Assembly (NCBI RefSeq): GCF_004363235.1
Contig: NZ_SNYW01000007.1
Coordinates: 483,064 to 547,063, forward strand
Reading direction: 5' to 3'
From: Dongia mobilis
GTDB taxonomy: Bacteria > Pseudomonadota > Alphaproteobacteria > Dongiales > Dongiaceae
DNA: 64,000 nucleotides
Both the position numbers and the translations under genes were made by a program. The stretch's first letter is position 1. Every line of letters begins with the position of its first letter. This document shows positions 1-64,000 of the stretch, in pieces. The notes under the pieces are model-generated. The model was not told the origin of the DNA. It was given only the letters and a program-made list of their open reading frames with translations, and made no database searches.

Positions 1-610
1 CGAGCCGCTGTCAGCCCTCGACCTCAAACTGCGCCAGCACATGCGGGCGGAACTTCGCGCCATCCAGAAGCGGACCGGCGTCACCTTCATCTACATCACC
101 CACGACCAGGGCGAGGCCCTCACCATGTCCGACCGCATCGCCGTGATGAGCCGCGGCCGCCTGGAGCAGGTGGCGCGACCGGATGCGGTCTACAACGAAC
201 CGGCAACGCCCTTTGCCGCCAGTTTCGTTGGCGAGGCCAACATCTTCCAGGGGCGCGTCGTCGGGCTGTCGGCGGAGGAGGTGGAGATCGAGACCGATCT
301 GGGCCGCATGCGGGCGCGCAACGGCGGCGATCTGCGCCAGGGCGACCGCGCCATGCTGTTCGTGCGGCCGGAGCGCTCCAGCATCGCCCTCGGCGGCGAT
401 GGCGGTCGCATCGAGGCCGAACTTGTTGAAATGGAGTTCGAGGGCAGTTTCATTAACCTGCGCCTGCGGGCGCCCAACCGCCAGCCGATCATGGTGCAAA
501 TGGCCAATGACGGCGGCCTCGGCGAGATGGCGCGGATGGCCAGCGTTCCGGTCAGTTTCGCCGCCCGCGCCGCGATTGCGCTGCCGGAGGGTGAACTCGC
601 CCATCAGTGA
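1..610 (+). CDS. ABC transporter ATPase, polyamine (PotA/PotG) type, 3' part
   Basis: The reading frame is open from the left edge, so the Walker A and signature regions lie outside the window. The visible part begins at the Walker B/D-loop ([11 protein letters not shown]), continues with the switch histidine in ITHDQGEAL and ends with a TOBE-type C-terminal regulatory region of roughly 120 residues containing FVRPE. This arrangement is that of the CUT1/polyamine importer ATPases, which energise uptake at the inner membrane. It converges on the complete potABCD-type operon on the other strand, so it is a second ATPase of the same kind rather than part of that operon. Its permeases would lie to the left. 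Family assignment is firm; the substrate is inferred only. Confidence 0.85.
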   Translation, partial: EPLSALDLKLRQHMRAELRAIQKRTGVTFIYITHDQGEALTMSDRIAVMSRGRLEQVARPDAVYNEPATPFAASFVGEANIFQGRVVGLSAEEVEIETDLGRMRARNGGDLRQGDRAMLFVRPERSSIALGGDGGRIEAELVEMEFEGSFINLRLRAPNRQPIMVQMANDGGLGEMARMASVPVSFAARAAIALPEGELAHQ

Positions 611-618
611 ATGCAAGA

Positions 619-644
619 AGGGCGCCGCGTCGCCACGGCGCCCT
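619..644. terminator. Stem-loop between convergent transporter genes
   Basis: A perfect 9-bp inverted repeat (AGGGCGCCG at 619-627, CGGCGCCCT at 636-644, 8-nt loop) lies between the convergent stops at 610 and 671. There is no long T tract on either side, although the minus strand continues with CTTCTT. It probably serves as a bidirectional terminator. Confidence 0.55.
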
Positions 645-670
645 GTCCGGCAGCAGAATTTGCCGGGAGG

Positions 671-1714
671 CTACTTCAGCAAATTGGTCCAGATCTTGTC
701 ATACATCTGCACCACGTTTTCGGGGCAGGGCGGCACGAATTCAGCCTTCGGTGCGTCGGCCGGCGGGTTCACTTCCGGCGCCTCGACCAGGGCCTTGTCG
801 AGGAACGGCTCGACACCCTTCACGCCGGCGGAATAGCGGGCGAAGTTGGTAAGGGCGGCCGCGTTCTCCGGGTCCATCATGAAGTTCATGAAGAGCTTCG
901 CGTTCTCGATGTTGGGCGCCCCCTTGATGACGACGATGTTGTCGGACCAGCCGGTATAGCCTTCCTTCGGATAGGCGTATTTCAGCGTGGCGCGTTCCTC
1001 GCGGGCGCGCATGCCGAAGCCGTTATAGATCTGCCCCGCCGCGGCATCGCCCGTCACCAGCACCTCCTTGGCGCCGTCCGAGTTGAACGAGAGCCAGTCT
1101 GCCTTGGCCTTCAGCAGCAGGTCGTTGAGTTCCTTCAGCTGCTCCGGGTTGTCGTTGCAGCGGGGATGGCCGAGGTAGCGCAGGCCCGCATTGAGGACCT
1201 CGTTCACCTCCTTCAGCATGTTGATCTTGCCCTTGAGTTCGGCAGGCGGGTCGAAGATCACCTGCCAGGTATTGATGTCGCCGCCATAGACCGCGCTATC
1301 CACCATGAAGGCGGTCGAGCCCCACTGATAGGGCACCGAATACTCGCGCTTGGGATCCCAATACACGCCCAGCATGTCCTCGCGGACGTTCTTGAAGTTC
1401 GGCAGTGCGAAGGCATCGACCTTTTCCAGCAAGCCTTCCTGGAGCAGGATCGCCACCATGTACTCGCCCGGCACCGCCACGTCATAGCCGGTGACACCGG
1501 CCTTGAGGCGCGCCAGCAGGTCCTCGTTCGAGTTGTAGGTGTCCATCGTCACCTTGACGTCGTGTTCCTTGGCGAACTTGTCGAGCAGGTCCTGCGGGAT
1601 ATAGTCGAACCAGTTGTAGATCTTGAGCTCGCCCGCAGCCTCGGCCCCGCTGCTCAGCCCCAAAGTGATGATTGCGGCCGATGCGGCGGCCAGCAGCCTG
1701 ATCTTGGTAGTCAT
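671..1714 (-). CDS. potD: Polyamine ABC transporter periplasmic substrate-binding protein (PotD/PotF family)
   Basis: The 347-residue product has a Sec-type signal peptide (hydrophobic stretch about residues 5-26, cleavage expected after AEA) and the mature start GELKIYNWFDYIP, typical of spermidine/putrescine-binding proteins. It would capture the ligand in the periplasm and deliver it to the two permeases encoded just upstream. It is the last gene of the minus-strand block potA-potB-potC-potD, 37 nt after potC. PotD order (ATPase, permease, permease, binding protein) matches E. coli potABCD. Whether the ligand is spermidine, putrescine or another polyamine cannot be told without aligning the pocket residues. 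Confidence 0.88.
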   Translation of the reverse strand: MTTKIRLLAAASAAIITLGLSSGAEAAGELKIYNWFDYIPQDLLDKFAKEHDVKVTMDTYNSNEDLLARLKAGVTGYDVAVPGEYMVAILLQEGLLEKVDAFALPNFKNVREDMLGVYWDPKREYSVPYQWGSTAFMVDSAVYGGDINTWQVIFDPPAELKGKINMLKEVNEVLNAGLRYLGHPRCNDNPEQLKELNDLLLKAKADWLSFNSDGAKEVLVTGDAAAGQIYNGFGMRAREERATLKYAYPKEGYTGWSDNIVVIKGAPNIENAKLFMNFMMDPENAAALTNFARYSAGVKGVEPFLDKALVEAPEVNPPADAPKAEFVPPCPENVVQMYDKIWTNLLK

Positions 1715-1751
1715 GTCCCTCTCCCTGTTGGTTGTTGCAATGGGTCGTCGT

Positions 1752-2555
1752 TCAGCTGCTGGCGCCGCGCCGGCTTATCAGATAGGACGCCGAGACGAAC
1801 AGCGCCGATACCAGCAGCATCATGGTCGAAATCGCGTTGATCTCCGGGGTGAAGCCAGTCCGCACCATGCCATAGATCGCCATCGGCAGGGTGGTGGCGC
1901 CGGGGCCTGCCACCATGTTGGTGATGATGAAATCGTCGAGCGAGACGATGAAGGCCAGCATGTAGCCGGAAATGATGCCGGGCATGGTCAGCGGCAGGGT
2001 GACGTAGCGGAAGGTCTCCCAGCGCGTGGCATAGAGGTCCCGCGCCGCCTCCTCGAAATACCCTTCCAGCCCCTGCAGCCGCGCGGCGATGGGCAGGTAA
2101 GCGAAGGGAATGCAGAAGACCGTATGGGCGATGATGATGGTGGAAAGGCCAAGCTGGATGCCGATTGCCAGGAAGAACACCAGGCTGCCGATGGCGGTGA
2201 CGATCTCCGGTACCATCAGGGGCAGGTTGAGGAGGGCGAAGCTGGCGCTCTGGTGCTTCAGCTGCCGCCCCCGTGTCATGGCGAGGGCAGCGCACAGGGC
2301 CAGAATGGTGCCGAGGGTGGCTGCGACCAGTGCAACGACGACGGAATTGAAAGTGGCCGAATGCAGTTGCGGATTGTTGAGTGCCTTCAGATACCAGGCG
2401 AAGCTGAACCCGCCCCAGGTGGTGATCGAGCGCAGCTCGTTGAAGGAATAGATCATGATCACCAGCATCGGCGCATAGAGCAGCACGATGCAGGCCCAGG
2501 TGACGGCGCCGAAGCCGGGATAGCGCTTGAGGTCGTGCCGCTGCGGGGATGCCAT
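1752..2555 (-). CDS. potC: Polyamine ABC transporter permease, PotC type
   Basis: The 267-residue integral membrane protein has about six hydrophobic segments and the cytoplasmic EAA loop (EEAARDLYATRWETFRYV, then LPLTMPGI) that docks on the ATPase. I chose ATG at 2555, which overlaps the potB stop by one base (TGATG) and has GGGAGG five bases upstream; a GTG one codon earlier at 2558 is possible. It forms the translocation channel with the preceding PotB-type subunit. Confidence 0.88.
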   Translation of the reverse strand: MASPQRHDLKRYPGFGAVTWACIVLLYAPMLVIMIYSFNELRSITTWGGFSFAWYLKALNNPQLHSATFNSVVVALVAATLGTILALCAALAMTRGRQLKHQSASFALLNLPLMVPEIVTAIGSLVFFLAIGIQLGLSTIIIAHTVFCIPFAYLPIAARLQGLEGYFEEAARDLYATRWETFRYVTLPLTMPGIISGYMLAFIVSLDDFIITNMVAGPGATTLPMAIYGMVRTGFTPEINAISTMMLLVSALFVSASYLISRRGASS

Positions 2556-3493
2556 CACTGCCTCCCTTGCTCGGCCGCGGCCTGCTGTGCGCGGCGCGCG
2601 AACAGCACCAGGACGATGAGCACGAGTGTGAGCAGGATGACGGCCGCCGCCGAACCGAACGGCCAGTTGCGCGACGACTGGAACTGCAACGCAATGGTGT
2701 TGCCGATCATCAGGTTCTTGCCGCCGCCGAGGAGATCGGGCGCGATGAAGGAGCCGAGGCTCGGGATGAAGACTAGCAGCGAGCCGGCGACGATGCCGGG
2801 TCTGGTCAGCGGTACGATGATCTGCCGCAGGATGGTCCAGCGGTCGGCATAGAGATCGTGCCCGGCTTCGACGAGGCGGAAATCAAAGCGCTCGATGGCG
2901 GCATAGATCGGCAGCACCATGAAGGGGAGATAGGAGTAGACGAGGCCCAGGCCGATGGCGAAATCGGTATAGGCGAGACGGATCGGTTCGCTGATGAGGC
3001 CGATACCCAGCAGGATCGAATTGAGCGGTCCCTCATCGCGAATGATGAACAGCATCGAGACGGTGCGGATGAGGAGATTGACCCAATAGGGGACGGTAAT
3101 CAGGAATACCCACATGTTGCGCTGTGCCGCCGGCCTTGTCGCGATGTAATAGGCGGTCGGGAAGCCGATGGCGAGGCAGGCAATGGTGGCGACGAGGGCC
3201 TGCAGGACAGAGCGGCCATAGATCTGCAGATAGGAGGCGTGGAACACCAGCTCGTCGGTGAAGAGATCGCGCTCGAACAGGAACTGCTCGTAGGCGGCAA
3301 GCGAGAATTCCCAGACGACGCCGCCATAGGTGCCCTTGGTCAGGAAGGAATAGACCAGGATGAAGCCCAGCGGCAGAACCAGGAAGATGGCAATGGCCAG
3401 AAGAGCCGGCAGCAGCAGCAGGCCGCGCTGCCGTGCGGTCAGTCCCGCCGCACTTTCCTGCTGGCTGTTGCCGGTGGCGATGAGCGCGGCCAT
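2555..3493 (-). CDS. potB: Polyamine ABC transporter permease, PotB type
   Basis: The 312-residue protein has an N-terminal tail followed by a first membrane segment (LLLLPALLAIAIFLVLPLGF), a large periplasmic loop and five further membrane segments. The EAA loop reads EAGHDLYADRWTILRQI...PLTRPGI. It starts 6 nt after the ATPase gene stops and its stop overlaps the start of potC, so translation of the operon is coupled. PotB subunits characteristically have the extended first periplasmic loop seen here. Confidence 0.88.
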   Translation of the reverse strand: MAALIATGNSQQESAAGLTARQRGLLLLPALLAIAIFLVLPLGFILVYSFLTKGTYGGVVWEFSLAAYEQFLFERDLFTDELVFHASYLQIYGRSVLQALVATIACLAIGFPTAYYIATRPAAQRNMWVFLITVPYWVNLLIRTVSMLFIIRDEGPLNSILLGIGLISEPIRLAYTDFAIGLGLVYSYLPFMVLPIYAAIERFDFRLVEAGHDLYADRWTILRQIIVPLTRPGIVAGSLLVFIPSLGSFIAPDLLGGGKNLMIGNTIALQFQSSRNWPFGSAAAVILLTLVLIVLVLFARRAQQAAAEQGRQ

Positions 3494-3499
3494 CGGCGC

Positions 3500-4594
<1,095 letters not shown>

Positions 4595-4754
4595 GATCCG
4601 ATCGATTGTCCTGTTTGCCGTCGCCTGTCACGTCCGGTCGGCACTCTGGCGGCGCCGATCCCTGATATACAAATGTGTCGGCTGGCGCCCGCCTTGGCAA
4701 GCGGAACCCATGGTTCCCGCACCACATTGCGCCTATGCCGAGCGAATATTGCGG

Positions 4755-6545
4755 CTATAGCGCGTCGGGGTCGAGTGCCAGCAGGCTGTCGCCGCCGCCG
4801 GTGACCTGAGCCAGATAGGCCGCACTTTCGCCGAGGACATTGTCGGCATAGAAGCGGGCGAAGCCGATTTTGCGGGCCAGATAGGCGGAATCGCCGGTCC
4901 CGGCGGCGAGGCGCCGGACGGCTTCGGCGGCGGCCAGGCCCAGCAGGCAGCCGGCCATGACCGTGCCGGCGAGGTTGAGATAGGGCTGAGCCACGGCGAG
5001 GCCCAGGCGCGCGTCGTCACGGCCGCCGGTCAGGACGAAATCGGTCGCCAGCCCCAGGCGCTGCAGCGCCGGCAGCAGCCGCTCGCGCAGGGCGCCGAGG
5101 TCGGCATGCTGGTCGTCGAGCGCGCCAAGCGTTCGGGTGAACTCATTGATGAGGCTGTGCATCGCCTCGCCATTGTCGCGTTGCACCTTGCGACCGACGA
5201 GGTCGATCGCCTGGATCCCGTTGGTGCCCTCGTAGATCGCGAAGATGCGGGCGTCGCGATAGTGCTGCGCGGCACCCGTCTGCTCGATATAGCCAGCGCC
5301 GCCATGAACCTGGATGCCGAGCGAACTGACGCGGATCCCCTGATCCGTGCTCCAGGCCTTGGTGATCGGGATGAGGAGGTCAAGGCGGGCCTGCTGCCGC
5401 GCCCGTTCGGCGGAATCGGGGTGGCGAATTGCCCGGTCGAGAGCACCGGCGGTGAAACAGGCGAGCGCCCGGGCGCCCTGGGTGAGGACCTGCATGGTGG
5501 CGAGATTCCGGCGTACGTCCGGATGATGCAGGATCGGCAGATTGGCGTCCTTGGGGGCGCCTACAACCGCACTCTGCACGCGCTGCCTGGCATAGGCGGC
5601 GGCCTGCTGCAGGGCGCGTTCGGCGATGCCGATGCCCTGCACGCCGACGGTCAGGCGCGCATTGTTCATCATGGTGAACATCTGCGGCAGTCCCTGCAGA
5701 GGTTCTCCCACCAGTTCGGCCAGGGCGCCGCCTTTTTCGCCATAGGACATGACACAGGTGGGCGATCCGTGGAGGCCCAGCTTGTGTTCGAGCGAAACGC
5801 AGGTGACGTCGTTGCGCGCACCCAGCGATCCGTCATCATTCACCAGGAATTTCGGGCAGATGAACAGCGACAGGCCCTTGTGGCCTTCCGGCCCGCCGGG
5901 ATGGCGCGCCAGCACCAGATGGATGATGTTGGGGACGAAATCATGCTCGCCATGGGTGATGAAGATCTTCTGCCCCTTGAGGAGGTAGCCGCCTTTCCCG
6001 TCCGCCTCGGCCCTGGTGCGGATGGCGCCAAGATCGGTGCCGGCCTGGGCCTCGGTCAGGTTCATGGTGCCGGTCCATTCGCCGCTCACCAGTTTGGGCA
6101 GGTATTTCGCCTTTTGCGCCGCGCTGCCGTGGTGCTGGATCGCCTCGACGGCACCTTGCGTCAGCATCGGGCAGGCGGCGAAGGCGACGCTGCCGCCGTT
6201 CCAGATCTCCTGCAGTGCCGTGGTCAGCAGCCAGGGCATGCCCTGGCCGCCATATTCGGGGTCGAAGGCGACCGCATTCCAGCCGTCAGCGACAAAGCGC
6301 TGATAGGCGTCGCGATAGCCTTCCGGCGTGGTGACCGCGCCGTCCTTCAGCGTGCAGCCGCGGTCGCCGTGGCGGTTGATGGGCGCCAGGACCTCGCCGG
6401 CGAAGGTGCTGGCGGCGGCCAGGATGTCGGCAACGGTATCTGGCGTCGCCTCGCCATAGCCGGGCAGGCCGGCGATGTCGTGAAGCCCGGCAACGGATTC
6501 CAGGGTGAACTGGATGTCGGCCAGAGGCGCTTCGTATCCGCTCAT
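4755..6545 (-). CDS. Acyl-CoA dehydrogenase, long (DmdC/FadE-like) subtype
   Basis: The 596-residue product belongs to the long acyl-CoA dehydrogenases of about 600 residues, which carry a C-terminal extension relative to the 380-residue classical enzymes. The FAD-binding middle region (NLTEAQAGTDLGAIRT) and the catalytic-base region (HYRDARIFAIYEGTNGIQAIDL, cited in part) are present. It would oxidise an acyl-CoA to the enoyl-CoA with electron transfer to ETF. Members include methylmercaptopropionyl-CoA dehydrogenase DmdC, but the substrate cannot be assigned from sequence alone. It lies 82 nt downstream of the FAD oxidase gene on the same strand and may be read through from it. Confidence 0.85.
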   Translation of the reverse strand: MSGYEAPLADIQFTLESVAGLHDIAGLPGYGEATPDTVADILAAASTFAGEVLAPINRHGDRGCTLKDGAVTTPEGYRDAYQRFVADGWNAVAFDPEYGGQGMPWLLTTALQEIWNGGSVAFAACPMLTQGAVEAIQHHGSAAQKAKYLPKLVSGEWTGTMNLTEAQAGTDLGAIRTRAEADGKGGYLLKGQKIFITHGEHDFVPNIIHLVLARHPGGPEGHKGLSLFICPKFLVNDDGSLGARNDVTCVSLEHKLGLHGSPTCVMSYGEKGGALAELVGEPLQGLPQMFTMMNNARLTVGVQGIGIAERALQQAAAYARQRVQSAVVGAPKDANLPILHHPDVRRNLATMQVLTQGARALACFTAGALDRAIRHPDSAERARQQARLDLLIPITKAWSTDQGIRVSSLGIQVHGGAGYIEQTGAAQHYRDARIFAIYEGTNGIQAIDLVGRKVQRDNGEAMHSLINEFTRTLGALDDQHADLGALRERLLPALQRLGLATDFVLTGGRDDARLGLAVAQPYLNLAGTVMAGCLLGLAAAEAVRRLAAGTGDSAYLARKIGFARFYADNVLGESAAYLAQVTGGGDSLLALDPDAL

Positions 6546-6627
6546 GATATCCCCCGCGCGGTCCCGCCCCGCCTGGCATGGGCGTTCGGCCTGGGGCCGC
6601 TCGGGCCGAGTATGGCGCCGGTATGGT

Positions 6628-8031
6628 TTATAAAACCTTTCCCGGGTTGAACAGGCCGTCGGGGTCGAGGGCCTGCTTTACCGCCCGCATGGCGGCAAGC
6701 ACCACGGGGGATTTGAGGCGGGCCAGTTCCTCGCGCCGCAGCTGGCCGATGCCGTGCTCGGCACTGATCGAGCCCTGATGCGCCGTGACGCAATCATGTA
6801 CCAGGCGGTTGATCTCGCCGGTCCGCGCCTGGAAGCCGGCAGGGTCGGCGCCGGCCGGCTGCAGTACGTTGAAATGCAGGTTGCCGTCGCCGACATGACC
6901 GAAGATCAGCGGCCGCAGGCTGGAATCGTGCGCCGCAAGGGCTTCGGTCGCCGCGCGGATAAAGGCCGGGATGGCCGCCACCGGTACCGAGATGTCGTGC
7001 TTGATACCGGCGCCCTCCCGCGGTTGCGCCTCCACCATGGCCTCGCGCAGGCGCCACAATTCCCGCCGCTGTGCCTCGCTTTCGGCCAGCAGACCGTCGG
7101 CGATCTCCGCCGCCGCCATGCCTTCGCCCAAGGCGCGTTCAAGCGATCCCGATATGTCGATATCCTCGGATGGCGAGCCGGCCTCGATCAACAGGAACCA
7201 ATCGGCCGGATGATCCAGCGGCAGTCGCCCGCCGCCATGCTGGCGGGCGAGGGCGAGACCGAAGCGCGGCAGCAATTCGAAACTGACCAGCTGGTCGGCG
7301 GTCGCCGCGCGGCAGCGGGCGAGGACCATGGGCGCCGCCGCGATGTCGCCGAGGGCGACCAATGCCGTCGCACGCCGGCGCAGTGCCGGAAACAGTTTGA
7401 GGCTCGCCGCCGTGATCAAGCCCAGTGTCCCCTCCGCGCCGATGAAGAACTGCTTCAGGTCATAGCCGGTATTGTCCTTGCGCAGACCGCCCAGTACATC
7501 CAGGACCGAGCCGTCGGCCAGCACCACCTCGAGGCCCAAAGTGAGGTCGCGGGCATTGCCGTATCTGAGGACGTTGATGCCGCCGGCATTGGTCGAAAGA
7601 TTGCCGCCGATCTGGCACGAGCCCTCGGCGGCGAGGCTCAAGGGAAACAGCCGGTCGGCTTGCGCCGCGGCAGACTGAATGTCGGCCAGGATGCAGCCCG
7701 CTTCCACGACGATCGTGTTGTTGAGCGGGTCGAGCGCGCGGATGCGGTTCATCCGTCGCATGTTGACGACGAGATTGTTGCCGCCGGCATCCGGCGTTGC
7801 GGCGCCGGAAAGGCCGGTATTGCCACCCTGCGGCACGATGCTGATACCGTGATCGCGGCACAGCCTGACCAGCGCCGCCGCCTCGGCGGTCGACGCCGGC
7901 AGGGCCATACCGATGGCCGCACCCTGAAAGATGCCGCGCCAGTCGCGGATATGGGGGGCGAGCGCCGCCGGATCGGTCAGGAAACCCTTGGGCCCCAGCA
8001 GGGCGGCAGCTTGCTCCTGAAACGCGGTCAC
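6628..8031 (-). CDS. GlcD/D-2-hydroxyglutarate dehydrogenase family FAD-linked oxidase
   Basis: The 467-residue flavoprotein has an N-terminal PCMH-type FAD domain (VPQGGNTGLSGAATPD, about residue 70) and the C-terminal FAD-oxidase domain motifs FGHVGDGNLHFNV and SAEHGIGQLRREEL, which supply metal and substrate ligands in D-2-hydroxyacid dehydrogenases. It would oxidise a D-2-hydroxyacid such as 2-hydroxyglutarate, lactate or glycolate. The start is a GTG at 8031 that overlaps the stop of the upstream Anbu gene by four bases (GTGA), so the two are translationally coupled. That coupling is the main contextual clue to its role. Confidence 0.85.
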   Translation of the reverse strand: MTAFQEQAAALLGPKGFLTDPAALAPHIRDWRGIFQGAAIGMALPASTAEAAALVRLCRDHGISIVPQGGNTGLSGAATPDAGGNNLVVNMRRMNRIRALDPLNNTIVVEAGCILADIQSAAAQADRLFPLSLAAEGSCQIGGNLSTNAGGINVLRYGNARDLTLGLEVVLADGSVLDVLGGLRKDNTGYDLKQFFIGAEGTLGLITAASLKLFPALRRRATALVALGDIAAAPMVLARCRAATADQLVSFELLPRFGLALARQHGGGRLPLDHPADWFLLIEAGSPSEDIDISGSLERALGEGMAAAEIADGLLAESEAQRRELWRLREAMVEAQPREGAGIKHDISVPVAAIPAFIRAATEALAAHDSSLRPLIFGHVGDGNLHFNVLQPAGADPAGFQARTGEINRLVHDCVTAHQGSISAEHGIGQLRREELARLKSPVVLAAMRAVKQALDPDGLFNPGKVL

Positions 8032-8849
8032 TTCGTGACCTTGCGCCTTGGCGGTTTGCGCCCGGTCACCTTGCGAGCAGTTTTTTTATCGAGTCCCGGG
8101 GCGCCGGCGATGCCCTTGTAGGGCGGCTGCGGGATGGCCTGGTGGCTGGCGCGCAGGGCTTCGGACCAGCTGCGGCGCAGATCCTCGAAATACGGATCGC
8201 CCGCATGGATGCGGTGCACCAGTTCCGGCTGGCAGGCATTCTCGCGCAGTACCATGAGGTCGAGCGGCAGGCCGACCGCCAGGTTCGACCGCATGGTGGA
8301 ATCCATCGATATGAGGCCGATCTTCAGCGCCTCGGCCAGGTCGGTCTCATGGGTGATGGCGCGGTCGAGGATCGGCTTGCCGTATTTGTGCTCGCCGATC
8401 TGCAAATAGGGCGTATCGCCGGTCGCCTCGATGAAGTTGCCGGCGGAATAGATCATGAAAAGGCGCATGCGCCGGTTGCGGATCTGGCCGCCCAGCAACA
8501 GGGCGACATCGAAGCCGGCCTGGTGCTGTTCCAGGCTGGGGCCGTCGGTGCGATAGACCTCGCGCACCGCGGCACCCACCAGCTGCGCCGCCTTGAACAT
8601 GGTCGGCATGTCCATGAGCGTGCGCTTCTTGCCCGATTCGGGATCGGTCAACCCTTCCGTCAGCAGGCTGATGACCGATTGCGTGATCGAGAGATTGCCG
8701 GAACTCGCGATCGCCATGCAGCGCTCGCCCGGATCACAGAACAGATGCAGCTTGCGGAAGCAGGAGATGTTGTCGATCCCCGCATTGGTGCGGGTATCCG
8801 AGATCATCACCAGGCCGTCGCGCAGCTTCAATCCGACGCAATAGGTCAT
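8028..8849 (-). CDS. anbu: Anbu-type proteasome-like protease
   Basis: The 273-residue product begins MTYCVGLKLRDGL, followed by ISDTRTNAG. This is the hallmark N-terminus of Anbu, the ancestral beta-subunit family of the proteasome/HslV superfamily. Removal of the initiator Met would expose Thr as the N-terminal nucleophile. I chose ATG at 8849 because the frame upstream of it does not resemble the family. Neighbours upstream encode ATP-grasp, alpha-E and transglutaminase-like proteins, the known Anbu gene neighbourhood. The last 30 or so residues form a Lys/Arg-rich tail (KKTARKVTGRKPPRRKVTK) that looks longer and more basic than the enzyme core needs. The biological substrate of Anbu is unknown. 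Confidence 0.9.
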   Translation of the reverse strand: MTYCVGLKLRDGLVMISDTRTNAGIDNISCFRKLHLFCDPGERCMAIASSGNLSITQSVISLLTEGLTDPESGKKRTLMDMPTMFKAAQLVGAAVREVYRTDGPSLEQHQAGFDVALLLGGQIRNRRMRLFMIYSAGNFIEATGDTPYLQIGEHKYGKPILDRAITHETDLAEALKIGLISMDSTMRSNLAVGLPLDLMVLRENACQPELVHRIHAGDPYFEDLRRSWSEALRASHQAIPQPPYKGIAGAPGLDKKTARKVTGRKPPRRKVTK

Positions 8850-8974
8850 GTGGGCGTTCTTCGTCGCAGGTATTGCATCCGTCGCCGCTTCCGGCGTGCC
8901 GTCTGGCTTCTTATAACGTTTGCAGCGGGGTTCTGCCAATCGCTGGTGCTGCTCTTGGGTCAGGTCCCCACTTC

Positions 8975-9874
8975 CTATGCTTGGAATTGCTGGCTGGCCT
9001 GGCGAGCTGTTTCTGGCGGCCGCTGCCAGCGGATCTGGTTGTCCTGGCCGTTCTGGCTGTCCAGGTGCGAATCGGCTACGGTCACCTCGACTGCCATCTT
9101 TTCGCTGGCGCCGCCCAACCGGGCGCCGCGGATCGGTGCGGCCCCTAGATAGTCGAGGCCGATGCCGACCCGGATATGGGATTCGGTCGGGCAGATGCCG
9201 TTGGCGGGATCGAAGCCGACCCAGCCCAGCCCCGGTATATGGGCCTCGGCCCAGGCATGGCCCGCTTCCTGGTGGATCGCCTCGTCCGAACGCATCAGAT
9301 AGCCGCCGACATAGCGCGCCGGAATGTTCAGGACGCGCGCTGCCGCGATGAAGACATGGGACAAATCCTGGCAGACGCCGCGCTTCAGGGCGAAGGCATC
9401 GGCGGCACTGGTGCTGGTGTCGGTGGGCTCGGTGTCGAAGGCCATGTCGAGATGCAGCGTTGCCAGCAGCGCATGCAGGGTCTTCAGCGCATTGCCGCCA
9501 TGCCGGCCGAAGAGGTCGCGCGCAAATTCGGTGATCGCCGCATCCGCCCGGGTCAGCGGCGTCTCGCGCAGGAAGAACTGCGGCGGAAAGCGCTCGCAGG
9601 TGCCACGCAGGATGCCGTTGGTGTCCTGCATGTCGACCTCGCCCTCGACGGTCAGGCAAAGGTCCTGTATGGGTCCATCCAGCGACAGCATGTGCATGAC
9701 ATTGCCGAAGGCATCTTCGCCCGGCCGCAGTGTGCCGTCGTGGTCGAGGTCGATCTGCCAGCGCCGCACGTACTGGCCCTCGTGGTTGCGCGGCATCAGC
9801 CGCAGGGCCTGGATGATCGACTTCACCGGCTGCTCGTAGTGATAGCGGGTACGGTGGCGCACATGGATCAACAT
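8975..9874 (-). CDS. Transglutaminase-like cysteine protease family protein
   Basis: The 299-residue protein has the bacterial N-terminal transglutaminase region (RHRTRYHYEQPV) followed by the catalytic core with Cys in GVCQDLSH, His in AGHAWAE and Asp in GFDPANG, a complete triad. Such proteins hydrolyse or form amide bonds. It starts 13 nt after the alpha-E gene and belongs to the ATP-grasp/alpha-E/transglutaminase/Anbu operon, which has been proposed to make and process a small peptide or tag. The 125-nt gap before the Anbu gene is the only sizeable gap in that block. Confidence 0.88.
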   Translation of the reverse strand: MLIHVRHRTRYHYEQPVKSIIQALRLMPRNHEGQYVRRWQIDLDHDGTLRPGEDAFGNVMHMLSLDGPIQDLCLTVEGEVDMQDTNGILRGTCERFPPQFFLRETPLTRADAAITEFARDLFGRHGGNALKTLHALLATLHLDMAFDTEPTDTSTSAADAFALKRGVCQDLSHVFIAAARVLNIPARYVGGYLMRSDEAIHQEAGHAWAEAHIPGLGWVGFDPANGICPTESHIRVGIGLDYLGAAPIRGARLGGASEKMAVEVTVADSHLDSQNGQDNQIRWQRPPETARQASQQFQA

Positions 9875-9887
9875 CCGTTCTGCCCTC

Positions 9888-10826
9888 TCAACTCAGGTAT
9901 TGCGCCGCGATGGCACCGCCCAGCCGGTTGTTGTTGACGATGAAGGCCGAGATGAACTCGTGCAGGCCGCCCTGGAAGACCTGTTCGATGCGGCTGTTCT
10001 GCAATTGCACATAGGTGGATCTGGCCAGGCGCTGCGCTTCGCCGTGGCGGCCGTAATCGGAACCGAGGCGCTCCAGATTGCCGACAATTGCCTCGTAGCA
10101 GGCGGCGAGCGAGCGCGGCATCTGCTGGTTGAGGATAAGGAGATCGGCAATAAGCCAGGGCTGCAATCCCTGCCGATAGACCCAGTGGTAGGAGGTAAGC
10201 GCCGAGACCGCGCGCAGGATCGCCGCCCATTGCGCATAATCGATGCCACCGCCCACCACTGCGTGTTCCGGCAGCAGGACATGGTACTTCACGTCCAGGA
10301 TGCGGGCCGTGTTGTCGGCCCGCTCGATGAAGATGCCAAGGCGCGCAAACCAATAGGCGTCGTTCCGCAGCATGGTGCGGTAGCCGGAACCGTCGACGCG
10401 CAGCGACATTTCCTTCACCCAGTCGAGAAACCGCATCAGGCCGTCGGCATCGGCATGGGCAGGCATCTGCTGCAATTCCAGCCAGGCGCCGTTGATCGCC
10501 TCCCACATCTCGCTGGTGAGAGCCGTGCGCACTGCGCGTGCATTGGTGCGGGCGATCTCCAGGCACTTTCGGATTGACGCCGGGTTGTCCTCGGAAAAGG
10601 CCAGGAAATCGGTGACGTTGGCCGCGCTCGGTGTCTCGTGGAAGCGCTGGAACAGATCGCGGCAGCCGGCAGTGGCCAGCGCGCTTTCCCATTCATTGGT
10701 GCCGGTGCCATAGGCGCGCGGCAGGGCGGAGAGACGCGTCGCGGCTTCCAGCACGCGGGCGAGGTAATCCGCCCGCTCGACATAGCGCGACAGCCAGAAG
10801 AGGGAATCAGCGGTGCGGCTCAGCAT
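9888..10826 (-). CDS. Alpha-E domain protein (DUF403)
   Basis: The 312-residue, mainly helical protein begins MLSRTADSLFWLSRYVERAD, the conserved opening of the alpha-E family (several R/E/D residues on helices). The biochemical function is not established; the family nearly always sits beside the circularly permuted ATP-grasp protein encoded immediately upstream here, from which it is separated by a single base. It is therefore expected to work with it, possibly as partner or acceptor-binding subunit (inference). Confidence 0.9.
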   Translation of the reverse strand: MLSRTADSLFWLSRYVERADYLARVLEAATRLSALPRAYGTGTNEWESALATAGCRDLFQRFHETPSAANVTDFLAFSEDNPASIRKCLEIARTNARAVRTALTSEMWEAINGAWLELQQMPAHADADGLMRFLDWVKEMSLRVDGSGYRTMLRNDAYWFARLGIFIERADNTARILDVKYHVLLPEHAVVGGGIDYAQWAAILRAVSALTSYHWVYRQGLQPWLIADLLILNQQMPRSLAACYEAIVGNLERLGSDYGRHGEAQRLARSTYVQLQNSRIEQVFQGGLHEFISAFIVNNNRLGGAIAAQYLS

Positions 10827-10827
10827 G

Positions 10828-12264
10828 TCAGGCCCGTGCCTCCGGCATTTCCGGGTCCTCGATCACCCAGGTATCCTTGGTGCCGCCGCCCTGGCTGGAA
10901 TTGACCACCAGCGAGCCCTGGCGCAGGGCGACACGGGTGAGGCCGCCCGGGACGATGCGGATGCCGTCGGCACCGGTCAGCACGAAGGGGCGCAGATCGA
11001 CATGGCGGGGGGCGATGCCCTGGTCGACGAAAGCGGGGCAGGTGGAGAGCGAAAGCGTCGGTTGCGCGATGTAATTGGCGGGTGCGGCCAGCAGGCGCTG
11101 CCTGAATTCCTCGATGTCGGCGCCGGTTGCGTGGGGGCCAACCAGCATGCCGTACCCGCCCGAGCCATGCACCTCCTTCACCACGAGTTCAGACAGGTGA
11201 TCCAGCACATAGGCAAGGTCGTCCTTCTGCCGGCAGCGCCAGGTCGGCACATTCTTGAGGATCGGCTCTTCGCCCAGATAGAACCGCACCATGTCGGGGA
11301 CATAGGAGTAGACCACCTTGTCGTCGACGGCGCCGGTACCCACCGCATTGGCCAGCGTCACATTGCCGGCGGCATAGGCGGCAAACAGGCCGGGGACACC
11401 CAGCATCGAGCCTGGATCGAAGACCAGCGGGTCGATGAAGGCATCGTCGAGGCGCCGATAGATGATGTCGACCCGCTTCGGCCCTTCGGTCGTGCGCATG
11501 AAGACCACGCTGTCGCGCACGAAAAGGTCGCTGCCCTCGACCAGTTCGATGCCCATCTTGTCGGCGAGGAACGAATGCTCGTAATAGGCCGAATTGTACT
11601 GGCCGGGCGTCAGTAGGACCGCAATCGGGTCCTTGTTGGCGTTCCGGGGTGCCGTCGATTGAAGGGTTGCCAGCAACTCGTTGGGATAGTTTTCGATCGG
11701 CGCCACGCGATGCGCGGCATAGAGTTCCGGCATCAGGCGGATCGAGATCTCGCGCCCGCCCAGCATGTAGGAAACGCCCGACGGGGTGCGGGCATTGTCC
11801 TCCAGCACATAGAAGTCGTCGCCGTCGACGCGCACAATGTCGATACCGGCGATGTGGATGTGGATGCCGTGCGGCACGGCAAGGCCGGCCATTTCCGGCC
11901 GGTAGGCAGGGTTCTGCCAGACCAGGTCCTCGGGCACGATGCCGGCCTTCAGAATTTCGCGCGGGCCATAGATGTCGGCGAGATAGTGGTTGAGCGTGCG
12001 GATGCGCTGTTCCAGCCCGGTCTTGAGCCGCGCCCATTCAACGCCCGACAGGATGCGCGGGATGATGTCATAGGGGATGATTCGCTCTTCCCCCTGCGCA
12101 TCGCCATAGACGGCGAAGGTGACGCCGCCGCGGCGATAGAACAATTCCGCCTCCGCCCTGCGCCGCTCCAGCTGCGCCGAGGTGACGCCCTGCAGCCAGC
12201 GCGCCACTTCCGCATAGGGCGGGCGGATGCCGCCATCGGCAAAGCGCATCTCGTCAAAGGCCAT
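10828..12264 (-). CDS. Circularly permuted ATP-grasp type 2 protein
   Basis: The 478-residue product corresponds to the DUF404/DUF407 circularly permuted ATP-grasp family. Visible landmarks are YVLEDNARTPSGVSYML in the middle, the nucleotide-binding glycine loop HGSGGYGMLVGP, and the C-terminal SLVVNSSQGGGTKDTWV. ATP-grasp enzymes join a carboxylate to an amine through an acyl phosphate, so a peptide or amide ligase activity is likely, but no substrate is known. It is the first gene of the minus-strand operon that continues with alpha-E, transglutaminase-like and Anbu genes. Its promoter must lie in the 12265-12480 interval shared with the zinc transporter operon. Confidence 0.9.
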   Translation of the reverse strand: MAFDEMRFADGGIRPPYAEVARWLQGVTSAQLERRRAEAELFYRRGGVTFAVYGDAQGEERIIPYDIIPRILSGVEWARLKTGLEQRIRTLNHYLADIYGPREILKAGIVPEDLVWQNPAYRPEMAGLAVPHGIHIHIAGIDIVRVDGDDFYVLEDNARTPSGVSYMLGGREISIRLMPELYAAHRVAPIENYPNELLATLQSTAPRNANKDPIAVLLTPGQYNSAYYEHSFLADKMGIELVEGSDLFVRDSVVFMRTTEGPKRVDIIYRRLDDAFIDPLVFDPGSMLGVPGLFAAYAAGNVTLANAVGTGAVDDKVVYSYVPDMVRFYLGEEPILKNVPTWRCRQKDDLAYVLDHLSELVVKEVHGSGGYGMLVGPHATGADIEEFRQRLLAAPANYIAQPTLSLSTCPAFVDQGIAPRHVDLRPFVLTGADGIRIVPGGLTRVALRQGSLVVNSSQGGGTKDTWVIEDPEMPEARA

Positions 12265-12480
12265 GGCTCCGTGTCCTTGCGCTTTATGACCCGGGACTTG
12301 GTGTCGCCGGTTTGCTTTACCAGGAAATCAGCAAGCGCCATGCCATGGCCTATAGCAGGGTAGTACACTGAAAGAATTGAATTTTATCCAGACGGCGAGA
12401 AAGTGTTTCGATCAATGCCCAATATCTGGGCCCAAAAATTGGGCAGGGGGTGCAGGTGCTTTCCCTCCTGGCGCAGATAA
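12265..12480. promoter_or_regulatory. Divergent intergenic region with overlapping hairpins
   Basis: This stretch separates the ATP-grasp operon (-) from the zinc importer operon (+). It is AT-richer than its surroundings around 12360-12400. Two mutually exclusive short hairpins overlap at 12417-12431 (GCCCA...TGGGC) and 12430-12444 (GCCCAA...TTGGGC). No protein-coding signal is convincing here. I cannot place -35/-10 elements with confidence. Confidence 0.5.
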
Positions 12481-12495
12481 TGTTATATTATAACA
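12481..12495. promoter_or_regulatory. Zur box
   Basis: The perfect palindrome TGTTATA-T-TATAACA matches the core of the Zur operator (consensus ATGTTATAnTATAACAT). It lies 183 bp upstream of the ZnuC-type ATPase start and directly before a possible small peptide gene. It predicts repression of the operon by zinc-loaded Zur and derepression when zinc is scarce. Confidence 0.88.
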
Positions 12496-12517
12496 GAATG
12501 AATGTTGGCAGGGCGCC

Positions 12518-12640
12518 ATGGCGGCACCCGGGAGCAGGTTGGCGGATATGGCATTTTCCCTTGGTATCGTTCAGCGCTTGGCTTTGGCGACCGCCCTCGG
12601 GTTCGGCCTCGCCCTGCTGCTGCGTTGGGCGCTCGCCTGA
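12518..12640 (+). CDS. Possible 40-residue single-span membrane peptide
   Basis: An ATG frame of 41 codons lies between the Zur box and znuC. The product is 40 residues with one hydrophobic stretch from about residue 12 to 36 (SLGIVQRLALATALGFGLAL and onward), ending RWALA. An internal ATG at codon 11 could also start it. No strong ribosome binding site precedes either start. It ends 23 nt before the ATPase gene. Similar small hydrophobic proteins are easily missed in importer operons, but I do not recognise this one and GC-rich sequence gives such frames by chance. Confidence 0.3.
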   Translation: MAAPGSRLADMAFSLGIVQRLALATALGFGLALLLRWALA

Positions 12641-12663
12641 ACGCCCATATCCGAGCGCCGGCC

Positions 12664-13443
12664 ATGGCCCATGAACAAGTCTGCGAGACCGTGCCACCGC
12701 CATCGGCAGATACAGCCGATGGCGTCATCCGTCTCGACAACGTCACCATTGCCTATCAGCGCCATCCGGCGGTCCACCACCTCAGCGGCGCCTTCACCCG
12801 CGGCAGCCTGACCGCGCTGGTCGGCCCGAACGGGGCCGGCAAGAGTACGCTGCTGAAGGGGATCGTCGGCCTGCTGCCGCTGGATGGCGGCGCCATAACG
12901 ATTGCGGACCGTTCCGCCCTCGGCTATCTGCCGCAGGTGACCGATGTCGACCGTTCCTTTCCCATGTCCGTGCTGGATGTGGTCAATCTCGGCCATTGGC
13001 GGCGGATCGGCGCGCTGGGGCGCCTGACGCCCGCCTTGCGCCAGCGCTCGCGCGATGCCATCGCCGATGTGGGTCTGAAGGGTTTCGAAAGCCGCTCCAT
13101 CGCCAGCCTCTCGGTCGGCCAGTTCCAGCGTGTCCTGTTTGCACGCCTGATCGCCGCCGACGCCGAACTCATCCTGCTCGACGAGCCGTTCAACGCCGTC
13201 GACCAGCGCACGGTCGAGGATTTGATGGCGCTGGTGGATGGCTGGCATCTGGCCGGCAAGACCGTCATCGCGGCATTGCATGACCTCGATTTCGTGCGTC
13301 GGCATTTCCCGCAATGCCTGCTGCTGGCACGCGAGCCGGTGGCCTGGGGCCAGACCGCGGCTGTCCTTGCCCCGGAAAACCTGCGCCGGGCGCGGGTGGC
13401 GGCCGATGGCTGGCAACCCGGCGCCGACATCTGTGCTGCCTGA
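12664..13443 (+). CDS. znuC: Zinc ABC transporter ATPase (ZnuC family)
   Basis: The 259-residue ATPase has Walker A GPNGAGKST, a Q loop in LPQVTDVDRSFPMSVLDVV, signature LSVGQFQRVLFARL, Walker B LILLDEPFNAVD and switch histidine in ALHDLDF. The signature LSVGQ rather than LSGGQ and the PMSV segment are usual for the manganese/zinc/iron group. ATG at 12664 was chosen because the family N-terminus starts just before VIRLDNVTIAY. The permease gene follows 8 nt later and a Zur box lies upstream, so zinc is the likely substrate. No gene for the periplasmic ZnuA is adjacent. Confidence 0.87.
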   Translation: MAHEQVCETVPPPSADTADGVIRLDNVTIAYQRHPAVHHLSGAFTRGSLTALVGPNGAGKSTLLKGIVGLLPLDGGAITIADRSALGYLPQVTDVDRSFPMSVLDVVNLGHWRRIGALGRLTPALRQRSRDAIADVGLKGFESRSIASLSVGQFQRVLFARLIAADAELILLDEPFNAVDQRTVEDLMALVDGWHLAGKTVIAALHDLDFVRRHFPQCLLLAREPVAWGQTAAVLAPENLRRARVAADGWQPGADICAA

Positions 13444-13451
13444 AGCCGGCC

Positions 13452-14321
13452 ATGCTGCACGACTATCTCCTGGCGCCCTTCCTCGATTTCGCTTTCATGC
13501 GGCGGGCGCTGGTCGCTGTCATCGCCGTTGCGATCATCGCCGGGCCGCTCGGCGTCTTTCTGCAACTCCGGCGCATGAGCCTGATGGGCGACGCCCTCGC
13601 CCATGCCATCCTGCCCGGTGTGGCCATCGGTTTCTTCCTGTTCGGCCTCGACCTCTGGGCGATGAGCCTGGGCGGGCTCGTCGCCTGCCTCGCTGTGGCG
13701 CTTCTGAGCGGGCTGGTCTCGCGCCTGACCGCCATCAAGGAGGATACCAGCCTTGCCGCCCTCTATCTGGTCTCGCTGGCGCTGGGTGTCCTCATCGTTT
13801 CGCTGAAGGGCAGCCCGCGCGACCTGCTCCACATCCTCTTCGGCTCGCTGCTTTCGATCAGCGCGCACGGGCTCGCCCTGGTGGTGGCGACGGCGATCCT
13901 TTCGCTGCTGGTTCTGGCGGTGATCTACCGCACGCTGGTGGTGGAATGCTTCGACCCCGCCTTCCTCCGCGCTGTCGGCGGCCACGGGGCGGCCGCGCAC
14001 ATGGCCTTCCTGGTGCTGGTGGCGATCAATCTGGTGGCGGCGATCCAGGCCCTTGGCACGCTGATGGCGGTCGGCCTGATGATTCTGCCCGCCGCCGCCG
14101 CGCGCTTCTGGGCCAGAAGTGTCGGTGCCATGGTATCGCTGGGTTCGCTGCTGGCGCTTGCAGCCGGTCTTGGCGGGCTGCTCGGCTCCTACCATTTCGA
14201 TCTGCCGCCTGGCCCGGCCATCGTGCTCGGTGCCGGTATGGCCTACCTGCTTTCGGTCGCTTTCGGACCGGCCGGTGGCCTTGTCCGGCGTCTTTTCCCC
14301 GGCCGGCACCTGCAGCACTGA
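13452..14321 (+). CDS. znuB: Zinc ABC transporter permease (ZnuB family)
   Basis: The 289-residue protein has eight or so hydrophobic segments and the family landmarks RRMSLMGDALAHAILPGVAIG near residue 37 (cited in part) and QALGTLMAVGLMILPAAAARFWA in the second half, where the permease contacts its ATPase and metal path. It starts 8 nt after znuC with ATG at 13452. It forms the inner membrane channel for the Zur-controlled importer. The substrate-binding protein must be encoded elsewhere. Confidence 0.88.
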   Translation: MLHDYLLAPFLDFAFMRRALVAVIAVAIIAGPLGVFLQLRRMSLMGDALAHAILPGVAIGFFLFGLDLWAMSLGGLVACLAVALLSGLVSRLTAIKEDTSLAALYLVSLALGVLIVSLKGSPRDLLHILFGSLLSISAHGLALVVATAILSLLVLAVIYRTLVVECFDPAFLRAVGGHGAAAHMAFLVLVAINLVAAIQALGTLMAVGLMILPAAAARFWARSVGAMVSLGSLLALAAGLGGLLGSYHFDLPPGPAIVLGAGMAYLLSVAFGPAGGLVRRLFPGRHLQH

Positions 14322-14432
14322 GTTTTTCCGCACGTCAAATCGGGGCTGCCCTGCGTCCCGTGCATTTGTCAGCGGCACCGCCTTTCCGCATCATGCGGCG
14401 GCGCCTGACGGAAACGGGGAGACAGCGACGCG

Positions 14433-15176
14433 ATGAAGATCCTGGTCATCCAGAACGACCCAACATCACCGGTTTCTTTCCTGGGCGACCATCTGCAGGC
14501 GGGTGGTGCCCATCTTTCGAACGTCCTGCCGCATCATGGGGGTGACCTGCCGGCCTCGACGGCCGGATATGACGGGGCGATCATCCTGGGTGGCGCCCAG
14601 CACGCCAACGACGACACGGACTTTCCCAACCTGCCGCGCGTCTGCGACTTCATCCGGGCCTTCCATGAGGAGGGCAAGCCGCTCCTCGGCCTCTGCCTCG
14701 GCGGGCAGTTGATGGCGCGCGCCTTTGGCGGCAGCGTACGGGTGCACGACATCTTCGAATACGGCTACCTGCCGCTCGACCTCACCGCCGAGGGCCAGGC
14801 CGATCCGTTGTTTGCCGATCTCGCTCCTCGCCATCACATCATGCAATGGCACGAGGATACCTTCTCCCTGCCCGAGGGAGCCGTCCGCCTGATGACCGGT
14901 GCCACCACCGAGAACCAGGCTTTCCGCTACGGCGATACCTCCTATGGCTTCCAATGCCATTTCGAGGTCTCGACCCAGCAGGCCCAGCATTGGATCGAGA
15001 ATTTCAATCACGTGATCCACAAGAAGCTGGGAATCGACGAAGGCAACAAGGCGATCGACCGCGCCCGCGGCGAACTGGCCCGCCACGGCAATGCGGCGAT
15101 GGATTTCTGCCGGACCATCGGTTCGCGCTGGGCCGATCTGGTGCGGCGCAAGAGCCGGATAGCGGGCGCCGCCTGA
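14433..15176 (+). CDS. Class I glutamine amidotransferase (GMP synthase-like, stand-alone)
   Basis: The 247-residue protein is a single class I glutamine amidotransferase domain. The nucleophile Cys lies in GLCLGGQLMARA (about residue 88) and the His-x-Glu pair in QCHFEVS (about residue 178), so the triad is complete. Such stand-alone domains hydrolyse glutamine or gamma-glutamyl compounds; I cannot tell which. It stands alone on the plus strand after znuB, 111 nt away, and no synthase partner is nearby. Confidence 0.82.
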   Translation: MKILVIQNDPTSPVSFLGDHLQAGGAHLSNVLPHHGGDLPASTAGYDGAIILGGAQHANDDTDFPNLPRVCDFIRAFHEEGKPLLGLCLGGQLMARAFGGSVRVHDIFEYGYLPLDLTAEGQADPLFADLAPRHHIMQWHEDTFSLPEGAVRLMTGATTENQAFRYGDTSYGFQCHFEVSTQQAQHWIENFNHVIHKKLGIDEGNKAIDRARGELARHGNAAMDFCRTIGSRWADLVRRKSRIAGAA

Positions 15177-15219
15177 CCCAGCCATCTTCCCGCGCCGCAA
15201 CGACCGGGAAGAAAGCGAC

Positions 15220-16131
15220 ATGAATACGACCGCCGCGCCGCGCATGGCCGCCGAGGATTGGCTGCTGCTGGTCATCCTGTCGGCGCTGTGGGGTGGTTCG
15301 TTCCTGTTCGCAAAGATCGCGGTTGCCGAGTTGCCGCCGCTCACCCTGGCCTGGTGTCGGGTTGCCTTGTCCGCCATGCTGCTCTTGCCATTGCTGCGGC
15401 TTGCCGGCATTGCCTTGCCCCGCGATGCCGCCTTCTGGCGCGATATCGCCATGATGGGCCTGTTCAACAATGCGATTCCTTTCAGCCTGATTTTCTGGGG
15501 CCAGCAGGGAATCGGTGCCGGTCTTGCCGCGATCCTCAATGCCATGACGCCGGTTTTCACCGTGCTGGTGGCGCATGCCTTCACTGCTGACGAGCGTTTG
15601 GGATGGTGGAAGCTGCTTGGCGTCGCGCTTGGCGTTGCCGGCGTCGTTCTGATGATGGGCTATGGCGTCCTCGCTGGCCTCGGCCATCACCTTGCGGCCG
15701 AATTCGCGGTACTTGGTGCTGCCTTCTCCTATGGCATCGCCGGCGTGTTCGGGCGCCGCTTCAAGGCGCGGCCGCCGATGACCGTCGCGGCGGGGCAGCT
15801 ATCCGCCAGTTCCTGCTGGCTTGCCTTGCCGGTGCTCTGGCTGGACCGACCCTGGCAGCTGGACTTGCCTGGGCGCGAAACGATCCTGGCGGTGCTGGCG
15901 CTGGCAGCGCTTTCGACCGCGCTCGCCTATGTCATCTTCTTCCGCATCCTGCGCCGGGCGGGTGCCACAAACCTGTCGCTGGTGACCCTGCTGATTCCGG
16001 CCAGCGCCATCCTGCTCGGCTGGGCTGTGCTGGGTGAAAATGTCGCCGCGCACCACCTGGCCGGCATCGGCCTAATCGCCCTCGGTCTCGTCGCTATCGA
16101 TGGCCGGCTGCCGCGTCTCATCCTGCGCTGA
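15220..16131 (+). CDS. EamA/DMT family transporter
   Basis: The 303-residue integral membrane protein has about ten hydrophobic segments in two related halves, each an EamA repeat (first: ALWGGSFLFAKIAVAELPP; second: LTLAWCR and ALAYVIFFRILRRAGA regions). DMT proteins export or import small metabolites; the substrate is unknown. It starts 43 nt after the amidotransferase gene. Its last 60 bp overlap the 3' end of the convergent rRNA methyltransferase gene, so the two C-termini share DNA. Confidence 0.85.
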   Translation: MNTTAAPRMAAEDWLLLVILSALWGGSFLFAKIAVAELPPLTLAWCRVALSAMLLLPLLRLAGIALPRDAAFWRDIAMMGLFNNAIPFSLIFWGQQGIGAGLAAILNAMTPVFTVLVAHAFTADERLGWWKLLGVALGVAGVVLMMGYGVLAGLGHHLAAEFAVLGAAFSYGIAGVFGRRFKARPPMTVAAGQLSASSCWLALPVLWLDRPWQLDLPGRETILAVLALAALSTALAYVIFFRILRRAGATNLSLVTLLIPASAILLGWAVLGENVAAHHLAGIGLIALGLVAIDGRLPRLILR

Positions 16132-17460
16132 CGCCACGCGCTGCATGACGGCGACGAAGAAGCCGTCGGTGCCATGGCGGTGCGGCGTCAGCGAAAGGGT
16201 CGCTGCCCCGGTCGGGCAATCGCCGCCGATGACATCGCGCCAGATGTCGGCGACCGGCAGCGGCGCGAAATTCGGGTGCCGCTCCAGGAAGGCCCTTGCC
16301 TGCGCGTCGTTCTCGGCGTCGAGCAGCGAGCAGGTGGCATAGACCAGGCGGCCACCTGGCTTCACCAGACGCTGCGCACTTTCCAGGATGCTGGCCTGCA
16401 GGGCAATGAGGCGATGCAGATCCTCCTGCTCGAGTTTCCACTTTGCATCCGGGTTGCGCCGCCAGGTACCGGTGCCGGAACAGGGTGCGTCGACCAGCAC
16501 CCGGTCAAAGCCCCCGGCATGGCGCTTTACCCAGGGATCGCGCTCGCTCTCCAGGCCGCGCCGCTCGACATTGAAGACGCCGGCGCGTTTCAACCGTTCC
16601 CCGGCCCGCTCGACCCGGCCCTTCAGCGTATCGCAGGCGACGATCTTGCCCTTGTTCTTCATCTGCGCGGCGATGGCAAGGGTCTTGCCGCCGGCGCCGG
16701 CGCAGAAATCCACCACACGCTGGCCGGGCCTGGCGTCGACCAACAGGGCCGCCAGCTGCGATCCTTCGTCCTGCACCTCGATGAGACCGTCCTGGAAGCA
16801 TTTCAGATTGGCGAGCGGCGGCCGGTTCTCCAGGCGCAGGCCGAGCGGCGACAATGCCGTCGGCACTGCCTCGATGCCCTCCGCCCGCAGCGCTGCCAGC
16901 GCCGCGTCGCGGTCGCCCTTCAGCGCATTGACGCGCAGGTCGGTCGCGGCCTCTTCCACCTGCGCTGCCATCTCGCGCTCGAAATGCGGGCCGAACTGCT
17001 TGGCGACCAGTGGCTCCAGCCAGTCCGGAAATTCGAAACGTACCCATTTCGGCTGATCGCCATGGCGCAGATCCTGGCCTTCGAGTTCACGCGCAAAGGC
17101 GCGCTCGCTGCGGCTCAGCTGCTTCGGCCGGTATTGGCCGCCATCGAAGCTGCCGGCGATCTTGTCGCCGGTCCAGCCGTCGATCAGCGCCAGCTTCGCT
17201 ATCACGCGCACGCGTTCCAGGTTGGCGATCTCGCGCCTGCCGTCGGGCTGTGCCGGATAGGCGCGGTCGATCCACCAGTCGAGCTTGGCCAGCTGGCGCA
17301 GCACGGCATAGGCGGCATCCAGGATCGCGCGCCGGTCCGAACCGCCGATATAGCGTCGGGTGCGAAAGAAGGCGGCGGCCGCGCGGTCGGCCGGTGCCGA
17401 GCCGCCGTGGATGGCCGCGAGAAGATCGATTGCCGCCTGGATGCGGGCGCCGGGTGTCAT
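16072..17460 (-). CDS. RsmB/NOP family class I SAM-dependent RNA methyltransferase
   Basis: The 462-residue protein has a helical N-terminal NusB-like region, then the m5C methyltransferase core: SAM loop VVDFCAGAGGKTLA, motif IV DAPCSGTGTWRRNPD and motif VI YATCSLLDAEN. The two cysteines are the release Cys and the nucleophile Cys of the RsmB/NOP2 family. It would make 5-methylcytosine in rRNA. ATG at 17460 was chosen because the sequence further upstream lacks family character. It follows guaB on the same strand with a hairpin between them. Its last 60 bp overlap the convergent EamA gene. Confidence 0.87.
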   Translation of the reverse strand: MTPGARIQAAIDLLAAIHGGSAPADRAAAAFFRTRRYIGGSDRRAILDAAYAVLRQLAKLDWWIDRAYPAQPDGRREIANLERVRVIAKLALIDGWTGDKIAGSFDGGQYRPKQLSRSERAFARELEGQDLRHGDQPKWVRFEFPDWLEPLVAKQFGPHFEREMAAQVEEAATDLRVNALKGDRDAALAALRAEGIEAVPTALSPLGLRLENRPPLANLKCFQDGLIEVQDEGSQLAALLVDARPGQRVVDFCAGAGGKTLAIAAQMKNKGKIVACDTLKGRVERAGERLKRAGVFNVERRGLESERDPWVKRHAGGFDRVLVDAPCSGTGTWRRNPDAKWKLEQEDLHRLIALQASILESAQRLVKPGGRLVYATCSLLDAENDAQARAFLERHPNFAPLPVADIWRDVIGGDCPTGAATLSLTPHRHGTDGFFVAVMQRVASAQDETRQPAIDSDETEGD

Positions 17461-17485
17461 GTTGCTTGTTCCGTCTGAAACGTCA

Positions 17486-17507
17486 GCGCCCCGCCGAGGC
17501 GGGGCGC
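17486..17507 (-). terminator. Hairpin between guaB and the RNA methyltransferase gene
   Basis: GCGCCCCGCC at 17486-17495 is exactly complementary to GGCGGGGCGC at 17498-17507, giving a very stable stem with a tiny loop. On the minus strand it lies 27 nt after the guaB stop. The following sequence (TGACGTTTC) has only a weak T run, so termination is probably partial. Confidence 0.5.
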
Positions 17508-17533
17508 GGCTCGGTCGCAATAGCTGGTCGTCG

Positions 17534-19081
<1,548 letters not shown>

Positions 19082-19148
19082 CTAGGTTGGCGGCTCATCA
19101 TACACATCGCCCGCCTTGCCACAAGCCAAATGGGCCTGCGCCGGACGC

Positions 19149-20066
19149 CTAGGGGAGTTGCCGCAAACGCTGGGCCAGCAGGTCGAAAATCACATCCGGG
19201 TCAGGGGCTTGCAGCAAAGCGTGCGGCGCCCCCTCCGATGCTTCCCGCCAGAGCAGCGCGCCCAGGCGCGAGTCTTCGCCGGTGGCGACGCGGCACTGCG
19301 CCGGGATTCGCACAAAGAGATCGGGCCGAATCAGATAGGCGATGACCAGGGGGTCGAACAGGGCGTCCGACCTGCCGTCATGGACATAGGCCCCAAGCAG
19401 GGCAGCGACGTGGCCAGCTACCCTGGTGCCGGCTGCCGCCAGTCGTGCGATCCGGGCGGGCGTCGCCGCGACCGAGCGCGCCGTCTCGATCGTCACCAGG
19501 GTCATCGGCACGCCGCTCTGGCAGACGATATCGGCCGCCTCCGGATCCAGCCAGAAATTATACTCGGCATGCGGCGTCGCATTGCCGCCATTCTCCCGGG
19601 CGGCACCACCCATGACGACCATCTCGCGAATGCCCTGGCGCGCTTCCGGGTGTTCGCGCAGCAGCCGCGCGATGTTGGTGAGCGGTCCGATGGGGGCGAG
19701 GGCGATGCTGCCGGGTGCCGCCTGCACAAGAGTTTCCGCCAGGAAGGCCACGGCATCTGCGCCATCGACGCCGCGCCCTGCCGGCGGCAGGCCGATTCCG
19801 CCGAGGCCGTCACTGCCATGAACGCCCCAGCCTTGCCGGGAAAACTTGCGCGCCAGCGGCTGCCCGGCGCCGAGATGGACCGGCACATCGCTGCGCCCGG
19901 CAGCCTCCAGGATGCGAATGGCATTTTCGGCGCAGGCGCCGGCCAGCCCATTGCCATGCACCGCGGTCAGGCCGCGCACTGAAAGTTCCGGCGCGGCCAG
20001 GGCCAGCCAGATGGCGATGGCATCATCAATGCCGGGATCGGTATCGATGAGCAGGGGAAGCGCCAT
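19149..20066 (-). CDS. Nucleoside hydrolase (IunH/RihA family)
   Basis: The 305-residue protein begins MALPLLIDTDPGIDDAIAIW, the calcium-binding Asp cluster of inosine-uridine nucleoside hydrolases, which cleave the N-glycosidic bond of ribonucleosides. Further family signals are LTAVHGN, PIGPLTNIARLL and EYNFWLDPEAA. ATG at 20066 was preferred to a start at 20108, which would overlap rlmE; it gives a 13-nt gap after the rlmE stop. The base specificity (purine or pyrimidine) cannot be read here. Confidence 0.88.
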   Translation of the reverse strand: MALPLLIDTDPGIDDAIAIWLALAAPELSVRGLTAVHGNGLAGACAENAIRILEAAGRSDVPVHLGAGQPLARKFSRQGWGVHGSDGLGGIGLPPAGRGVDGADAVAFLAETLVQAAPGSIALAPIGPLTNIARLLREHPEARQGIREMVVMGGAARENGGNATPHAEYNFWLDPEAADIVCQSGVPMTLVTIETARSVAATPARIARLAAAGTRVAGHVAALLGAYVHDGRSDALFDPLVIAYLIRPDLFVRIPAQCRVATGEDSRLGALLWREASEGAPHALLQAPDPDVIFDLLAQRLRQLP

Positions 20067-20079
20067 GCCCGACGGCAAC

Positions 20080-20835
20080 CTAGCCTCGGAAGCCCTGGGC
20101 GACGACATAGATTTCCGCCGATTCCTTGCGGCTGGCCTCGGGCTTCACATGCCGGACGGTGGCGAAGTCGCGCTTCAGCGGCGCCAGCAGATCATTGGTG
20201 GCGCCGCCAGCCAGCACCTTGGCGATGAAGGTGCCGCCAGGGGCCAGCACCTCGCGCGCGAATTGCAGGGCGGCCTCCGCCAGGCCGATGATCTTCAGAT
20301 GATCCGTCTGCGCATGCCCGGTGGAGGAGGCCGCCATGTCAGAGAGCACGACATCCGCCTCGCCACCCAGCATCGCCTTAAGCTTGTCGGGCGCGCTCTC
20401 GTCCATGAAATCAAGCTGGATGATCTCGGCGCCGGGAATCGGGTCGACCGCCAGCAGGTCGATCCCGATCACCTTGCCGCGCCGGTTTTCCTTCTCACCC
20501 GCGGCACTTTGTACGCGGTCGACGGCCACCTGGGTCCAGCCGCCGGGGGCAGCACCCAGATCGACTACCCGGCCACCGGGCTTGAGGAAATGGTATTTCT
20601 CATCAAGCTGCAGCAGTTTGAAGGCGGCCCGCGAGCGATAGCCGCGCTTCTTCGCCTCGGCGACATAGGGGTCGTTGAGCTGGCGCTCGAGCCACCAGGT
20701 GGAGGAGGAGCTGCGCTTGGCCGCTGTCTTGACGCGGGTCTTCAGGCCGCGCCCGGTCAGGCCGCCATCGCTGCCCGCTCTGCCGGCACCACTGCCACGC
20801 CCGCCCCGCGGTCCCGGACCGCGATTATTGCGCAT
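20080..20835 (-). CDS. rlmE: 23S rRNA (uridine-2'-O-)-methyltransferase
   Basis: The 251-residue protein has a Gly/Arg-rich N-terminal tail of about 40 residues, then the RrmJ/FtsJ fold: [19 protein letters not shown], the SAM loop [28 protein letters not shown] and FIAKVLAGG. The K-D-K-E catalytic tetrad of 2'-O-methyltransferases is consistent with these blocks. It methylates U2552 (E. coli numbering) in the large subunit A loop. It lies 18 nt downstream of the Ppx/GppA gene, a common alphaproteobacterial pair. Confidence 0.92.
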
Positions 20836-20853
20836 GATCGAAACCCCGTTTCT

Positions 20854-21975
20854 TCATCTGTCTTCCGCCGCCTGCAACTGCCGGCCCGGCGCAGTGGTCG
20901 CTGCTGGCGCCGCCATCGGGGCTGCCGCGTCGAGATAGACATTGTCGGGCGCCGTGCCGGTCATCAGGCTCATCAGGATGCCCTCGCGCACCCCCCGATC
21001 GGCGACGCGGAGGCGTCCCACCGGCCAGAGCCGGCAGACGGCGGACAGGATGGCGCAGCCCGAGAGCACCAGATCCGCCCGTTCGATGCCGATGCAGGGC
21101 AGCTGCGCCCGCCCCCGGCAGTCGCGTGTGGCGAGGTCGTGGCTGATGCGCTCGACGTCGCCGAAGCGCAGGAACGAGCCGTCAACCACGTTGCGGTCAT
21201 AACGTGGCAGGCCGAGCTGGATGCCGGAAAGGGTCGTTACCGTGCCGGAGGTTCCCAGCATCTGCACCTTGCCCTCGCCGATATGCCGGCCGGCGCCGAT
21301 CGCGCGGCGGAACGGCTCCAATTCGTGCACCACCTTGTCGACCATGCGGCGATAGAAGGTGAGCGGCGCTTCGCCGCCCGTGGCCTCGGCGCCGAATTCC
21401 TCGGTCAGACTGACGACGCCATAGGGCATCGAATGCCAGGCGATGATCTCCGGCTGGCGCTGGGCGCCGAGCCGCAGCCAGCCAAGTTCGGTCGAGCCGC
21501 CGCCGATATCGAAGATGATGGCGAAGGGGGTGTCGCGGTCGAGCAGGGGCGTACAGCCGCGGAAGGCCAGTTCGGCCTCCTCTCCCGAGGTGATGATGTC
21601 GAGGGCGATCCCGGCCTCGTCCTGGGCGCGGCCGACGAAACCGCCGCAATTGGCAGCGCGCCGGCAGGCCTCGGTGGCGACCGCACGTGCCAGGGTGACG
21701 CCGCGGCGCTCCATTTTCGCCGCACAAATCTTCAGCGCCTCGATCGTGCGATCCATGGCATCGTCCGACAGGCGGCCGCTCTGCGACACGCCCTCGCCCA
21801 GACGGACGATGCGGGAAAAGGCATCGATGACCTGGTAGCTGCCATTGCCTTGCCGGGCGATCAGCAGCCGGCAATTGTTGGTGCCCAGATCCAAGGCCGC
21901 CATGACCTGCCCGGGTCTGGCCGCTCGCATACGCCAAAGCGCTGCGGCCGGCGACCCGGATAATCCACCGTTCAC
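20854..21975 (-). CDS. Ppx/GppA family exopolyphosphatase / pppGpp phosphohydrolase
   Basis: The 373-residue protein belongs to the ASKHA phosphotransferase fold: phosphate 1 loop MAALDLGTNNCRLLIARQ, phosphate 2 region FDIGGGSTELGWL, and FLRFGDVERISHDLA near the C-terminal half. It lacks the long C-terminal HD region of E. coli GppA (about 495 residues), as is usual in alphaproteobacteria. The likely role is hydrolysis of polyphosphate or pppGpp; the two cannot be separated by sequence. The start is uncertain within about 25 codons, with MAALDLG marking the true domain start. It is followed by rlmE. Confidence 0.87.
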   Translation of the reverse strand: MNGGLSGSPAAALWRMRAARPGQVMAALDLGTNNCRLLIARQGNGSYQVIDAFSRIVRLGEGVSQSGRLSDDAMDRTIEALKICAAKMERRGVTLARAVATEACRRAANCGGFVGRAQDEAGIALDIITSGEEAELAFRGCTPLLDRDTPFAIIFDIGGGSTELGWLRLGAQRQPEIIAWHSMPYGVVSLTEEFGAEATGGEAPLTFYRRMVDKVVHELEPFRRAIGAGRHIGEGKVQMLGTSGTVTTLSGIQLGLPRYDRNVVDGSFLRFGDVERISHDLATRDCRGRAQLPCIGIERADLVLSGCAILSAVCRLWPVGRLRVADRGVREGILMSLMTGTAPDNVYLDAAAPMAAPAATTAPGRQLQAAEDR

Positions 21976-22126
21976 GCGCCAGTGCTCCTTTGTCCCGGAA
22001 CCGGCAACCCATTGAGAAGGCGCGAAAAATATTAACGCAGCCAGTGGGCCGGGCCGATCCCGGTATCATCGCCATTGATCCTACATGGGAAGCGGCCAGA
22101 GATAAAGTTGCCCGGTATCGCGCGCT

Positions 22127-23134
22127 TCACCCCCGGCCCATGGTCCGGTGGCGGAACACCGGGGCGGTGGTCGATTGCTGGCGGTCGGCGCTGGGCGAGC
22201 AGCCGAAATGCCGGCGATAGGTGCGCGAGAAGTTCTCCAGCGAGCCGAAGCCGCTGGAAATCGCGACCTCGGTCACCGGCAGATCGGTCTGCTGCAGCAG
22301 CTTGTGCGCCTTGGCGAGGCGGAATTGCAGGTATTGCTGTGCCATGCTCATGCCCACATGGCGCTGGAAGTGGCGCTGCAACTGGCGTTCCGACAGGCCG
22401 ACCCGGGCCGCGACCTCGTGGCACAGCAGCGGTTCGTCGGTGGTCTTCTGCATGATGCCTAGGGCCTGCTGGACCTTCTGGTTGGCGACGCTGCCAAGCG
22501 CCGTGTCGGGCGCGTTCTGCTCCTGGTGCGGCGGTCGCTGCCGTGCCATCAGGAAATGCTGTGCCACCTCGTCGGCCAGCCCGGTATCGGTCTGTTCCGC
22601 GATCCAGCGCAGCATCATGTCCAGCGTCGTGGTGGCGCCGGCACAGGTCATGCGGCCGCGCCCCATCGTGTAGAGCTGCGTCACCGCCTCGACATCCGGA
22701 TAGCGCTCCTGGAAACCTTCCAGATTGTCCCAATGTACCGTCGCCGGGTGGCCGTCCAGCAGATGCGCCGCCGCCAGGATCTCGCTGCCCGTCTCGATGG
22801 CGCCCATGTCGGCGCCGAAACGGGCCATGCGCCGGAGCCAGTTCAGCAACCGCTGGTCCTCGGCATGTGCCTTCACGTTGAAACTTGCCACCACGATAAC
22901 AGTGCGATAGGTGCCGATCTCGCCCAGGGCACCGTCGACCGGCAGGTGCATCCCGTTGCTGGCGCGCACCGACAGGCCGTCGAGCGACAGGATCGACCAG
23001 CGGAAGATCTGGCGCTGCGCCAGCCAGTTGGCGACGAATAGCGGCTCGATCGCCAGAGCCAGACCCATATTGGAGAATTCCGGCAGCACGACGAAAGCGA
23101 TGTGATGTGGCGGGTCGGCGGTTTGGTTCGGCAT
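22127..23134 (-). CDS. GlxA/GbdR-type AraC family transcriptional regulator
   Basis: The 335-residue protein has an N-terminal DJ-1/PfpI-like sensor domain (HIAFVVLPEFSNMGLALAIE, then GAIETGSEILAAAHLLDG) and a C-terminal AraC double helix-turn-helix (EVAARVGLSERQLQRHFQRH and SSGFGSLENFSRTYRRHFG, about residues 240-320). The architecture is that of GbdR, CdhR and ArgR, activators of quaternary amine or amino acid catabolism. The ATG at 23134 has GGAAAG upstream; an earlier TTG at 23185 is less likely. It is divergent from the Rieske oxygenase operon and is the natural candidate for its activator. Confidence 0.88.
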   Translation of the reverse strand: MPNQTADPPHHIAFVVLPEFSNMGLALAIEPLFVANWLAQRQIFRWSILSLDGLSVRASNGMHLPVDGALGEIGTYRTVIVVASFNVKAHAEDQRLLNWLRRMARFGADMGAIETGSEILAAAHLLDGHPATVHWDNLEGFQERYPDVEAVTQLYTMGRGRMTCAGATTTLDMMLRWIAEQTDTGLADEVAQHFLMARQRPPHQEQNAPDTALGSVANQKVQQALGIMQKTTDEPLLCHEVAARVGLSERQLQRHFQRHVGMSMAQQYLQFRLAKAHKLLQQTDLPVTEVAISSGFGSLENFSRTYRRHFGCSPSADRQQSTTAPVFRHRTMGRG

Positions 23135-23449
23135 GGGAGCTTTCCGTTGGCCCTCGCGGGCAGGCTTGATCCTGCGCAATTCCAACCTGCCAGAGACAGG
23201 TGAATTTGATAATGCTAGCCGAAATTTCGTCTCAAAAAGTCAAAATCAGAAAACAAATCAATAGCGGTATCTCTGTTGATCCTGAAATAAACATTGTATT
23301 TCAATTAGATAAAATTGAACTCGACCTTTGCAAAGCCAGTCGCGGGCTTGACCGGATTTGTCGGATAGACGGGGTCGGCCGCCGCCACAATCGATCCATC
23401 GCCACACCAACAGCACAGCCGGCGCAGATTTGCGCAAAAGAGGGATGCC
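23135..23449. promoter_or_regulatory. AT-rich divergent promoter region of the Rieske operon
   Basis: This 315-bp interval between the GlxA-type regulator and the Rieske oxygenase gene is markedly AT-rich from about 23200 to 23330, in strong contrast to the genes around it. It should hold both promoters and the activator sites. I see no clear long inverted or direct repeat to name as the operator, and no convincing gene. Confidence 0.6.
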
Positions 23450-24601
23450 ATGCTGCACAAGAAGCCCGCCGCCCAGGACCTTGCCTGGGATTACAGCGAC
23501 CCCACCACCGGCGTTTCCCTGCCGGCGCACTTTTTCTATGACCGCCAGGTCTTCGAGGACGAGAAGCAAGCCATCTTCTTCAAGTGCTGGCATGTCGTCG
23601 GCCATGTGAACGAGTTCCGCGAGCCTGGCAATTTCATCTGCCAGGACATCTTCGAGCAGAGCGTCCTGGTCGTCGCCGGCCGCGACGGCGAGATCCGCGC
23701 CTTCCACAACGCCTGCCAGCATCGCGGCAACCGCCTCGTCAACGAGCGGCGCGGCAAGCTGCCCTCGGTGCTGCGCTGCCAGTATCATTCCTGGTGCTAC
23801 GGCCTCGACGGTGCGCTCCGCTCGGCGCCGCGCACCGAATGCCTGAAGAATTTCGACAAGGCGCTCTACGGCCTCAAGCCCGTGCGGCTCGAGATCTTCG
23901 CCAGCTTCGTCTACGTGACTCTCGATGACAAGGCGACGTCTCTGGCCGAGAGCCTGCCGGGGGCCGAGGCCGAAATGCGCCGTTTCCTGCCCGACCTCGA
24001 CAATGTGAAACTGGTCGAAGAGGTCGATGTCATCGTCGACGCCAACTGGAAGGTGATCCAGGAGAACTCGATCGAGGGCTATCACTTCGATCTCTCCGGC
24101 CCGGTGCACAAGCATCTGGCCTCGCTGATCGACTTCAACCAGTACCGCCTGACGCCGCGGGAGCGCTGGTGGACCTATATGGCGCCGCCCAATCCGAACG
24201 CCAAGGAGGCCTATGGCCTGCCGATCGCCGGAGCGACCTGGCAGACCGACTGGTTCTTCAATATCGGTCTCTGGCCCAACACGACCTTCTACTGCTTCCC
24301 CTTCACGGACATGGTCAGCACCTTCATCATGATTCCGCTGGAGCCCGAGAAGTCGCTGCTGCGCTTCGGCTATTACGCGCCGGAGAACCGGCCGACGCCG
24401 GAACTGACCAAATCCGCCATCAAGTGGATGAACCAGGAACTGGGCCCGGAAGACATCATGCTGAATGTCACCAACCAGAAGGGCCTGCATTCCCTCGGCT
24501 TCCAGCACGGCCGCTATCTGATCGACCCGGAGCATCCCAATCAGAGCGAGCATCTGGTGCACCATTTCCACAAGCTCTGCTACCAGGCGATCCGCGAGTA
24601 A
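23450..24601 (+). CDS. Rieske-type non-haem iron oxygenase, large subunit
   Basis: The 383-residue protein has a Rieske [2Fe-2S] domain with C89-x-H91 (NACQHRGN) and C110-x2-H113 (RCQYHSW). The catalytic domain has E209 and H212 in ENSIEGYHF, with the next histidine at 220 (GPVHKHL). It would use electrons from the reductase encoded three genes downstream to hydroxylate or demethylate its substrate. Size and context recall the oxygenases for glycine betaine, carnitine and related quaternary amines, but the substrate is not determinable here. The spacing between the two putative iron histidines is longer than the common H-x4/5-H. It is the first gene of the operon. Confidence 0.88.
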   Translation: MLHKKPAAQDLAWDYSDPTTGVSLPAHFFYDRQVFEDEKQAIFFKCWHVVGHVNEFREPGNFICQDIFEQSVLVVAGRDGEIRAFHNACQHRGNRLVNERRGKLPSVLRCQYHSWCYGLDGALRSAPRTECLKNFDKALYGLKPVRLEIFASFVYVTLDDKATSLAESLPGAEAEMRRFLPDLDNVKLVEEVDVIVDANWKVIQENSIEGYHFDLSGPVHKHLASLIDFNQYRLTPRERWWTYMAPPNPNAKEAYGLPIAGATWQTDWFFNIGLWPNTTFYCFPFTDMVSTFIMIPLEPEKSLLRFGYYAPENRPTPELTKSAIKWMNQELGPEDIMLNVTNQKGLHSLGFQHGRYLIDPEHPNQSEHLVHHFHKLCYQAIRE

Positions 24602-24603
24602 CC

Positions 24604-26262
24604 ATGCCGGCATATGATTACGTCATCGTCGGCGCGGGTTCGGCCGGCTGCGTGCTGGCCGCCCGCCTGACGGAGGATCCGGCCTGCCGCGTCCTGCTGC
24701 TGGAGGCGGGGCCGCGGGACAACAGCTGGAAGATCGACATGCCTTCCGGTATGGGGCAACTCCTCTCCTCGACCCAGTTCAACTGGTCCTATGAGGCAGA
24801 GCCGGAACCCTTCCTTGACAACCGGCGCTTGACCCATCCGCGCGGGCGCGTGCTGGGCGGTTCCTCCTCGATCAACGGCATGGTCTATATCCGCGGCCAT
24901 GCCCGCGACTACGATTCCTGGTCGCAGGCGGGTGCCCGCGGCTGGTCCTATGCCGATGTGCTGCCCTATTTCAAACGGGCCGAGGGGCGCGAGGGCGGTG
25001 GCGACGATTATCGCGGCGACGACGGGCCCCTGCATGTCGCGCGGCCCGATCTCTCGCGCCAGCCGCTCGCCAACGCCTTCATCCAGGCCGGCATCGAGGC
25101 GGGCTATCCCTATACCCCCGACGTCAACGGCCGCCAGCAGGAAGGCTTTGGCGCCATCGACCGCACCACGCGCGCCGGCAAGCGCTGGAGTGCGGCCAGG
25201 GCGTACCTGCATCCGGCGATGGCTCGCCCCAATCTCACTGTGGTCACCGGTGCGCTCGCCCTCGGCATCCGGCTCGAAGGACGGCGCGCATGCGGCGTGG
25301 ACTATGCCGTGAACGGTCGCGCCGAATATGCCGCGGCGGCGCTGGAGGTGATCGTCAGCGGCGGTGCCATCAATTCGCCGCAGCTGTTGCAGCTTTCGGG
25401 CATTGGTGCGCCGGATCACCTGGCCTCGCTTGGGCTCACCGTGAAGCACGCGCTTCCCGGGGTCGGCGAAAACCTCAATGATCATCCGGACATCGTCATC
25501 CAGCATCTGTGCAAGCAGAAGGTGACGCTCTATCCGGTCACGCGGGGGCCGCGCAAGATATTGACGGGCATGCGCTGGTTCCTCGACCAGAAGGGGCCGG
25601 CCGCCACCAATCATTTCGAGGCCGGCGCCTTCATCCGCAGCCGTGCCGGGATCGAGCATCCCGACCTGCAATTGACCTTCATGCCGCTAGCCGTCATACC
25701 GGGCTCGGTCGACAATGTGCCGGACCATGCCTTCCAGGTGCATATCGACCTCATGCGCCCCAAGAGCCTCGGCTATGTAAAGGCCCGCAGCGCCGACCCC
25801 CGGCAGCCGCCTGCGATCCGCTTCAATTATTTGAAGGACCCGCAGGACCGCGCCGATCTCCGCGCCAGCGTGCACCTCACCCGCGAGATCCTGTCGCAGA
25901 AGGCGATGCAGCCCTTCGCCGGCGACGAGATTTTCCCCGGCATCGATGTCCGCACCGATGACGAGATCGACGCCTTCGTCCGGCGCGCGATCGAGACCTG
26001 CTATCACCCGGTCGGCACCTGTAAGATGGGGCGCGCGGAAGACCGGCTCTCGGTGGTCGACGACCAGCTGCGCGTGCATGGGCTTGAGGGCCTGCGCGTG
26101 GTGGATGCCTCGATCATGCCGATCATCGTCAGCGGCAATACCAATGCGCCCACCATCATGATCGCCGAGAAGGCCGCCGACATGATCCGGGGCAGGGCGC
26201 CGCTGCCGGCGCTGAACCTGCCGGTCGGAACCCCCGAAAATTGGGAAAGGGCACAGAGATGA
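24604..26262 (+). CDS. GMC family FAD-dependent oxidoreductase (choline dehydrogenase-like)
   Basis: The 552-residue flavoprotein begins with the ADP-binding loop YVIVGAGSAGCVLAARL and has the GMC signature RVLGGSSSINGMVYIRG, the second signature SGGAINSPQLLQLSGIG, and the C-terminal catalytic block with CYHPVGTCKMG and SGNTNAPTIMIAEKAA. GMC enzymes oxidise alcohols to aldehydes. It starts 2 nt after the oxygenase gene and its stop overlaps the next start (ATGA), so it acts in the same pathway. BetA-like enzymes oxidise choline, which would suit a quaternary amine pathway, but many other substrates are possible. Confidence 0.9.
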   Translation: MPAYDYVIVGAGSAGCVLAARLTEDPACRVLLLEAGPRDNSWKIDMPSGMGQLLSSTQFNWSYEAEPEPFLDNRRLTHPRGRVLGGSSSINGMVYIRGHARDYDSWSQAGARGWSYADVLPYFKRAEGREGGGDDYRGDDGPLHVARPDLSRQPLANAFIQAGIEAGYPYTPDVNGRQQEGFGAIDRTTRAGKRWSAARAYLHPAMARPNLTVVTGALALGIRLEGRRACGVDYAVNGRAEYAAAALEVIVSGGAINSPQLLQLSGIGAPDHLASLGLTVKHALPGVGENLNDHPDIVIQHLCKQKVTLYPVTRGPRKILTGMRWFLDQKGPAATNHFEAGAFIRSRAGIEHPDLQLTFMPLAVIPGSVDNVPDHAFQVHIDLMRPKSLGYVKARSADPRQPPAIRFNYLKDPQDRADLRASVHLTREILSQKAMQPFAGDEIFPGIDVRTDDEIDAFVRRAIETCYHPVGTCKMGRAEDRLSVVDDQLRVHGLEGLRVVDASIMPIIVSGNTNAPTIMIAEKAADMIRGRAPLPALNLPVGTPENWERAQR

Positions 26263-27020
26263 GCATTGCCGCCGCGCGCGCGCCCTGGGAAGCGCCCGAG
26301 ATCGCCACTGCCCGCATGGAACTGGCAGCAGCGTTCCGCTGGTTCGCGCGCCTCAACATGCATGAATCGGTCGCCAACCATTTCAGTGTTGCGATATCGG
26401 ATGATGGCAGGCATTTCCTGATGAATCCGCGCGGCATCCATTTTTCCCGCGTGAAGGCCGGCGACCTGCTCCTGCTTGATGCCGAGGACAGATCGGCGCT
26501 GGATCGTCCCGACGCACCGGACCCGACCGCCTGGTTCATCCATGCCCGCCTTCATCGCCTCTTGCCGCAGGCGCGCTGCCTGATGCATCTCCATCCCAAA
26601 TACGCGACGGCGCTCTCCGCGCTGGACGACAGCACGGTCCTGCCCATCGACCAGAACACCATGCGCTTCCATGGTCGCGTCGCCTATGACGAGGCCTTTG
26701 GCGGCATGGCGCTCTCCAACGAGGAGGGCGACCGGCTGGCCGGGGTGATCGGCAATTGCGGCGTATTGATGATGGGCAATCACGGCGTGCTGGTGGCGGC
26801 GCCCACCATCGCCCAGGCCTTCGACGAGATGTACTACTTCGAGCGTGCCTGCGAGACGCTGATCACCTGCTATCAGACGGGGAAGAAGCTGCGCGTGGCG
26901 AGCGACAACGTGGCCCGCGTGACAGCCAGCCAGTGGGCTGACTATGTCCAGCTCTCCTTCGACCATCTGCGCGAGGTGATGAGGATCCTCGATGCCGAGG
27001 AACCCGATTATCGGGACTGA
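26259..27020 (+). CDS. Class II aldolase/adducin family protein
   Basis: The 253-residue protein has the metal-binding histidines of class II aldolases (CLMHLHPKYATAL near residue 108 and MGNHGVLV near residue 170). These enzymes use zinc for retro-aldol or decarboxylation reactions on hydroxy- or sugar-acid compounds. ATG at 26259 overlaps the GMC gene stop and has GGGAAAGGG upstream, so it is preferred over the TTG at 26241. It is embedded between the GMC and reductase genes. The exact reaction is unknown. Confidence 0.85.
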   Translation: MSIAAARAPWEAPEIATARMELAAAFRWFARLNMHESVANHFSVAISDDGRHFLMNPRGIHFSRVKAGDLLLLDAEDRSALDRPDAPDPTAWFIHARLHRLLPQARCLMHLHPKYATALSALDDSTVLPIDQNTMRFHGRVAYDEAFGGMALSNEEGDRLAGVIGNCGVLMMGNHGVLVAAPTIAQAFDEMYYFERACETLITCYQTGKKLRVASDNVARVTASQWADYVQLSFDHLREVMRILDAEEPDYRD

Positions 27021-27024
27021 AAAG

Positions 27025-28047
27025 ATGGAACAGGCCGGCTTCTATCCATTGACCGTGCGATCGGTGGTGCCGGAAACGGCTGATGCGGCCTCGCTGGTGT
27101 TCGACACGCCGGCAGATGACGTCTTCGACTATCGTGCCGGCCAATACCTCACCCTGCGCCTGCAGATCGCTGGCCGGCCGGTGCTGCGCTGCTATTCCAT
27201 GTCGAGCGCGCCTGTGGCCGGTGAGCCGCTAGCGATCACGGTGAAGCGCGTTGCCGGCGGTGTTGTCTCGAACTGGCTCATCGACCATGTTCGCCCCGGC
27301 GACCGGATATTGGCGCGGCCGCCCAGCGGCACCTTCGTGCTGGCTCCAGAGCCGCGACCCTTGTTGCTTTTCGCCGGCGGCAGCGGCATCACCCCCGTCT
27401 TCGCCATCCTGCGCCAGGCATTGGCCGGCGATGGTCCGGCAATCCGCTTCTTCTATGCCAGCCAATCGCCCGAGGCCGAGATTTTCCGCACCGCCCTCGA
27501 CCGGGTCCAGGCGGCGCATGCCGACCGGCTCACGCTCCACCGCCACTATGATTCCCGTGATGGCCATCCCGACATGGCCCGGCTGGCCGATTTTGCTGTC
27601 GGAACCGGTGATGCGATCGCGGAGTCAGCGATTGCCTATGTCTGCGGTCCCGCCCCCTTCATGAACAATGTCGAGGCGGCGCTGGCGCAGGTCGGTCTCG
27701 ATCCCGCGCGAATCCACAGCGAGCGTTTCGTCATGCCGGCACCGGAAGCGGTACCGGCCCTGGGTGATGCCGCCAGCCTGACGATAGCGATCGATTGCGG
27801 CGTCGGCATCCGCCAAATATCCTGCCGCGCCGACCAGACCATCCTGGCGGCAGCGCTCGACCAGCGCCTCCCGGTGCCGTGGTCCTGCGGCCAGGGCATC
27901 TGCGGCGCTTGCATCGCGGAATTGACGGCCGGTTCGGTCGCCATGCCGCAAAGCGACCTTCTGACGGCGGAGGAACGCAAGGACGGCCTTATCCTGCTCT
28001 GCCAGGCGAGACCTAGGGGACCTGACTGCCGGGTGCGCTTGGTATAG
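27025..28047 (+). CDS. Ferredoxin reductase with C-terminal [2Fe-2S] domain
   Basis: The 340-residue protein has a flavin domain (LRCYSMSSAP), an NAD(P)H domain (LLFAGGSGITPVFAIL, YVCGPAPFM) and a C-terminal plant-type ferredoxin domain with cysteines in SCGQGICGACIAEL and LLCQA. This is the one-protein reductase type that feeds electrons to Rieske oxygenases such as GbcA/B or vanillate demethylase. I chose ATG at 27025, just after the aldolase stop; ATG at 26992 would overlap the aldolase gene by 29 bp. It is the natural partner of the oxygenase at 23450. Confidence 0.9.
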   Translation: MEQAGFYPLTVRSVVPETADAASLVFDTPADDVFDYRAGQYLTLRLQIAGRPVLRCYSMSSAPVAGEPLAITVKRVAGGVVSNWLIDHVRPGDRILARPPSGTFVLAPEPRPLLLFAGGSGITPVFAILRQALAGDGPAIRFFYASQSPEAEIFRTALDRVQAAHADRLTLHRHYDSRDGHPDMARLADFAVGTGDAIAESAIAYVCGPAPFMNNVEAALAQVGLDPARIHSERFVMPAPEAVPALGDAASLTIAIDCGVGIRQISCRADQTILAAALDQRLPVPWSCGQGICGACIAELTAGSVAMPQSDLLTAEERKDGLILLCQARPRGPDCRVRLV

Positions 28048-28143
28048 GGCTGACGATCCGGGGCCGGGCTGCGCCAAGGCTGCGGTGGACAGGCGGCTGC
28101 GCGGCAGCTAAAAGCGCCCCGGAAGCGAACCGGAGCGAATGTC

Positions 28144-29046
28144 ATGTCGCATGCAGAACTGGATGGCCGCGTGGTGGCCGCGGCGATGCTGGCCGAAACC
28201 CGCAAACAGGTGGCCGACCTCAAGGCCGGCGGCTGGGCGCCGAAACTGTGCTCGATCTCGGTCGGCGATGTCAGTGCGGTGCAGCTTTATGTCCGCAACC
28301 AGAAGCGCAATGCCGGGAAGGCCGAGATCCAGTTCGAGGAACTGCTTTTTCCTGCCGACATTCACCAGGAACAGCTGCTGGCCGCGATCCACGGCATGAA
28401 TGCCGACCCGCGCGTCACCGGCATCATCCTGCAGCGACCGGTGCCGAACCACCTTTCCATCAAGCAATTGCAGGCCGCCATCCACCCGCTCAAGGATGTC
28501 GAGGGCATGCACCCGGCCTCGATCGGCAACATCGTCTATAACGAGCTGGAACTTGGCCCCTGCACCGCCATGGCCTCGGTCGAGCTGCTGAAACAGACCG
28601 GCCTCGGTCTGGCCGGGCTCGAAGTGGTGGTGGTCGGCCATTCCGAGATCGTCGGCAAGCCGATCGCCTTCCTGCTGATGGCCGAGGGCGCCACCGTCAC
28701 GGTCTGCCATCATATGACGCGCAACCTCGCGGTTCATTCCCGCCGCGCCGACGCGCTCTTCGTCGCCGTCGGCAAGCCCGGCCTCATCACCGCCGAGATG
28801 GTGAAGCCGGGTGCCGCCGTGATCGATATCGGCATCAACCAGGTGACGCTGCCGGACAATTCCACCCGGGTCGTGGGTGATGTCGATTTCGATTCCGTCG
28901 CCAAGATCGCCGGCTGGATCACGCCGGTGCCGGGCGGCGTCGGCCCGGTCACGGTTGCCGTGCTGATGCGCAATGCCGTCATCGGCGCCACCCGGCAGAA
29001 GCGCCATTACGAAAGCCTGTTCGGCCCCGCCCAGGCCGGAATCTAA
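28144..29046 (+). CDS. Divergent FolD-like methylene-tetrahydrofolate dehydrogenase/cyclohydrolase
   Basis: The 300-residue protein aligns by eye along its whole length with FolD, including KDVEGMHPASIGN, VVVVGHSEIVGKPIAFLL and WITPVPGGVGPVTVAVL. FolD interconverts 5,10-methylene- and 10-formyl-tetrahydrofolate. Two of three catalytic positions differ: the motif Y-V-x-x-K reads YVRNQK (Gln at the Lys site, Lys one position later) and the Asp in KDVDG is Glu120; Gln97 (ILQRPVP) is kept. It lies 96 nt after the ferredoxin reductase gene on the same strand, a position that fits the handling of one-carbon units released by a Rieske demethylase. Whether it is the cell's only FolD is unknown. Confidence 0.82.
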   Translation: MSHAELDGRVVAAAMLAETRKQVADLKAGGWAPKLCSISVGDVSAVQLYVRNQKRNAGKAEIQFEELLFPADIHQEQLLAAIHGMNADPRVTGIILQRPVPNHLSIKQLQAAIHPLKDVEGMHPASIGNIVYNELELGPCTAMASVELLKQTGLGLAGLEVVVVGHSEIVGKPIAFLLMAEGATVTVCHHMTRNLAVHSRRADALFVAVGKPGLITAEMVKPGAAVIDIGINQVTLPDNSTRVVGDVDFDSVAKIAGWITPVPGGVGPVTVAVLMRNAVIGATRQKRHYESLFGPAQAGI

Positions 29047-29059
29047 GCGTCTCCGGCCG

Positions 29060-30223
29060 TTATTCCGCGGCCAGCGCGGCGCCGGTGTCTCGCCGGCGGA
29101 TGGCAAGGTCAAGGCGCTTGCCGCTGTGGAGGATACCCATCAGCGGCAGGCGCTGCGACGATTCCGCGGCGGCGTCCTGCGCCACATTGTCCTTGGCGAT
29201 ATGGGGCTTCAGCGCGTCGCCGGCCATGGCTCGGCCAAGCCGGATCGTCTCGACGCCCAGTGGCTTCAGCAGATCGGCGCCATAGAGGAACTCGCAGGGC
29301 AGCATGGCGGCCAGGAACTTGAACTTGCCGTCGCGCACCCCACCCTTCAGCAGTGAGCAGGCATAGCCCATCTCGTTGCGATAGAGCGCCAGCGGCGCCG
29401 TCTGCGGCTCGCTCACATGGAAGATGCCGAGCAGCAGCCCGCCTTCCAGCGTGAGCGACACCTCATGCTCGGCGAGGTCGACCGCATCCAGGCTGAAGCG
29501 CCGGTTGTGATAGGCCGCCATCCCGGCATCTCTCGCCGCCGCGAACAGCGTTGCGGCATCGATCACCTCAGCCGCGGCAAAGTGATCGGGATCGATCGCC
29601 GGCGGCAGGCCGGCAGTTGGCATTTCCTGCCAGCGCCCGGCAGCGAGGCGCTGGATCGCCTCGGCTGCCAGATCTGCCACCAGGCCGGTAACGACGGGGC
29701 GCGCATAGTGTCCCTGGTCGGCATAGAAGCCCGCATCGCTCACCACCTCGCGGCCGAACCGGCGCATGAGTGCGCGGGAAAGATCGATGCAATCGGTACC
29801 GTAGTAGTCGGAGATGTAATGAATGCCGGCATCGATGGCCGGCACGCTACTGAGCCAGGACCCGTTCCGCGCCCCGAAGATCAGGGTACAGATCCGCAGT
29901 TTCGGGTTGCGGGCGAGGGCATGGCGGATGATGCCCTCATAGAGTCGCGCCCAGTGCCTGAATTGCCGTCTTTCGTCGCCATAGATGAAGGCATCGTTGA
30001 TGACATATTCGATCAGCAGCAGGTCGGATTGCTCCAGCGCCGCGCTGGTCTTCAGCTGATAGAGGCCGAAGGCGCTGGTGGTGCCGCCGATGGCCAGATC
30101 GGCAACGATCTCCAGCGGGACGCCGCGCTGCGCCGACATGGTGACGAGCTGGCCGAGATAGCCCGGCTGCATCACCGTATTGGACCCGCCGATTATCGTG
30201 GTTCGCAGGGCTGACCGCATCAT
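29060..30223 (-). CDS. SGNH hydrolase family protein
   Basis: The 387-residue protein has the SGNH blocks in order: GGSNTVM near the N-terminus with the nucleophile Ser, ADLAIGGTTS, YVINDAF with the conserved Asn, and DQGHYA with the Asp-x-x-His pair at about residue 170. The last 170 or so residues form a separate beta-rich domain I do not recognise. No signal peptide is visible. It is the last gene of the glycan operon and its start overlaps the preceding stop (TGATG). A role in adding or removing acyl groups on the glycan is a reasonable inference. Confidence 0.75.
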   Translation of the reverse strand: MMRSALRTTIIGGSNTVMQPGYLGQLVTMSAQRGVPLEIVADLAIGGTTSAFGLYQLKTSAALEQSDLLLIEYVINDAFIYGDERRQFRHWARLYEGIIRHALARNPKLRICTLIFGARNGSWLSSVPAIDAGIHYISDYYGTDCIDLSRALMRRFGREVVSDAGFYADQGHYARPVVTGLVADLAAEAIQRLAAGRWQEMPTAGLPPAIDPDHFAAAEVIDAATLFAAARDAGMAAYHNRRFSLDAVDLAEHEVSLTLEGGLLLGIFHVSEPQTAPLALYRNEMGYACSLLKGGVRDGKFKFLAAMLPCEFLYGADLLKPLGVETIRLGRAMAGDALKPHIAKDNVAQDAAAESSQRLPLMGILHSGKRLDLAIRRRDTGAALAAE

Positions 30224-31428
30224 CAGGCCGCCATCTGCGCCAGGGCCTCGCCCTCGGTCATCGCCATGCCGGCCTCGGTCAGGTGGCGGTGGAAGTTCCT
30301 GAGGCGGGTGCGATAGACGTCATGGAAGGCGGCGATGCGCTGTTCGGACAGGTACTCCGCCATGAACGCCTCAATGCCCATGGTGCAGGCCTTGTCGACA
30401 GATGTATGTGGTACGCCGAAGAACTCGCTGAGCTCCTTGACGCGCAGATCCTTGAACAGGATCGCCGTGGGCAGCCCGACCTGCAGTGCCGCGACGCCGC
30501 CATGGAAGCGGTCGCCGATGAAGATGTCGTGCCAGCCATAGCATTGCCGCCACGCCTCGACCGAATCGAAATAGAAATACTTGTCGAACGGCGCCCGGGC
30601 GCCGATCGCCTCGCTCATCAGCGGCTCGATCACCGATTGCCTGAGCTGGCTCCGGGAATCGTCGAAGAAGTCGCGGCCCTGCAACTCGTCCTTGAACAGG
30701 AAGATCTCGTCCTGGAAGACATAGGAGCATTTCTGTCCCTCGAAGAACTTTGCCAGCTGCTTGCCGCGCACCGATTTCTTCTGCAGGTAGCCAGCCGTGA
30801 CGAAGCGGTAGTCCGCAGGCTTGCCCGTGGGCGCCCTGATGCCGAGGATGTTCTCCGGATAGAGCATCATGCTGGGGCAGCCCAGGGCCGTCGGATTTTT
30901 GAAACCCATCTTCTTCAGCCAACCCTCGGTATAGGTGCCTCGTACGCCGAAAACACGCGCCTTCTCGTCGATCCAGCGCAGCATCTCGACGGTGGCCGAC
31001 TCCAGGACGCTCAGATCCTCCATTTCGTTCTGCATGCCCATGCCGAGGACGATCACCGGAATCTTGATCTGCTCCAGTACCTTCAGCAGCGAGGCATGGT
31101 TGAGGTTGGGTCGGATCTCGTTCGCCATGGGCAGTACCAGGGCGTCGAAATTGTTGTTGAGCAGATCCATCGCCTCCTTCGAGCCCTTATAGGCGTCATG
31201 GAGGACATGCACGCTCAGCATGCAGGAATGATTCCGGTCATAGTCGAAGATGCGGCACGAGCCTTCGCCGATCAGCATGTTGCCCTTGTTCGAGGTCAGG
31301 TAGAAATTCCGCGACAGCGTGCTGAAGCTCGTGCTGTTCGAGCGCGGCAGGCCCTCCGAGAAGGGCAGGCCCGGATGATAGCGATAGCGCGTATCGGCGG
31401 GCTGGCGGCCGAAGCAAAGGCGTTTCAT
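30223..31428 (-). CDS. Polysaccharide pyruvyl transferase family protein
   Basis: The 401-residue protein carries the family block FIGDRFHGGVAALQVGLPT near residue 330, with NKGNMLIGEGS early on. Members transfer pyruvate from PEP to sugars in exopolysaccharides, giving acidic ketals; some members have other roles. The ATG at 31428 is preceded by a strong GGAGGAAAC site and overlaps the preceding gene's stop (ATGA). It sits between a secreted glycosidase-like protein and an SGNH hydrolase, which supports glycan modification. Confidence 0.82.
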   Translation of the reverse strand: MKRLCFGRQPADTRYRYHPGLPFSEGLPRSNSTSFSTLSRNFYLTSNKGNMLIGEGSCRIFDYDRNHSCMLSVHVLHDAYKGSKEAMDLLNNNFDALVLPMANEIRPNLNHASLLKVLEQIKIPVIVLGMGMQNEMEDLSVLESATVEMLRWIDEKARVFGVRGTYTEGWLKKMGFKNPTALGCPSMMLYPENILGIRAPTGKPADYRFVTAGYLQKKSVRGKQLAKFFEGQKCSYVFQDEIFLFKDELQGRDFFDDSRSQLRQSVIEPLMSEAIGARAPFDKYFYFDSVEAWRQCYGWHDIFIGDRFHGGVAALQVGLPTAILFKDLRVKELSEFFGVPHTSVDKACTMGIEAFMAEYLSEQRIAAFHDVYRTRLRNFHRHLTEAGMAMTEGEALAQMAA

Positions 31429-32591
31429 GGGTTGTTTCCTCCGTCGATAGGCAGATGGGTATCGTTGGGCTGATGGGCGTTGCCACCGCGTGGCAGGTTC
31501 CTGGTTAGCTCGGTCGGCTGGCCACAACGCTTGAGGCTGAAGCCCGCATCCTCGTTCCAGTCGTAATAGAACCCGACCGGCACGCGCGTCGCGTTCTCGG
31601 CGCGGTCGAGATAGCCGAAGAGCGGCTGCATCAGCGCGATACGCCGGGCATCGTCCGGCGCGCATTCCTCCTTGGGCAACGCCGCACCGAATTCCGTGAT
31701 CCAACAGGGACGCAGCGCGAAAGGCTCCCGGCCGCAACTGTCGAGCTGCCGCGCGATCATCTGGTCGCGATCGCCGGTGACCTGGGCGGCGCGCAGCGGC
31801 TCGTAGAGGTGTATGCCGATGGCATCCACCCTGGTGAACAACCCGCGCCCGGCCACCCAGGCATTGAAGGCTTCCGGCACGACATAGGTCGCACCGACCC
31901 GGTGGATGAAGTCGGTGTTGATGTCGGCAAGGCCCGCCGTCACCAGGCGGATATGGGAAAGACGGGGATTTGCGGCCAGCATCTGCTGGGTGCGCTCGAT
32001 CGTCGCCGCATAGAGATCGAGGCCGCGCTCGACGCGACGCCGGGTTTCGGCCGGCCAAGCGGCCGGGCTGTCCACCACCTGGCCCCCATCCAGAACCGGG
32101 AGATCGCCGTTATAGCCCGACCAGTTGGGCTCGTTGCCGATCTCCAGTCCGATCACCGGCAGATCCGCCTCGGCGATACGTTCGAGCAACAGACCAAGGC
32201 GCGCATCGAAGCGGGCGAGATCGATCTGGCTGAGGCCGTAGGCCGCGAAGAAATGCCGGTTCTTCGGCCGCGGCTGGGCGCCTGCCGCCGCCACCGCGCC
32301 GTCGATCAGCGGTACGGTGACGAGGACTTCAAGCCCGGCCTGTTTCGCCGCGTCAAGGGCGCGGAAGGTCCCCTCGACCGGGTTCTTGTAGCCGATACGG
32401 ACCGAGCCGAAGCCGGCTGCCGCGATCTCGGCCATGGTGGCCCGAATGGCGGCGGGCTTTGACCAGGCGATATTGGCGGCGGCGACGCCGGTGACGAAGC
32501 CGGGCGCCTCGCTCGCCGCCACCGGCATCGCCAGCAGCATCGCCAGCAGCGCGGCGAGCATCCGCAGGCGGTATGGGTTGCCGCCGCTCAT
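31425..32591 (-). CDS. Secreted glycoside hydrolase-like (beta/alpha)8 protein
   Basis: The 388-residue protein has a signal peptide (hydrophobic MLAALLAMLLAMPVAASEA after a short basic stretch) and a TIM-barrel-like glycosidase pattern: GLEIGNEPNWSG with the expected acid/base Glu at the end of strand 4, VDAIGIHLYEP, and CWITEFGAALP with the candidate nucleophile Glu. It resembles GH5/GH39-type clan A enzymes without a clear family. ATG at 32591 overlaps the glycosyltransferase stop (ATGA). In a polysaccharide operon such an enzyme may trim or release the polymer in the periplasm. Confidence 0.75.
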   Translation of the reverse strand: MSGGNPYRLRMLAALLAMLLAMPVAASEAPGFVTGVAAANIAWSKPAAIRATMAEIAAAGFGSVRIGYKNPVEGTFRALDAAKQAGLEVLVTVPLIDGAVAAAGAQPRPKNRHFFAAYGLSQIDLARFDARLGLLLERIAEADLPVIGLEIGNEPNWSGYNGDLPVLDGGQVVDSPAAWPAETRRRVERGLDLYAATIERTQQMLAANPRLSHIRLVTAGLADINTDFIHRVGATYVVPEAFNAWVAGRGLFTRVDAIGIHLYEPLRAAQVTGDRDQMIARQLDSCGREPFALRPCWITEFGAALPKEECAPDDARRIALMQPLFGYLDRAENATRVPVGFYYDWNEDAGFSLKRCGQPTELTRNLPRGGNAHQPNDTHLPIDGGNNP

Positions 32592-35305
32592 GGAACCGGA
32601 CTCGAGGTTACGGTTCGGCGTAGCTCGATTTCCTCCGACCTGAAGGGAAACCAAGCCCCAAGCCGGCTCATGAGCGGCGACAGGTTTTCGGCCCAGGTGA
32701 CGCCGGCGGCCCTTTGCGCCGCACCGTTCCCGAGCCGATCCAGCAGATGGGGGTCGCCGAGCAGCCGCTCCAGCGCCTCCACCAGTTCCTGGGCGATGGC
32801 GGCATCATCCGTCGCCCGCAGCAGCAATCCATCCACCTCGTGCTCGACCAACTCGGCGACAGCGCCGACATCGGTCACCACCGGCACGCAGCCGACGCGC
32901 TGTGCCTCCAGGATGGTGAGGGGCGCCCCCTCCCAGCGCGAGGTTAGCAGCAGCACGTCTGCCTTCACGAAGGCCTCGGTCAATCCGCGATTGCCATAGA
33001 TCGCCGGCTCCAGCGTGATGCCGAGATCGGCGAACTGCCGGGTCCAGGAACCGCGCGAGTCGTCGGCCAGCACCTCGGAGCCGACCAGGCGGAACTCCAC
33101 CGGCAAGTTGCGGCGCTTGACCAGCCTGGCGGCGGCGTAGAGCCGCTCGATCCCCTTCTGCGAATCCAGGCGGCCGAGAAAAAGCAGGCGGAGCCGCTCC
33201 GGCATCCCGCGCCGGGCACGCTGCTTCAGCGCCTGGCGCAGCTCGCTCTCGCGCATCTCGTAGGAAGGGGCGTTTGGCACATGCAGCAGCTTTGCCTCCG
33301 GCACCCCCATCCCATGGAACCAATCCGCCATCTGCGCCGAGCAGGTGAGGATGAGGTCGTAGATATGTTCGTAGGCGAGGCCGACATAGGGATGCCCGGC
33401 AGTACGGCCTGCCCGAGTCCGATCCAGCACATGGACATGGGAGAGAATCTTGACGCCGCGCCGGCGCAATTCGCCTAGCACCGCATTGACCGGCGCCACC
33501 TGGCAATTGATCACCACATCGAGGCCGGCGAGGAGTCCGAGCAGCCGCTCGAGCTTCGCCCCCTCGTCATGGGCCATCAGGATGTCATGGCCGGCGAAAT
33601 GATGGGGCCCGCCCCACAGGTCGTAATCGTCCATCAGGAAATTGATGCTGGCAAAATCCGCCGGATCAAAGACGATCTCGCAGCTGGCCTTGCCGAGAAT
33701 ATAGAGATGGACCTCGTAGCCCTGCCGCGTCATCTCGCGTGCCATGGCATAGGCCACCTTCTCGACCCCGCCGAAGGAGCCGATCGGCAGGAGGAAGCCG
33801 ATCCGCGGCCGGCGGCTGCCGGGTGGCGTCACGCGCGGCATCACCGGCTCGGCGCCCAGTGCCTCGCGCAGCAGCCGGTAATGGTTCCTGACTGGCGGAA
33901 AATAGCCGCCGCGCCAGGTCCAGCGTTCGTGATGCGACCGGCGATAGCTGGAATCGCGAAAGGCGGCCAGGGTGGAGAGCAGGGAATTGCTGGCCGACAG
34001 CACGGCGCGGTCGAGGTCGAGCGCCTTGAACGGCGCGCGCACCACCAGTTCCACCGTGTCCGGCGAAGGCCGGCGATTGCGGATCGAGCTGATCCACTCG
34101 TCGGAGATGTCCTCGACGCAGGCCTTGAAGAGGTCGGTGGAGCAGACCCAGGCCTGCGGCCGCTTGCCGAGATAGTCGGCACTGCCGGCGCTGTTCCGTT
34201 CCAGCGAGATGCGGCTGGCATCATGTTCCAGACGGATGGCGACCAGGTGATGCTTCTCGGCGAGGCGCTCGGCGTGCCACAGGACGTTGTGCAGCACGCC
34301 GATCCGGCGCATCGCCTCGAAATGCGCCGGTGCCGCCCATAACATGAAGGGCGGGGTACCGTGGGAATCGGGCTCGGCTTGTGCTGCCCAGTAGCGCTCG
34401 ATGAAGGTCTCGAGATCGATGCGCGGATGCGGTGCCGCAGGATCGGTGAACAGCGAGACAGCATAGGTGCCGGTGGCGATGGCCGCGAAGCGCGGGCTTT
34501 CCTCATGCTCCCAGCGGGTCAACGTATCCGGTGCAAACAACGCCTTATGCTTGTCCCTGATATAGGACATGATTGCCGCCTTGGTGCGGTGCGAATCGCG
34601 CAGCATGCTTTCCGCGCGCTGGCGGTAGTCGAAGCCGAAGAAGGGGTGGTTGGCCCCGGTGAAGCCGGCGGCGATGCATTGCAGCCAGAACTCCCAATCC
34701 TCGAAGCCGGCGCGCATGGTCTCGTCGAAGCGGATGCCGGCATCGAACACCTCGCGCGCCACCATTGATCCGGCTTCGCAGATATTGTCGAAGGTGATGT
34801 GCAGCAGACGCGAATAGGGCGCGTGATAGGCCCCATTCCAGGCAATGCCGAACTTGTCGATATTGGGATAGACCCAGGAGATCTCCGGCCGCGCCTTCAG
34901 GAACGTAAAGACGTCCTGCATGGCCGGCGGGGTGATGCGGTTGTCGGCATCGAGGAAATAGATCGCCTCGATCGAGGGAAACATCTCGAGCGCGAAGTCG
35001 ACCCCGTAATTGCGTGCCGAACTGAGACCGCCATTGGGCTTGCGCAGGTAATGGACGTTGTCATGTGCCAGCGCATAGGCGGTGCCGATGGTCCGCGTTT
35101 CCGGGAACGGGCAGCCGTCATCAACGATGATGACGGCGATGCCGAAATCAGCCTGCTGTGCCAGCGCCGATTCCACCGCTTCCGTCAGCAGGACGGAATG
35201 CTTGTAGACCGGGATAACGATGCCGAGGCGCGGGCACTCGACCGCTTCGCGGGTCGCGGGTGCGAGGGCTGCATCGCCTGCCATGCCGGTGGTGCCGGTC
35301 GCCAT
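32588..35305 (-). CDS. Two-domain glycosyltransferase (GT2 plus GT4 fusion)
   Basis: The 905-residue protein has an N-terminal GT2 domain (GIVIPVYKHSVLLTEAVESA, then IYFLDADNRITPP with the DxD, and FEDWEFWLQCIAAG) at about residues 25-260. A central region of about 230 residues is of unclear type. A C-terminal GT4 domain follows (RIGFLLPIGSFGGVEKVAYA, LLFLGRLDSQKGIERLYAAA, and SRWEGAPLTILEAQ with the E-x7-E pair) from about residue 510. Two sequential sugar transfers by one protein are likely. ATG at 35305 has GAGGGAG upstream and lies 13 nt after the preceding stop. Confidence 0.85.
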   Translation of the reverse strand: MATGTTGMAGDAALAPATREAVECPRLGIVIPVYKHSVLLTEAVESALAQQADFGIAVIIVDDGCPFPETRTIGTAYALAHDNVHYLRKPNGGLSSARNYGVDFALEMFPSIEAIYFLDADNRITPPAMQDVFTFLKARPEISWVYPNIDKFGIAWNGAYHAPYSRLLHITFDNICEAGSMVAREVFDAGIRFDETMRAGFEDWEFWLQCIAAGFTGANHPFFGFDYRQRAESMLRDSHRTKAAIMSYIRDKHKALFAPDTLTRWEHEESPRFAAIATGTYAVSLFTDPAAPHPRIDLETFIERYWAAQAEPDSHGTPPFMLWAAPAHFEAMRRIGVLHNVLWHAERLAEKHHLVAIRLEHDASRISLERNSAGSADYLGKRPQAWVCSTDLFKACVEDISDEWISSIRNRRPSPDTVELVVRAPFKALDLDRAVLSASNSLLSTLAAFRDSSYRRSHHERWTWRGGYFPPVRNHYRLLREALGAEPVMPRVTPPGSRRPRIGFLLPIGSFGGVEKVAYAMAREMTRQGYEVHLYILGKASCEIVFDPADFASINFLMDDYDLWGGPHHFAGHDILMAHDEGAKLERLLGLLAGLDVVINCQVAPVNAVLGELRRRGVKILSHVHVLDRTRAGRTAGHPYVGLAYEHIYDLILTCSAQMADWFHGMGVPEAKLLHVPNAPSYEMRESELRQALKQRARRGMPERLRLLFLGRLDSQKGIERLYAAARLVKRRNLPVEFRLVGSEVLADDSRGSWTRQFADLGITLEPAIYGNRGLTEAFVKADVLLLTSRWEGAPLTILEAQRVGCVPVVTDVGAVAELVEHEVDGLLLRATDDAAIAQELVEALERLLGDPHLLDRLGNGAAQRAAGVTWAENLSPLMSRLGAWFPFRSEEIELRRTVTSSPVP

Positions 35306-35318
35306 GGATCGCACTCCC

Positions 35319-36923
35319 TCAGCCCTGCAGCAGGGCATGGAGGTTGAGGAACCGGGCCCAGGCAAAGTCGTGATTGCCGGGCTCGACCATCCGCGTCGCG
35401 AGATAGAGGTCTCTGGGCGTGTCATCGCCCGCCATGAACAGCGAGGCAAAGCGCGGCTGCTTGCCCGGCACCCTTACCCAGCCGGAAAAACCCTCGCCGG
35501 CGATCGGTTCGGCGACGCCGCTCAGCAATGGCATGACGCGTCCCTCGTCGCCGGTCGCCAGCAGCGAGAACTCGACATCGCGCGACTGCGCATGGTCGAC
35601 CAACAGGTTTGCGGAAAGGCGAAGCGTGCCGGCGGGACAGCCCCGGGGCAGCCTGGCGATGGTCATGCCGAAGGCCGGCGGATGGCATGAGACGATGCGC
35701 TCCTCATCCAGATAGGCGACGCCGTCAAACGGGCTGGCATCGGCATCGAGCCGCGCCTGTTGCACGTTGCGCAGCAGGTCGGCCGGCAGCGGCCGCTCCA
35801 GCAGGCCGCTGCCCTGGCCACCTTGTCCGCTGCCGGCCTGCGGCGCCACGCCGGCCGGGTTGGGCGGGGCCACGCCGGGCAGGCCAACGAAGATGCGCAT
35901 CGCGAGCGAGGAAGCGGCGATCGATTGCTGGAGGTCGGGATCCTGCAAGCGGAAGAGGTCGAGCGGCTGCGCGCCGCCCAGCGACAGCGCGGGCAGCCTG
36001 GCGCGGTCGCCTTCCACCGCGATCGACAGCCGCAGGGTGCGGCGCAGGCCGGCAAGCGCCTGGCGCAGGCCCAGCGTGGTCCAGCCGGCGGGCAGGTCTG
36101 CGGCCGGCACCGACCATTGTTCGATCTGGCGTCCATCCTCGATCGATTGCAGCGTCACGTTGAGCGTGGCGTCGCTTCGCGGCTGCGCCTTGGCGACATG
36201 GAGGGCGATGGCACTGACGCCGAGGCTGGCCACGGGCAGGATCTGCGAGACCCTGCCGTTGGTCGCCATCTCGAGGACATTCGGCGTCGGCGAAGCGGCG
36301 CCTTGTTCCACGAGGCCCGCTTCGTCGCCAGGCGGGGGATTGATGAAGGCGCATTCGAAGGGCTGCAATCCGTGCCGGTCGATAAAGCTCTCCAGCGCCG
36401 CGAACCGGTTCTGCAGGTCCTCGTTTTCCTGCCGCAATTGGGCGAGCTGCCGGGCAAGCGCCGTATTGCTGCCGGCCTGGGCGCTCAGGATCTCCTGAAA
36501 ATTGCCGAGCAGATAGGCCGACAATGCGGCGCCGTCATCCGCCTGGGCCAGGAACGCATCCGGCGCCGCACCAATGCGCTGCAGCCAGGAAGCGGCGCGG
36601 GTCATCAGGTCAAACTCGTTCCGGTCGAAACCGACAATGCCGAGCAGCAGCAGCGGCGGCTCAACGAGGCGCCGGTCGCTGCCCGTCTCGTCTCGCACGA
36701 GCAGGTGGTCGTCGGCCACCCGCTTCACCTTGGCGAAAACGCAGCCTTCTCCGGCCAGCGCCTTTGCCCACTCGCCGAGCCGCCCGCCATAGAGAATGAG
36801 CGGCTTGCGCGACATCAGGCGCTGCGGCCGATCCGGGCCGATGATAACCCGCGCCGGCGGCTTTTCCGGACGGATCTTGTCGTGGCGAACGTCCTGTGGC
36901 CGAGCTGTTGCTGCGCCGATCAC
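35319..36923 (-). CDS. Uncharacterised coiled-coil protein of glycan loci
   Basis: The 534-residue protein is not one I can assign to a function; it may belong to the uncharacterised DUF6212 group, from memory only. Residues 30-130 form a globular start (PLILYGGRLGEWAKALAGEG); about 150-185 is a predicted coiled coil (LARQLAQLRQENEDLQNRFA); the rest looks beta-rich with two jelly-roll-like halves separated by a Gly/Pro/Gln linker (GSGQGGQGSGLL). No signal peptide or membrane span is seen. A GTG at 36923 with AAGGGAG upstream is the start. It heads the operon with the GT2-GT4 fusion, so a role in glycan assembly or its control is likely. Confidence 0.65.
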   Translation of the reverse strand: MIGAATARPQDVRHDKIRPEKPPARVIIGPDRPQRLMSRKPLILYGGRLGEWAKALAGEGCVFAKVKRVADDHLLVRDETGSDRRLVEPPLLLLGIVGFDRNEFDLMTRAASWLQRIGAAPDAFLAQADDGAALSAYLLGNFQEILSAQAGSNTALARQLAQLRQENEDLQNRFAALESFIDRHGLQPFECAFINPPPGDEAGLVEQGAASPTPNVLEMATNGRVSQILPVASLGVSAIALHVAKAQPRSDATLNVTLQSIEDGRQIEQWSVPAADLPAGWTTLGLRQALAGLRRTLRLSIAVEGDRARLPALSLGGAQPLDLFRLQDPDLQQSIAASSLAMRIFVGLPGVAPPNPAGVAPQAGSGQGGQGSGLLERPLPADLLRNVQQARLDADASPFDGVAYLDEERIVSCHPPAFGMTIARLPRGCPAGTLRLSANLLVDHAQSRDVEFSLLATGDEGRVMPLLSGVAEPIAGEGFSGWVRVPGKQPRFASLFMAGDDTPRDLYLATRMVEPGNHDFAWARFLNLHALLQG

Positions 36924-37072
36924 GCTGAACTCCCTTGCGATACGAGATATGCGAACAGGTCGCGTTGCGAAAGAACGGGCCGGCTTGTTGATGTCAGCCC
37001 GGCCGCCCTGCCGCCTTGCGTTGCCGGAAAGAATTGGCCCGGGCCCGGCAAGTAAAAAGACGACAACCGACC

Positions 37073-37095
37073 AAAAAAAGACGGCATCATCGCCG
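37073..37095 (-). terminator. Weak terminator after rfbA
   Basis: On the minus strand a short CGGC/GCCG stem (37092-37095 with 37082-37085) is followed at once by seven T residues (37079-37073). The stem is only 4 bp, so efficiency is doubtful. It lies about 80 nt beyond the rfbA stop, between the nucleotide-sugar operon and the glycosyltransferase operon. The remainder of 36924-37174 shows no gene. Confidence 0.4.
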
Positions 37096-37174
37096 ACCCC
37101 TGTCGTTGATTCACTGTATCGGCAGCCGCATGTGCCCGGATGTTGCAGTATTCATGGCTGGTCATCTTTGGTCC

Positions 37175-38080
37175 TCAACCGGCCATGGCGCGCAATTGCG
37201 CGCCGTCAATCTCGATATCCTGCAGCAGCGACTTGAGGTAGCGGCCATAGGCGCTGGCCGGCGCGCGTGCGGCGATGCGGGCGAAACTGTCGACATCGAT
37301 GAAGCCTTGGGTTAGCGCGATCTCCTCCAGGCAGGCAATCTTGACGCCCTGCCGCGTCTCCAGCGTGCCGACAAACTGCGTGGCGGCGCTGAGCGATTCC
37401 GGCGTCCCGGTATCGAGCCAGGCGAAACCGCGGCCAAGCCGGTCCACCACCAGCTCCCCAGCCGCAAGATAGCGGGCATTGAGGTCCGTGATTTCCAGTT
37501 CGCCGCGGCTGGAGGGGCGCAGCTCGGCGGCAAAATCGGACGCCCTGCCGTCATAGAAATAAAGGCCGGTGACCGCCCAGTTGCCCGGCGGGTGAATCGG
37601 CTTTTCAACAATGGCAAGCGGCCGCCCGTCAGCACCAAGGTCGACCACGCCATAGCGCTCCGGGTCCTCGACGCGGGTGGCAAAGATATGGGCGCCGCGG
37701 GTGAGGCGCGCGGCCTGGTTGAGGCGGCGGCTGAGCCCGCTGCCGAAGAACAGGTTGTCGCCGAGAATGAGCGCGCTTGGCCGGCCGCCAACAAAATCAC
37801 GGCCGATCACATAGGCCTGCGCGATTCCCTCGGGCCGCTCCTGGACGGCATAGCGGATGGAAAGGCCCCAGCGACTGCCGTCGCCCAGCAATTCGTCATA
37901 GCGGTCGACATCCTTTGCCGTGGTGATCAGCAGGATTTCGCGGATTCCTGCCAGCATCAGCGTGGCGATGGGATAATAGATCATCGGCTTGTCGTAGATC
38001 GGCAGCAACTGCTTGGTGATGGTCGCGGTCATCGGATAGAGGCGCGAGCCGTTGCCGCCGGCAAGAACGATGCCCTTCAT
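37175..38080 (-). CDS. rfbA: Glucose-1-phosphate thymidylyltransferase
   Basis: The 301-residue enzyme makes dTDP-glucose from glucose-1-phosphate and dTTP. It starts MKGIVLAGGNGSRLYPMT, with the nucleotide loop G-G-x-G-S-R-L, then KQLLPIYDKPMIYYP and LILGDNLFFG, all diagnostic of RmlA. ATG at 38080 overlaps the rfbD stop (ATGA). It completes the minus-strand set galE-rfbC-rfbD-rfbA; no rfbB is present in the window. Confidence 0.95.
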   Translation of the reverse strand: MKGIVLAGGNGSRLYPMTATITKQLLPIYDKPMIYYPIATLMLAGIREILLITTAKDVDRYDELLGDGSRWGLSIRYAVQERPEGIAQAYVIGRDFVGGRPSALILGDNLFFGSGLSRRLNQAARLTRGAHIFATRVEDPERYGVVDLGADGRPLAIVEKPIHPPGNWAVTGLYFYDGRASDFAAELRPSSRGELEITDLNARYLAAGELVVDRLGRGFAWLDTGTPESLSAATQFVGTLETRQGVKIACLEEIALTQGFIDVDSFARIAARAPASAYGRYLKSLLQDIEIDGAQLRAMAG

Positions 38081-38985
38081 GCCGCCCGCCTTTCCGTCCA
38101 GCCGCGGGCGAGCCGGTCGAGGGCGTCGCGCCAGTCGGGTGGCGGGAAACCGAGGGCGGTGGCGGTCCGGCAGTCGAGCACACTGAAGGCGGGCCGCCGT
38201 GCCGCCGTGGGATAGGCGCTGCTCGGTATGGCGGCAAGGGCGGGGCGCGCCGCGAAATGGCCGGCCCGCGACCAGGTATCCAGGACCGCGGTAGCAAAGC
38301 CGTGCCAGCTGGTCCGCGGCTGGCCGGCAAAATGCAGCAGGCGCGGCAAGCTGCGGTGACCGCCGATCAGCTCGAAGGCAAGTGCCTGCAACAGCCCGGC
38401 GAGGGCTGCGGCCGGTGTCGGCGAACCGATCTGGTCGTCGACCATGCGCAGGGCGGCGCCGGAAAGCTGGTGGCATCGGGCAAGTATCCGCGTCAGGACA
38501 TTGTCGCCGTGCCACCCGAACAGCCATGCGCTGCGCACGACCAGTACTCGCCCCGTAGCGGCCAGAACGGCCCGGTCACCGGCCTCCTTGGCGAGGCCAT
38601 AGGTCGAAAGCGGATTGGTGGTCGCCGATTCACCGTATGGCTCCTGGGCTGCGCCATCGAAGACGTAGTCGGTCGAGACGTGGAGCAGTGGCACGCCCAG
38701 CGAATCGGCCAAGCCGGCGAGATGCGCCGGCAGGCGGGCATTCAGCTCCCAGCAGGCATCGATCGCCGTTTCGGCGGCATCCACCCGGGAAAAGGCGGCA
38801 GTGTTGATGATGGCGGAGGGGGCCAGTGCCGCGATTTGCCGTCTCGCCGCCAGTGTGTTGGCAAGGCAGATGTCATGGCGCCCGAGGAAAACCGCGTTGA
38901 CACCGCCGGGCCAGCTCAGTGCGGCAAGTTCCCGTGCCAGCTGGCCGTTGCGGCCGATCACCAGAATGGTCACGTTGCCAGCCAT
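38077..38985 (-). CDS. rfbD: dTDP-4-dehydrorhamnose reductase
   Basis: The 302-residue short-chain dehydrogenase has the Rossmann loop VIGRNGQLARELA, the block HVSTDYVFDGAAQEPYGES and the YGLAKEAGD motif with the catalytic Tyr and Lys. It reduces dTDP-4-keto-L-rhamnose to dTDP-L-rhamnose with NAD(P)H. Its ATG directly abuts the rfbC stop (TGA-ATG) and its stop overlaps the rfbA start, so the operon is tightly coupled. Confidence 0.93.
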   Translation of the reverse strand: MAGNVTILVIGRNGQLARELAALSWPGGVNAVFLGRHDICLANTLAARRQIAALAPSAIINTAAFSRVDAAETAIDACWELNARLPAHLAGLADSLGVPLLHVSTDYVFDGAAQEPYGESATTNPLSTYGLAKEAGDRAVLAATGRVLVVRSAWLFGWHGDNVLTRILARCHQLSGAALRMVDDQIGSPTPAAALAGLLQALAFELIGGHRSLPRLLHFAGQPRTSWHGFATAVLDTWSRAGHFAARPALAAIPSSAYPTAARRPAFSVLDCRTATALGFPPPDWRDALDRLARGWTERRAA

Positions 38986-39582
38986 TCAAGCGGCCCATTC
39001 GATCGGCGCCAGATCGCGCAGGCGGGGCCACGCGGCATCCTTTTCCGACACCAGAACCTCCGCCGCGGTGAAGGGCCAGTCGATGCCGAGATCCGGATCG
39101 TTCCACAGAATGCCACCCTCGGCCGCCGGTGCGTAGGGCGCCGAAACCTTGTAATGCACGATCGTCTCCGGTTGCAGCGAACAGAAGCCGTGGGCAAATC
39201 CCACCGGCACGAAAAGCTGCTGATCGGCGGACGCGGACAGGTGAAAGCTGGTGACTCGGCCGAATTCGCGCGAGCCGGGTCGCAGATCGACAATCACATC
39301 CTGGATGGCGCCGGCCAGCACCGTGACCAGCTTGGCCTGGGCGAAGGGCGGTCGCTGGAAATGCAGGCCGCGCACGGCCGCCGGGGCTGCGGTCAGCGAA
39401 ACATTGTCCTGGCAGAAAAAGGGCAGGGCATCATTGGCTGCATCGCCCGCCGCGCCGCCGCCTGCAACAAGGCTGCCGCGATGCAGCTCCATGAACCAGC
39501 CACGCTTGTCGGCATGGCGCCGGGCTTCGACCAGGCGCACGCCGGCGGGCAGGCGCCCGGCTGCCACGGGATCAAACGGCAA
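38986..39582 (-). CDS. rfbC: dTDP-4-dehydrorhamnose 3,5-epimerase
   Basis: The 198-residue cupin shows the family blocks KRGWFMELHRG, AAVRGLHFQRPP with the catalytic His, and PVGFAHGFCSLQPE, then VHYKVSAPYAP. It epimerises dTDP-4-keto-6-deoxyglucose at C3 and C5. No ATG fits: the supported start is TTG at 39582, with GGGAGG six bases upstream, inside the last 11 bp of galE. The much longer open frame upstream lies antisense-like within galE and lacks RmlC character. Confidence 0.9.
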   Translation of the reverse strand: MPFDPVAAGRLPAGVRLVEARRHADKRGWFMELHRGSLVAGGGAAGDAANDALPFFCQDNVSLTAAPAAVRGLHFQRPPFAQAKLVTVLAGAIQDVIVDLRPGSREFGRVTSFHLSASADQQLFVPVGFAHGFCSLQPETIVHYKVSAPYAPAAEGGILWNDPDLGIDWPFTAAEVLVSEKDAAWPRLRDLAPIEWAA

Positions 39583-40582
39583 GGCGCACCTCCCGCTCCG
39601 ATACCGCTCCGGCCAGTGAGGCATGCCAGGCCCAGGCCGAGCCGATGATATTGTCGAGATCCGACTCCCGCGCCTGCCAGCCCAGCGCCGCACGGGCGCG
39701 GGCCGGGTCGGCGAACAGTGCGTCGGGATCGCCGGGCCGGCGCGGCCCCAGCTGCTGCGGCACCGCCCGCCCGGCACGCGCTTCCACCGCCGCCACGATC
39801 TCGCGCACCGAATAGGGCCGGCCGGTACCCAGATTGAAAGCCTGGAACCCGCTCTGCTGGGCGCTGAGTTCAAGCGCGCGCACATGCGCATCGGCCAAGT
39901 CGTTGACATGGATGTAGTCGCGCTGGCAGGTCCCGTCCGGCGTCGCATAGTCGGTCCCGAAGATCTGCACCGGACCGCGCCGGCCGAGCGCCGCCTCGAT
40001 CACCAGCGGGATAAGATGCGTCTCGCAAGGATGCGCCTCGCCGATGCCGTCATTGGCGGCGGCGCCGGCCGCATTGAAATAGCGCAGTGCAATCGCGTGC
40101 AGACCATAGGCGGTGGCGAAATCGCGCAGGATCGTCTCCACCATCAACTTGCTGCGGCCATAGGTGTTGATCGGCTGTTGCCGCGCCGTCTCGGCGATCG
40201 GACAGCTGTCCGGCTGGCCGTAAGTCGCGCAAGTGCTGGAGAAGATGAAGCGCTCGATGCCGGCGCTGCGCATGGCTTGCAGCAAAGTCAGCGTGCCCGA
40301 AACGTTGTTGTCGTAGTAGCGCCCTGGCTGGCTCGCCGACTCACCCACCAGCGACAGGGCCGCGAAATGCATCACCGCCAGCGGCCGGTATTTCGCCATC
40401 ACGGCCGAGACAGTCTTGTGATCGGCCACGTCGCCGATCTCGAGCGGACCCCAGCGCACTGCCCAGCGGTGCCCGGTCGAAAGATTGTCGAGTGCCACCG
40501 GCAAATAGCCGGCCTTGGCGAGGGCGCGGCAGGCGTGGCTGCCGACATATCCGGCTCCGCCGGTCACGAGTACATGACGCAT
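39572..40582 (-). CDS. galE: UDP-glucose 4-epimerase
   Basis: The 336-residue extended short-chain dehydrogenase begins VLVTGGAGYVGSHACRAL and has HFAALSLVGES, SSTCATYGQP, the catalytic NTYGRSKLMVE and RYFNAAGA, all typical of GalE rather than of RfbB. It interconverts UDP-glucose and UDP-galactose. It is the first gene of the minus-strand operon leading into rfbC. The 233-bp AT-rich interval upstream should carry its promoter. Confidence 0.93.
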   Translation of the reverse strand: MRHVLVTGGAGYVGSHACRALAKAGYLPVALDNLSTGHRWAVRWGPLEIGDVADHKTVSAVMAKYRPLAVMHFAALSLVGESASQPGRYYDNNVSGTLTLLQAMRSAGIERFIFSSTCATYGQPDSCPIAETARQQPINTYGRSKLMVETILRDFATAYGLHAIALRYFNAAGAAANDGIGEAHPCETHLIPLVIEAALGRRGPVQIFGTDYATPDGTCQRDYIHVNDLADAHVRALELSAQQSGFQAFNLGTGRPYSVREIVAAVEARAGRAVPQQLGPRRPGDPDALFADPARARAALGWQARESDLDNIIGSAWAWHASLAGAVSEREVRLAV

Positions 40583-40815
40583 GTTGTTTTTACTTCCTCT
40601 CTTTCAAGTACTCGAAATCGTCGCGACGTTATCAAACACGCTGTGTCGGCGCACTAATTACTTATTGATGATAATATTCGTAAACTCCGTACCAATAATT
40701 CCGATGTTGTACTTGCATCGATCTTGATCTTGCGCCTTCAATGTGACATCGCAATTTCAATGCCGAACCTGGTTGCTCGGTCGCCGCTTTCGGCAAGAAT
40801 GTGGGATCCTGAAAA
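40583..40815. promoter_or_regulatory. AT-rich divergent promoter region of the glycan locus
   Basis: This 233-bp interval lies between galE (-) and the GT4 gene (+). It is clearly richer in A+T than its flanks, particularly from 40655 to 40735. It probably holds both promoters. I see no coding frame and no convincing operator symmetry. Confidence 0.55.
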
Positions 40816-42084
40816 TTGAACGTGCTCTTCGTCCACCGCGACTATCCCGGCCAGTTCGGCGCGATTGCAGCGGGAATTGCGCGTTCTCCTCACCATCGTG
40901 TTGTCTTCATGAATTCCGTGCAGGCCGGAAGCGATGGTGACATCACCCTGTTGCGTACCGAGCCGCGGCGGCGTCCAGCGCCGACGACGCATCATTATCT
41001 GCACAGTTTTGAAGCGGACGTGCTGATGGGGCAGGCAATCTACATGGCCTGTGCGCGGCTGCGCGACGCCGGGTTCACGCCTGATGTGATTCTCGCACAT
41101 TGTGGCTGGGGTGTTGCGCTCTATCTGCGCGAGGTTTTTCCGCGCGCACGCCTGATCGGATATTTTGAGTGGTTCTATCATCCACATGACAGCGATGCCG
41201 ATTATCTGAAGGTGACCGATCTGGCCCTGCTCGGCGTGCCGCTGGGCGGCATGTCGCCTGACAAGGCCTGCCGGATCAGAACGCTAAACGCCCCGATCCT
41301 GATGGCGTTGGAAGACGTCGATTACGGTGTGGTGCCGACGAATTTTCAGCGCCGTGTTCTCCCTGACAGCTATCAGCACAAACTGACGACCCTGCATGAT
41401 GGTGTGGATACGGACTTCTTCCGGCCCGATCCGGCTGCACCGCGCTGCATTGGCGAGGTCGACTTCACTGGCGTCTCGCAACTGGTGACCTACGCCACGC
41501 GCGGCCTCGAACCCTATCGCGGTTTTCCGCACTTCATGCAAGCGATCAACGGACTGCTGCGGCGTGACAAATCTGTGCATGTCGCCATTGCCGGCGAGGA
41601 TAGGGCGTTCTATTCGCGCGCGCTGCCGAATGGCGAGACATATAGGGAGCGCATGCTGCGCATGCTTCCCGATCTGCCGCTCGAGCGCGTGCACTTCCTT
41701 GGCACGCTGCCGAGGGCGGCCTATCGCAGCCTGCTGCAAATCTCCTCGCTGCATGTCTATCTGACCGTGCCGTTCGTGCCATCCTGGTCGCTGGTCGAGG
41801 CAATGGCCTGCGGCTGTCATATCGTCGCCGCCGACACCGCGCCGGTGCGGGAGGTGGTGTCGGGAACTGACGCGGCCGAACTGGTCGACTTTCGCGACGT
41901 GTTGCAGTTGGAAGAAGTGATGGCCTGCGCGTTGCGACGGCAGGAGGCTGCCGAAGATTTGCGCAGACAGGCAAGAAAGCGCGCAGAATCGGGGTTTTCT
42001 CAAGTCACCCTGCTGCCCAGGTGGGAGGCATTGCTGCTTGGCGAAGGTGATGGCGCAGCGGCTTCGCGTATCACCCAAGTATAG
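40816..42084 (+). CDS. Glycosyltransferase family 4 protein
   Basis: The 422-residue protein has a GT-B fold signature. The start NVLFVHRDYPGQFGAIAAGI is typical of a GT4 N-terminal Rossmann strand, and the donor site YLTVPFVPSWSLVEAMACGC is in the C-terminal half. There is no ATG start: an in-frame stop lies two codons before TTG at 40816, which is the first possible start and matches the domain boundary. Base composition is lower in GC than neighbouring genes and both flanks are AT-rich, which may mean a separate origin. It probably adds a sugar to the locus glycan. Confidence 0.83.
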   Translation: MNVLFVHRDYPGQFGAIAAGIARSPHHRVVFMNSVQAGSDGDITLLRTEPRRRPAPTTHHYLHSFEADVLMGQAIYMACARLRDAGFTPDVILAHCGWGVALYLREVFPRARLIGYFEWFYHPHDSDADYLKVTDLALLGVPLGGMSPDKACRIRTLNAPILMALEDVDYGVVPTNFQRRVLPDSYQHKLTTLHDGVDTDFFRPDPAAPRCIGEVDFTGVSQLVTYATRGLEPYRGFPHFMQAINGLLRRDKSVHVAIAGEDRAFYSRALPNGETYRERMLRMLPDLPLERVHFLGTLPRAAYRSLLQISSLHVYLTVPFVPSWSLVEAMACGCHIVAADTAPVREVVSGTDAAELVDFRDVLQLEEVMACALRRQEAAEDLRRQARKRAESGFSQVTLLPRWEALLLGEGDGAAASRITQV

Positions 42085-42218
42085 GTTCCAATAAAACACA
42101 ATTCTTAGAATTAAGGTCATAGTTATATAACAATACAAATGTTGCGCCGCGTTATATTTGCTGTTCAAGTACGTTCGGTTTCGGCACCAACGACCAGCAA
42201 TCTCAGATCAATAGGAGA
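42085..42218. promoter_or_regulatory. AT-rich region upstream of the RTX gene
   Basis: This 134-bp stretch is strongly AT-rich from 42085 to 42165 and ends with TAGGAG ahead of the RTX gene. It is the likely promoter and leader of that gene; I cannot place -35/-10 elements firmly. Confidence 0.5.
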
Positions 42219-43019
42219 ATGACGATGGCGACAATTCCGGGCGGTGACTTTGCCGACCGTCTTGTCGGCACCGGCCGAGGAGATCACATCCTTGGTGGTG
42301 GCGGTGACGACGCAATCGCCGGTGGCGGTGGCAAGGATTTCATCGATGGCGGCGACGGCCATGACTGGATCAACGGCGGTTCCGGCGACGACACGATCTA
42401 CGGCGGAACCGGTTCGGACCGCATCGTTGGCGGCTCGGGCGAAGACAAGATCTTCGGCGGCGATGATGCCGATTACATCAATGGTGGTTCCGGGGACGAC
42501 CAGGTCGACGGCGGCGAGGGCGATGACTGGCTGAACGGCGGTGCCGGTGACGATACCGTTGTTGGCGGCCTCGGCAATGACGACATCACCGGCGGCAATG
42601 GCGACGATCGGCTGTCGGGTGGGGAAGGCAACGACGCCCTCCGCGGCGGCAACGGGGACGACCAGCTGCAGGGTGGCGACGGCGACGACTTCATGTCGGG
42701 CGGCCGGGGCGACGACTTGCTGGCCGGCGGCGCTGGCAACGACGTGCTGTGGGGCAATCAGGGCTCCGATACCTTCGTCTTCGCCGGCGGCGGTGGCCAG
42801 GACGTCATCATGGACTTCGACGAGGGCGAGGACATCGTCCAGATCGCGAAGAACATCAACGGCCTCGACATCACCACGGCGGACGACGTGGCCAGTCATG
42901 TCACCGACGTCAACGGCAATGCCGTGATCGACTTCGGCAATGGCGACCAGATCACCCTGGTCGGAGTCAGTGCAGCCGACGTTCAGGCGAACCCCAGCGC
43001 CTTTTTCGTCATCGGCTGA
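42219..43019 (+). CDS. RTX calcium-binding protein with 19 nonapeptide repeats
   Basis: The 266-residue protein has no N-terminal signal and consists almost entirely of RTX repeats GGxGxDxux from residue 17 to 187 in 19 uninterrupted units. A C-terminal domain of about 79 residues follows (DVIMDFDEGEDIVQIAKNI... ending ADVQANPSAFFVIG), matching the secretion-signal region of type I substrates. It would be exported unfolded and fold on binding extracellular Ca2+ as a beta-roll. No enzymatic or adhesive domain is present, which is unusual. The ABC and HlyD genes of a type I system lie 5.4 kb downstream in the same orientation. ATG at 42219 has a good site (AGGAG). Confidence 0.9.
   Translation: MTMATIPGGDFADRLVGTGRGDHILGGGGDDAIAGGGGKDFIDGGDGHDWINGGSGDDTIYGGTGSDRIVGGSGEDKIFGGDDADYINGGSGDDQVDGGEGDDWLNGGAGDDTVVGGLGNDDITGGNGDDRLSGGEGNDALRGGNGDDQLQGGDGDDFMSGGRGDDLLAGGAGNDVLWGNQGSDTFVFAGGGGQDVIMDFDEGEDIVQIAKNINGLDITTADDVASHVTDVNGNAVIDFGNGDQITLVGVSAADVQANPSAFFVIG
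42267..42779 (+). repeat. Tandem 27-bp RTX coding repeats, 19 units
   Basis: Nineteen consecutive in-frame 27-bp units encode RTX nonapeptides (for example GGSGDDTIY, GGEGDDWLN, GGNGDDQLQ). The 11th to 18th amino-acid units are near-perfect; unit 8 (GGDDADYIN) and the outermost units deviate from the consensus. The units are similar but not identical at the DNA level. Confidence 0.93.
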
Positions 43020-43030
43020 TAGACGGAGCA

Positions 43031-43063
43031 AGCGCCGCATGCCGTGGTCCGGCATGCGGCGCT
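43031..43063 (+). terminator. Strong stem-loop after the RTX gene
   Basis: A perfect 14-bp inverted repeat (AGCGCCGCATGCCG at 43031-43044 with its complement at 43050-43063, loop TGGTC) starts 12 nt after the RTX stop. There is no T tract, so it may act as a processing or mRNA-stabilising element, or as a weak terminator, giving higher RTX than downstream expression. Confidence 0.6.
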
Positions 43064-43070
43064 TCGCTGT

Positions 43071-43086
43071 CCCGGCGAAGGCCGGG
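43071..43086. repeat. Small palindromic repeat resembling dispersed intergenic elements
   Basis: CCCGGC-GAAG-GCCGGG, followed by AAGCCGG and GGCTGGATACC, resembles the palindromic units common between genes in alphaproteobacterial genomes. It lies between the RTX hairpin and the GT2 start. Only one copy is visible in this window, so its repetitive nature is an inference. Confidence 0.35.
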
Positions 43087-43136
43087 AAGCCGGCCGGAGG
43101 GCTGGATACCTGGACAGACCGGAATTCCGAGACAGC

Positions 43137-45401
43137 ATGCTGGTTCATCCGATCGAGCGCATTGGCAAGCATCATGGCGAGGCGGCGGCTGCGGTTCCAG
43201 CCGGGGCGACGGTGCGCGACCTTCCCGTCCTGCCATGCTTTCGTCTGGCCGGTGGCGTCACGCTGGTTGCGCTGGAGGCGCAAGCCTGGCCGGGCGGCTG
43301 CCTGCCGGAAGGTGTCGCGCTGGAGGATCTCAAGGTGACGGCGGCCGGCATGGCGCGAAGCGGCCCAGCCAGCCGCGTTAGGCTGCCACGCCGGGACGGC
43401 GGCGAGCGCGTCGTTGCGGTCATGGCAATCGACCCGGATGCTGCCGTTTTCTGCTGTGACGGCAAGGGGCGCCATCTGGCGCGCGTCGCGCCGCGCGGGG
43501 AGCGGCCGGTGGATCCCGGGCTTCTTGCCGCCGGGCTCGATGCGGTGGGCTGCCAGCGCCTCATTCGCCAGGCGCTCGATGCCTGGCCACGCCTGTTCCG
43601 CCTCGGTAAAGATGCCGGCTATGCCCGTTTCTGCCGGCGCCTATTGCGCCTGCTGGTCCCCGACATGTGCGCGGCCATGCCGGAGGCAGTTGTCAACCGC
43701 CAGTTTGTCCTGGCTGGCATGCCGCTGGACAGCCGTATCGGCGACGTGGCCGATGTCGTGGTGGTCGGCGCCAATGGCGTCGTGCGTGCGCCCTGCCGGC
43801 CGCTGCAGCTGCGCAAGGGACCTGCCTTCCTGTTGCTGCAACGCGACGCCATCGACGCAGAATCGCTGATTGTCGTCTTTGGCGCTGCCGGCCATGCCGT
43901 GTTTCAGCTGCCGGCAATGCCGCAGAAGCCGTTGCTCGACTGGCTCGGGGCCCGGCGCCAGCTGGCGGCGCAGATGCGCGCCTTTCTTGCCCGCGCCTTC
44001 GCCGACATGCCGGACGAGGACGGATCCGGGGCGGCGCTGCGGCGCGAACTCGACCTGTTCAGCCCGCCGGCTGTGCGCAACCTGCTGGCGCGCAACACCC
44101 CGGTCAATGCCGCCGTCGAACTGCTGGTGGCGGATGGCGCTGGCGGGATCTTCATCAGGGGCTGGCTGCGCGACCCGCACCAACTGGTGGCCGGCGCCGA
44201 ACTGCAGGCGGGCGGGTCGGCGCCGCTGCCGCTGGATCCTGTCTGGCTGCGTTTCCCGCGACCCGACATCGACAAGCTCTACAAGGCGCGGCCCGCGGCC
44301 TTCGGTTTCGTCGCCCATCTCGGCCAGTTGCTGGAACCGGCGGGCGAAGCGATCCTGCGGCTCCATCTCTCATCAGGCGGCATCATCGAGCTTGCCGCCC
44401 GCTTCGCCGCGGGCCATCCGGCCGAATTGCGCGACGCGGTGCTGGGCGGCGTGCCGCCCGAACAACTGACGACGGACGCGATCGCCCGCATCGTGGCGCC
44501 GGCCGCCGTGCCGCTGCACCGGCAGCACCTCGCCCGCCGTCAGGCGCCGGAAATCGTGCAATTCGGCGAACCCGTGGCGGCGCCGCGCTTCAGCCTGATC
44601 GTGCCGCTCTACCGTAATCTCGACTATCTTCGCTTCCAGCTGGGTGCCTTCGCGACCGATCCCGCGATGCGCCGGGCCGAGCTGATCTTCGTGCTGGATT
44701 CGCCCGAGCAGCGCGCCGATCTGGTGCATTTCCTCAGCGGCCTCCATCAGCTCTACGGCCTGCCCATGACCATCGCCGTGATGTCGGGCAATTTCGGCTA
44801 TGCGGCCGCCAACAATGCCGGCGCCGCGCTGGCGCGGGGCGATGTACTGGTCCTGCTCAATTCCGACGTCGTGCCGGAGGCGCCCGGCTGGATGCAGCGA
44901 CAGGCGGCGCCGCTGCGGCGCAAGAATGTCGTCGCCACGGGCGCGCGCCTGCTGTTCGACGACCAGTCGCTGCAGCATGCCGGCATGCGCTTCGCCCGCG
45001 ATGCCGGGGGGCATTGGCTCAACCTGCACTACCACAAGGGGGCGCCGCGGGATTTCGCGCCGGCCCTGAAGGCACGCAAGGTGCCGGCCGTCACCGGAGC
45101 CGCGCTGATGGTGCGGCGCGAGGCCTTTCTGGCGGTCGGCGGCTTCACCGAGGACTACATCATCGGCGACTACGAGGATTCCGATCTCTGCCTCAAGCTG
45201 CGCCAGGCAGGCGGCGAGATCTGCTATTGCCCGGACGCCGTGCTCTATCACTTCGAGCGTAAATCGATCAACCGTCACGCCGGCTACCAGCGCAGCGTCG
45301 CCGGTCTCTACAACCGCTGGCTCGCGGCACAGCGCTGGGACGGGGCGATGGCCGATCTAATGACGCGCTTCGAGCGCCGCGGCAAGAGGCCGGCTGCATG
45401 A
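43137..45401 (+). CDS. Large glycosyltransferase family 2 protein
   Basis: The 754-residue protein has an N-terminal half of about 480 residues of unknown type and a C-terminal GT2 catalytic domain from about residue 490: FSLIVPLYRNLDYLRFQLGA, SGNFGYAAANNAGAALARGD, LLNSDVVPEAPGWM (acidic metal site), TGAALMVRREAFLAVGGF and DYEDSDLCLKLRQAGG. ATG at 43137 is the supported start; a GTG at 43044 would read through the hairpins and repeat. The methyltransferase gene starts inside its stop codon (ATGA). It probably builds the locus glycan. Confidence 0.83.
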   Translation: MLVHPIERIGKHHGEAAAAVPAGATVRDLPVLPCFRLAGGVTLVALEAQAWPGGCLPEGVALEDLKVTAAGMARSGPASRVRLPRRDGGERVVAVMAIDPDAAVFCCDGKGRHLARVAPRGERPVDPGLLAAGLDAVGCQRLIRQALDAWPRLFRLGKDAGYARFCRRLLRLLVPDMCAAMPEAVVNRQFVLAGMPLDSRIGDVADVVVVGANGVVRAPCRPLQLRKGPAFLLLQRDAIDAESLIVVFGAAGHAVFQLPAMPQKPLLDWLGARRQLAAQMRAFLARAFADMPDEDGSGAALRRELDLFSPPAVRNLLARNTPVNAAVELLVADGAGGIFIRGWLRDPHQLVAGAELQAGGSAPLPLDPVWLRFPRPDIDKLYKARPAAFGFVAHLGQLLEPAGEAILRLHLSSGGIIELAARFAAGHPAELRDAVLGGVPPEQLTTDAIARIVAPAAVPLHRQHLARRQAPEIVQFGEPVAAPRFSLIVPLYRNLDYLRFQLGAFATDPAMRRAELIFVLDSPEQRADLVHFLSGLHQLYGLPMTIAVMSGNFGYAAANNAGAALARGDVLVLLNSDVVPEAPGWMQRQAAPLRRKNVVATGARLLFDDQSLQHAGMRFARDAGGHWLNLHYHKGAPRDFAPALKARKVPAVTGAALMVRREAFLAVGGFTEDYIIGDYEDSDLCLKLRQAGGEICYCPDAVLYHFERKSINRHAGYQRSVAGLYNRWLAAQRWDGAMADLMTRFERRGKRPAA

Positions 45402-46273
45402 GTGCCGAACGCGCCTTTGCTGCCCGCCCCGACGAGATCGCCTTCGCGGAATTGCTGCGCCTGACGCGGCGCAACCGATTCCTGCCGGTACCGCCGCAGG
45501 AGCGGAACTTCGTCGGCGACGGCGACTTCCGCGCCATCGGCTGTGAGTTCCTGCGCCATTTTGTCGAACTGGGTGGACTTGCGCCGGATCACCAGGTGCT
45601 TGAGATCGGCTGCGGCCTCGGCCGCATGGCGCTGCCGCTGACCCAGTATCTGGAACCGCCGCTCGGCCGCTATACCGGTTTCGACGTGGTGGCCGAGGGG
45701 ATCGCCTGGGCGGTGGCCAATATCGCCGCCGTCTACGACAACTTTTCCTTCCGTCACCTCGACTATCAAAACGCGCTCTACAACCCGGCTGGCACCCTGC
45801 GCGAGGGCCGCGACCCGCTGCCCTATGCGGGTGCGTCGGTCGATTTCGTCTTCATGACCTCTGTGGTGACGCATCTCGAGGCGGCCAATACAGCCTTCTA
45901 TCTTGCTGAAGCGGCGCGGCTGCTGCGGCCCGGCGGGCGGTTGTTCGTCACCGCCTTCCTGCTCGACGCCATCAATCGTGACCTTGCCGCCGCGGGCAGG
46001 GCGCGGCCGCCGTTCGATCCCGGCGGGCCGGGTCCCGCCTATGTCTCCGACCCGGCGCATCCGATGGCGGCGGTGGCCTGCGATCACGGCTGGTTCCTGG
46101 AACAGGCTTCCGCCAGCGGCCTCCACCTCGCGCGGCCGGTCGCCTTCGGTCATTGGAGCGGTCGCCGGGCCGAGAACTTCCAGGACATTTGCGTGTTTAC
46201 CCGGAGCCCGCATTCCGGCAGCGCCCGTTCCGGCAACGCCCTTTACGACAGCCACGGTGCGGGCAAGGAGTGA
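45398..46273 (+). CDS. SAM-dependent methyltransferase
   Basis: The 291-residue protein has the class I methyltransferase fold: motif I VLEIGCGLGRMALPL, acidic FDVV at the end of strand 2, and motif IV region VDFVFMTSVVTHLE, then LLRPGGRLFVTAF. It overlaps the GT2 gene by 4 bp and precedes a GT4 gene. It probably methylates a sugar of the glycan; the target is unknown. Confidence 0.85.
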   Translation: MSAERAFAARPDEIAFAELLRLTRRNRFLPVPPQERNFVGDGDFRAIGCEFLRHFVELGGLAPDHQVLEIGCGLGRMALPLTQYLEPPLGRYTGFDVVAEGIAWAVANIAAVYDNFSFRHLDYQNALYNPAGTLREGRDPLPYAGASVDFVFMTSVVTHLEAANTAFYLAEAARLLRPGGRLFVTAFLLDAINRDLAAAGRARPPFDPGGPGPAYVSDPAHPMAAVACDHGWFLEQASASGLHLARPVAFGHWSGRRAENFQDICVFTRSPHSGSARSGNALYDSHGAGKE

Positions 46274-46277
46274 CGAT

Positions 46278-47663
46278 TTGACGAATACCAGCGACGCGGC
46301 GGCTGGACCCCTCAAGGTCCTGCATCTCTGCCACAACCACCCGGCGCTGCACCCGGGCGGGACCGAGATCTTTGCCCGCGACCTGCATCGGCAGTTGGCG
46401 ATGACACCGGGGATCGGGAGCATGTTCGTCGGCTGTGTCGACAAGCATCACCGTACGCAGCGGCCCGGCACCGTTTTCCAGGGCATCGGGCACAGGCGCG
46501 ACGAGATGCTGATGTGGACCGGCCATTTCGACAATTTCTACCTGTCGCAGATCGATCTTCATGGCATCGTGCCGGAGTTCAGCGAACTGCTGCGCGAGTT
46601 GAAGCCCGACATCGTCCACTTCCACCATATCCTGCTGCTGGGCGTCGAAATGCTGTTCCTGGTGCGCCGTGTGCTGCCGCGTACCCGGATCCTGCTGTCG
46701 CTGCACGACTATTACGCCATCTGCGCCCATGACGGTCAGATGGTGACGACCGGCGAACGGCGACTCTGCCAGGCGGCATCACCCGATGCCTGCCGCCGCT
46801 GCTTCCCGCAACTCGAGATGGAACAGTTCGTGCTGCGCGAGCGGCATCTGAAGACGCATTTCTCGGTGGTCGACCAGTTCCTGGCACCGTCCGAATTCCT
46901 GCGCCGGCGCTTCATCGCCTGGGGCCTGGCGCCCGAGCGCATCGCCGTCCTCCGCAATGCGCGGCCGCTCGCGGAAGCGGCGCCGCACCGCCCGCTCAAG
47001 CGCGGCCAACGGCGCAACCGCTTCGCCTATTTTGGCAATCTCTCCCCCAACAAGGGGATCCTCGTGCTGCTTGAGGCGGCGAGATTGCTGCAGGAGCGGG
47101 CGCCGGATTCCTTCCGGCTCGACATTTTCGGCGGCGCTCCCTTCCAGAGCGACGGCTTCAAGGCCGATCTCGATGCCGCTCTCAGGCACCTCGGGCCGGT
47201 CGCGCGTTGGCACGGCGCCTATCAGGCCGAGGAGTTGCCGCGCCTGATGCGCGAGGTCGATTGGGTGGTGACGCCGTCGCTGTGGTGGGAAAACGCGCCG
47301 CTGGTGATCGACGAGGCTTTTGCCCATCGCCGCCCGGTGATCGCCAGCGATATCGGCGGCATGGCCGAGGCGGTGGCGCATGGCACCGACGGCATCACTT
47401 TTCGTGCCGGCGACGCGCTGGCCCTGGCCGATGTATTGGCCGGTGCGGCGGCGGACGCCCAGCTTTGGCAACGCCTTGTCGCAGGGATCCGGCCGCACCG
47501 GACCATCGAAATGTGTGCCGCCGATCACGTGGCGACCTACCGGGCCCTGCTGGCGGGGCGCGATGCCCAGCCGGCACGGCAACAGGAGTGGCCGGCTGGG
47601 CAACAGGCAAGGGCGGCGCGCAGCGCGAGGCGGGCGGGCCCCGTCGCTGTAGCGGAAGTCTGA
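46278..47663 (+). CDS. Glycosyltransferase family 4 protein
   Basis: The 461-residue GT-B protein has the acceptor-domain start VLHLCHNHPALHPGGTEIFA, GNLSPNKGILVLLEAARLLQ and the donor site SLWWENAPLVIDEAFAHRRP with the Glu pair. The supported start is TTG at 46278, with AAGGAG seven bases upstream and only 4 nt after the methyltransferase stop. It acts with the neighbouring GT2 and methyltransferase on the surface glycan. The C-terminal 40 residues are rich in Ala/Arg/Gln and may be a disordered tail. Confidence 0.83.
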   Translation: MTNTSDAAAGPLKVLHLCHNHPALHPGGTEIFARDLHRQLAMTPGIGSMFVGCVDKHHRTQRPGTVFQGIGHRRDEMLMWTGHFDNFYLSQIDLHGIVPEFSELLRELKPDIVHFHHILLLGVEMLFLVRRVLPRTRILLSLHDYYAICAHDGQMVTTGERRLCQAASPDACRRCFPQLEMEQFVLRERHLKTHFSVVDQFLAPSEFLRRRFIAWGLAPERIAVLRNARPLAEAAPHRPLKRGQRRNRFAYFGNLSPNKGILVLLEAARLLQERAPDSFRLDIFGGAPFQSDGFKADLDAALRHLGPVARWHGAYQAEELPRLMREVDWVVTPSLWWENAPLVIDEAFAHRRPVIASDIGGMAEAVAHGTDGITFRAGDALALADVLAGAAADAQLWQRLVAGIRPHRTIEMCAADHVATYRALLAGRDAQPARQQEWPAGQQARAARSARRAGPVAVAEV

Positions 47664-47690
47664 GACAGAGCAGGAATGCAGGAACACGAC

Positions 47691-48449
47691 ATGTCGGCGA
47701 ATGCGGAAAAATTGCTGGGCCAGATGGCCGATCGCAGCGGGCGTGCCGGCGAGGCGGCCAGCCTGCAGGGCTATATCGACGCGATCGAACCGGACCGCAT
47801 CTATGGCTGGGCCTGGAACAGCAGCGATCCCTCGGAGCGGCTCTCGGTCGAGATCCGCCAGGGCGAGCAGTTGATCGTGCGGCTGGAGGCGAGCCAGCCG
47901 CGTCCGGATCTGGTGGCGAACGGCATCGGCGACGGCCGGTATGCCTTCATCGCCAACATTCCGGCGATTGCCGAGATCGACCGGGCTTCGCCGGTATCGG
48001 TCGTCGCCATGACCGCCGATGGCAGTGCCGAGCTGGAGTTGCGCCGCCAGCCGGCACAGGAGGGCAGCGGTCGCGGCAATTCCATCGGCCCGGTCAGCGC
48101 CGCCGTGCTGGGCGAGATCCGCGCCCGCGACCAGCGCCTGCAGGGCCAGTTGCGCCAGCTGGTGAGCGTCGCCCAAGAACGCGGCGGCCTCGACCAGGAG
48201 ATGCATGACCGCCTGAGCCACGCATTGGCCAGGCTGGATCTGGCCCTGCCCGAGATCGAGCGTCGTGTGGGCGCGCTCGAGGTCTTCGAGTTGCGCTTCG
48301 AGACGCTGCTGCAGAAGACCGACAAGCGCCTCGGCAGCATGGAGGCGCTGCTGAAGCCGCGCCAGCCCTGGCTGCTCCGGCTGTGGGCCCTGCTGGCGAC
48401 CCTTGCCGCCTTCGGCCTTGTCGCCCATCAGCTGCTGCGGGGTGCCTGA
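47691..48449 (+). CDS. Membrane-anchored coiled-coil protein with a beta-domain
   Basis: The 252-residue protein has an N-terminal beta-sandwich-like domain from about residue 22 to 98 (GYIDAIEPDRIYGWAWN, then GDGRYAFIANIP), of the kind found in several alphaproteobacterial glycosyltransferases and surface proteins. A long predicted coiled coil follows (about 130-215), then one C-terminal membrane span (LWALLATLAAFGLVAHQLL). I chose ATG at 47691, with AGGAA six bases upstream, over ATG at 47676. It lies directly before the type I secretion ABC gene, 2 nt away. I do not recognise a function; it may link glycan or secretion complex to the membrane. Confidence 0.65.
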   Translation: MSANAEKLLGQMADRSGRAGEAASLQGYIDAIEPDRIYGWAWNSSDPSERLSVEIRQGEQLIVRLEASQPRPDLVANGIGDGRYAFIANIPAIAEIDRASPVSVVAMTADGSAELELRRQPAQEGSGRGNSIGPVSAAVLGEIRARDQRLQGQLRQLVSVAQERGGLDQEMHDRLSHALARLDLALPEIERRVGALEVFELRFETLLQKTDKRLGSMEALLKPRQPWLLRLWALLATLAAFGLVAHQLLRGA

Positions 48450-48451
48450 AG

Positions 48452-50200
48452 ATGGCTCTCGCCAAATCCCGCACCGACAACACCGCTTTCGAGGATGCGA
48501 TCCGCACCCTGCGCGGTGGTTTCGTATTTGTCGCGATCCTCACCGCCGTACTCTGCCTCTGCCAGCTGATCGTGCCGCTCTTCATGATCCAGGTCTATGA
48601 CCGCGTGCTCGGCAGCCGCAACATGGACACGCTCGCCATGCTGGTGGTGGTGTCGGCCGGCGGGCTGATGCTGCTGGGGTCGCTCGATTACATCCGCAGT
48701 CGGGTCTATCACGTGCTGGGCCATCGCCTGATGCGCCGCCTGCAGCAGCCGACCCTGCAGGCAGCCGTGGACGGCGCGCTCGAGGGGCGTACCAGCAATC
48801 CCGGCCAGGCCCTGCGTGACCTCACCGAACTCCGGCAATTCATCACCGGTTCGGCCATCAACGTGCCGTTCGAGGCGATGTTCACGCCGCTCTTCCTTGC
48901 CGTCATGTTCCTGATGCACCCGGTCTACGGCTTCATGGCCCTGTTTGCCGCCTTCCTGCTGATCTCGCTCAGCATTGCGATGGAGATCGTGGCGCGGCGT
49001 CCGCTGGCCGAGGCGAACGAGGCTGCGGTTAAGAGCATGGGCGCCACCTCCGCCGCCTTGCGCAATGCCGAGGTGATCCAGGCCATGGGTATGCTGCCAG
49101 CCATCGCCGGCCGCTGGGAGAAGGACCAGCGCCGCGTGCTCGCCGGCCTCGACGAGGGCAACCAGCGCAGCCGGGCGCTTTCCGCCACCTCGAAGACGAT
49201 CCGCTACATGCTGCAGATCGCGATGCTGTCGATCGGCGCCATCCTGGTGATCCAGCGCGAGGCGACGCCCGGCACCATGGTGGCTGCCTCGATCATCATG
49301 GGCCGCATGCTGTTGCCATTCGACCAGTTGATCGAAGGCTGGCGGCAATGGGTGTCGGCGCGCGGCACCTATCGCCGCCTCCGGGAACTGGTGGGCCGCA
49401 GCGAAACCCGCCATGCCGGCATGTCGCTCGCCAATCCGGAGGGACGCCTCAATGTCGAGCGCCTCACCTTCGTGCCGCCGGGTGCCGACCGCCCGGTCCT
49501 GCGCAATATCAGCTTCAGCCTCGAGCCCGGCGAGGTGCTGGGTGTCATCGGCCCCTCGGCGGCCGGCAAGTCGACATTGGCCCGCCTGCTGGTGGGCGTC
49601 TGGCGGCCGACCGGCGGCGCCGTCTATCTCGACGGCCAGAACGTGGTCAATTGGGACCGCGCCGCCTTCGGCCGCGCCGTCGGCTATCTGCCGCAATCGG
49701 TCTCGCTGCTGGACGGCTCGGTGCGCGACAACATTTCGCACATGGCGCCAGCTGACCCGGCCGAGGTGGTGGCCGCCGCGCGCCGCGCCGACGTGCACGA
49801 GACCATCGGCGCGCTGCCCCATGGCTACGACACCGAGATCGGCGAACAGGGCTACTCGCTTTCCGGCGGCCAGCGCCAGCGCATCGGCCTTGCCCGCGCG
49901 CTGTTCGGCAGCCCGGTCTTCATGGTACTGGACGAACCCAACGCCAATCTCGACCAGAGCGGCGAGCAGGCGCTGATGAACGCGCTGGCGGCGGCCAAGG
50001 CCGACGGCACCACGATCATTCTCATCACGCACCGCCCTTCCATCGTCGGTGTCTGTGACAAGCTGCTGGTGCTCCGTGAAGGCGGCATGGCGCAGTTCGG
50101 CCCGCGCGCCGACGTGCTGCGTTCGGTTACCGCCGCCAGCAAGAACGACAACAACGCGGTGCCGGGCCAGGGCGGCGTCGCCAGGCTGGTGAAGTCATGA
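48452..50200 (+). CDS. Type I secretion ABC transporter (permease/ATPase fusion, PrtD type)
   Basis: The 582-residue protein has an N-terminal transmembrane region with six spans starting at about residue 25 and a C-terminal ATPase with Walker A GPSAAGKST, signature LSGGQRQRIGLARAL, Walker B VFMVLDEPNANLD and switch histidine in THRPS. There is no N-terminal C39-type domain, so it belongs to the PrtD group that exports RTX proteins. It is the obvious exporter for the RTX protein encoded at 42219. Its stop overlaps the HlyD gene start (ATGA). Confidence 0.92.
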   Translation: MALAKSRTDNTAFEDAIRTLRGGFVFVAILTAVLCLCQLIVPLFMIQVYDRVLGSRNMDTLAMLVVVSAGGLMLLGSLDYIRSRVYHVLGHRLMRRLQQPTLQAAVDGALEGRTSNPGQALRDLTELRQFITGSAINVPFEAMFTPLFLAVMFLMHPVYGFMALFAAFLLISLSIAMEIVARRPLAEANEAAVKSMGATSAALRNAEVIQAMGMLPAIAGRWEKDQRRVLAGLDEGNQRSRALSATSKTIRYMLQIAMLSIGAILVIQREATPGTMVAASIIMGRMLLPFDQLIEGWRQWVSARGTYRRLRELVGRSETRHAGMSLANPEGRLNVERLTFVPPGADRPVLRNISFSLEPGEVLGVIGPSAAGKSTLARLLVGVWRPTGGAVYLDGQNVVNWDRAAFGRAVGYLPQSVSLLDGSVRDNISHMAPADPAEVVAAARRADVHETIGALPHGYDTEIGEQGYSLSGGQRQRIGLARALFGSPVFMVLDEPNANLDQSGEQALMNALAAAKADGTTIILITHRPSIVGVCDKLLVLREGGMAQFGPRADVLRSVTAASKNDNNAVPGQGGVARLVKS

Positions 50201-51522
50201 CCGCGATCGATTTCGACGACGGCACCCTGCTGCGGCCAGAACCCAGCCTGCGCCGCTATGTGATTGCCGGCTTTGGTGCCATCGCGCTTGGGCTCGGTGG
50301 CTTCCTGTTGTGGGGCTTCCTGGCCTCGCTCGACCGTGCCGCCATCGCTGATGGTACCGTCGTGGTCGAAAGCAACCGCAAGACCGTGCAGCACCTGGAA
50401 GGCGGCATCATCAAGGAATTGCTGGTGCGCGAGGGCGACCTGGTCCAGGCGGGCGACGTGCTGCTGCGCCTCGACCCGGTCCAGGTGGAGGCGTCACTCG
50501 ATCAGATCGACATGGAGCGCTATTCGCGCCTCGCCCGGATCGCGCGGCTGCAGGCCGAGCAGGGCGACGCGGATGCTGTCGTCTTCCCGGGCGAACTGAC
50601 CTCGCGCCGGGACGACGCGGCTGTTGCCGCGCTGATTGCCTCGCAGCAATCCCTGTTTGCCGCCCGCCGCAGCGCCTTTGTCGAAGGCATCGACATGCGG
50701 CACCGCAAGATTGGCGAGATCGAAAACCAGATCAATGGCATGAAAAGCCAGATCGCCGCCAATCGCGAGATGCGCGAGATCGCCGAGAAGCAGCTGGTGA
50801 CCGTGCGCGACCTCTATGCCAAGGGACTTGCCCAGATCCCGCGCCTGCGCGGCCTCGAGAGCGAGGTCGCCGAGCTGGGTGGCAAGATCGGCGAATTGCA
50901 GGCCGCGATCGCCGGTGCCAATGAGACCATCGCCGGTCTGCGGATCGAGATCGAGAATCTGCGCTCGACCCGGGCCAGCGAGGTGGCGTCCGAGTTGCAG
51001 CAGGTGCTGACCGAGGGCTCGGACTATGCCGGCCGTCATGCAGCCCTCACCGATGTGCTGGGGCGGCTCGATCTCAGGGCGCCGCAGAGCGGCCGGATCG
51101 TCAATTTGCAGGTCTTCGGCCCGGGCGCGGTGCTCACCCCCGGCCAGCCGGTGCTCGACATCGTACCGCAGGACGAGCAATTGCTGGTCGAGGCCAAGGT
51201 GAAGACCGATGACATCGACACCGTCCATGTCGGGCTGCCGGCCGAGGTGCGCCTGCTTGCCTACAAGCAGCGCCGCGTGCCGCCGATCAAGGGCGAAGTC
51301 ATCAACGTCTCGGCCGACCGCTTCGTCGAGGAAACCTCGGGCGTTGCCTATTATATCGCCCGGGTGCGACTGGATCTCGCCACCCTCCCGCCCGAAATGA
51401 ACGTCGCCCCCTATCCCGGCATGCCGGCCGAGGTGCTGATCGCGGCAGGCGAGCGCCGGGCCATCGACTATTTCATCTCGCCCATCACCGACAGCTGGAA
51501 CCGCGCCTTCCGCGAGGAATAG
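50197..51522 (+). CDS. HlyD family type I secretion periplasmic adaptor
   Basis: The 441-residue protein has a short cytoplasmic N-terminus, one membrane span (FGAIALGLGGFLLWGFLASL), a lipoyl-like hairpin domain (VVESNRKTVQHLEGGIIKEL), a long coiled coil at about residues 100-275 and a C-terminal membrane-fusion block (RLDLRAPQSGRIVNLQVFGP). It bridges the ABC exporter to an outer membrane TolC homologue, which is not in the window. Coupled by overlap to the ABC gene. Confidence 0.93.
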   Translation: MTAIDFDDGTLLRPEPSLRRYVIAGFGAIALGLGGFLLWGFLASLDRAAIADGTVVVESNRKTVQHLEGGIIKELLVREGDLVQAGDVLLRLDPVQVEASLDQIDMERYSRLARIARLQAEQGDADAVVFPGELTSRRDDAAVAALIASQQSLFAARRSAFVEGIDMRHRKIGEIENQINGMKSQIAANREMREIAEKQLVTVRDLYAKGLAQIPRLRGLESEVAELGGKIGELQAAIAGANETIAGLRIEIENLRSTRASEVASELQQVLTEGSDYAGRHAALTDVLGRLDLRAPQSGRIVNLQVFGPGAVLTPGQPVLDIVPQDEQLLVEAKVKTDDIDTVHVGLPAEVRLLAYKQRRVPPIKGEVINVSADRFVEETSGVAYYIARVRLDLATLPPEMNVAPYPGMPAEVLIAAGERRAIDYFISPITDSWNRAFREE

Positions 51523-51674
51523 CTTCCCGCGCGACATTTCCGTCGGATGTGAGAGGATAGCGGCATGCGGGGAGGGTGCGGTGGCATCGCCCCGCGCCGA
51601 TCCGGGCGGTTGGCTTCGAGGAAAAAAGTCATGCAGCTCTCCCGCGGCGGGCACGCGTGAGTGAGGCGTCGGAT

Positions 51675-52193
51675 ATGCCGAGCGGCTTCCGTCCGTTCGT
51701 CGATCTCGACCAGGCGCGGATGCGCGCGACGCGTCGCCTGTTCGCCTATTGGCGGGCCAATAGTGCCGCACGGCGGTTCCACCGCACCGATATCGACCCG
51801 GCGGCGATCGTCGAAATCCTGCCCTTCCTCATCCTCGGCGACATCGAATCCGCGCCGTTCCGTGTGCGCTTCCGCCTGGTCGGCACCAGCGTCGCCGAAT
51901 TCAGCCGCCTCGACTTCTCCGGCAGGTATCTTGACGAACTCAACTACGGCGCCCGCGACAGCGTCGACTGGTCGGACTGCTACGCCCACGTCCATGACCG
52001 CCGGGAACCGGTCATCGGCACTAATCGGATCAGCTTCCTGGACGGCAAGGTCTCGACCTACGAATTCTGCATTCTGCCGCTCTGGCGCGGCGCCGATCCG
52101 GCGGGCAGTTTCGTCGCCAGCGAATCCTATGAAGGCTTCGACCGCTTCGATATTCCCGACCTCGAGCCGGTCGGAAAGCGGCGTCACCGATAG
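51675..52193 (+). CDS. PAS domain protein (PAS_5 type)
   Basis: The 172-residue protein matches the single-domain alphaproteobacterial PAS family: IDPAAIVEILPFLILGDIES, then FRVRFRLVGTSVAEF and LDFSGRYLDEL. Such proteins bind small ligands or partners; no output domain is attached. ATG at 51675 has GAGG upstream; GTG at 51657 is possible. Its last 10 bp overlap the convergent dctM gene. A link to the glycan locus is not established. Confidence 0.72.
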   Translation: MPSGFRPFVDLDQARMRATRRLFAYWRANSAARRFHRTDIDPAAIVEILPFLILGDIESAPFRVRFRLVGTSVAEFSRLDFSGRYLDELNYGARDSVDWSDCYAHVHDRREPVIGTNRISFLDGKVSTYEFCILPLWRGADPAGSFVASESYEGFDRFDIPDLEPVGKRRHR

Positions 52194-54148
52194 ATGACGC
52201 TGGGCAGCCACAGGCCGATCGCCGGGAACATGTAGAGTAGGAACATGGCGACGACCTGTATCAGCATGAACGGAATCATGCCGGCGAAGATCTGGTTAAG
52301 CGTCACATGCGGCGGCGCCACGCCCTTCAGGTAGAAGGCGGCCATGGCGACCGGCGGCGACAGGAAGGCGGTCTGCAGATTGAGCGCCACCATCAGGCCG
52401 AAGAACAGCGGGTCGATATTGAAATGGCTCAGCAACGGTATGAAGATGGGCATGAAGATGACGATGATCTCGGTCCATTCCAGCGGCCAGCCCAGGATGA
52501 AGATGATCACCTGGGAAAGCAGCATGAACTCGATCGGCGTCAGGTTGAGGCCCAGCACCCAATTCTCGATCAGATCCTGTCCGCCCAGCAAGGCGAAGGC
52601 GGCCGAGAAGATGGCCGAGCCGACGAACAACCAGCAGACCATGGCCGAGGTCTTGGCCGTGAGATAGACCGATTCCCGCAGCACCACCCAGTTCATCTGC
52701 CGATAGGCGACGGCAAGAAGGGCGCCGCCCAGGGCGCCGATCGCTGCAGCTTCGGTCGGCGTCGCCAGGCCGAAGACGATCGAGCCCAGGACGGCGAGGA
52801 TCAGCACCGAGAGTGGCACGAAGGATTGCAGCAGCAGGCGGTAGATCTGGTAGCGCGGGAAATTGAGCAGCGCATAGAAGACGCCGAGGCACGCGATGCC
52901 CGCCGCCAATACCCACCAATAGATCCCGGGTGCCGGAACGCGCGCCGGACTGTCTGCAGCTTCCGTCGATGCCGGTTGCTCCGCCACGGGCTCCGACAGG
53001 GTCGGTTCGGGTACTGCCAATGGCGGCTCGGCCAGCGCATCGCCAAGCGGCGGCTCTGCCAGGGTGTCACCGAGCGGGGGCTCGGCTAATCCGCCCTCGA
53101 CGGGCGGCTCCGCGAGACCGTCCGCCAGCGGTGGTTCGGCGAGACCGCCGGCATCCGACCAGTTGTCGGCGCCGCTGCCCATCTCCACCAATCCGCTGTC
53201 GAATGCCTCCGGGGGTTCGGTGATGCCACGATAGACCAGACCCATCAGCAGCGCGAAGGTGAGTGCGGGAATGGCCAGCAACAACAACTCCCGCCAGACC
53301 CGCGGCGCGGCGCTGACCGGTCCCTGGCCGAAGGCGGCTCGCAGCAGGCGCAACGGCGCCCAGCTATGCCGCCGGCCGCCCGAGAGGCTGGCGAGCAGCG
53401 GTGGCAGTACGACCTCGCGTTCGGCTGGCGGCAGCGGCGGCGCCAGCTTCGGCCAGATCCAGGATACCAGCACCACCGCGAGGACATAGAGCGCCGTCAG
53501 CATCAAGCCTGGAAAGAAGGCACCGGCATAAAGCTGCACCACCGACACGCCGGCCGTGGCGCCATAGACGATCAGCAGCACCGATGGCGGAATGAGGATG
53601 CCGAGGCAGCCACCGGCCGTGATGGCACCGGCCGAAAGGCGGATGTCATAGCCGGCCTTCAGCATGGCCGGGAAGGCCAGCAGCCCCATCAGCGTCACGA
53701 CCGCGCCGACGATACCGGTCGCCGTGGCGAAGATGGCGCAGGTGATCAGCGTTGCCACCGCCAGCGAGCCCGGCAGCCAGGCGGTGGCAAGATGAAGGCT
53801 GGTGAACAGGCGCTGGATCAGGTTGGCGCGTTCGACCAGATAACCCATGAAGACGAACAGCGGCACTGCGATGAGGACGTCGTTGGACATCACACCATAG
53901 GTTCGCTGGACCATCAATGTCAGGGTATGGGTGGTGTTGAAGTCGAAGGCCATCCAGGTGAAAACCATGCCGAGGCCCATCAGCGTGAAGGCGGTCGGGA
54001 ATCCCAGCATGATGCTGACCACGATCAGCGCCAGCATGAGGAGGCCGAGATGACCGGATTCCATCTCCGACGGCGGCGGCAGGATAACGGCGGCGCCAAT
54101 CAGGATGATCGCCATCAGCGTGAAGCCGAACCACAATTCCTTTCTCAT
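52184..54148 (-). CDS. dctM: TRAP transporter large permease (DctM) with repeat insert
   Basis: The 654-residue protein exceeds the usual 420-450 residues. The DctM fold is split: spans to about residue 235 (including SNDVLIAVPLFVFMGYLVER and GCLGILIPPSVLLIVYG), then an insert of about 170 residues with extra spans near 285-305 and 408-428. Between these lies a Pro/Glu/Leu-rich region with five nonapeptides at residues 334-378; typical DctM sequence then resumes (ATPTEAAAIGALGGALLA). ATG at 54148 overlaps the dctQ stop; the long open frame upstream has no DctM character. It is the channel of a Na+- or H+-driven organic acid importer. Confidence 0.87.
   Translation of the reverse strand: MRKELWFGFTLMAIILIGAAVILPPPSEMESGHLGLLMLALIVVSIMLGFPTAFTLMGLGMVFTWMAFDFNTTHTLTLMVQRTYGVMSNDVLIAVPLFVFMGYLVERANLIQRLFTSLHLATAWLPGSLAVATLITCAIFATATGIVGAVVTLMGLLAFPAMLKAGYDIRLSAGAITAGGCLGILIPPSVLLIVYGATAGVSVVQLYAGAFFPGLMLTALYVLAVVLVSWIWPKLAPPLPPAEREVVLPPLLASLSGGRRHSWAPLRLLRAAFGQGPVSAAPRVWRELLLLAIPALTFALLMGLVYRGITEPPEAFDSGLVEMGSGADNWSDAGGLAEPPLADGLAEPPVEGGLAEPPLGDTLAEPPLGDALAEPPLAVPEPTLSEPVAEQPASTEAADSPARVPAPGIYWWVLAAGIACLGVFYALLNFPRYQIYRLLLQSFVPLSVLILAVLGSIVFGLATPTEAAAIGALGGALLAVAYRQMNWVVLRESVYLTAKTSAMVCWLFVGSAIFSAAFALLGGQDLIENWVLGLNLTPIEFMLLSQVIIFILGWPLEWTEIIVIFMPIFIPLLSHFNIDPLFFGLMVALNLQTAFLSPPVAMAAFYLKGVAPPHVTLNQIFAGMIPFMLIQVVAMFLLYMFPAIGLWLPSVIYR
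53015..53149 (-). repeat. Five tandem 27-bp units within dctM
   Basis: Codons 334-378 encode five consecutive nonapeptides: GGLAEPPLA, DGLAEPPVE, GGLAEPPLG, DTLAEPPLG, DALAEPPLA. A degenerate copy (SEP, EPTLSEP) follows. The units share the core LAEPP. They sit in the loop between two inserted membrane spans. Confidence 0.92.
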
Positions 54149-54789
54149 CGGCTGCGCGCGCCCCTGTCTTCCCCGGTTTCCGCGCCGGTGACATAACGAT
54201 CGAGGGCGGCGATGTCGGCGTCGCTCACATGGACCATCTCTTTGAGTTTTTCGACGTCGACCTCGGCGACATCTCCGGCGCGCGGCGGCCATTTGCCGAG
54301 CCTGAGGCAGGCCACGCAGCGCGCCATTTCGACGAAACCCTGCAGCAGCAGCAGGCCGCCGGCAATCGGGATGACCGTCTTGAAGGGATAGATCGGCGGG
54401 CCGTCGGCCGAGATCGAGGAGTGCTCGTTGATCGCCCAGGATTCGGCCGCGAAGATCCAGCCGGCCCAGGCCAGGGCGACGACGCCCGGCACGAAGAAGA
54501 AGATATAGAGGATGAGGTCGATCGAGGCCTGCACACGCGGCCGGAAGAACGTATACAGCACGTCGCCGCGCACATGCCCGCCCTGGGCTAGGGTATAGGC
54601 GCCGGCCATCATGAACAGCAGCCCGTACAGCATCGCCTGCGCGTCGAACACCCAGGCATGGGGTGTCCCCAGGACATAGCGTGAAAAGACCTCCCAGCTG
54701 ATCATCAGGGTAAGCACAATGATCGACCAGGCGCAAAGCCGCCCGGACCAGATGCTCAACAGGTCAATCCATCCGAGAAATGTCCGCAT
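54145..54789 (-). CDS. dctQ: TRAP transporter small permease (DctQ)
   Basis: The 214-residue protein has four membrane spans (first: LCAWSIIVLTLMISWEVFSR; with FSRYVLGTPHAWVFDAQAMLYG, cited in part, as the family block) and an unusually long acidic cytoplasmic tail (VAEVDVEKLKEMVHVSD...). It pairs with DctM, whose start overlaps its stop by 4 bp. It follows the binding protein gene after a strong hairpin. Confidence 0.88.
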   Translation of the reverse strand: MRTFLGWIDLLSIWSGRLCAWSIIVLTLMISWEVFSRYVLGTPHAWVFDAQAMLYGLLFMMAGAYTLAQGGHVRGDVLYTFFRPRVQASIDLILYIFFFVPGVVALAWAGWIFAAESWAINEHSSISADGPPIYPFKTVIPIAGGLLLLQGFVEMARCVACLRLGKWPPRAGDVAEVDVEKLKEMVHVSDADIAALDRYVTGAETGEDRGARSR

Positions 54790-54827
54790 CGGCGTCCCGT
54801 GCAGTGATCGGCGCGGCGGGAAAGCAA

Positions 54828-54861
54828 AGCGGGGTCCGGCCCGGTTTCGCCGGACCCCGCT
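54828..54861 (-). terminator. Stem-loop between dctP and dctQ
   Basis: A perfect 13-bp inverted repeat (AGCGGGGTCCGGC at 54828-54840 with its complement at 54849-54861, 8-nt loop) lies 13 nt after the dctP stop. On the minus strand it is followed by TTTGCTTT. As partial terminator or mRNA stabiliser it would raise binding protein over permease levels. Confidence 0.72.
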
Positions 54862-54874
54862 CGGCCGATGCCGC

Positions 54875-56020
54875 TCAGCCCTTGGCGAAAAAGTGGTTAT
54901 AGGCCATGCGGAAGTTGACCAGCGTGTCGCTCTGCCAGCGAACCGTCCGCTCGGCGAAGGCGCGCTGCGAATCCAGCACCTTCTTGAACATCGGGTTCTC
55001 GGCCGATTTCGCCTCGATGATCTTCGACCAGGCGTCGAGCTGGCCTTGCAGGACGCTGTCGGGCGTCTTGTAGAACTTCACCCCGTCGGCCTGCAGCGCC
55101 TGGTAGTCCTGGGAATAGCGGTCGACCGCCTTCCACGACATGTCGGCTGATGACGCCGCGGCGGCATGGTCGATGATGGCGCGCAGGTCTTCCGGCAGGG
55201 CGTCGTACTTCGCCTTGTTGAACAGGATCTCGAACTGCTCCGAGCACTGGTGGAAGCTCTGCAGCATGCAGACCTTGGAGACGTCGGGGAAACCCAGTAT
55301 GCGGTCGGACGTGGCGTTGTTGAACTCGGCCGCGTCCAGCAGGCCGCGATCCATCGCCGGCACGATCTCGCCGCCGGGCAACGCGTTCACTGCCGCGCCG
55401 AGGGCGGTGAAGATGTCGATCGACAGGCCGACGGTGCGGAACTTCAGCCCCTGCAGGTCCTCTGGTTTCGCCACCGGCTTCTTGAACCAGCCCAACGGCT
55501 GGGTCGGCATCGGCCCGTAGAGCAGCGAGACCACGTTGATATTGAGGCTCGAATAGATCTCCTGCTGCAACTCGCGACCGCCGCCATAGTAGTGCCAGGA
55601 CAGCAGCATGTTGGGGTCCATGCCGAAGGCCGGGCCGGAACCCCAAAGGGCCAGCGCCGAGTTCTTGCCGTACCAATAGGCGATGACGCCATGGCCGCCA
55701 TCGAGCGTGCCGCTGCTGACCGCATCGAGCAGGTCGAAGGCCTTGACCACGGCGCCGGCCGGCAGCACCTCGATCTTCAGGCGCCCGCCGGACATGGCGT
55801 TCACCTTGGCGGCGAAATCCAGGGCGTATTCGTGGAAGATGTCCTTGGCCGGCCAGGTGCTCTGCCATTTCATCACCACCGGATCCTGCGCGCGCGCCAC
55901 ATTGGGCGCGGCAAGGGCCGCCGCGCCGACACCGGCGGCGGCTGCGGCGCCGAGGAACTTGCGGCGCGACGCGTCGGTTTCTTGGGACTTACGCTGGGTA
56001 CTCTTCTCCCGCTTTGACAT
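54875..56020 (-). CDS. dctP: TRAP transporter substrate-binding protein (DctP)
   Basis: The 381-residue protein has a twin-arginine signal (SRRKFLGAAAAAGVGAAALA, cleavage expected after ARA) and the DctP fold (VMKWQSTWPAKDIFHEYALD; LQGLKFRTVGLSIDIFTALG; the FNNATSDRILGFPDV region). The substrate is probably a carboxylate, since Arg near residue 190 in KFRT usually pairs with one, but the exact ligand is not readable; the length and WYYGGG-like segment (SWHYYGGGRELQQEI) suggest the mannitol/2-oxoacid-type subgroup. It is the first gene of dctPQM; the 246 bp upstream hold the promoter. Confidence 0.88.
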   Translation of the reverse strand: MSKREKSTQRKSQETDASRRKFLGAAAAAGVGAAALAAPNVARAQDPVVMKWQSTWPAKDIFHEYALDFAAKVNAMSGGRLKIEVLPAGAVVKAFDLLDAVSSGTLDGGHGVIAYWYGKNSALALWGSGPAFGMDPNMLLSWHYYGGGRELQQEIYSSLNINVVSLLYGPMPTQPLGWFKKPVAKPEDLQGLKFRTVGLSIDIFTALGAAVNALPGGEIVPAMDRGLLDAAEFNNATSDRILGFPDVSKVCMLQSFHQCSEQFEILFNKAKYDALPEDLRAIIDHAAAASSADMSWKAVDRYSQDYQALQADGVKFYKTPDSVLQGQLDAWSKIIEAKSAENPMFKKVLDSQRAFAERTVRWQSDTLVNFRMAYNHFFAKG

Positions 56021-56266
56021 GCATGCCTCCCAGGCTTTGGATCATGGAGCGAATTCTTCCGCATTGATGCTTGAGGCCGGTTTTTCCCCGACCTGGCCAA
56101 AAGACTAGGTCAAGGCGACAGTGCGGTCGAGACACTTTGCGCGCCGCCGCACTAAGACTAACGTCGCAAGACGGCCCCACGGGCAATCCCGGACCGTTAG
56201 CAGGGCCAATTTACAGGGGCCGGCTCAGGCGGCGCGGCAAGGAATCGATCGCGTCGGCCCGGGAGA

Positions 56267-57184
56267 TCAGTCCGAGGAACTTGGTCCGCGCGCGGCGACC
56301 CGCTCCATCAGGTCGCGCGCGAAACCATCGCTGGCCCGCTCCATTTCGCGCAAGGCGGGCAGGCGCACGATGTCGTGAAAGCCGGCAAAACTGGTCATGT
56401 CGCCCCGCAGGGAGGCTGTGTCGCCGCTCTCCCGCAGCGCGGTATAGAGGTGCCGCAGGTGATGCGCGACCGCATAGGTGGCCGCCACCGGATAGGCGAC
56501 GCAGGCATAGCCGATATCCTCGAGCTGTGCCGCGGGAAGCAGCGGCGTCTTGCCGCCCTCGACATGGTTGGCCATGCAGGGGGCAGGGATTTCGCTGCAG
56601 ATGCGGGCCATCTCGTCGACGGTGAGCGGCGCCTCGACGAAGATCAAATCGGCGCCCGCCTCGCGGTAGATCTGGGCGCGCTCGATCGCCGCTTCCAGCC
56701 CCTCGATGGCCCGGGCATCGGTCCGTGCCATGATGACCAGATCCTGGTCGACCCTGGCGTCGGTCGCCGCCTTCAGCTTGGCGATCATCTCGGTCACCGG
56801 CACCACGCGCTTGCCATCCATATGGCCGCAGCGCTTCGGCGCCACCTGGTCCTCGATGAAAAGGGCGGCGACGCCGGCGCGCTCATAGGCGCGCACGGTA
56901 CGGGCAGCATTGATCGAGGTGCCATAGCCGGTATCGGCATCGGCCAGCAGGGGCAGGTCGGTAGCGTCGCACAGTCGCGCATAGTGGTCGGCCATTTCGG
57001 CCAGGCCCAGCTGGCCGATATCCGGCGCGCCCAGCAGGGTCGCATGGGCGGCATAACCGCCCGCGGTCAAGGCCTCGAAACCGGCTAGCTCGATGAGGCG
57101 CGCAGCCAGTGCGTCATGGGCGCCAGGCAGCAGCAGGATTTCCGGGCGGTCGATCAACTGGCGGAAGCGGGTGGTGCGGCGCAT
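56267..57184 (-). CDS. PEP mutase/isocitrate lyase superfamily enzyme
   Basis: The 305-residue protein has the superfamily blocks LLPGAHDALAARLIELAGFE, LLADADTGYG with the metal-binding Asp pair, FIEDQVAPKRCGHMDGKRV with the catalytic loop C-G-H, and IMARTDARAIEGLEAAIER. Members include 2-methylisocitrate lyase, oxaloacetate decarboxylase and carboxyphosphonoenolpyruvate mutase; the exact reaction is open. ATG at 57184 was preferred to a TTG two codons earlier. It lies upstream of dctPQM on the same strand, 246 bp away, and may act on the imported acid. Confidence 0.85.
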   Translation of the reverse strand: MRRTTRFRQLIDRPEILLLPGAHDALAARLIELAGFEALTAGGYAAHATLLGAPDIGQLGLAEMADHYARLCDATDLPLLADADTGYGTSINAARTVRAYERAGVAALFIEDQVAPKRCGHMDGKRVVPVTEMIAKLKAATDARVDQDLVIMARTDARAIEGLEAAIERAQIYREAGADLIFVEAPLTVDEMARICSEIPAPCMANHVEGGKTPLLPAAQLEDIGYACVAYPVAATYAVAHHLRHLYTALRESGDTASLRGDMTSFAGFHDIVRLPALREMERASDGFARDLMERVAARGPSSSD

Positions 57185-57425
57185 GGGCAATTCAGTCCAA
57201 TCGGGGCGGCGGATCAGGGTGCGGCATCATAGCCGCCACTTTCGAGTCGCCTCCCGGCCCGGTACGAATTTCCGGACCGATTTTGTTCCAGCCACCCCGG
57301 AACCGGCCCGCGGATGTGCTGTTAATCCCCCGGGATTGTGGCAAATTCCTGTTGAATTCTGCCGCCGGGCGCAGGAGACTAACCCCGGTTTTTCAATCCA
57401 TGGGCTCAACAGAGGGAAAAGTACC

Positions 57426-57779
57426 ATGTCGAAGAGCATCGTGACCCGCCTCGCGGCGGCTGCCCTGGTGACCGGCAGTGTTCTCGGGACCGCCGGCCTT
57501 GCCGCCGCGCAGGATATGAACGCCATGTACAGCCAGTATCATCAGGCCATCCGCGCGGCGGAAGTCTGCCGCGATATGAAGCTGGATCCGGCGACCTGGA
57601 GCAAGGTGTCGACCTATATCGACCAGAAGATCAATTACGAGATCCCGGCCGGTCAGCGTCTGACCCTGATCGAAGCGGCCAAGACCGACACCCGCGTGCT
57701 GGTCGAGAAGAAGGGCTGCGATTCCGAGGATGTCGGTGCATTGCTCGGCCTCTACGACAGCGAGCTTGCCAGCCTCTAA
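57426..57779 (+). CDS. Small secreted protein of unknown function
   Basis: The 117-residue protein has a clear Sec signal peptide (LAAAALVTGSVLGTAGLAAA, cleavage after AQ or AAA) and a mature domain of about 88 residues, predicted helical, with two cysteines (AEVCRDM and KKGCDSED) that could form a disulfide in the periplasm. No family is recognised. It stands alone with its own upstream region (57185-57425), a GAGGGAAAAG ribosome site and a strong terminator, so it is an independently expressed transcript. Confidence 0.8.
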   Translation: MSKSIVTRLAAAALVTGSVLGTAGLAAAQDMNAMYSQYHQAIRAAEVCRDMKLDPATWSKVSTYIDQKINYEIPAGQRLTLIEAAKTDTRVLVEKKGCDSEDVGALLGLYDSELASL

Positions 57780-57803
57780 GTCTTCCGCAGATTGGTATCG
57801 AGG

Positions 57804-57836
57804 GCCCCGCGCCGCATGGCGCGGGGCTTTTCTTTT
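57804..57836 (+). terminator. Rho-independent terminator
   Basis: GCCCCGCGCC (57804-57813) pairs perfectly with GGCGCGGGGC (57818-57827) around a GCAT loop and is followed by TTTTCTTTT. It lies 24 nt after the stop of the small secreted protein gene and is the best terminator in the window. The LysR gene ends 10 nt further on, on the other strand. Confidence 0.92.
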
Positions 57837-57845
57837 GCCGCCCGC

Positions 57846-58730
57846 TCAGCGGGTTTCGGCGAGTTCGAGCAAGGCGTCGATCACAGCCCGGATGGCCGGG
57901 CGGTTGGCGGCACGCCCGGCGGCGCTCAGGAGAAAATGACCCTTGCCGCTTGGCAGTTCGTCCTGCCCGATCTTTTTCAGCGATCCGTCAAGCAGCAGGT
58001 TGTCGACGAAGGGCCGGCGGCCGATGGCGATGCCGAGCCCGGCCTTGGCCGTTTCCAGCACCAGTGGCGAGCTTTCAAGGCGGATCAGGTCGCGCGGCAG
58101 GGTCGCGGCCAGCCAGGGCGCCCATTCCTCGGGGTGCTGCAGGTTCTGGATGAGCGGCAGGCCGGATGCGGCGATGCCGTTCCTGCCGAGCCGCCGGGCC
58201 AGGGACGGAGCGGCGACTGGGAAGGTCATTTCGTCCATCAGGTGCTGCACCCGGGCGCGCGGCCAGGTGCCGGTGCCATAGCGGATGGCGAGGTCGATTT
58301 CGTCCCGGTCGAGGTCGACCAGATCGCTGGAGACGAAGACGGCGACATTTACGCTTCCCAATCTTTCGCGAAGCCTGCCGAGGCGTGGCACCAGCCAGTA
58401 TTGCGCCAGCGCCGGCAGCAGGCTGAGCCGCACCAGGGCTGACCCGGAGCCATCCAGCGACAGCGTGGCGCCAAGTATGTCCCGATGCGCCTGCTGCACC
58501 ACGTCGAGATAGGCGCGTCCGGCCGGGGTCAGTTTCACCTGTCGGTGGCCCCGCACAAACAGCTCGTGGCCGAGGTCCCGCTCCAATCGACGGATCTGGT
58601 GGCTGATCGCCGATTCGGTCAGTTTCAGTTCCACCGCCGCGCGCTTGAAACTGCCGAGCCTGCCGGCGCTCTCGAAGGCGCGCAGGGCGGCGCTGCCCGG
58701 AAACGTCATCTGCGCAAGATCGCGTCGCAT
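57846..58730 (-). CDS. LysR family transcriptional regulator (GcvA-like)
   Basis: The 294-residue protein has an N-terminal winged helix (SLRAFE-type start: LRAFESAGRLGSFKRAAVEL; LTESAISHQIRRLERDLG) and a substrate-binding effector domain with DEIDLAIRYGTGTWP. It resembles GcvA-type regulators. It is divergent from the MFS transporter gene, which it probably controls. The 103-bp intergenic region contains ACTCC-N16-GGAGT (58732-58757), a possible but untested operator. Confidence 0.88.
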   Translation of the reverse strand: MRRDLAQMTFPGSAALRAFESAGRLGSFKRAAVELKLTESAISHQIRRLERDLGHELFVRGHRQVKLTPAGRAYLDVVQQAHRDILGATLSLDGSGSALVRLSLLPALAQYWLVPRLGRLRERLGSVNVAVFVSSDLVDLDRDEIDLAIRYGTGTWPRARVQHLMDEMTFPVAAPSLARRLGRNGIAASGLPLIQNLQHPEEWAPWLAATLPRDLIRLESSPLVLETAKAGLGIAIGRRPFVDNLLLDGSLKKIGQDELPSGKGHFLLSAAGRAANRPAIRAVIDALLELAETR

Positions 58731-58833
58731 GACTCCATTTCACCTCAAATCGGGAGTTAACTCGTTTGTGGCGGTTCCGTGTGCCCGGCCATGCTGGCGG
58801 CAGCACAAATGCAGGAACCAGGAACCCCGCCCC

Positions 58834-60192
58834 ATGACCATCAGCCATAGCACCGGTCGCGGCATTTTGTCGCCCGTCGAGGCAACGCTTCTGTTCACCG
58901 CTTTCGTCGCATCGGCCTATGGCTTCGGCATCTACCTCTTTGCCAGCCTGGCGGCCGACATGCGCGGCGATCTCGGCCTCGGCTATGGCGATATCGGCCT
59001 CGCCACGGGTGTGGCCCAGGCGGGCTTTCTCGCGGCCTCGCTGCTCAGCGGCATCTGGGCCACGCGGCTGGGGCCCGTCCGCGTCATTCTGGGCTCCGCG
59101 GCGGCAACGGCGCTGTCGCTCCTGTTGATGAGCCGGCTACCGGCGGGGGATGCGCTCTGGCACCTGACCGGGTTGCTGACGGTGATGGGTGCCGGTGCCG
59201 CTTCTGTCTGGGTGCCGATGGTTGCCGTGGCCCAGGACGTGATCCCGGCGCGCCACCGTGCCAAGGCGCTTGGCCTGATGTCGAGCGGCACCGCCTACGG
59301 CGTCTTCGTCAACGGCCTCGTCATTCCACCCATTGTCGCGACCGGCGGCTGGCGCGGGGTTTGGGTCGCGGTCGGGATCGCCGCCTGTAGCCTGTTGCTG
59401 GTCGGCCTGCTGCGCCTTCGCCGCCTGCCGGTCACTGCGGCCATGGCGGTCCAGCGCACCGGCCGGCCGGCAGAGGCCGGGGCAGAGGCTGGGGCGGTGG
59501 CTGGCGCAGTAGCCGGGCGCTGGGGCGAGATCGCGCTCCCGCGCACCATCCTGCTGGTCATCACCATGTTCTGCACCGGCCTCGCCTGCATGCCGTTCCA
59601 GACTTATCTCGTGGCGACTTTGCGGGAGGAACTCGGCGCGAGCCTCGCCCTTGCCAGTTCACTCTGGAGCGTCATCGGGGCAATCGGCATGGCGAGCGGG
59701 TTTCTGTTCGGTCTGCTGGCGGATCGCATTTCGGTCAAATGGGCGATGGTGGCGGCCTATCTGCTGCTTTCCGGTGCCGCGGCACTGCTCTTGGCGCTTC
59801 TGCTCCTGGCCCTGCCTATTGCCATGACGGCCATGCTGGCCGTCAGCCTCTTTGCGCTCGCCTTCTATGCGATCTTCGGGCTGGTGCCGGCCTATATCAG
59901 CCTGGTCCATTCGCCAGGGGCCGCCACGCTGCTTTTCGGTCTCGGCAATATCGCCCTCGGTTTCGGTGGCCTTGTCGGCAATGTGGCGGGCGGGCATCTG
60001 CGCGAGACGACCGGAAGCTTCGCCGCGATCTACGCCGTCATCCTGGCCGCCGCGCTGCTGCAAGTGCTGCTCGCCCTGCTGACGCCAAACGAGCGCCGGC
60101 ACGAGGTAGCTGCCCGCGGCGGTCTCAGGAACCCGGCGCCGGAATCAGAAACTGCGTCGGGCAGGTGCTGCGCTGGGGGTAAACCGGTATAG
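58834..60192 (+). CDS. MFS transporter
   Basis: The 452-residue protein has twelve hydrophobic segments in two halves split by a loop rich in Ala/Gly/Glu (PAEAGAEAGAVAGAVAGR). The first half has the GxxAD/R-type loop region (ATRLGPVRVILGSAAATAL) and the second VKWAMVAAY. The substrate is unknown. ATG at 58834 was chosen over in-frame codons upstream because it matches the membrane domain start. Its last 68 bp overlap the convergent RNase T2 gene. Confidence 0.85.
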   Translation: MTISHSTGRGILSPVEATLLFTAFVASAYGFGIYLFASLAADMRGDLGLGYGDIGLATGVAQAGFLAASLLSGIWATRLGPVRVILGSAAATALSLLLMSRLPAGDALWHLTGLLTVMGAGAASVWVPMVAVAQDVIPARHRAKALGLMSSGTAYGVFVNGLVIPPIVATGGWRGVWVAVGIAACSLLLVGLLRLRRLPVTAAMAVQRTGRPAEAGAEAGAVAGAVAGRWGEIALPRTILLVITMFCTGLACMPFQTYLVATLREELGASLALASSLWSVIGAIGMASGFLFGLLADRISVKWAMVAAYLLLSGAAALLLALLLLALPIAMTAMLAVSLFALAFYAIFGLVPAYISLVHSPGAATLLFGLGNIALGFGGLVGNVAGGHLRETTGSFAAIYAVILAAALLQVLLALLTPNERRHEVAARGGLRNPAPESETASGRCCAGGKPV

Positions 60193-60874
60193 CGAGCGAG
60201 CCGCGCGTCATCGGCAGTTCGATCCGGTGGCTGCGCAGGCCGAGGCGGATCTCGGCCAGGACGACGGCACCCTCCGGCCGTTTGCAGAAGAGGCGCAGGG
60301 CGCGGCCGCTGCCCTTGCCGAAATCGAGTTCGAACCGGTCGAGCAATTCGCGCCGGCTCACCGTGCGGCCGGCCTGCGCGGCGACGAAACGGCTGAATTC
60401 GGTCGCGGCCAGATCTTCGGTCCGGTCGATGGCGGCGCGGAAATAGCGCTCCGCGTTGAATCCCGAACAGGTGCCGTGCTTCACCCATTGGTGCCGCTCG
60501 AGCAGGGATGCGGTTCCCGGCATGACGCGTTCCAGATCCAGCCGGGTGGCGTCGCTCAATTCGGGCGGCGGCAGCTCCTCCCAGCGCCGGTCGATATTGC
60601 GCCGGCGATCGGGCTCGAGCAGGCAGTAATTGTCGTCTGCGTTGAACCGGCCATCGCCATTGCGGTCGACATTCGGCCACAGGCCGTGCAGCGTGAAATG
60701 CCGCCCAGCCCAATCTGCGGGCGCGTCGCAGGATGCGTCGTCGCTCCGCATCGCGCAAAAGCCCGCCTGCCAGGACAGGGCCAGGGTGTAGTCGCGCGGC
60801 TCCTGCGCCGGCGCTGGCTGGGTCCAGAAGCAAACGGCCGCCAGGATCGCGGCGATCCGGCGGCCGTGTCGCAT
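60125..60874 (-). CDS. Secreted ribonuclease T2 family protein
   Basis: The 249-residue protein has a signal peptide (IAAILAAVCFWTQPAPA) and both active-site blocks of RNase T2: CAS1 FTLHGLWPNVD and CAS2 RHQWVKHGTCSGF. CAS1 His and CAS2 Lys and His are present, but the CAS2 residue that is usually Glu is Gln here. It would degrade RNA in the periplasm or outside. ATG at 60874 was preferred to 60919, which would extend into the greA end. It overlaps the MFS gene 3' end by 68 bp. Confidence 0.85.
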   Translation of the reverse strand: MRHGRRIAAILAAVCFWTQPAPAQEPRDYTLALSWQAGFCAMRSDDASCDAPADWAGRHFTLHGLWPNVDRNGDGRFNADDNYCLLEPDRRRNIDRRWEELPPPELSDATRLDLERVMPGTASLLERHQWVKHGTCSGFNAERYFRAAIDRTEDLAATEFSRFVAAQAGRTVSRRELLDRFELDFGKGSGRALRLFCKRPEGAVVLAEIRLGLRSHRIELPMTRGSLAIPVYPQRSTCPTQFLIPAPGS

Positions 60875-60890
60875 CCGGGTGCCGCCCCGT

Positions 60891-61364
60891 TTACTTGAAC
60901 TGGACCTTGGCGATCTCATAGGATTTGGAGCCGCCAGGGGTCGTGACCTCGACGGATTCGCCGACCGATTTGTTGATCAGGGCGCGGGCCAGCGGCGCCG
61001 TCACGGCGAGGCGCCGCGCGCTGATGTCGGCCTCGTCCTCGCCGACGATCTGGTAGACCGCTTCCTCTTCGGTATCCTCGTCGATCAGCGTCACGGTGGC
61101 GCCGAACTTGACCTGGTCGCCGGTCAGCTTGGCGACATCGATGACTTCCGCGCGCGAGATCTTGTCCTCGAGCTCCATGACACGGCCCTCGATGAAGGAC
61201 TGGCGCTCGCGGGCGGCGTGATACTCGGCGTTTTCGCTGAGGTCGCCATGTTCGCGCGCTTCGGCAATGGCGCGGATGACCGCCGGCCGCTCGACCGTCT
61301 TCAACTGCTTCAGTTCCTCTTCCAGGCGGGCGAAACCATCCGCCGTCATCGGGATCTTCACCAT
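60891..61364 (-). CDS. greA: Transcription elongation factor GreA
   Basis: The 157-residue protein has the GreA N-terminal coiled coil ([39 protein letters not shown] with the acidic tip) and the C-terminal FKBP-like domain ([40 protein letters not shown], cited in part). It stimulates transcript cleavage by backtracked RNA polymerase. ATG at 61364 gives the normal length of about 158 residues. It lies 193 nt downstream of carB, with which it may be co-transcribed. Confidence 0.97.
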
Positions 61365-61492
61365 TCTCGTTCCAATCCGGCCGCTGCTCTTTTCCGGCGC
61401 GGCCCAAAAAAGCAAAACAACCCCCCGGGCGCACGGCTGGCTCTAAAAAACCAATCGTGTCAGCCCGTTGGGCCTGATTTGTCCAGAGGACA

Positions 61493-61509
61493 CGGGACCT
61501 CTGGTCCCG
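61493..61509. terminator. Short stem-loop between carB and greA
   Basis: CGGGACC-TCT-GGTCCCG forms a perfect 7-bp stem with a 3-nt loop, flanked by a second nested repeat (CCAGAGG/CCTCTGG at about 61482-61504). There is no adjacent T tract on the minus strand, though TTTTTT occurs 40 nt further on (61444-61449). It may attenuate carB-to-greA transcription. Confidence 0.35.
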
Positions 61510-61557
61510 CCGAATAGCCCCGGACGACCGCCGCGTAAATGGCGACCGCCCCGGCTC

Positions 61558-64000
<2,443 letters not shown>

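Follow-up and report, generated by a model that had tools for sequence, protein, structure and literature searches.

When quaternary amines are degraded in soils and seas, trimethylamine, formaldehyde and nitrogen are set free, and few Rieske oxygenases are known to act on such substrates. The systems most comparable to the locus described here are the carnitine monooxygenase CntAB (YeaWX), the choline and glycine betaine route of BetAB, GbcAB and the regulator GbdR, the aldolase-fold protein NovR with TqaM and pyruvic oxime dioxygenase, and a genomic island of arctic SAR11. In an excerpted account of the group V oxygenases (PMC7948474), position 203 in CntA numbering is Tyr or Phe in group Va (the CntA type) and Asn in group Vb (the GbcA and Stc2 type), with Vb relatives demethylating betaines; an excerpt of a second account (PMC10952381) ascribes a C-x-x-C motif beside the iron site to some group V members only. 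The SAR11 island, likened here by description and not by sequence, brings together a choline dehydrogenase, an aldehyde dehydrogenase, a class II aldolase and betaine ABC genes, as the genes considered below do in part, but the excerpted description names its oxygenases as gamma-butyrobetaine dioxygenases and holds no Rieske oxygenase (PMC12421898).

The window analyzed here, a 64,000-nt stretch of Dongia mobilis DNA, encodes a GbdR-like regulator of the AraC family with a DJ-1/PfpI-type domain (22127-23134, minus strand), divergent from a series of plus-strand genes: a Rieske oxygenase (RO; 23450-24601), a GMC oxidoreductase (GMC; 24604-26262), a class II aldolase-fold protein of the PRK07490 family (ALD; 26259-27020), a one-protein ferredoxin reductase (RED; 27025-28047, with an alternative start at 26992) and a FolD paralogue (FolD2; 28144-29046). 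RO and GMC are separated by 2 nt, the ATG of ALD overlaps the stop of GMC, and FolD2 begins 96 nt past RED. Family searches identified HTH_18 and DJ-1_PfpI domains in the regulator, Rieske and Ring_hydroxyl_A in RO, GMC_oxred N and C in GMC, Aldolase_II in ALD, THF_DHG_CYH in FolD2, and FAD_binding_6, NAD_binding_1 and Fer2 within the single RED protein. The open reading frames and domains thus bear out the original prediction of a divergent activator, four overlapping or abutting genes and a FolD gene 96 nt further on. Neither a transporter nor an aldehyde dehydrogenase was found by reading frame or family search among the module genes of the window.

RO is nearest to CntA in fold; the 13 best structural matches were all CntA chains (TM-score on the query 0.82-0.88), at about 29% identity. 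Its C89, H91, C110 and H113 align with the Rieske ligands of CntA, and the bridging Glu and 2-His-1-Asp iron site typical of group V (E209, H212, H220 and D335) are present in all 27 aligned ROs of the module. The surroundings of the iron differ from those in CntA: three added residues separate the iron histidines throughout the clade (H-x7-H as against H-x4-H, 27/27); the column of CntA Tyr203, which binds the ammonium group, holds Ser in 26 module ROs and Asn in one; and the Cys206/Cys209 pair is replaced by Gly and Phe in all 27. The window RO, with Ser207 at this position, has neither the Tyr or Phe of Va nor the Asn of Vb, the latter seen in 3/3 GbcA rows. In a tree that left out plant choline monooxygenase, OxyBAC and Stc2, and from which one sequence with an in-frame stop (L187) was dropped, the 27 module ROs grouped together with support of 0.98. 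Against the GbcA model NF058607 the window RO scored 159.8 bits (cut-off 670); on this score and the signature residues, identification as GbcA or CntA was rejected, and the clade lies outside both described quaternary-amine subgroups. In the two CntA stretches examined (L196 and L197), the oxygenase is linked, as at some loci of the module, to genes for a reductase and for an aldehyde dehydrogenase, whereas GMC, ALD and AraC partners were not seen.

Conservation was surveyed at 33 loci; removal of one same-genome duplicate left 32 other loci, many of them close kin. An AraC regulator accompanies RO in 31 of these, GMC in 30 and ALD in 24; two of the eight loci lacking ALD (L013 and L052) are on contigs that end early. 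The joint recurrence of regulator, RO, GMC and usually ALD, found in alpha-, beta- and gammaproteobacteria with varying gene order, indicates a grouping beyond chance. Environmental hosts include Rhizobium sp. AC27/96 and P. frederiksbergensis 38F7. Distances in the gene trees correlate at 0.79-0.89 across 23 loci, values not corrected for the species tree. Choline/betaine ABC genes are present in 12/32 loci, with a choline-type binding protein in nine and ChoV/ChoW plus OpuAC in three; the transport models matched include TIGR03414 (476 bits, cut-off 379), TIGR03416 (375, cut-off 363), TIGR01186 (341, cut-off 327) and OpuAC. Some module loci carry SDR genes, and in two genus mates a LIV-type ABC transporter adjoins the module in place of the choline type. 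A betaine-aldehyde-dehydrogenase-like gene occurs in eight of the 32 loci; the one at L129 has BADH as its best model (597 bits), below the cut-off of 668.6.

The substrate could instead be a methyl compound that is not a quaternary amine, such as a methylated sugar, with the likeness to amine enzymes reflecting descent only. This would agree with an RO that has lost both the Tyr for ammonium binding and the Cys pair, as well as with the SDR genes and the LIV-type transporter, but the linked choline/betaine ABC genes and the joint presence of BetA-, BADH- and GbdR-like partners argue against such a substrate, which we regard as quite improbable.

Conservation of the five-gene order as a unit, proposed as a check on the original prediction, was rejected: the content of the four-gene core is kept, but the order, FolD and RED are not, and the five-part set that includes FolD and RED was found at no other locus. 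A reductase of some kind is found in 6/32 loci, of two other types and none closely related to the window RED. RED is therefore replaceable, and the module does not retain this particular protein; in the window it is probably the electron donor of RO. FolD is absent from all 32 stretches examined around the other module loci, its neighbors differ among relatives, and a syntenic block in one related genome (G002) begins at FolD itself. Moreover, the usual cyclohydrolase Lys, which we take to be the catalytic Lys of bifunctional FolD (human Lys56), is replaced by Gln in 8/8 FolD2 rows; it is present in the three usable FolD1 rows (L033 and L036 were left out of this comparison). On these four grounds FolD was rejected as a pathway partner and is judged a bystander. 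A route of N- or O-demethylation in which formaldehyde passes through FolD to formyl-tetrahydrofolate, as first proposed, is suggested by the gene order in the window and by the betaine demethylation ascribed to the Vb relatives; the same four observations make it very improbable, and the C1 link is not supported.

The partners of RO recall the choline route in several respects: a GbdR-like regulator, a BetA-like GMC, choline-type transport, a BADH-like aldehyde dehydrogenase in some loci, and a Rieske oxygenase with a reductase. However, the regulator, oxygenase, dehydrogenases and reductase of the module all fall below the cut-offs of the curated choline models, and ALD is an extra component. 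GMC scored 712.9 bits against the BetA model TIGR01810 (cut-off 732.1) and 791 against the wider subfamily PRK02106, above its cut-off of 605. In the GMC tree, 23 module sequences form one clade (support 0.999), with that of L021 outside it; the outgroup row L180, which lacks an FAD motif on either strand, was kept as an unreliable outgroup. This tree and a true BetA encoded elsewhere in the window genome led us to reject GMC as plain BetA. True BetA is likewise encoded in all nine other module genomes tested, and three of these also hold a GbcA above the cut-off, so the module is additional to the choline route; coexistence of both known enzymes with the module in three genomes makes it probable that the target is some other alcohol resembling choline, and not choline itself.

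The module could instead supply further isozymes, under regulation of their own, for choline or glycine betaine itself, in which case GMC would yield betaine aldehyde and RO would attack glycine betaine or choline. The narrow margin by which GMC misses the BetA cut-off (713 of 732) and the linked choline-type binding proteins are consistent with this, and no RO above the GbcA cut-off was found in the window genome, where betaine use would be left without its known first enzyme. Such a duplicate set is nevertheless unlikely, given the distribution of true BetA and GbcA, a GbcA score for RO of only 160 of 670 bits, the lack in RO of both the Va and the Vb signature residue, and the presence of ALD, for which we know of no place in the choline route.

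ALD retains the FucA-type His triad (H110, H112 and H175, in 17/17 aligned sequences). The column of the catalytic Glu73 of FucA was set through alignments with NovR, 4xxf and 3ocr and the motif of FucA, rather than read off a FucA alignment; ALD has Ala91 there in all 17, and the NovR alignment likewise has no Glu at this position. Profile scores were 120 bits for NovR and about 40 for E. coli FucA, which places ALD nearer to NovR, an iron oxygenase, than to FucA. Identity to NovR, TqaM and pyruvic oxime dioxygenase, which belong to other pathways, is about 20-24%; the kinship is one of fold and sequence. It is no proof of chemistry, because adducin, 3ocr and 4xxf score near or above the iron oxygenases against ALD; to our knowledge adducin is not an enzyme. 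A separate clade of module ALDs was not upheld; four paralogues from outside the module (L202-L205) interleave among them.

The linkage of AraC regulator, RO, GMC and usually ALD in three proteobacterial classes, partly beside choline/betaine ABC genes, is best explained by a catabolic module that is inducible, has probably spread horizontally and serves a quaternary ammonium alcohol similar to choline, though probably not choline itself; we assign this reading a probability of about 0.62. The quaternary amine of the earlier reading thus stays plausible, without the FolD partnership, and the suggestion that a methylated alcohol-amine is handled by a pathway apparently not yet described agrees with an RO nearest CntA, a GMC paralogous to BetA, and ABC and BADH-like genes in some loci. 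Searches of the open-licence literature, judged by titles and the openings of abstracts, returned no description of this gene set, and no paper there unites a Rieske oxygenase, a class II aldolase and a choline dehydrogenase. We infer the substrate class and the following order of steps. The compound would be taken up, with the AraC protein as its sensor, and its alcohol oxidized by GMC to an aldehyde, which an aldehyde dehydrogenase (in the cluster in 8/32 loci) could convert to an acid. RO, fed by RED here or by other reductases elsewhere, may then hydroxylate a carbon beside the nitrogen, with departure of formaldehyde or trimethylamine, and ALD, a putative metal enzyme with a His triad and a closer likeness to NovR than to FucA, would remove or oxidize a carbon of the leftover fragment.

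More tentatively, RO may represent a third quaternary-ammonium Rieske subgroup whose iron site has been remodeled (H-x7-H, lacking Tyr203 and the Cys pair), paired with an aldolase-fold iron oxygenase. Two unrelated O2-dependent enzymes would then dismantle a choline-like alcohol by an undescribed route, possibly one that converts homocholine, by way of beta-alanine betaine, into trimethylamine plus a C3 fragment; homocholine catabolism has reportedly been described in Pseudomonas sp. A9. Group V would be widened by the RO clade past the two subgroups published so far. ALD, in turn, suggests that an oxygenase or decarboxylase may lie behind some of the proteins annotated as "class II aldolases". 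The linked transporter makes the substrate findable, since a panel of compounds can be tried on the ChoX-type protein from a locus such as L057 or L062.

The best NCBIfam model for the regulator is GbdR (NF052371), at 267.1 bits and below the cut-off of 480. The region between it and RO (23135-23449, no strand assigned) is, from its position, probably a control region; a four-sequence alignment gave no clear conserved operator motif, and scans were likewise uninformative, returning one promoter (1.0 expected) and six terminators (4.1 expected). The stretch originally singled out begins at 23135, the intergenic base adjoining the ATG of the regulator, and the regulator gene itself lies outside that stretch.

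The Dongia mobilis window carries a gene for an AraC-type regulator that diverges from five forward-strand genes, as the original prediction had read them: a Rieske oxygenase (23450-24601), a choline-dehydrogenase-like GMC oxidoreductase (24604-26262), a class II aldolase-fold protein (ALD; 26259-27020), a one-protein ferredoxin reductase (27025-28047), and a FolD (28144-29046). The family-level names match Pfam and NCBIfam assignments. The window proteins lie below the cut-off of every choline-route curated model scored: GbdR (regulator, 267 bits; cut-off 480), GbcA (oxygenase, 160; 670), BetA (GMC oxidoreductase, 713; 732), and GbcB (reductase, 159; 500). ALD exceeds the cut-off of one model alone, PRK07490, a "hypothetical protein" (368 bits; cut-off 260).

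The regulator, oxygenase, GMC oxidoreductase, and usually ALD recur as a module in other bacteria. We tabulated 33 loci (E ≤1e-20 plus identity thresholds; flanks of up to ~10 kb, 14 kb in one, shorter at contig ends); excluding L058, on the same contig as L021, leaves 32 other loci, many of them close kin (the oxygenases of five Pseudomonas loci and plasmid locus L129 are 93-98% identical). The regulator is found at 31 of the 32 (the exception, L052, is a contig of 5,076 bases) and the GMC oxidoreductase at 30; at L013 its first 92 residues are visible at the contig end, and L052 has only a 43% GMC in opposite orientation. ALD is present at 24 loci (absent from L011, L012, L013, L014, L018, L049, L051, and L052), an aldehyde dehydrogenase at eight, a choline-type binding protein at nine (L062 likewise by cluster map), and ChoV- and ChoW-type genes together with an OpuAC-type one at three (L021, L049, and L017, which supplied the query). 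A reductase of some kind occurs at six, type one in L021, L062, L063, and L158 and type two in L050 and L064, both counts including the locus that supplied the query. The proposed fixed set of five genes is not upheld, because FolD is found within the flanks of none of the 32 loci, the window type of reductase passes the thresholds in L054 and L055 only (36-38% identity, 6 kb from the oxygenase), and the loci, which cover alpha-, beta-, and gammaproteobacteria, show at least three gene orders. The fullest, L062 (Chromohalobacter), holds oxygenase, SDR, binding protein, GMC oxidoreductase, reductase, aldehyde dehydrogenase, ALD, and regulator in one run. Genes beside the module in two genus mates (L011 and L012; typed in the former) encode a LIV-type ABC transporter, a binding protein of the Peripla_BP_6 family, a protein with a histone-deacetylase fold, and one resembling MalT.

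The oxygenase is present at ≥56% identity in 12 of 41 genomes (D. mobilis itself, counted here, and 40 relatives): 11 of 16 genus and family relatives have it, against 0 of 24 class relatives. Of 397 genomes sampled evenly across the phylum, 5 have a match at E ≤1e-90; with D. mobilis and a genus mate set aside, the figure is 3 of 395. Named hosts among the best 80 of at least 590 loci include Limibaculum, Rhizobium, Inquilinus, Pseudomonas, Chromohalobacter, and Burkholderia, and the gene is also carried on plasmids of P. aeruginosa and Caballeronia. This rare and patchy occurrence suggests that the module has spread by horizontal transfer. On P. aeruginosa plasmid pF045_1 (L129), the module lies near transposon and mercury-resistance genes, consistent with horizontal spread. 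A record titled Mycobacterium sp. KBS0706 (L055), perhaps a mislabelled genome, also carries the module, and its oxygenase shares 94% identity with the Inquilinus limosus one (L054).

The AlphaFold2 model of the oxygenase (mean pLDDT 93.3) is closest in fold to the carnitine monooxygenase oxygenase CntA, which is also the nearest protein of solved structure in sequence (E 1e-57). One account divides the quaternary-ammonium (group V) enzymes by the residue at CntA 203, Tyr or Phe in subgroup Va and Asn in Vb (PMC7948474); another notes that some members have a pair of Cys, at 206 and 209 (PMC10952381). In the module oxygenases the 203 column holds Ser in 26 of 27 and Asn in one, and Gly and Phe replace the Cys pair in all 27. 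Seven residues separate the iron histidines in all 27, as in outliers L022 and L065; the spacing is four in 16 other rows, those of CntA, YeaW, and GbcA included. The CntA pocket residues Tyr225 and Phe258 are retained, with Asn270, Tyr295, Tyr315, and Phe319 replaced by Tyr, Phe (Val in one), Met, and Leu. The 27 form one clade (support 0.98) in a tree whose taxa leave out Stc2, OxyBAC, and plant choline monooxygenase. Given the CntA-like fold, signature residues, and clade support, the enzyme plausibly works like a group V oxygenase, though we place it in neither Va nor Vb.

The nearest solved relative of the GMC oxidoreductase is an oxygen-dependent choline dehydrogenase. Those of 23 loci form one clade (support 0.999) with none of 10 BetA rows inside; that of L021 falls outside. 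The Glu of the FEAG motif, which we take to match choline oxidase Glu312, is conserved in the rows shown except L062, which has Asp. All nine module genomes tested encode a BetA over cut-off, and three (G100, G176, and G411) a GbcA over cut-off; the other six are under it, though among them G003, G013, and G012 (with one in-frame stop) encode full-length relatives at 427-546 bits. The module oxygenase of G176, in the same genus as G100, is 95% identical to that of a Pseudomonas locus, and that of G411 97% identical to that of a Chromohalobacter locus. D. mobilis encodes a true BetA close to genes for choline-type transport, and a search of its genome for a Rieske oxygenase over the GbcA cut-off found none. 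Choline is the less favoured substrate, since BetA is retained in the hosts tested and GbcA in some of them. In a genus mate (G002:C208; L138), a relative of the window reductase (44%) adjoins another choline-dehydrogenase-like GMC (51%), forming a second such pair with no Rieske oxygenase detected.

Foldseek with the ALD model (best pLDDT 91.9; the other four 70-80) ranks 3ocr, of unknown function, first, followed by NovR and TqaM; 11th place goes to 4xxf, a yeast protein that bears the name fuculose-phosphate aldolase, with pyruvic oxime dioxygenase after it and adducin, decarboxylase 2z7b, and bacterial fuculose aldolases lower. Bit scores against a profile built from 17 ALDs are 128 for 3ocr, 120 for NovR, 102 for 4xxf, 91 for TqaM, 87 for adducin, 63 for pyruvic oxime dioxygenase, 51 for another bacterial fuculose aldolase, and ~40 for E. 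coli FucA. All 17 aligned sequences keep the His triad, and all have Ala in the Glu73 column. Pyruvic oxime dioxygenase is described as having a sequence without Glu73, with Glu164 near that place and three His binding iron (PMC11841055); ALD resembles it in lacking Glu73 and keeping three His, a kinship read from fold and sequence. The fold and profile rankings, the His triad, and the missing Glu73 make ALD more likely decarboxylase- or oxygenase-like than an aldolase. A paralogue (51-59% identity) is encoded elsewhere in D. mobilis, G001, G003, G006, and G013; in the first three its neighbours are genes for an M24 protein and for an acyl-CoA synthetase. It branches among the module ALDs, which are therefore not confined to the module. 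Among the paralogue loci are L202 (G000:C1:400727-401440), L203, and L204 (58% identity), where the adjoining M24-family protein (typed in L204) has DMSP lyase DddP as its best model (395 bits; cut-off 600).

In the order that we infer, the substrate would be imported and sensed, oxidized by the GMC enzyme to an aldehyde, and converted by aldehyde dehydrogenase to an acid; the oxygenase and a reductase would then attack a carbon adjacent to nitrogen, and ALD would trim the remaining fragment. Longer or hydroxylated cholines fit all module parts, and homocholine is our guess from physiology. Of the methylated alcohol-amine or sugar-like compounds first envisaged, a quaternary amine stays plausible as the substrate class. 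A parallel with different oxygenases is the published Arctic SAR11 island (PMC12421898). The remaining core is a conserved module, probably for quaternary amines, whose oxygenase is unusual; it appears undescribed, as judged by searches of an open-licence library.

FolD had been proposed as the C1 partner of the pathway. D. mobilis has two FolD genes, the second (41% identity) on contig C1. Seven of the 12 genus and family relatives searched have the window type, at 88-91% identity for five genus mates, 81% for G012, and 67% for G008; six of the seven carry the module, with FolD and oxygenase on different contigs in all six. Its neighbours vary: in four genus mates it sits between genes of the same two clusters, AsmA and peptidase C69 (typed in one), whereas it comes after NnrS and nitrate-reductase-gamma genes in G002 and after BenE in G012. 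In all eight rows of the window type, Gln replaces a Lys of the other FolD type, and KDVEG replaces KDVDG. That Lys presumably serves the cyclohydrolase step, and the window type is perhaps a dehydrogenase-only FolD. With its absence from the flanks of the 32 other module loci, its varying neighbours, and the Gln substitution, the link to the pathway is not upheld. In G002, FolD opens the block found to its right in the window; this syntenic block (28142-38086; L134 in G002) starts at FolD, which marks a junction between module and block.
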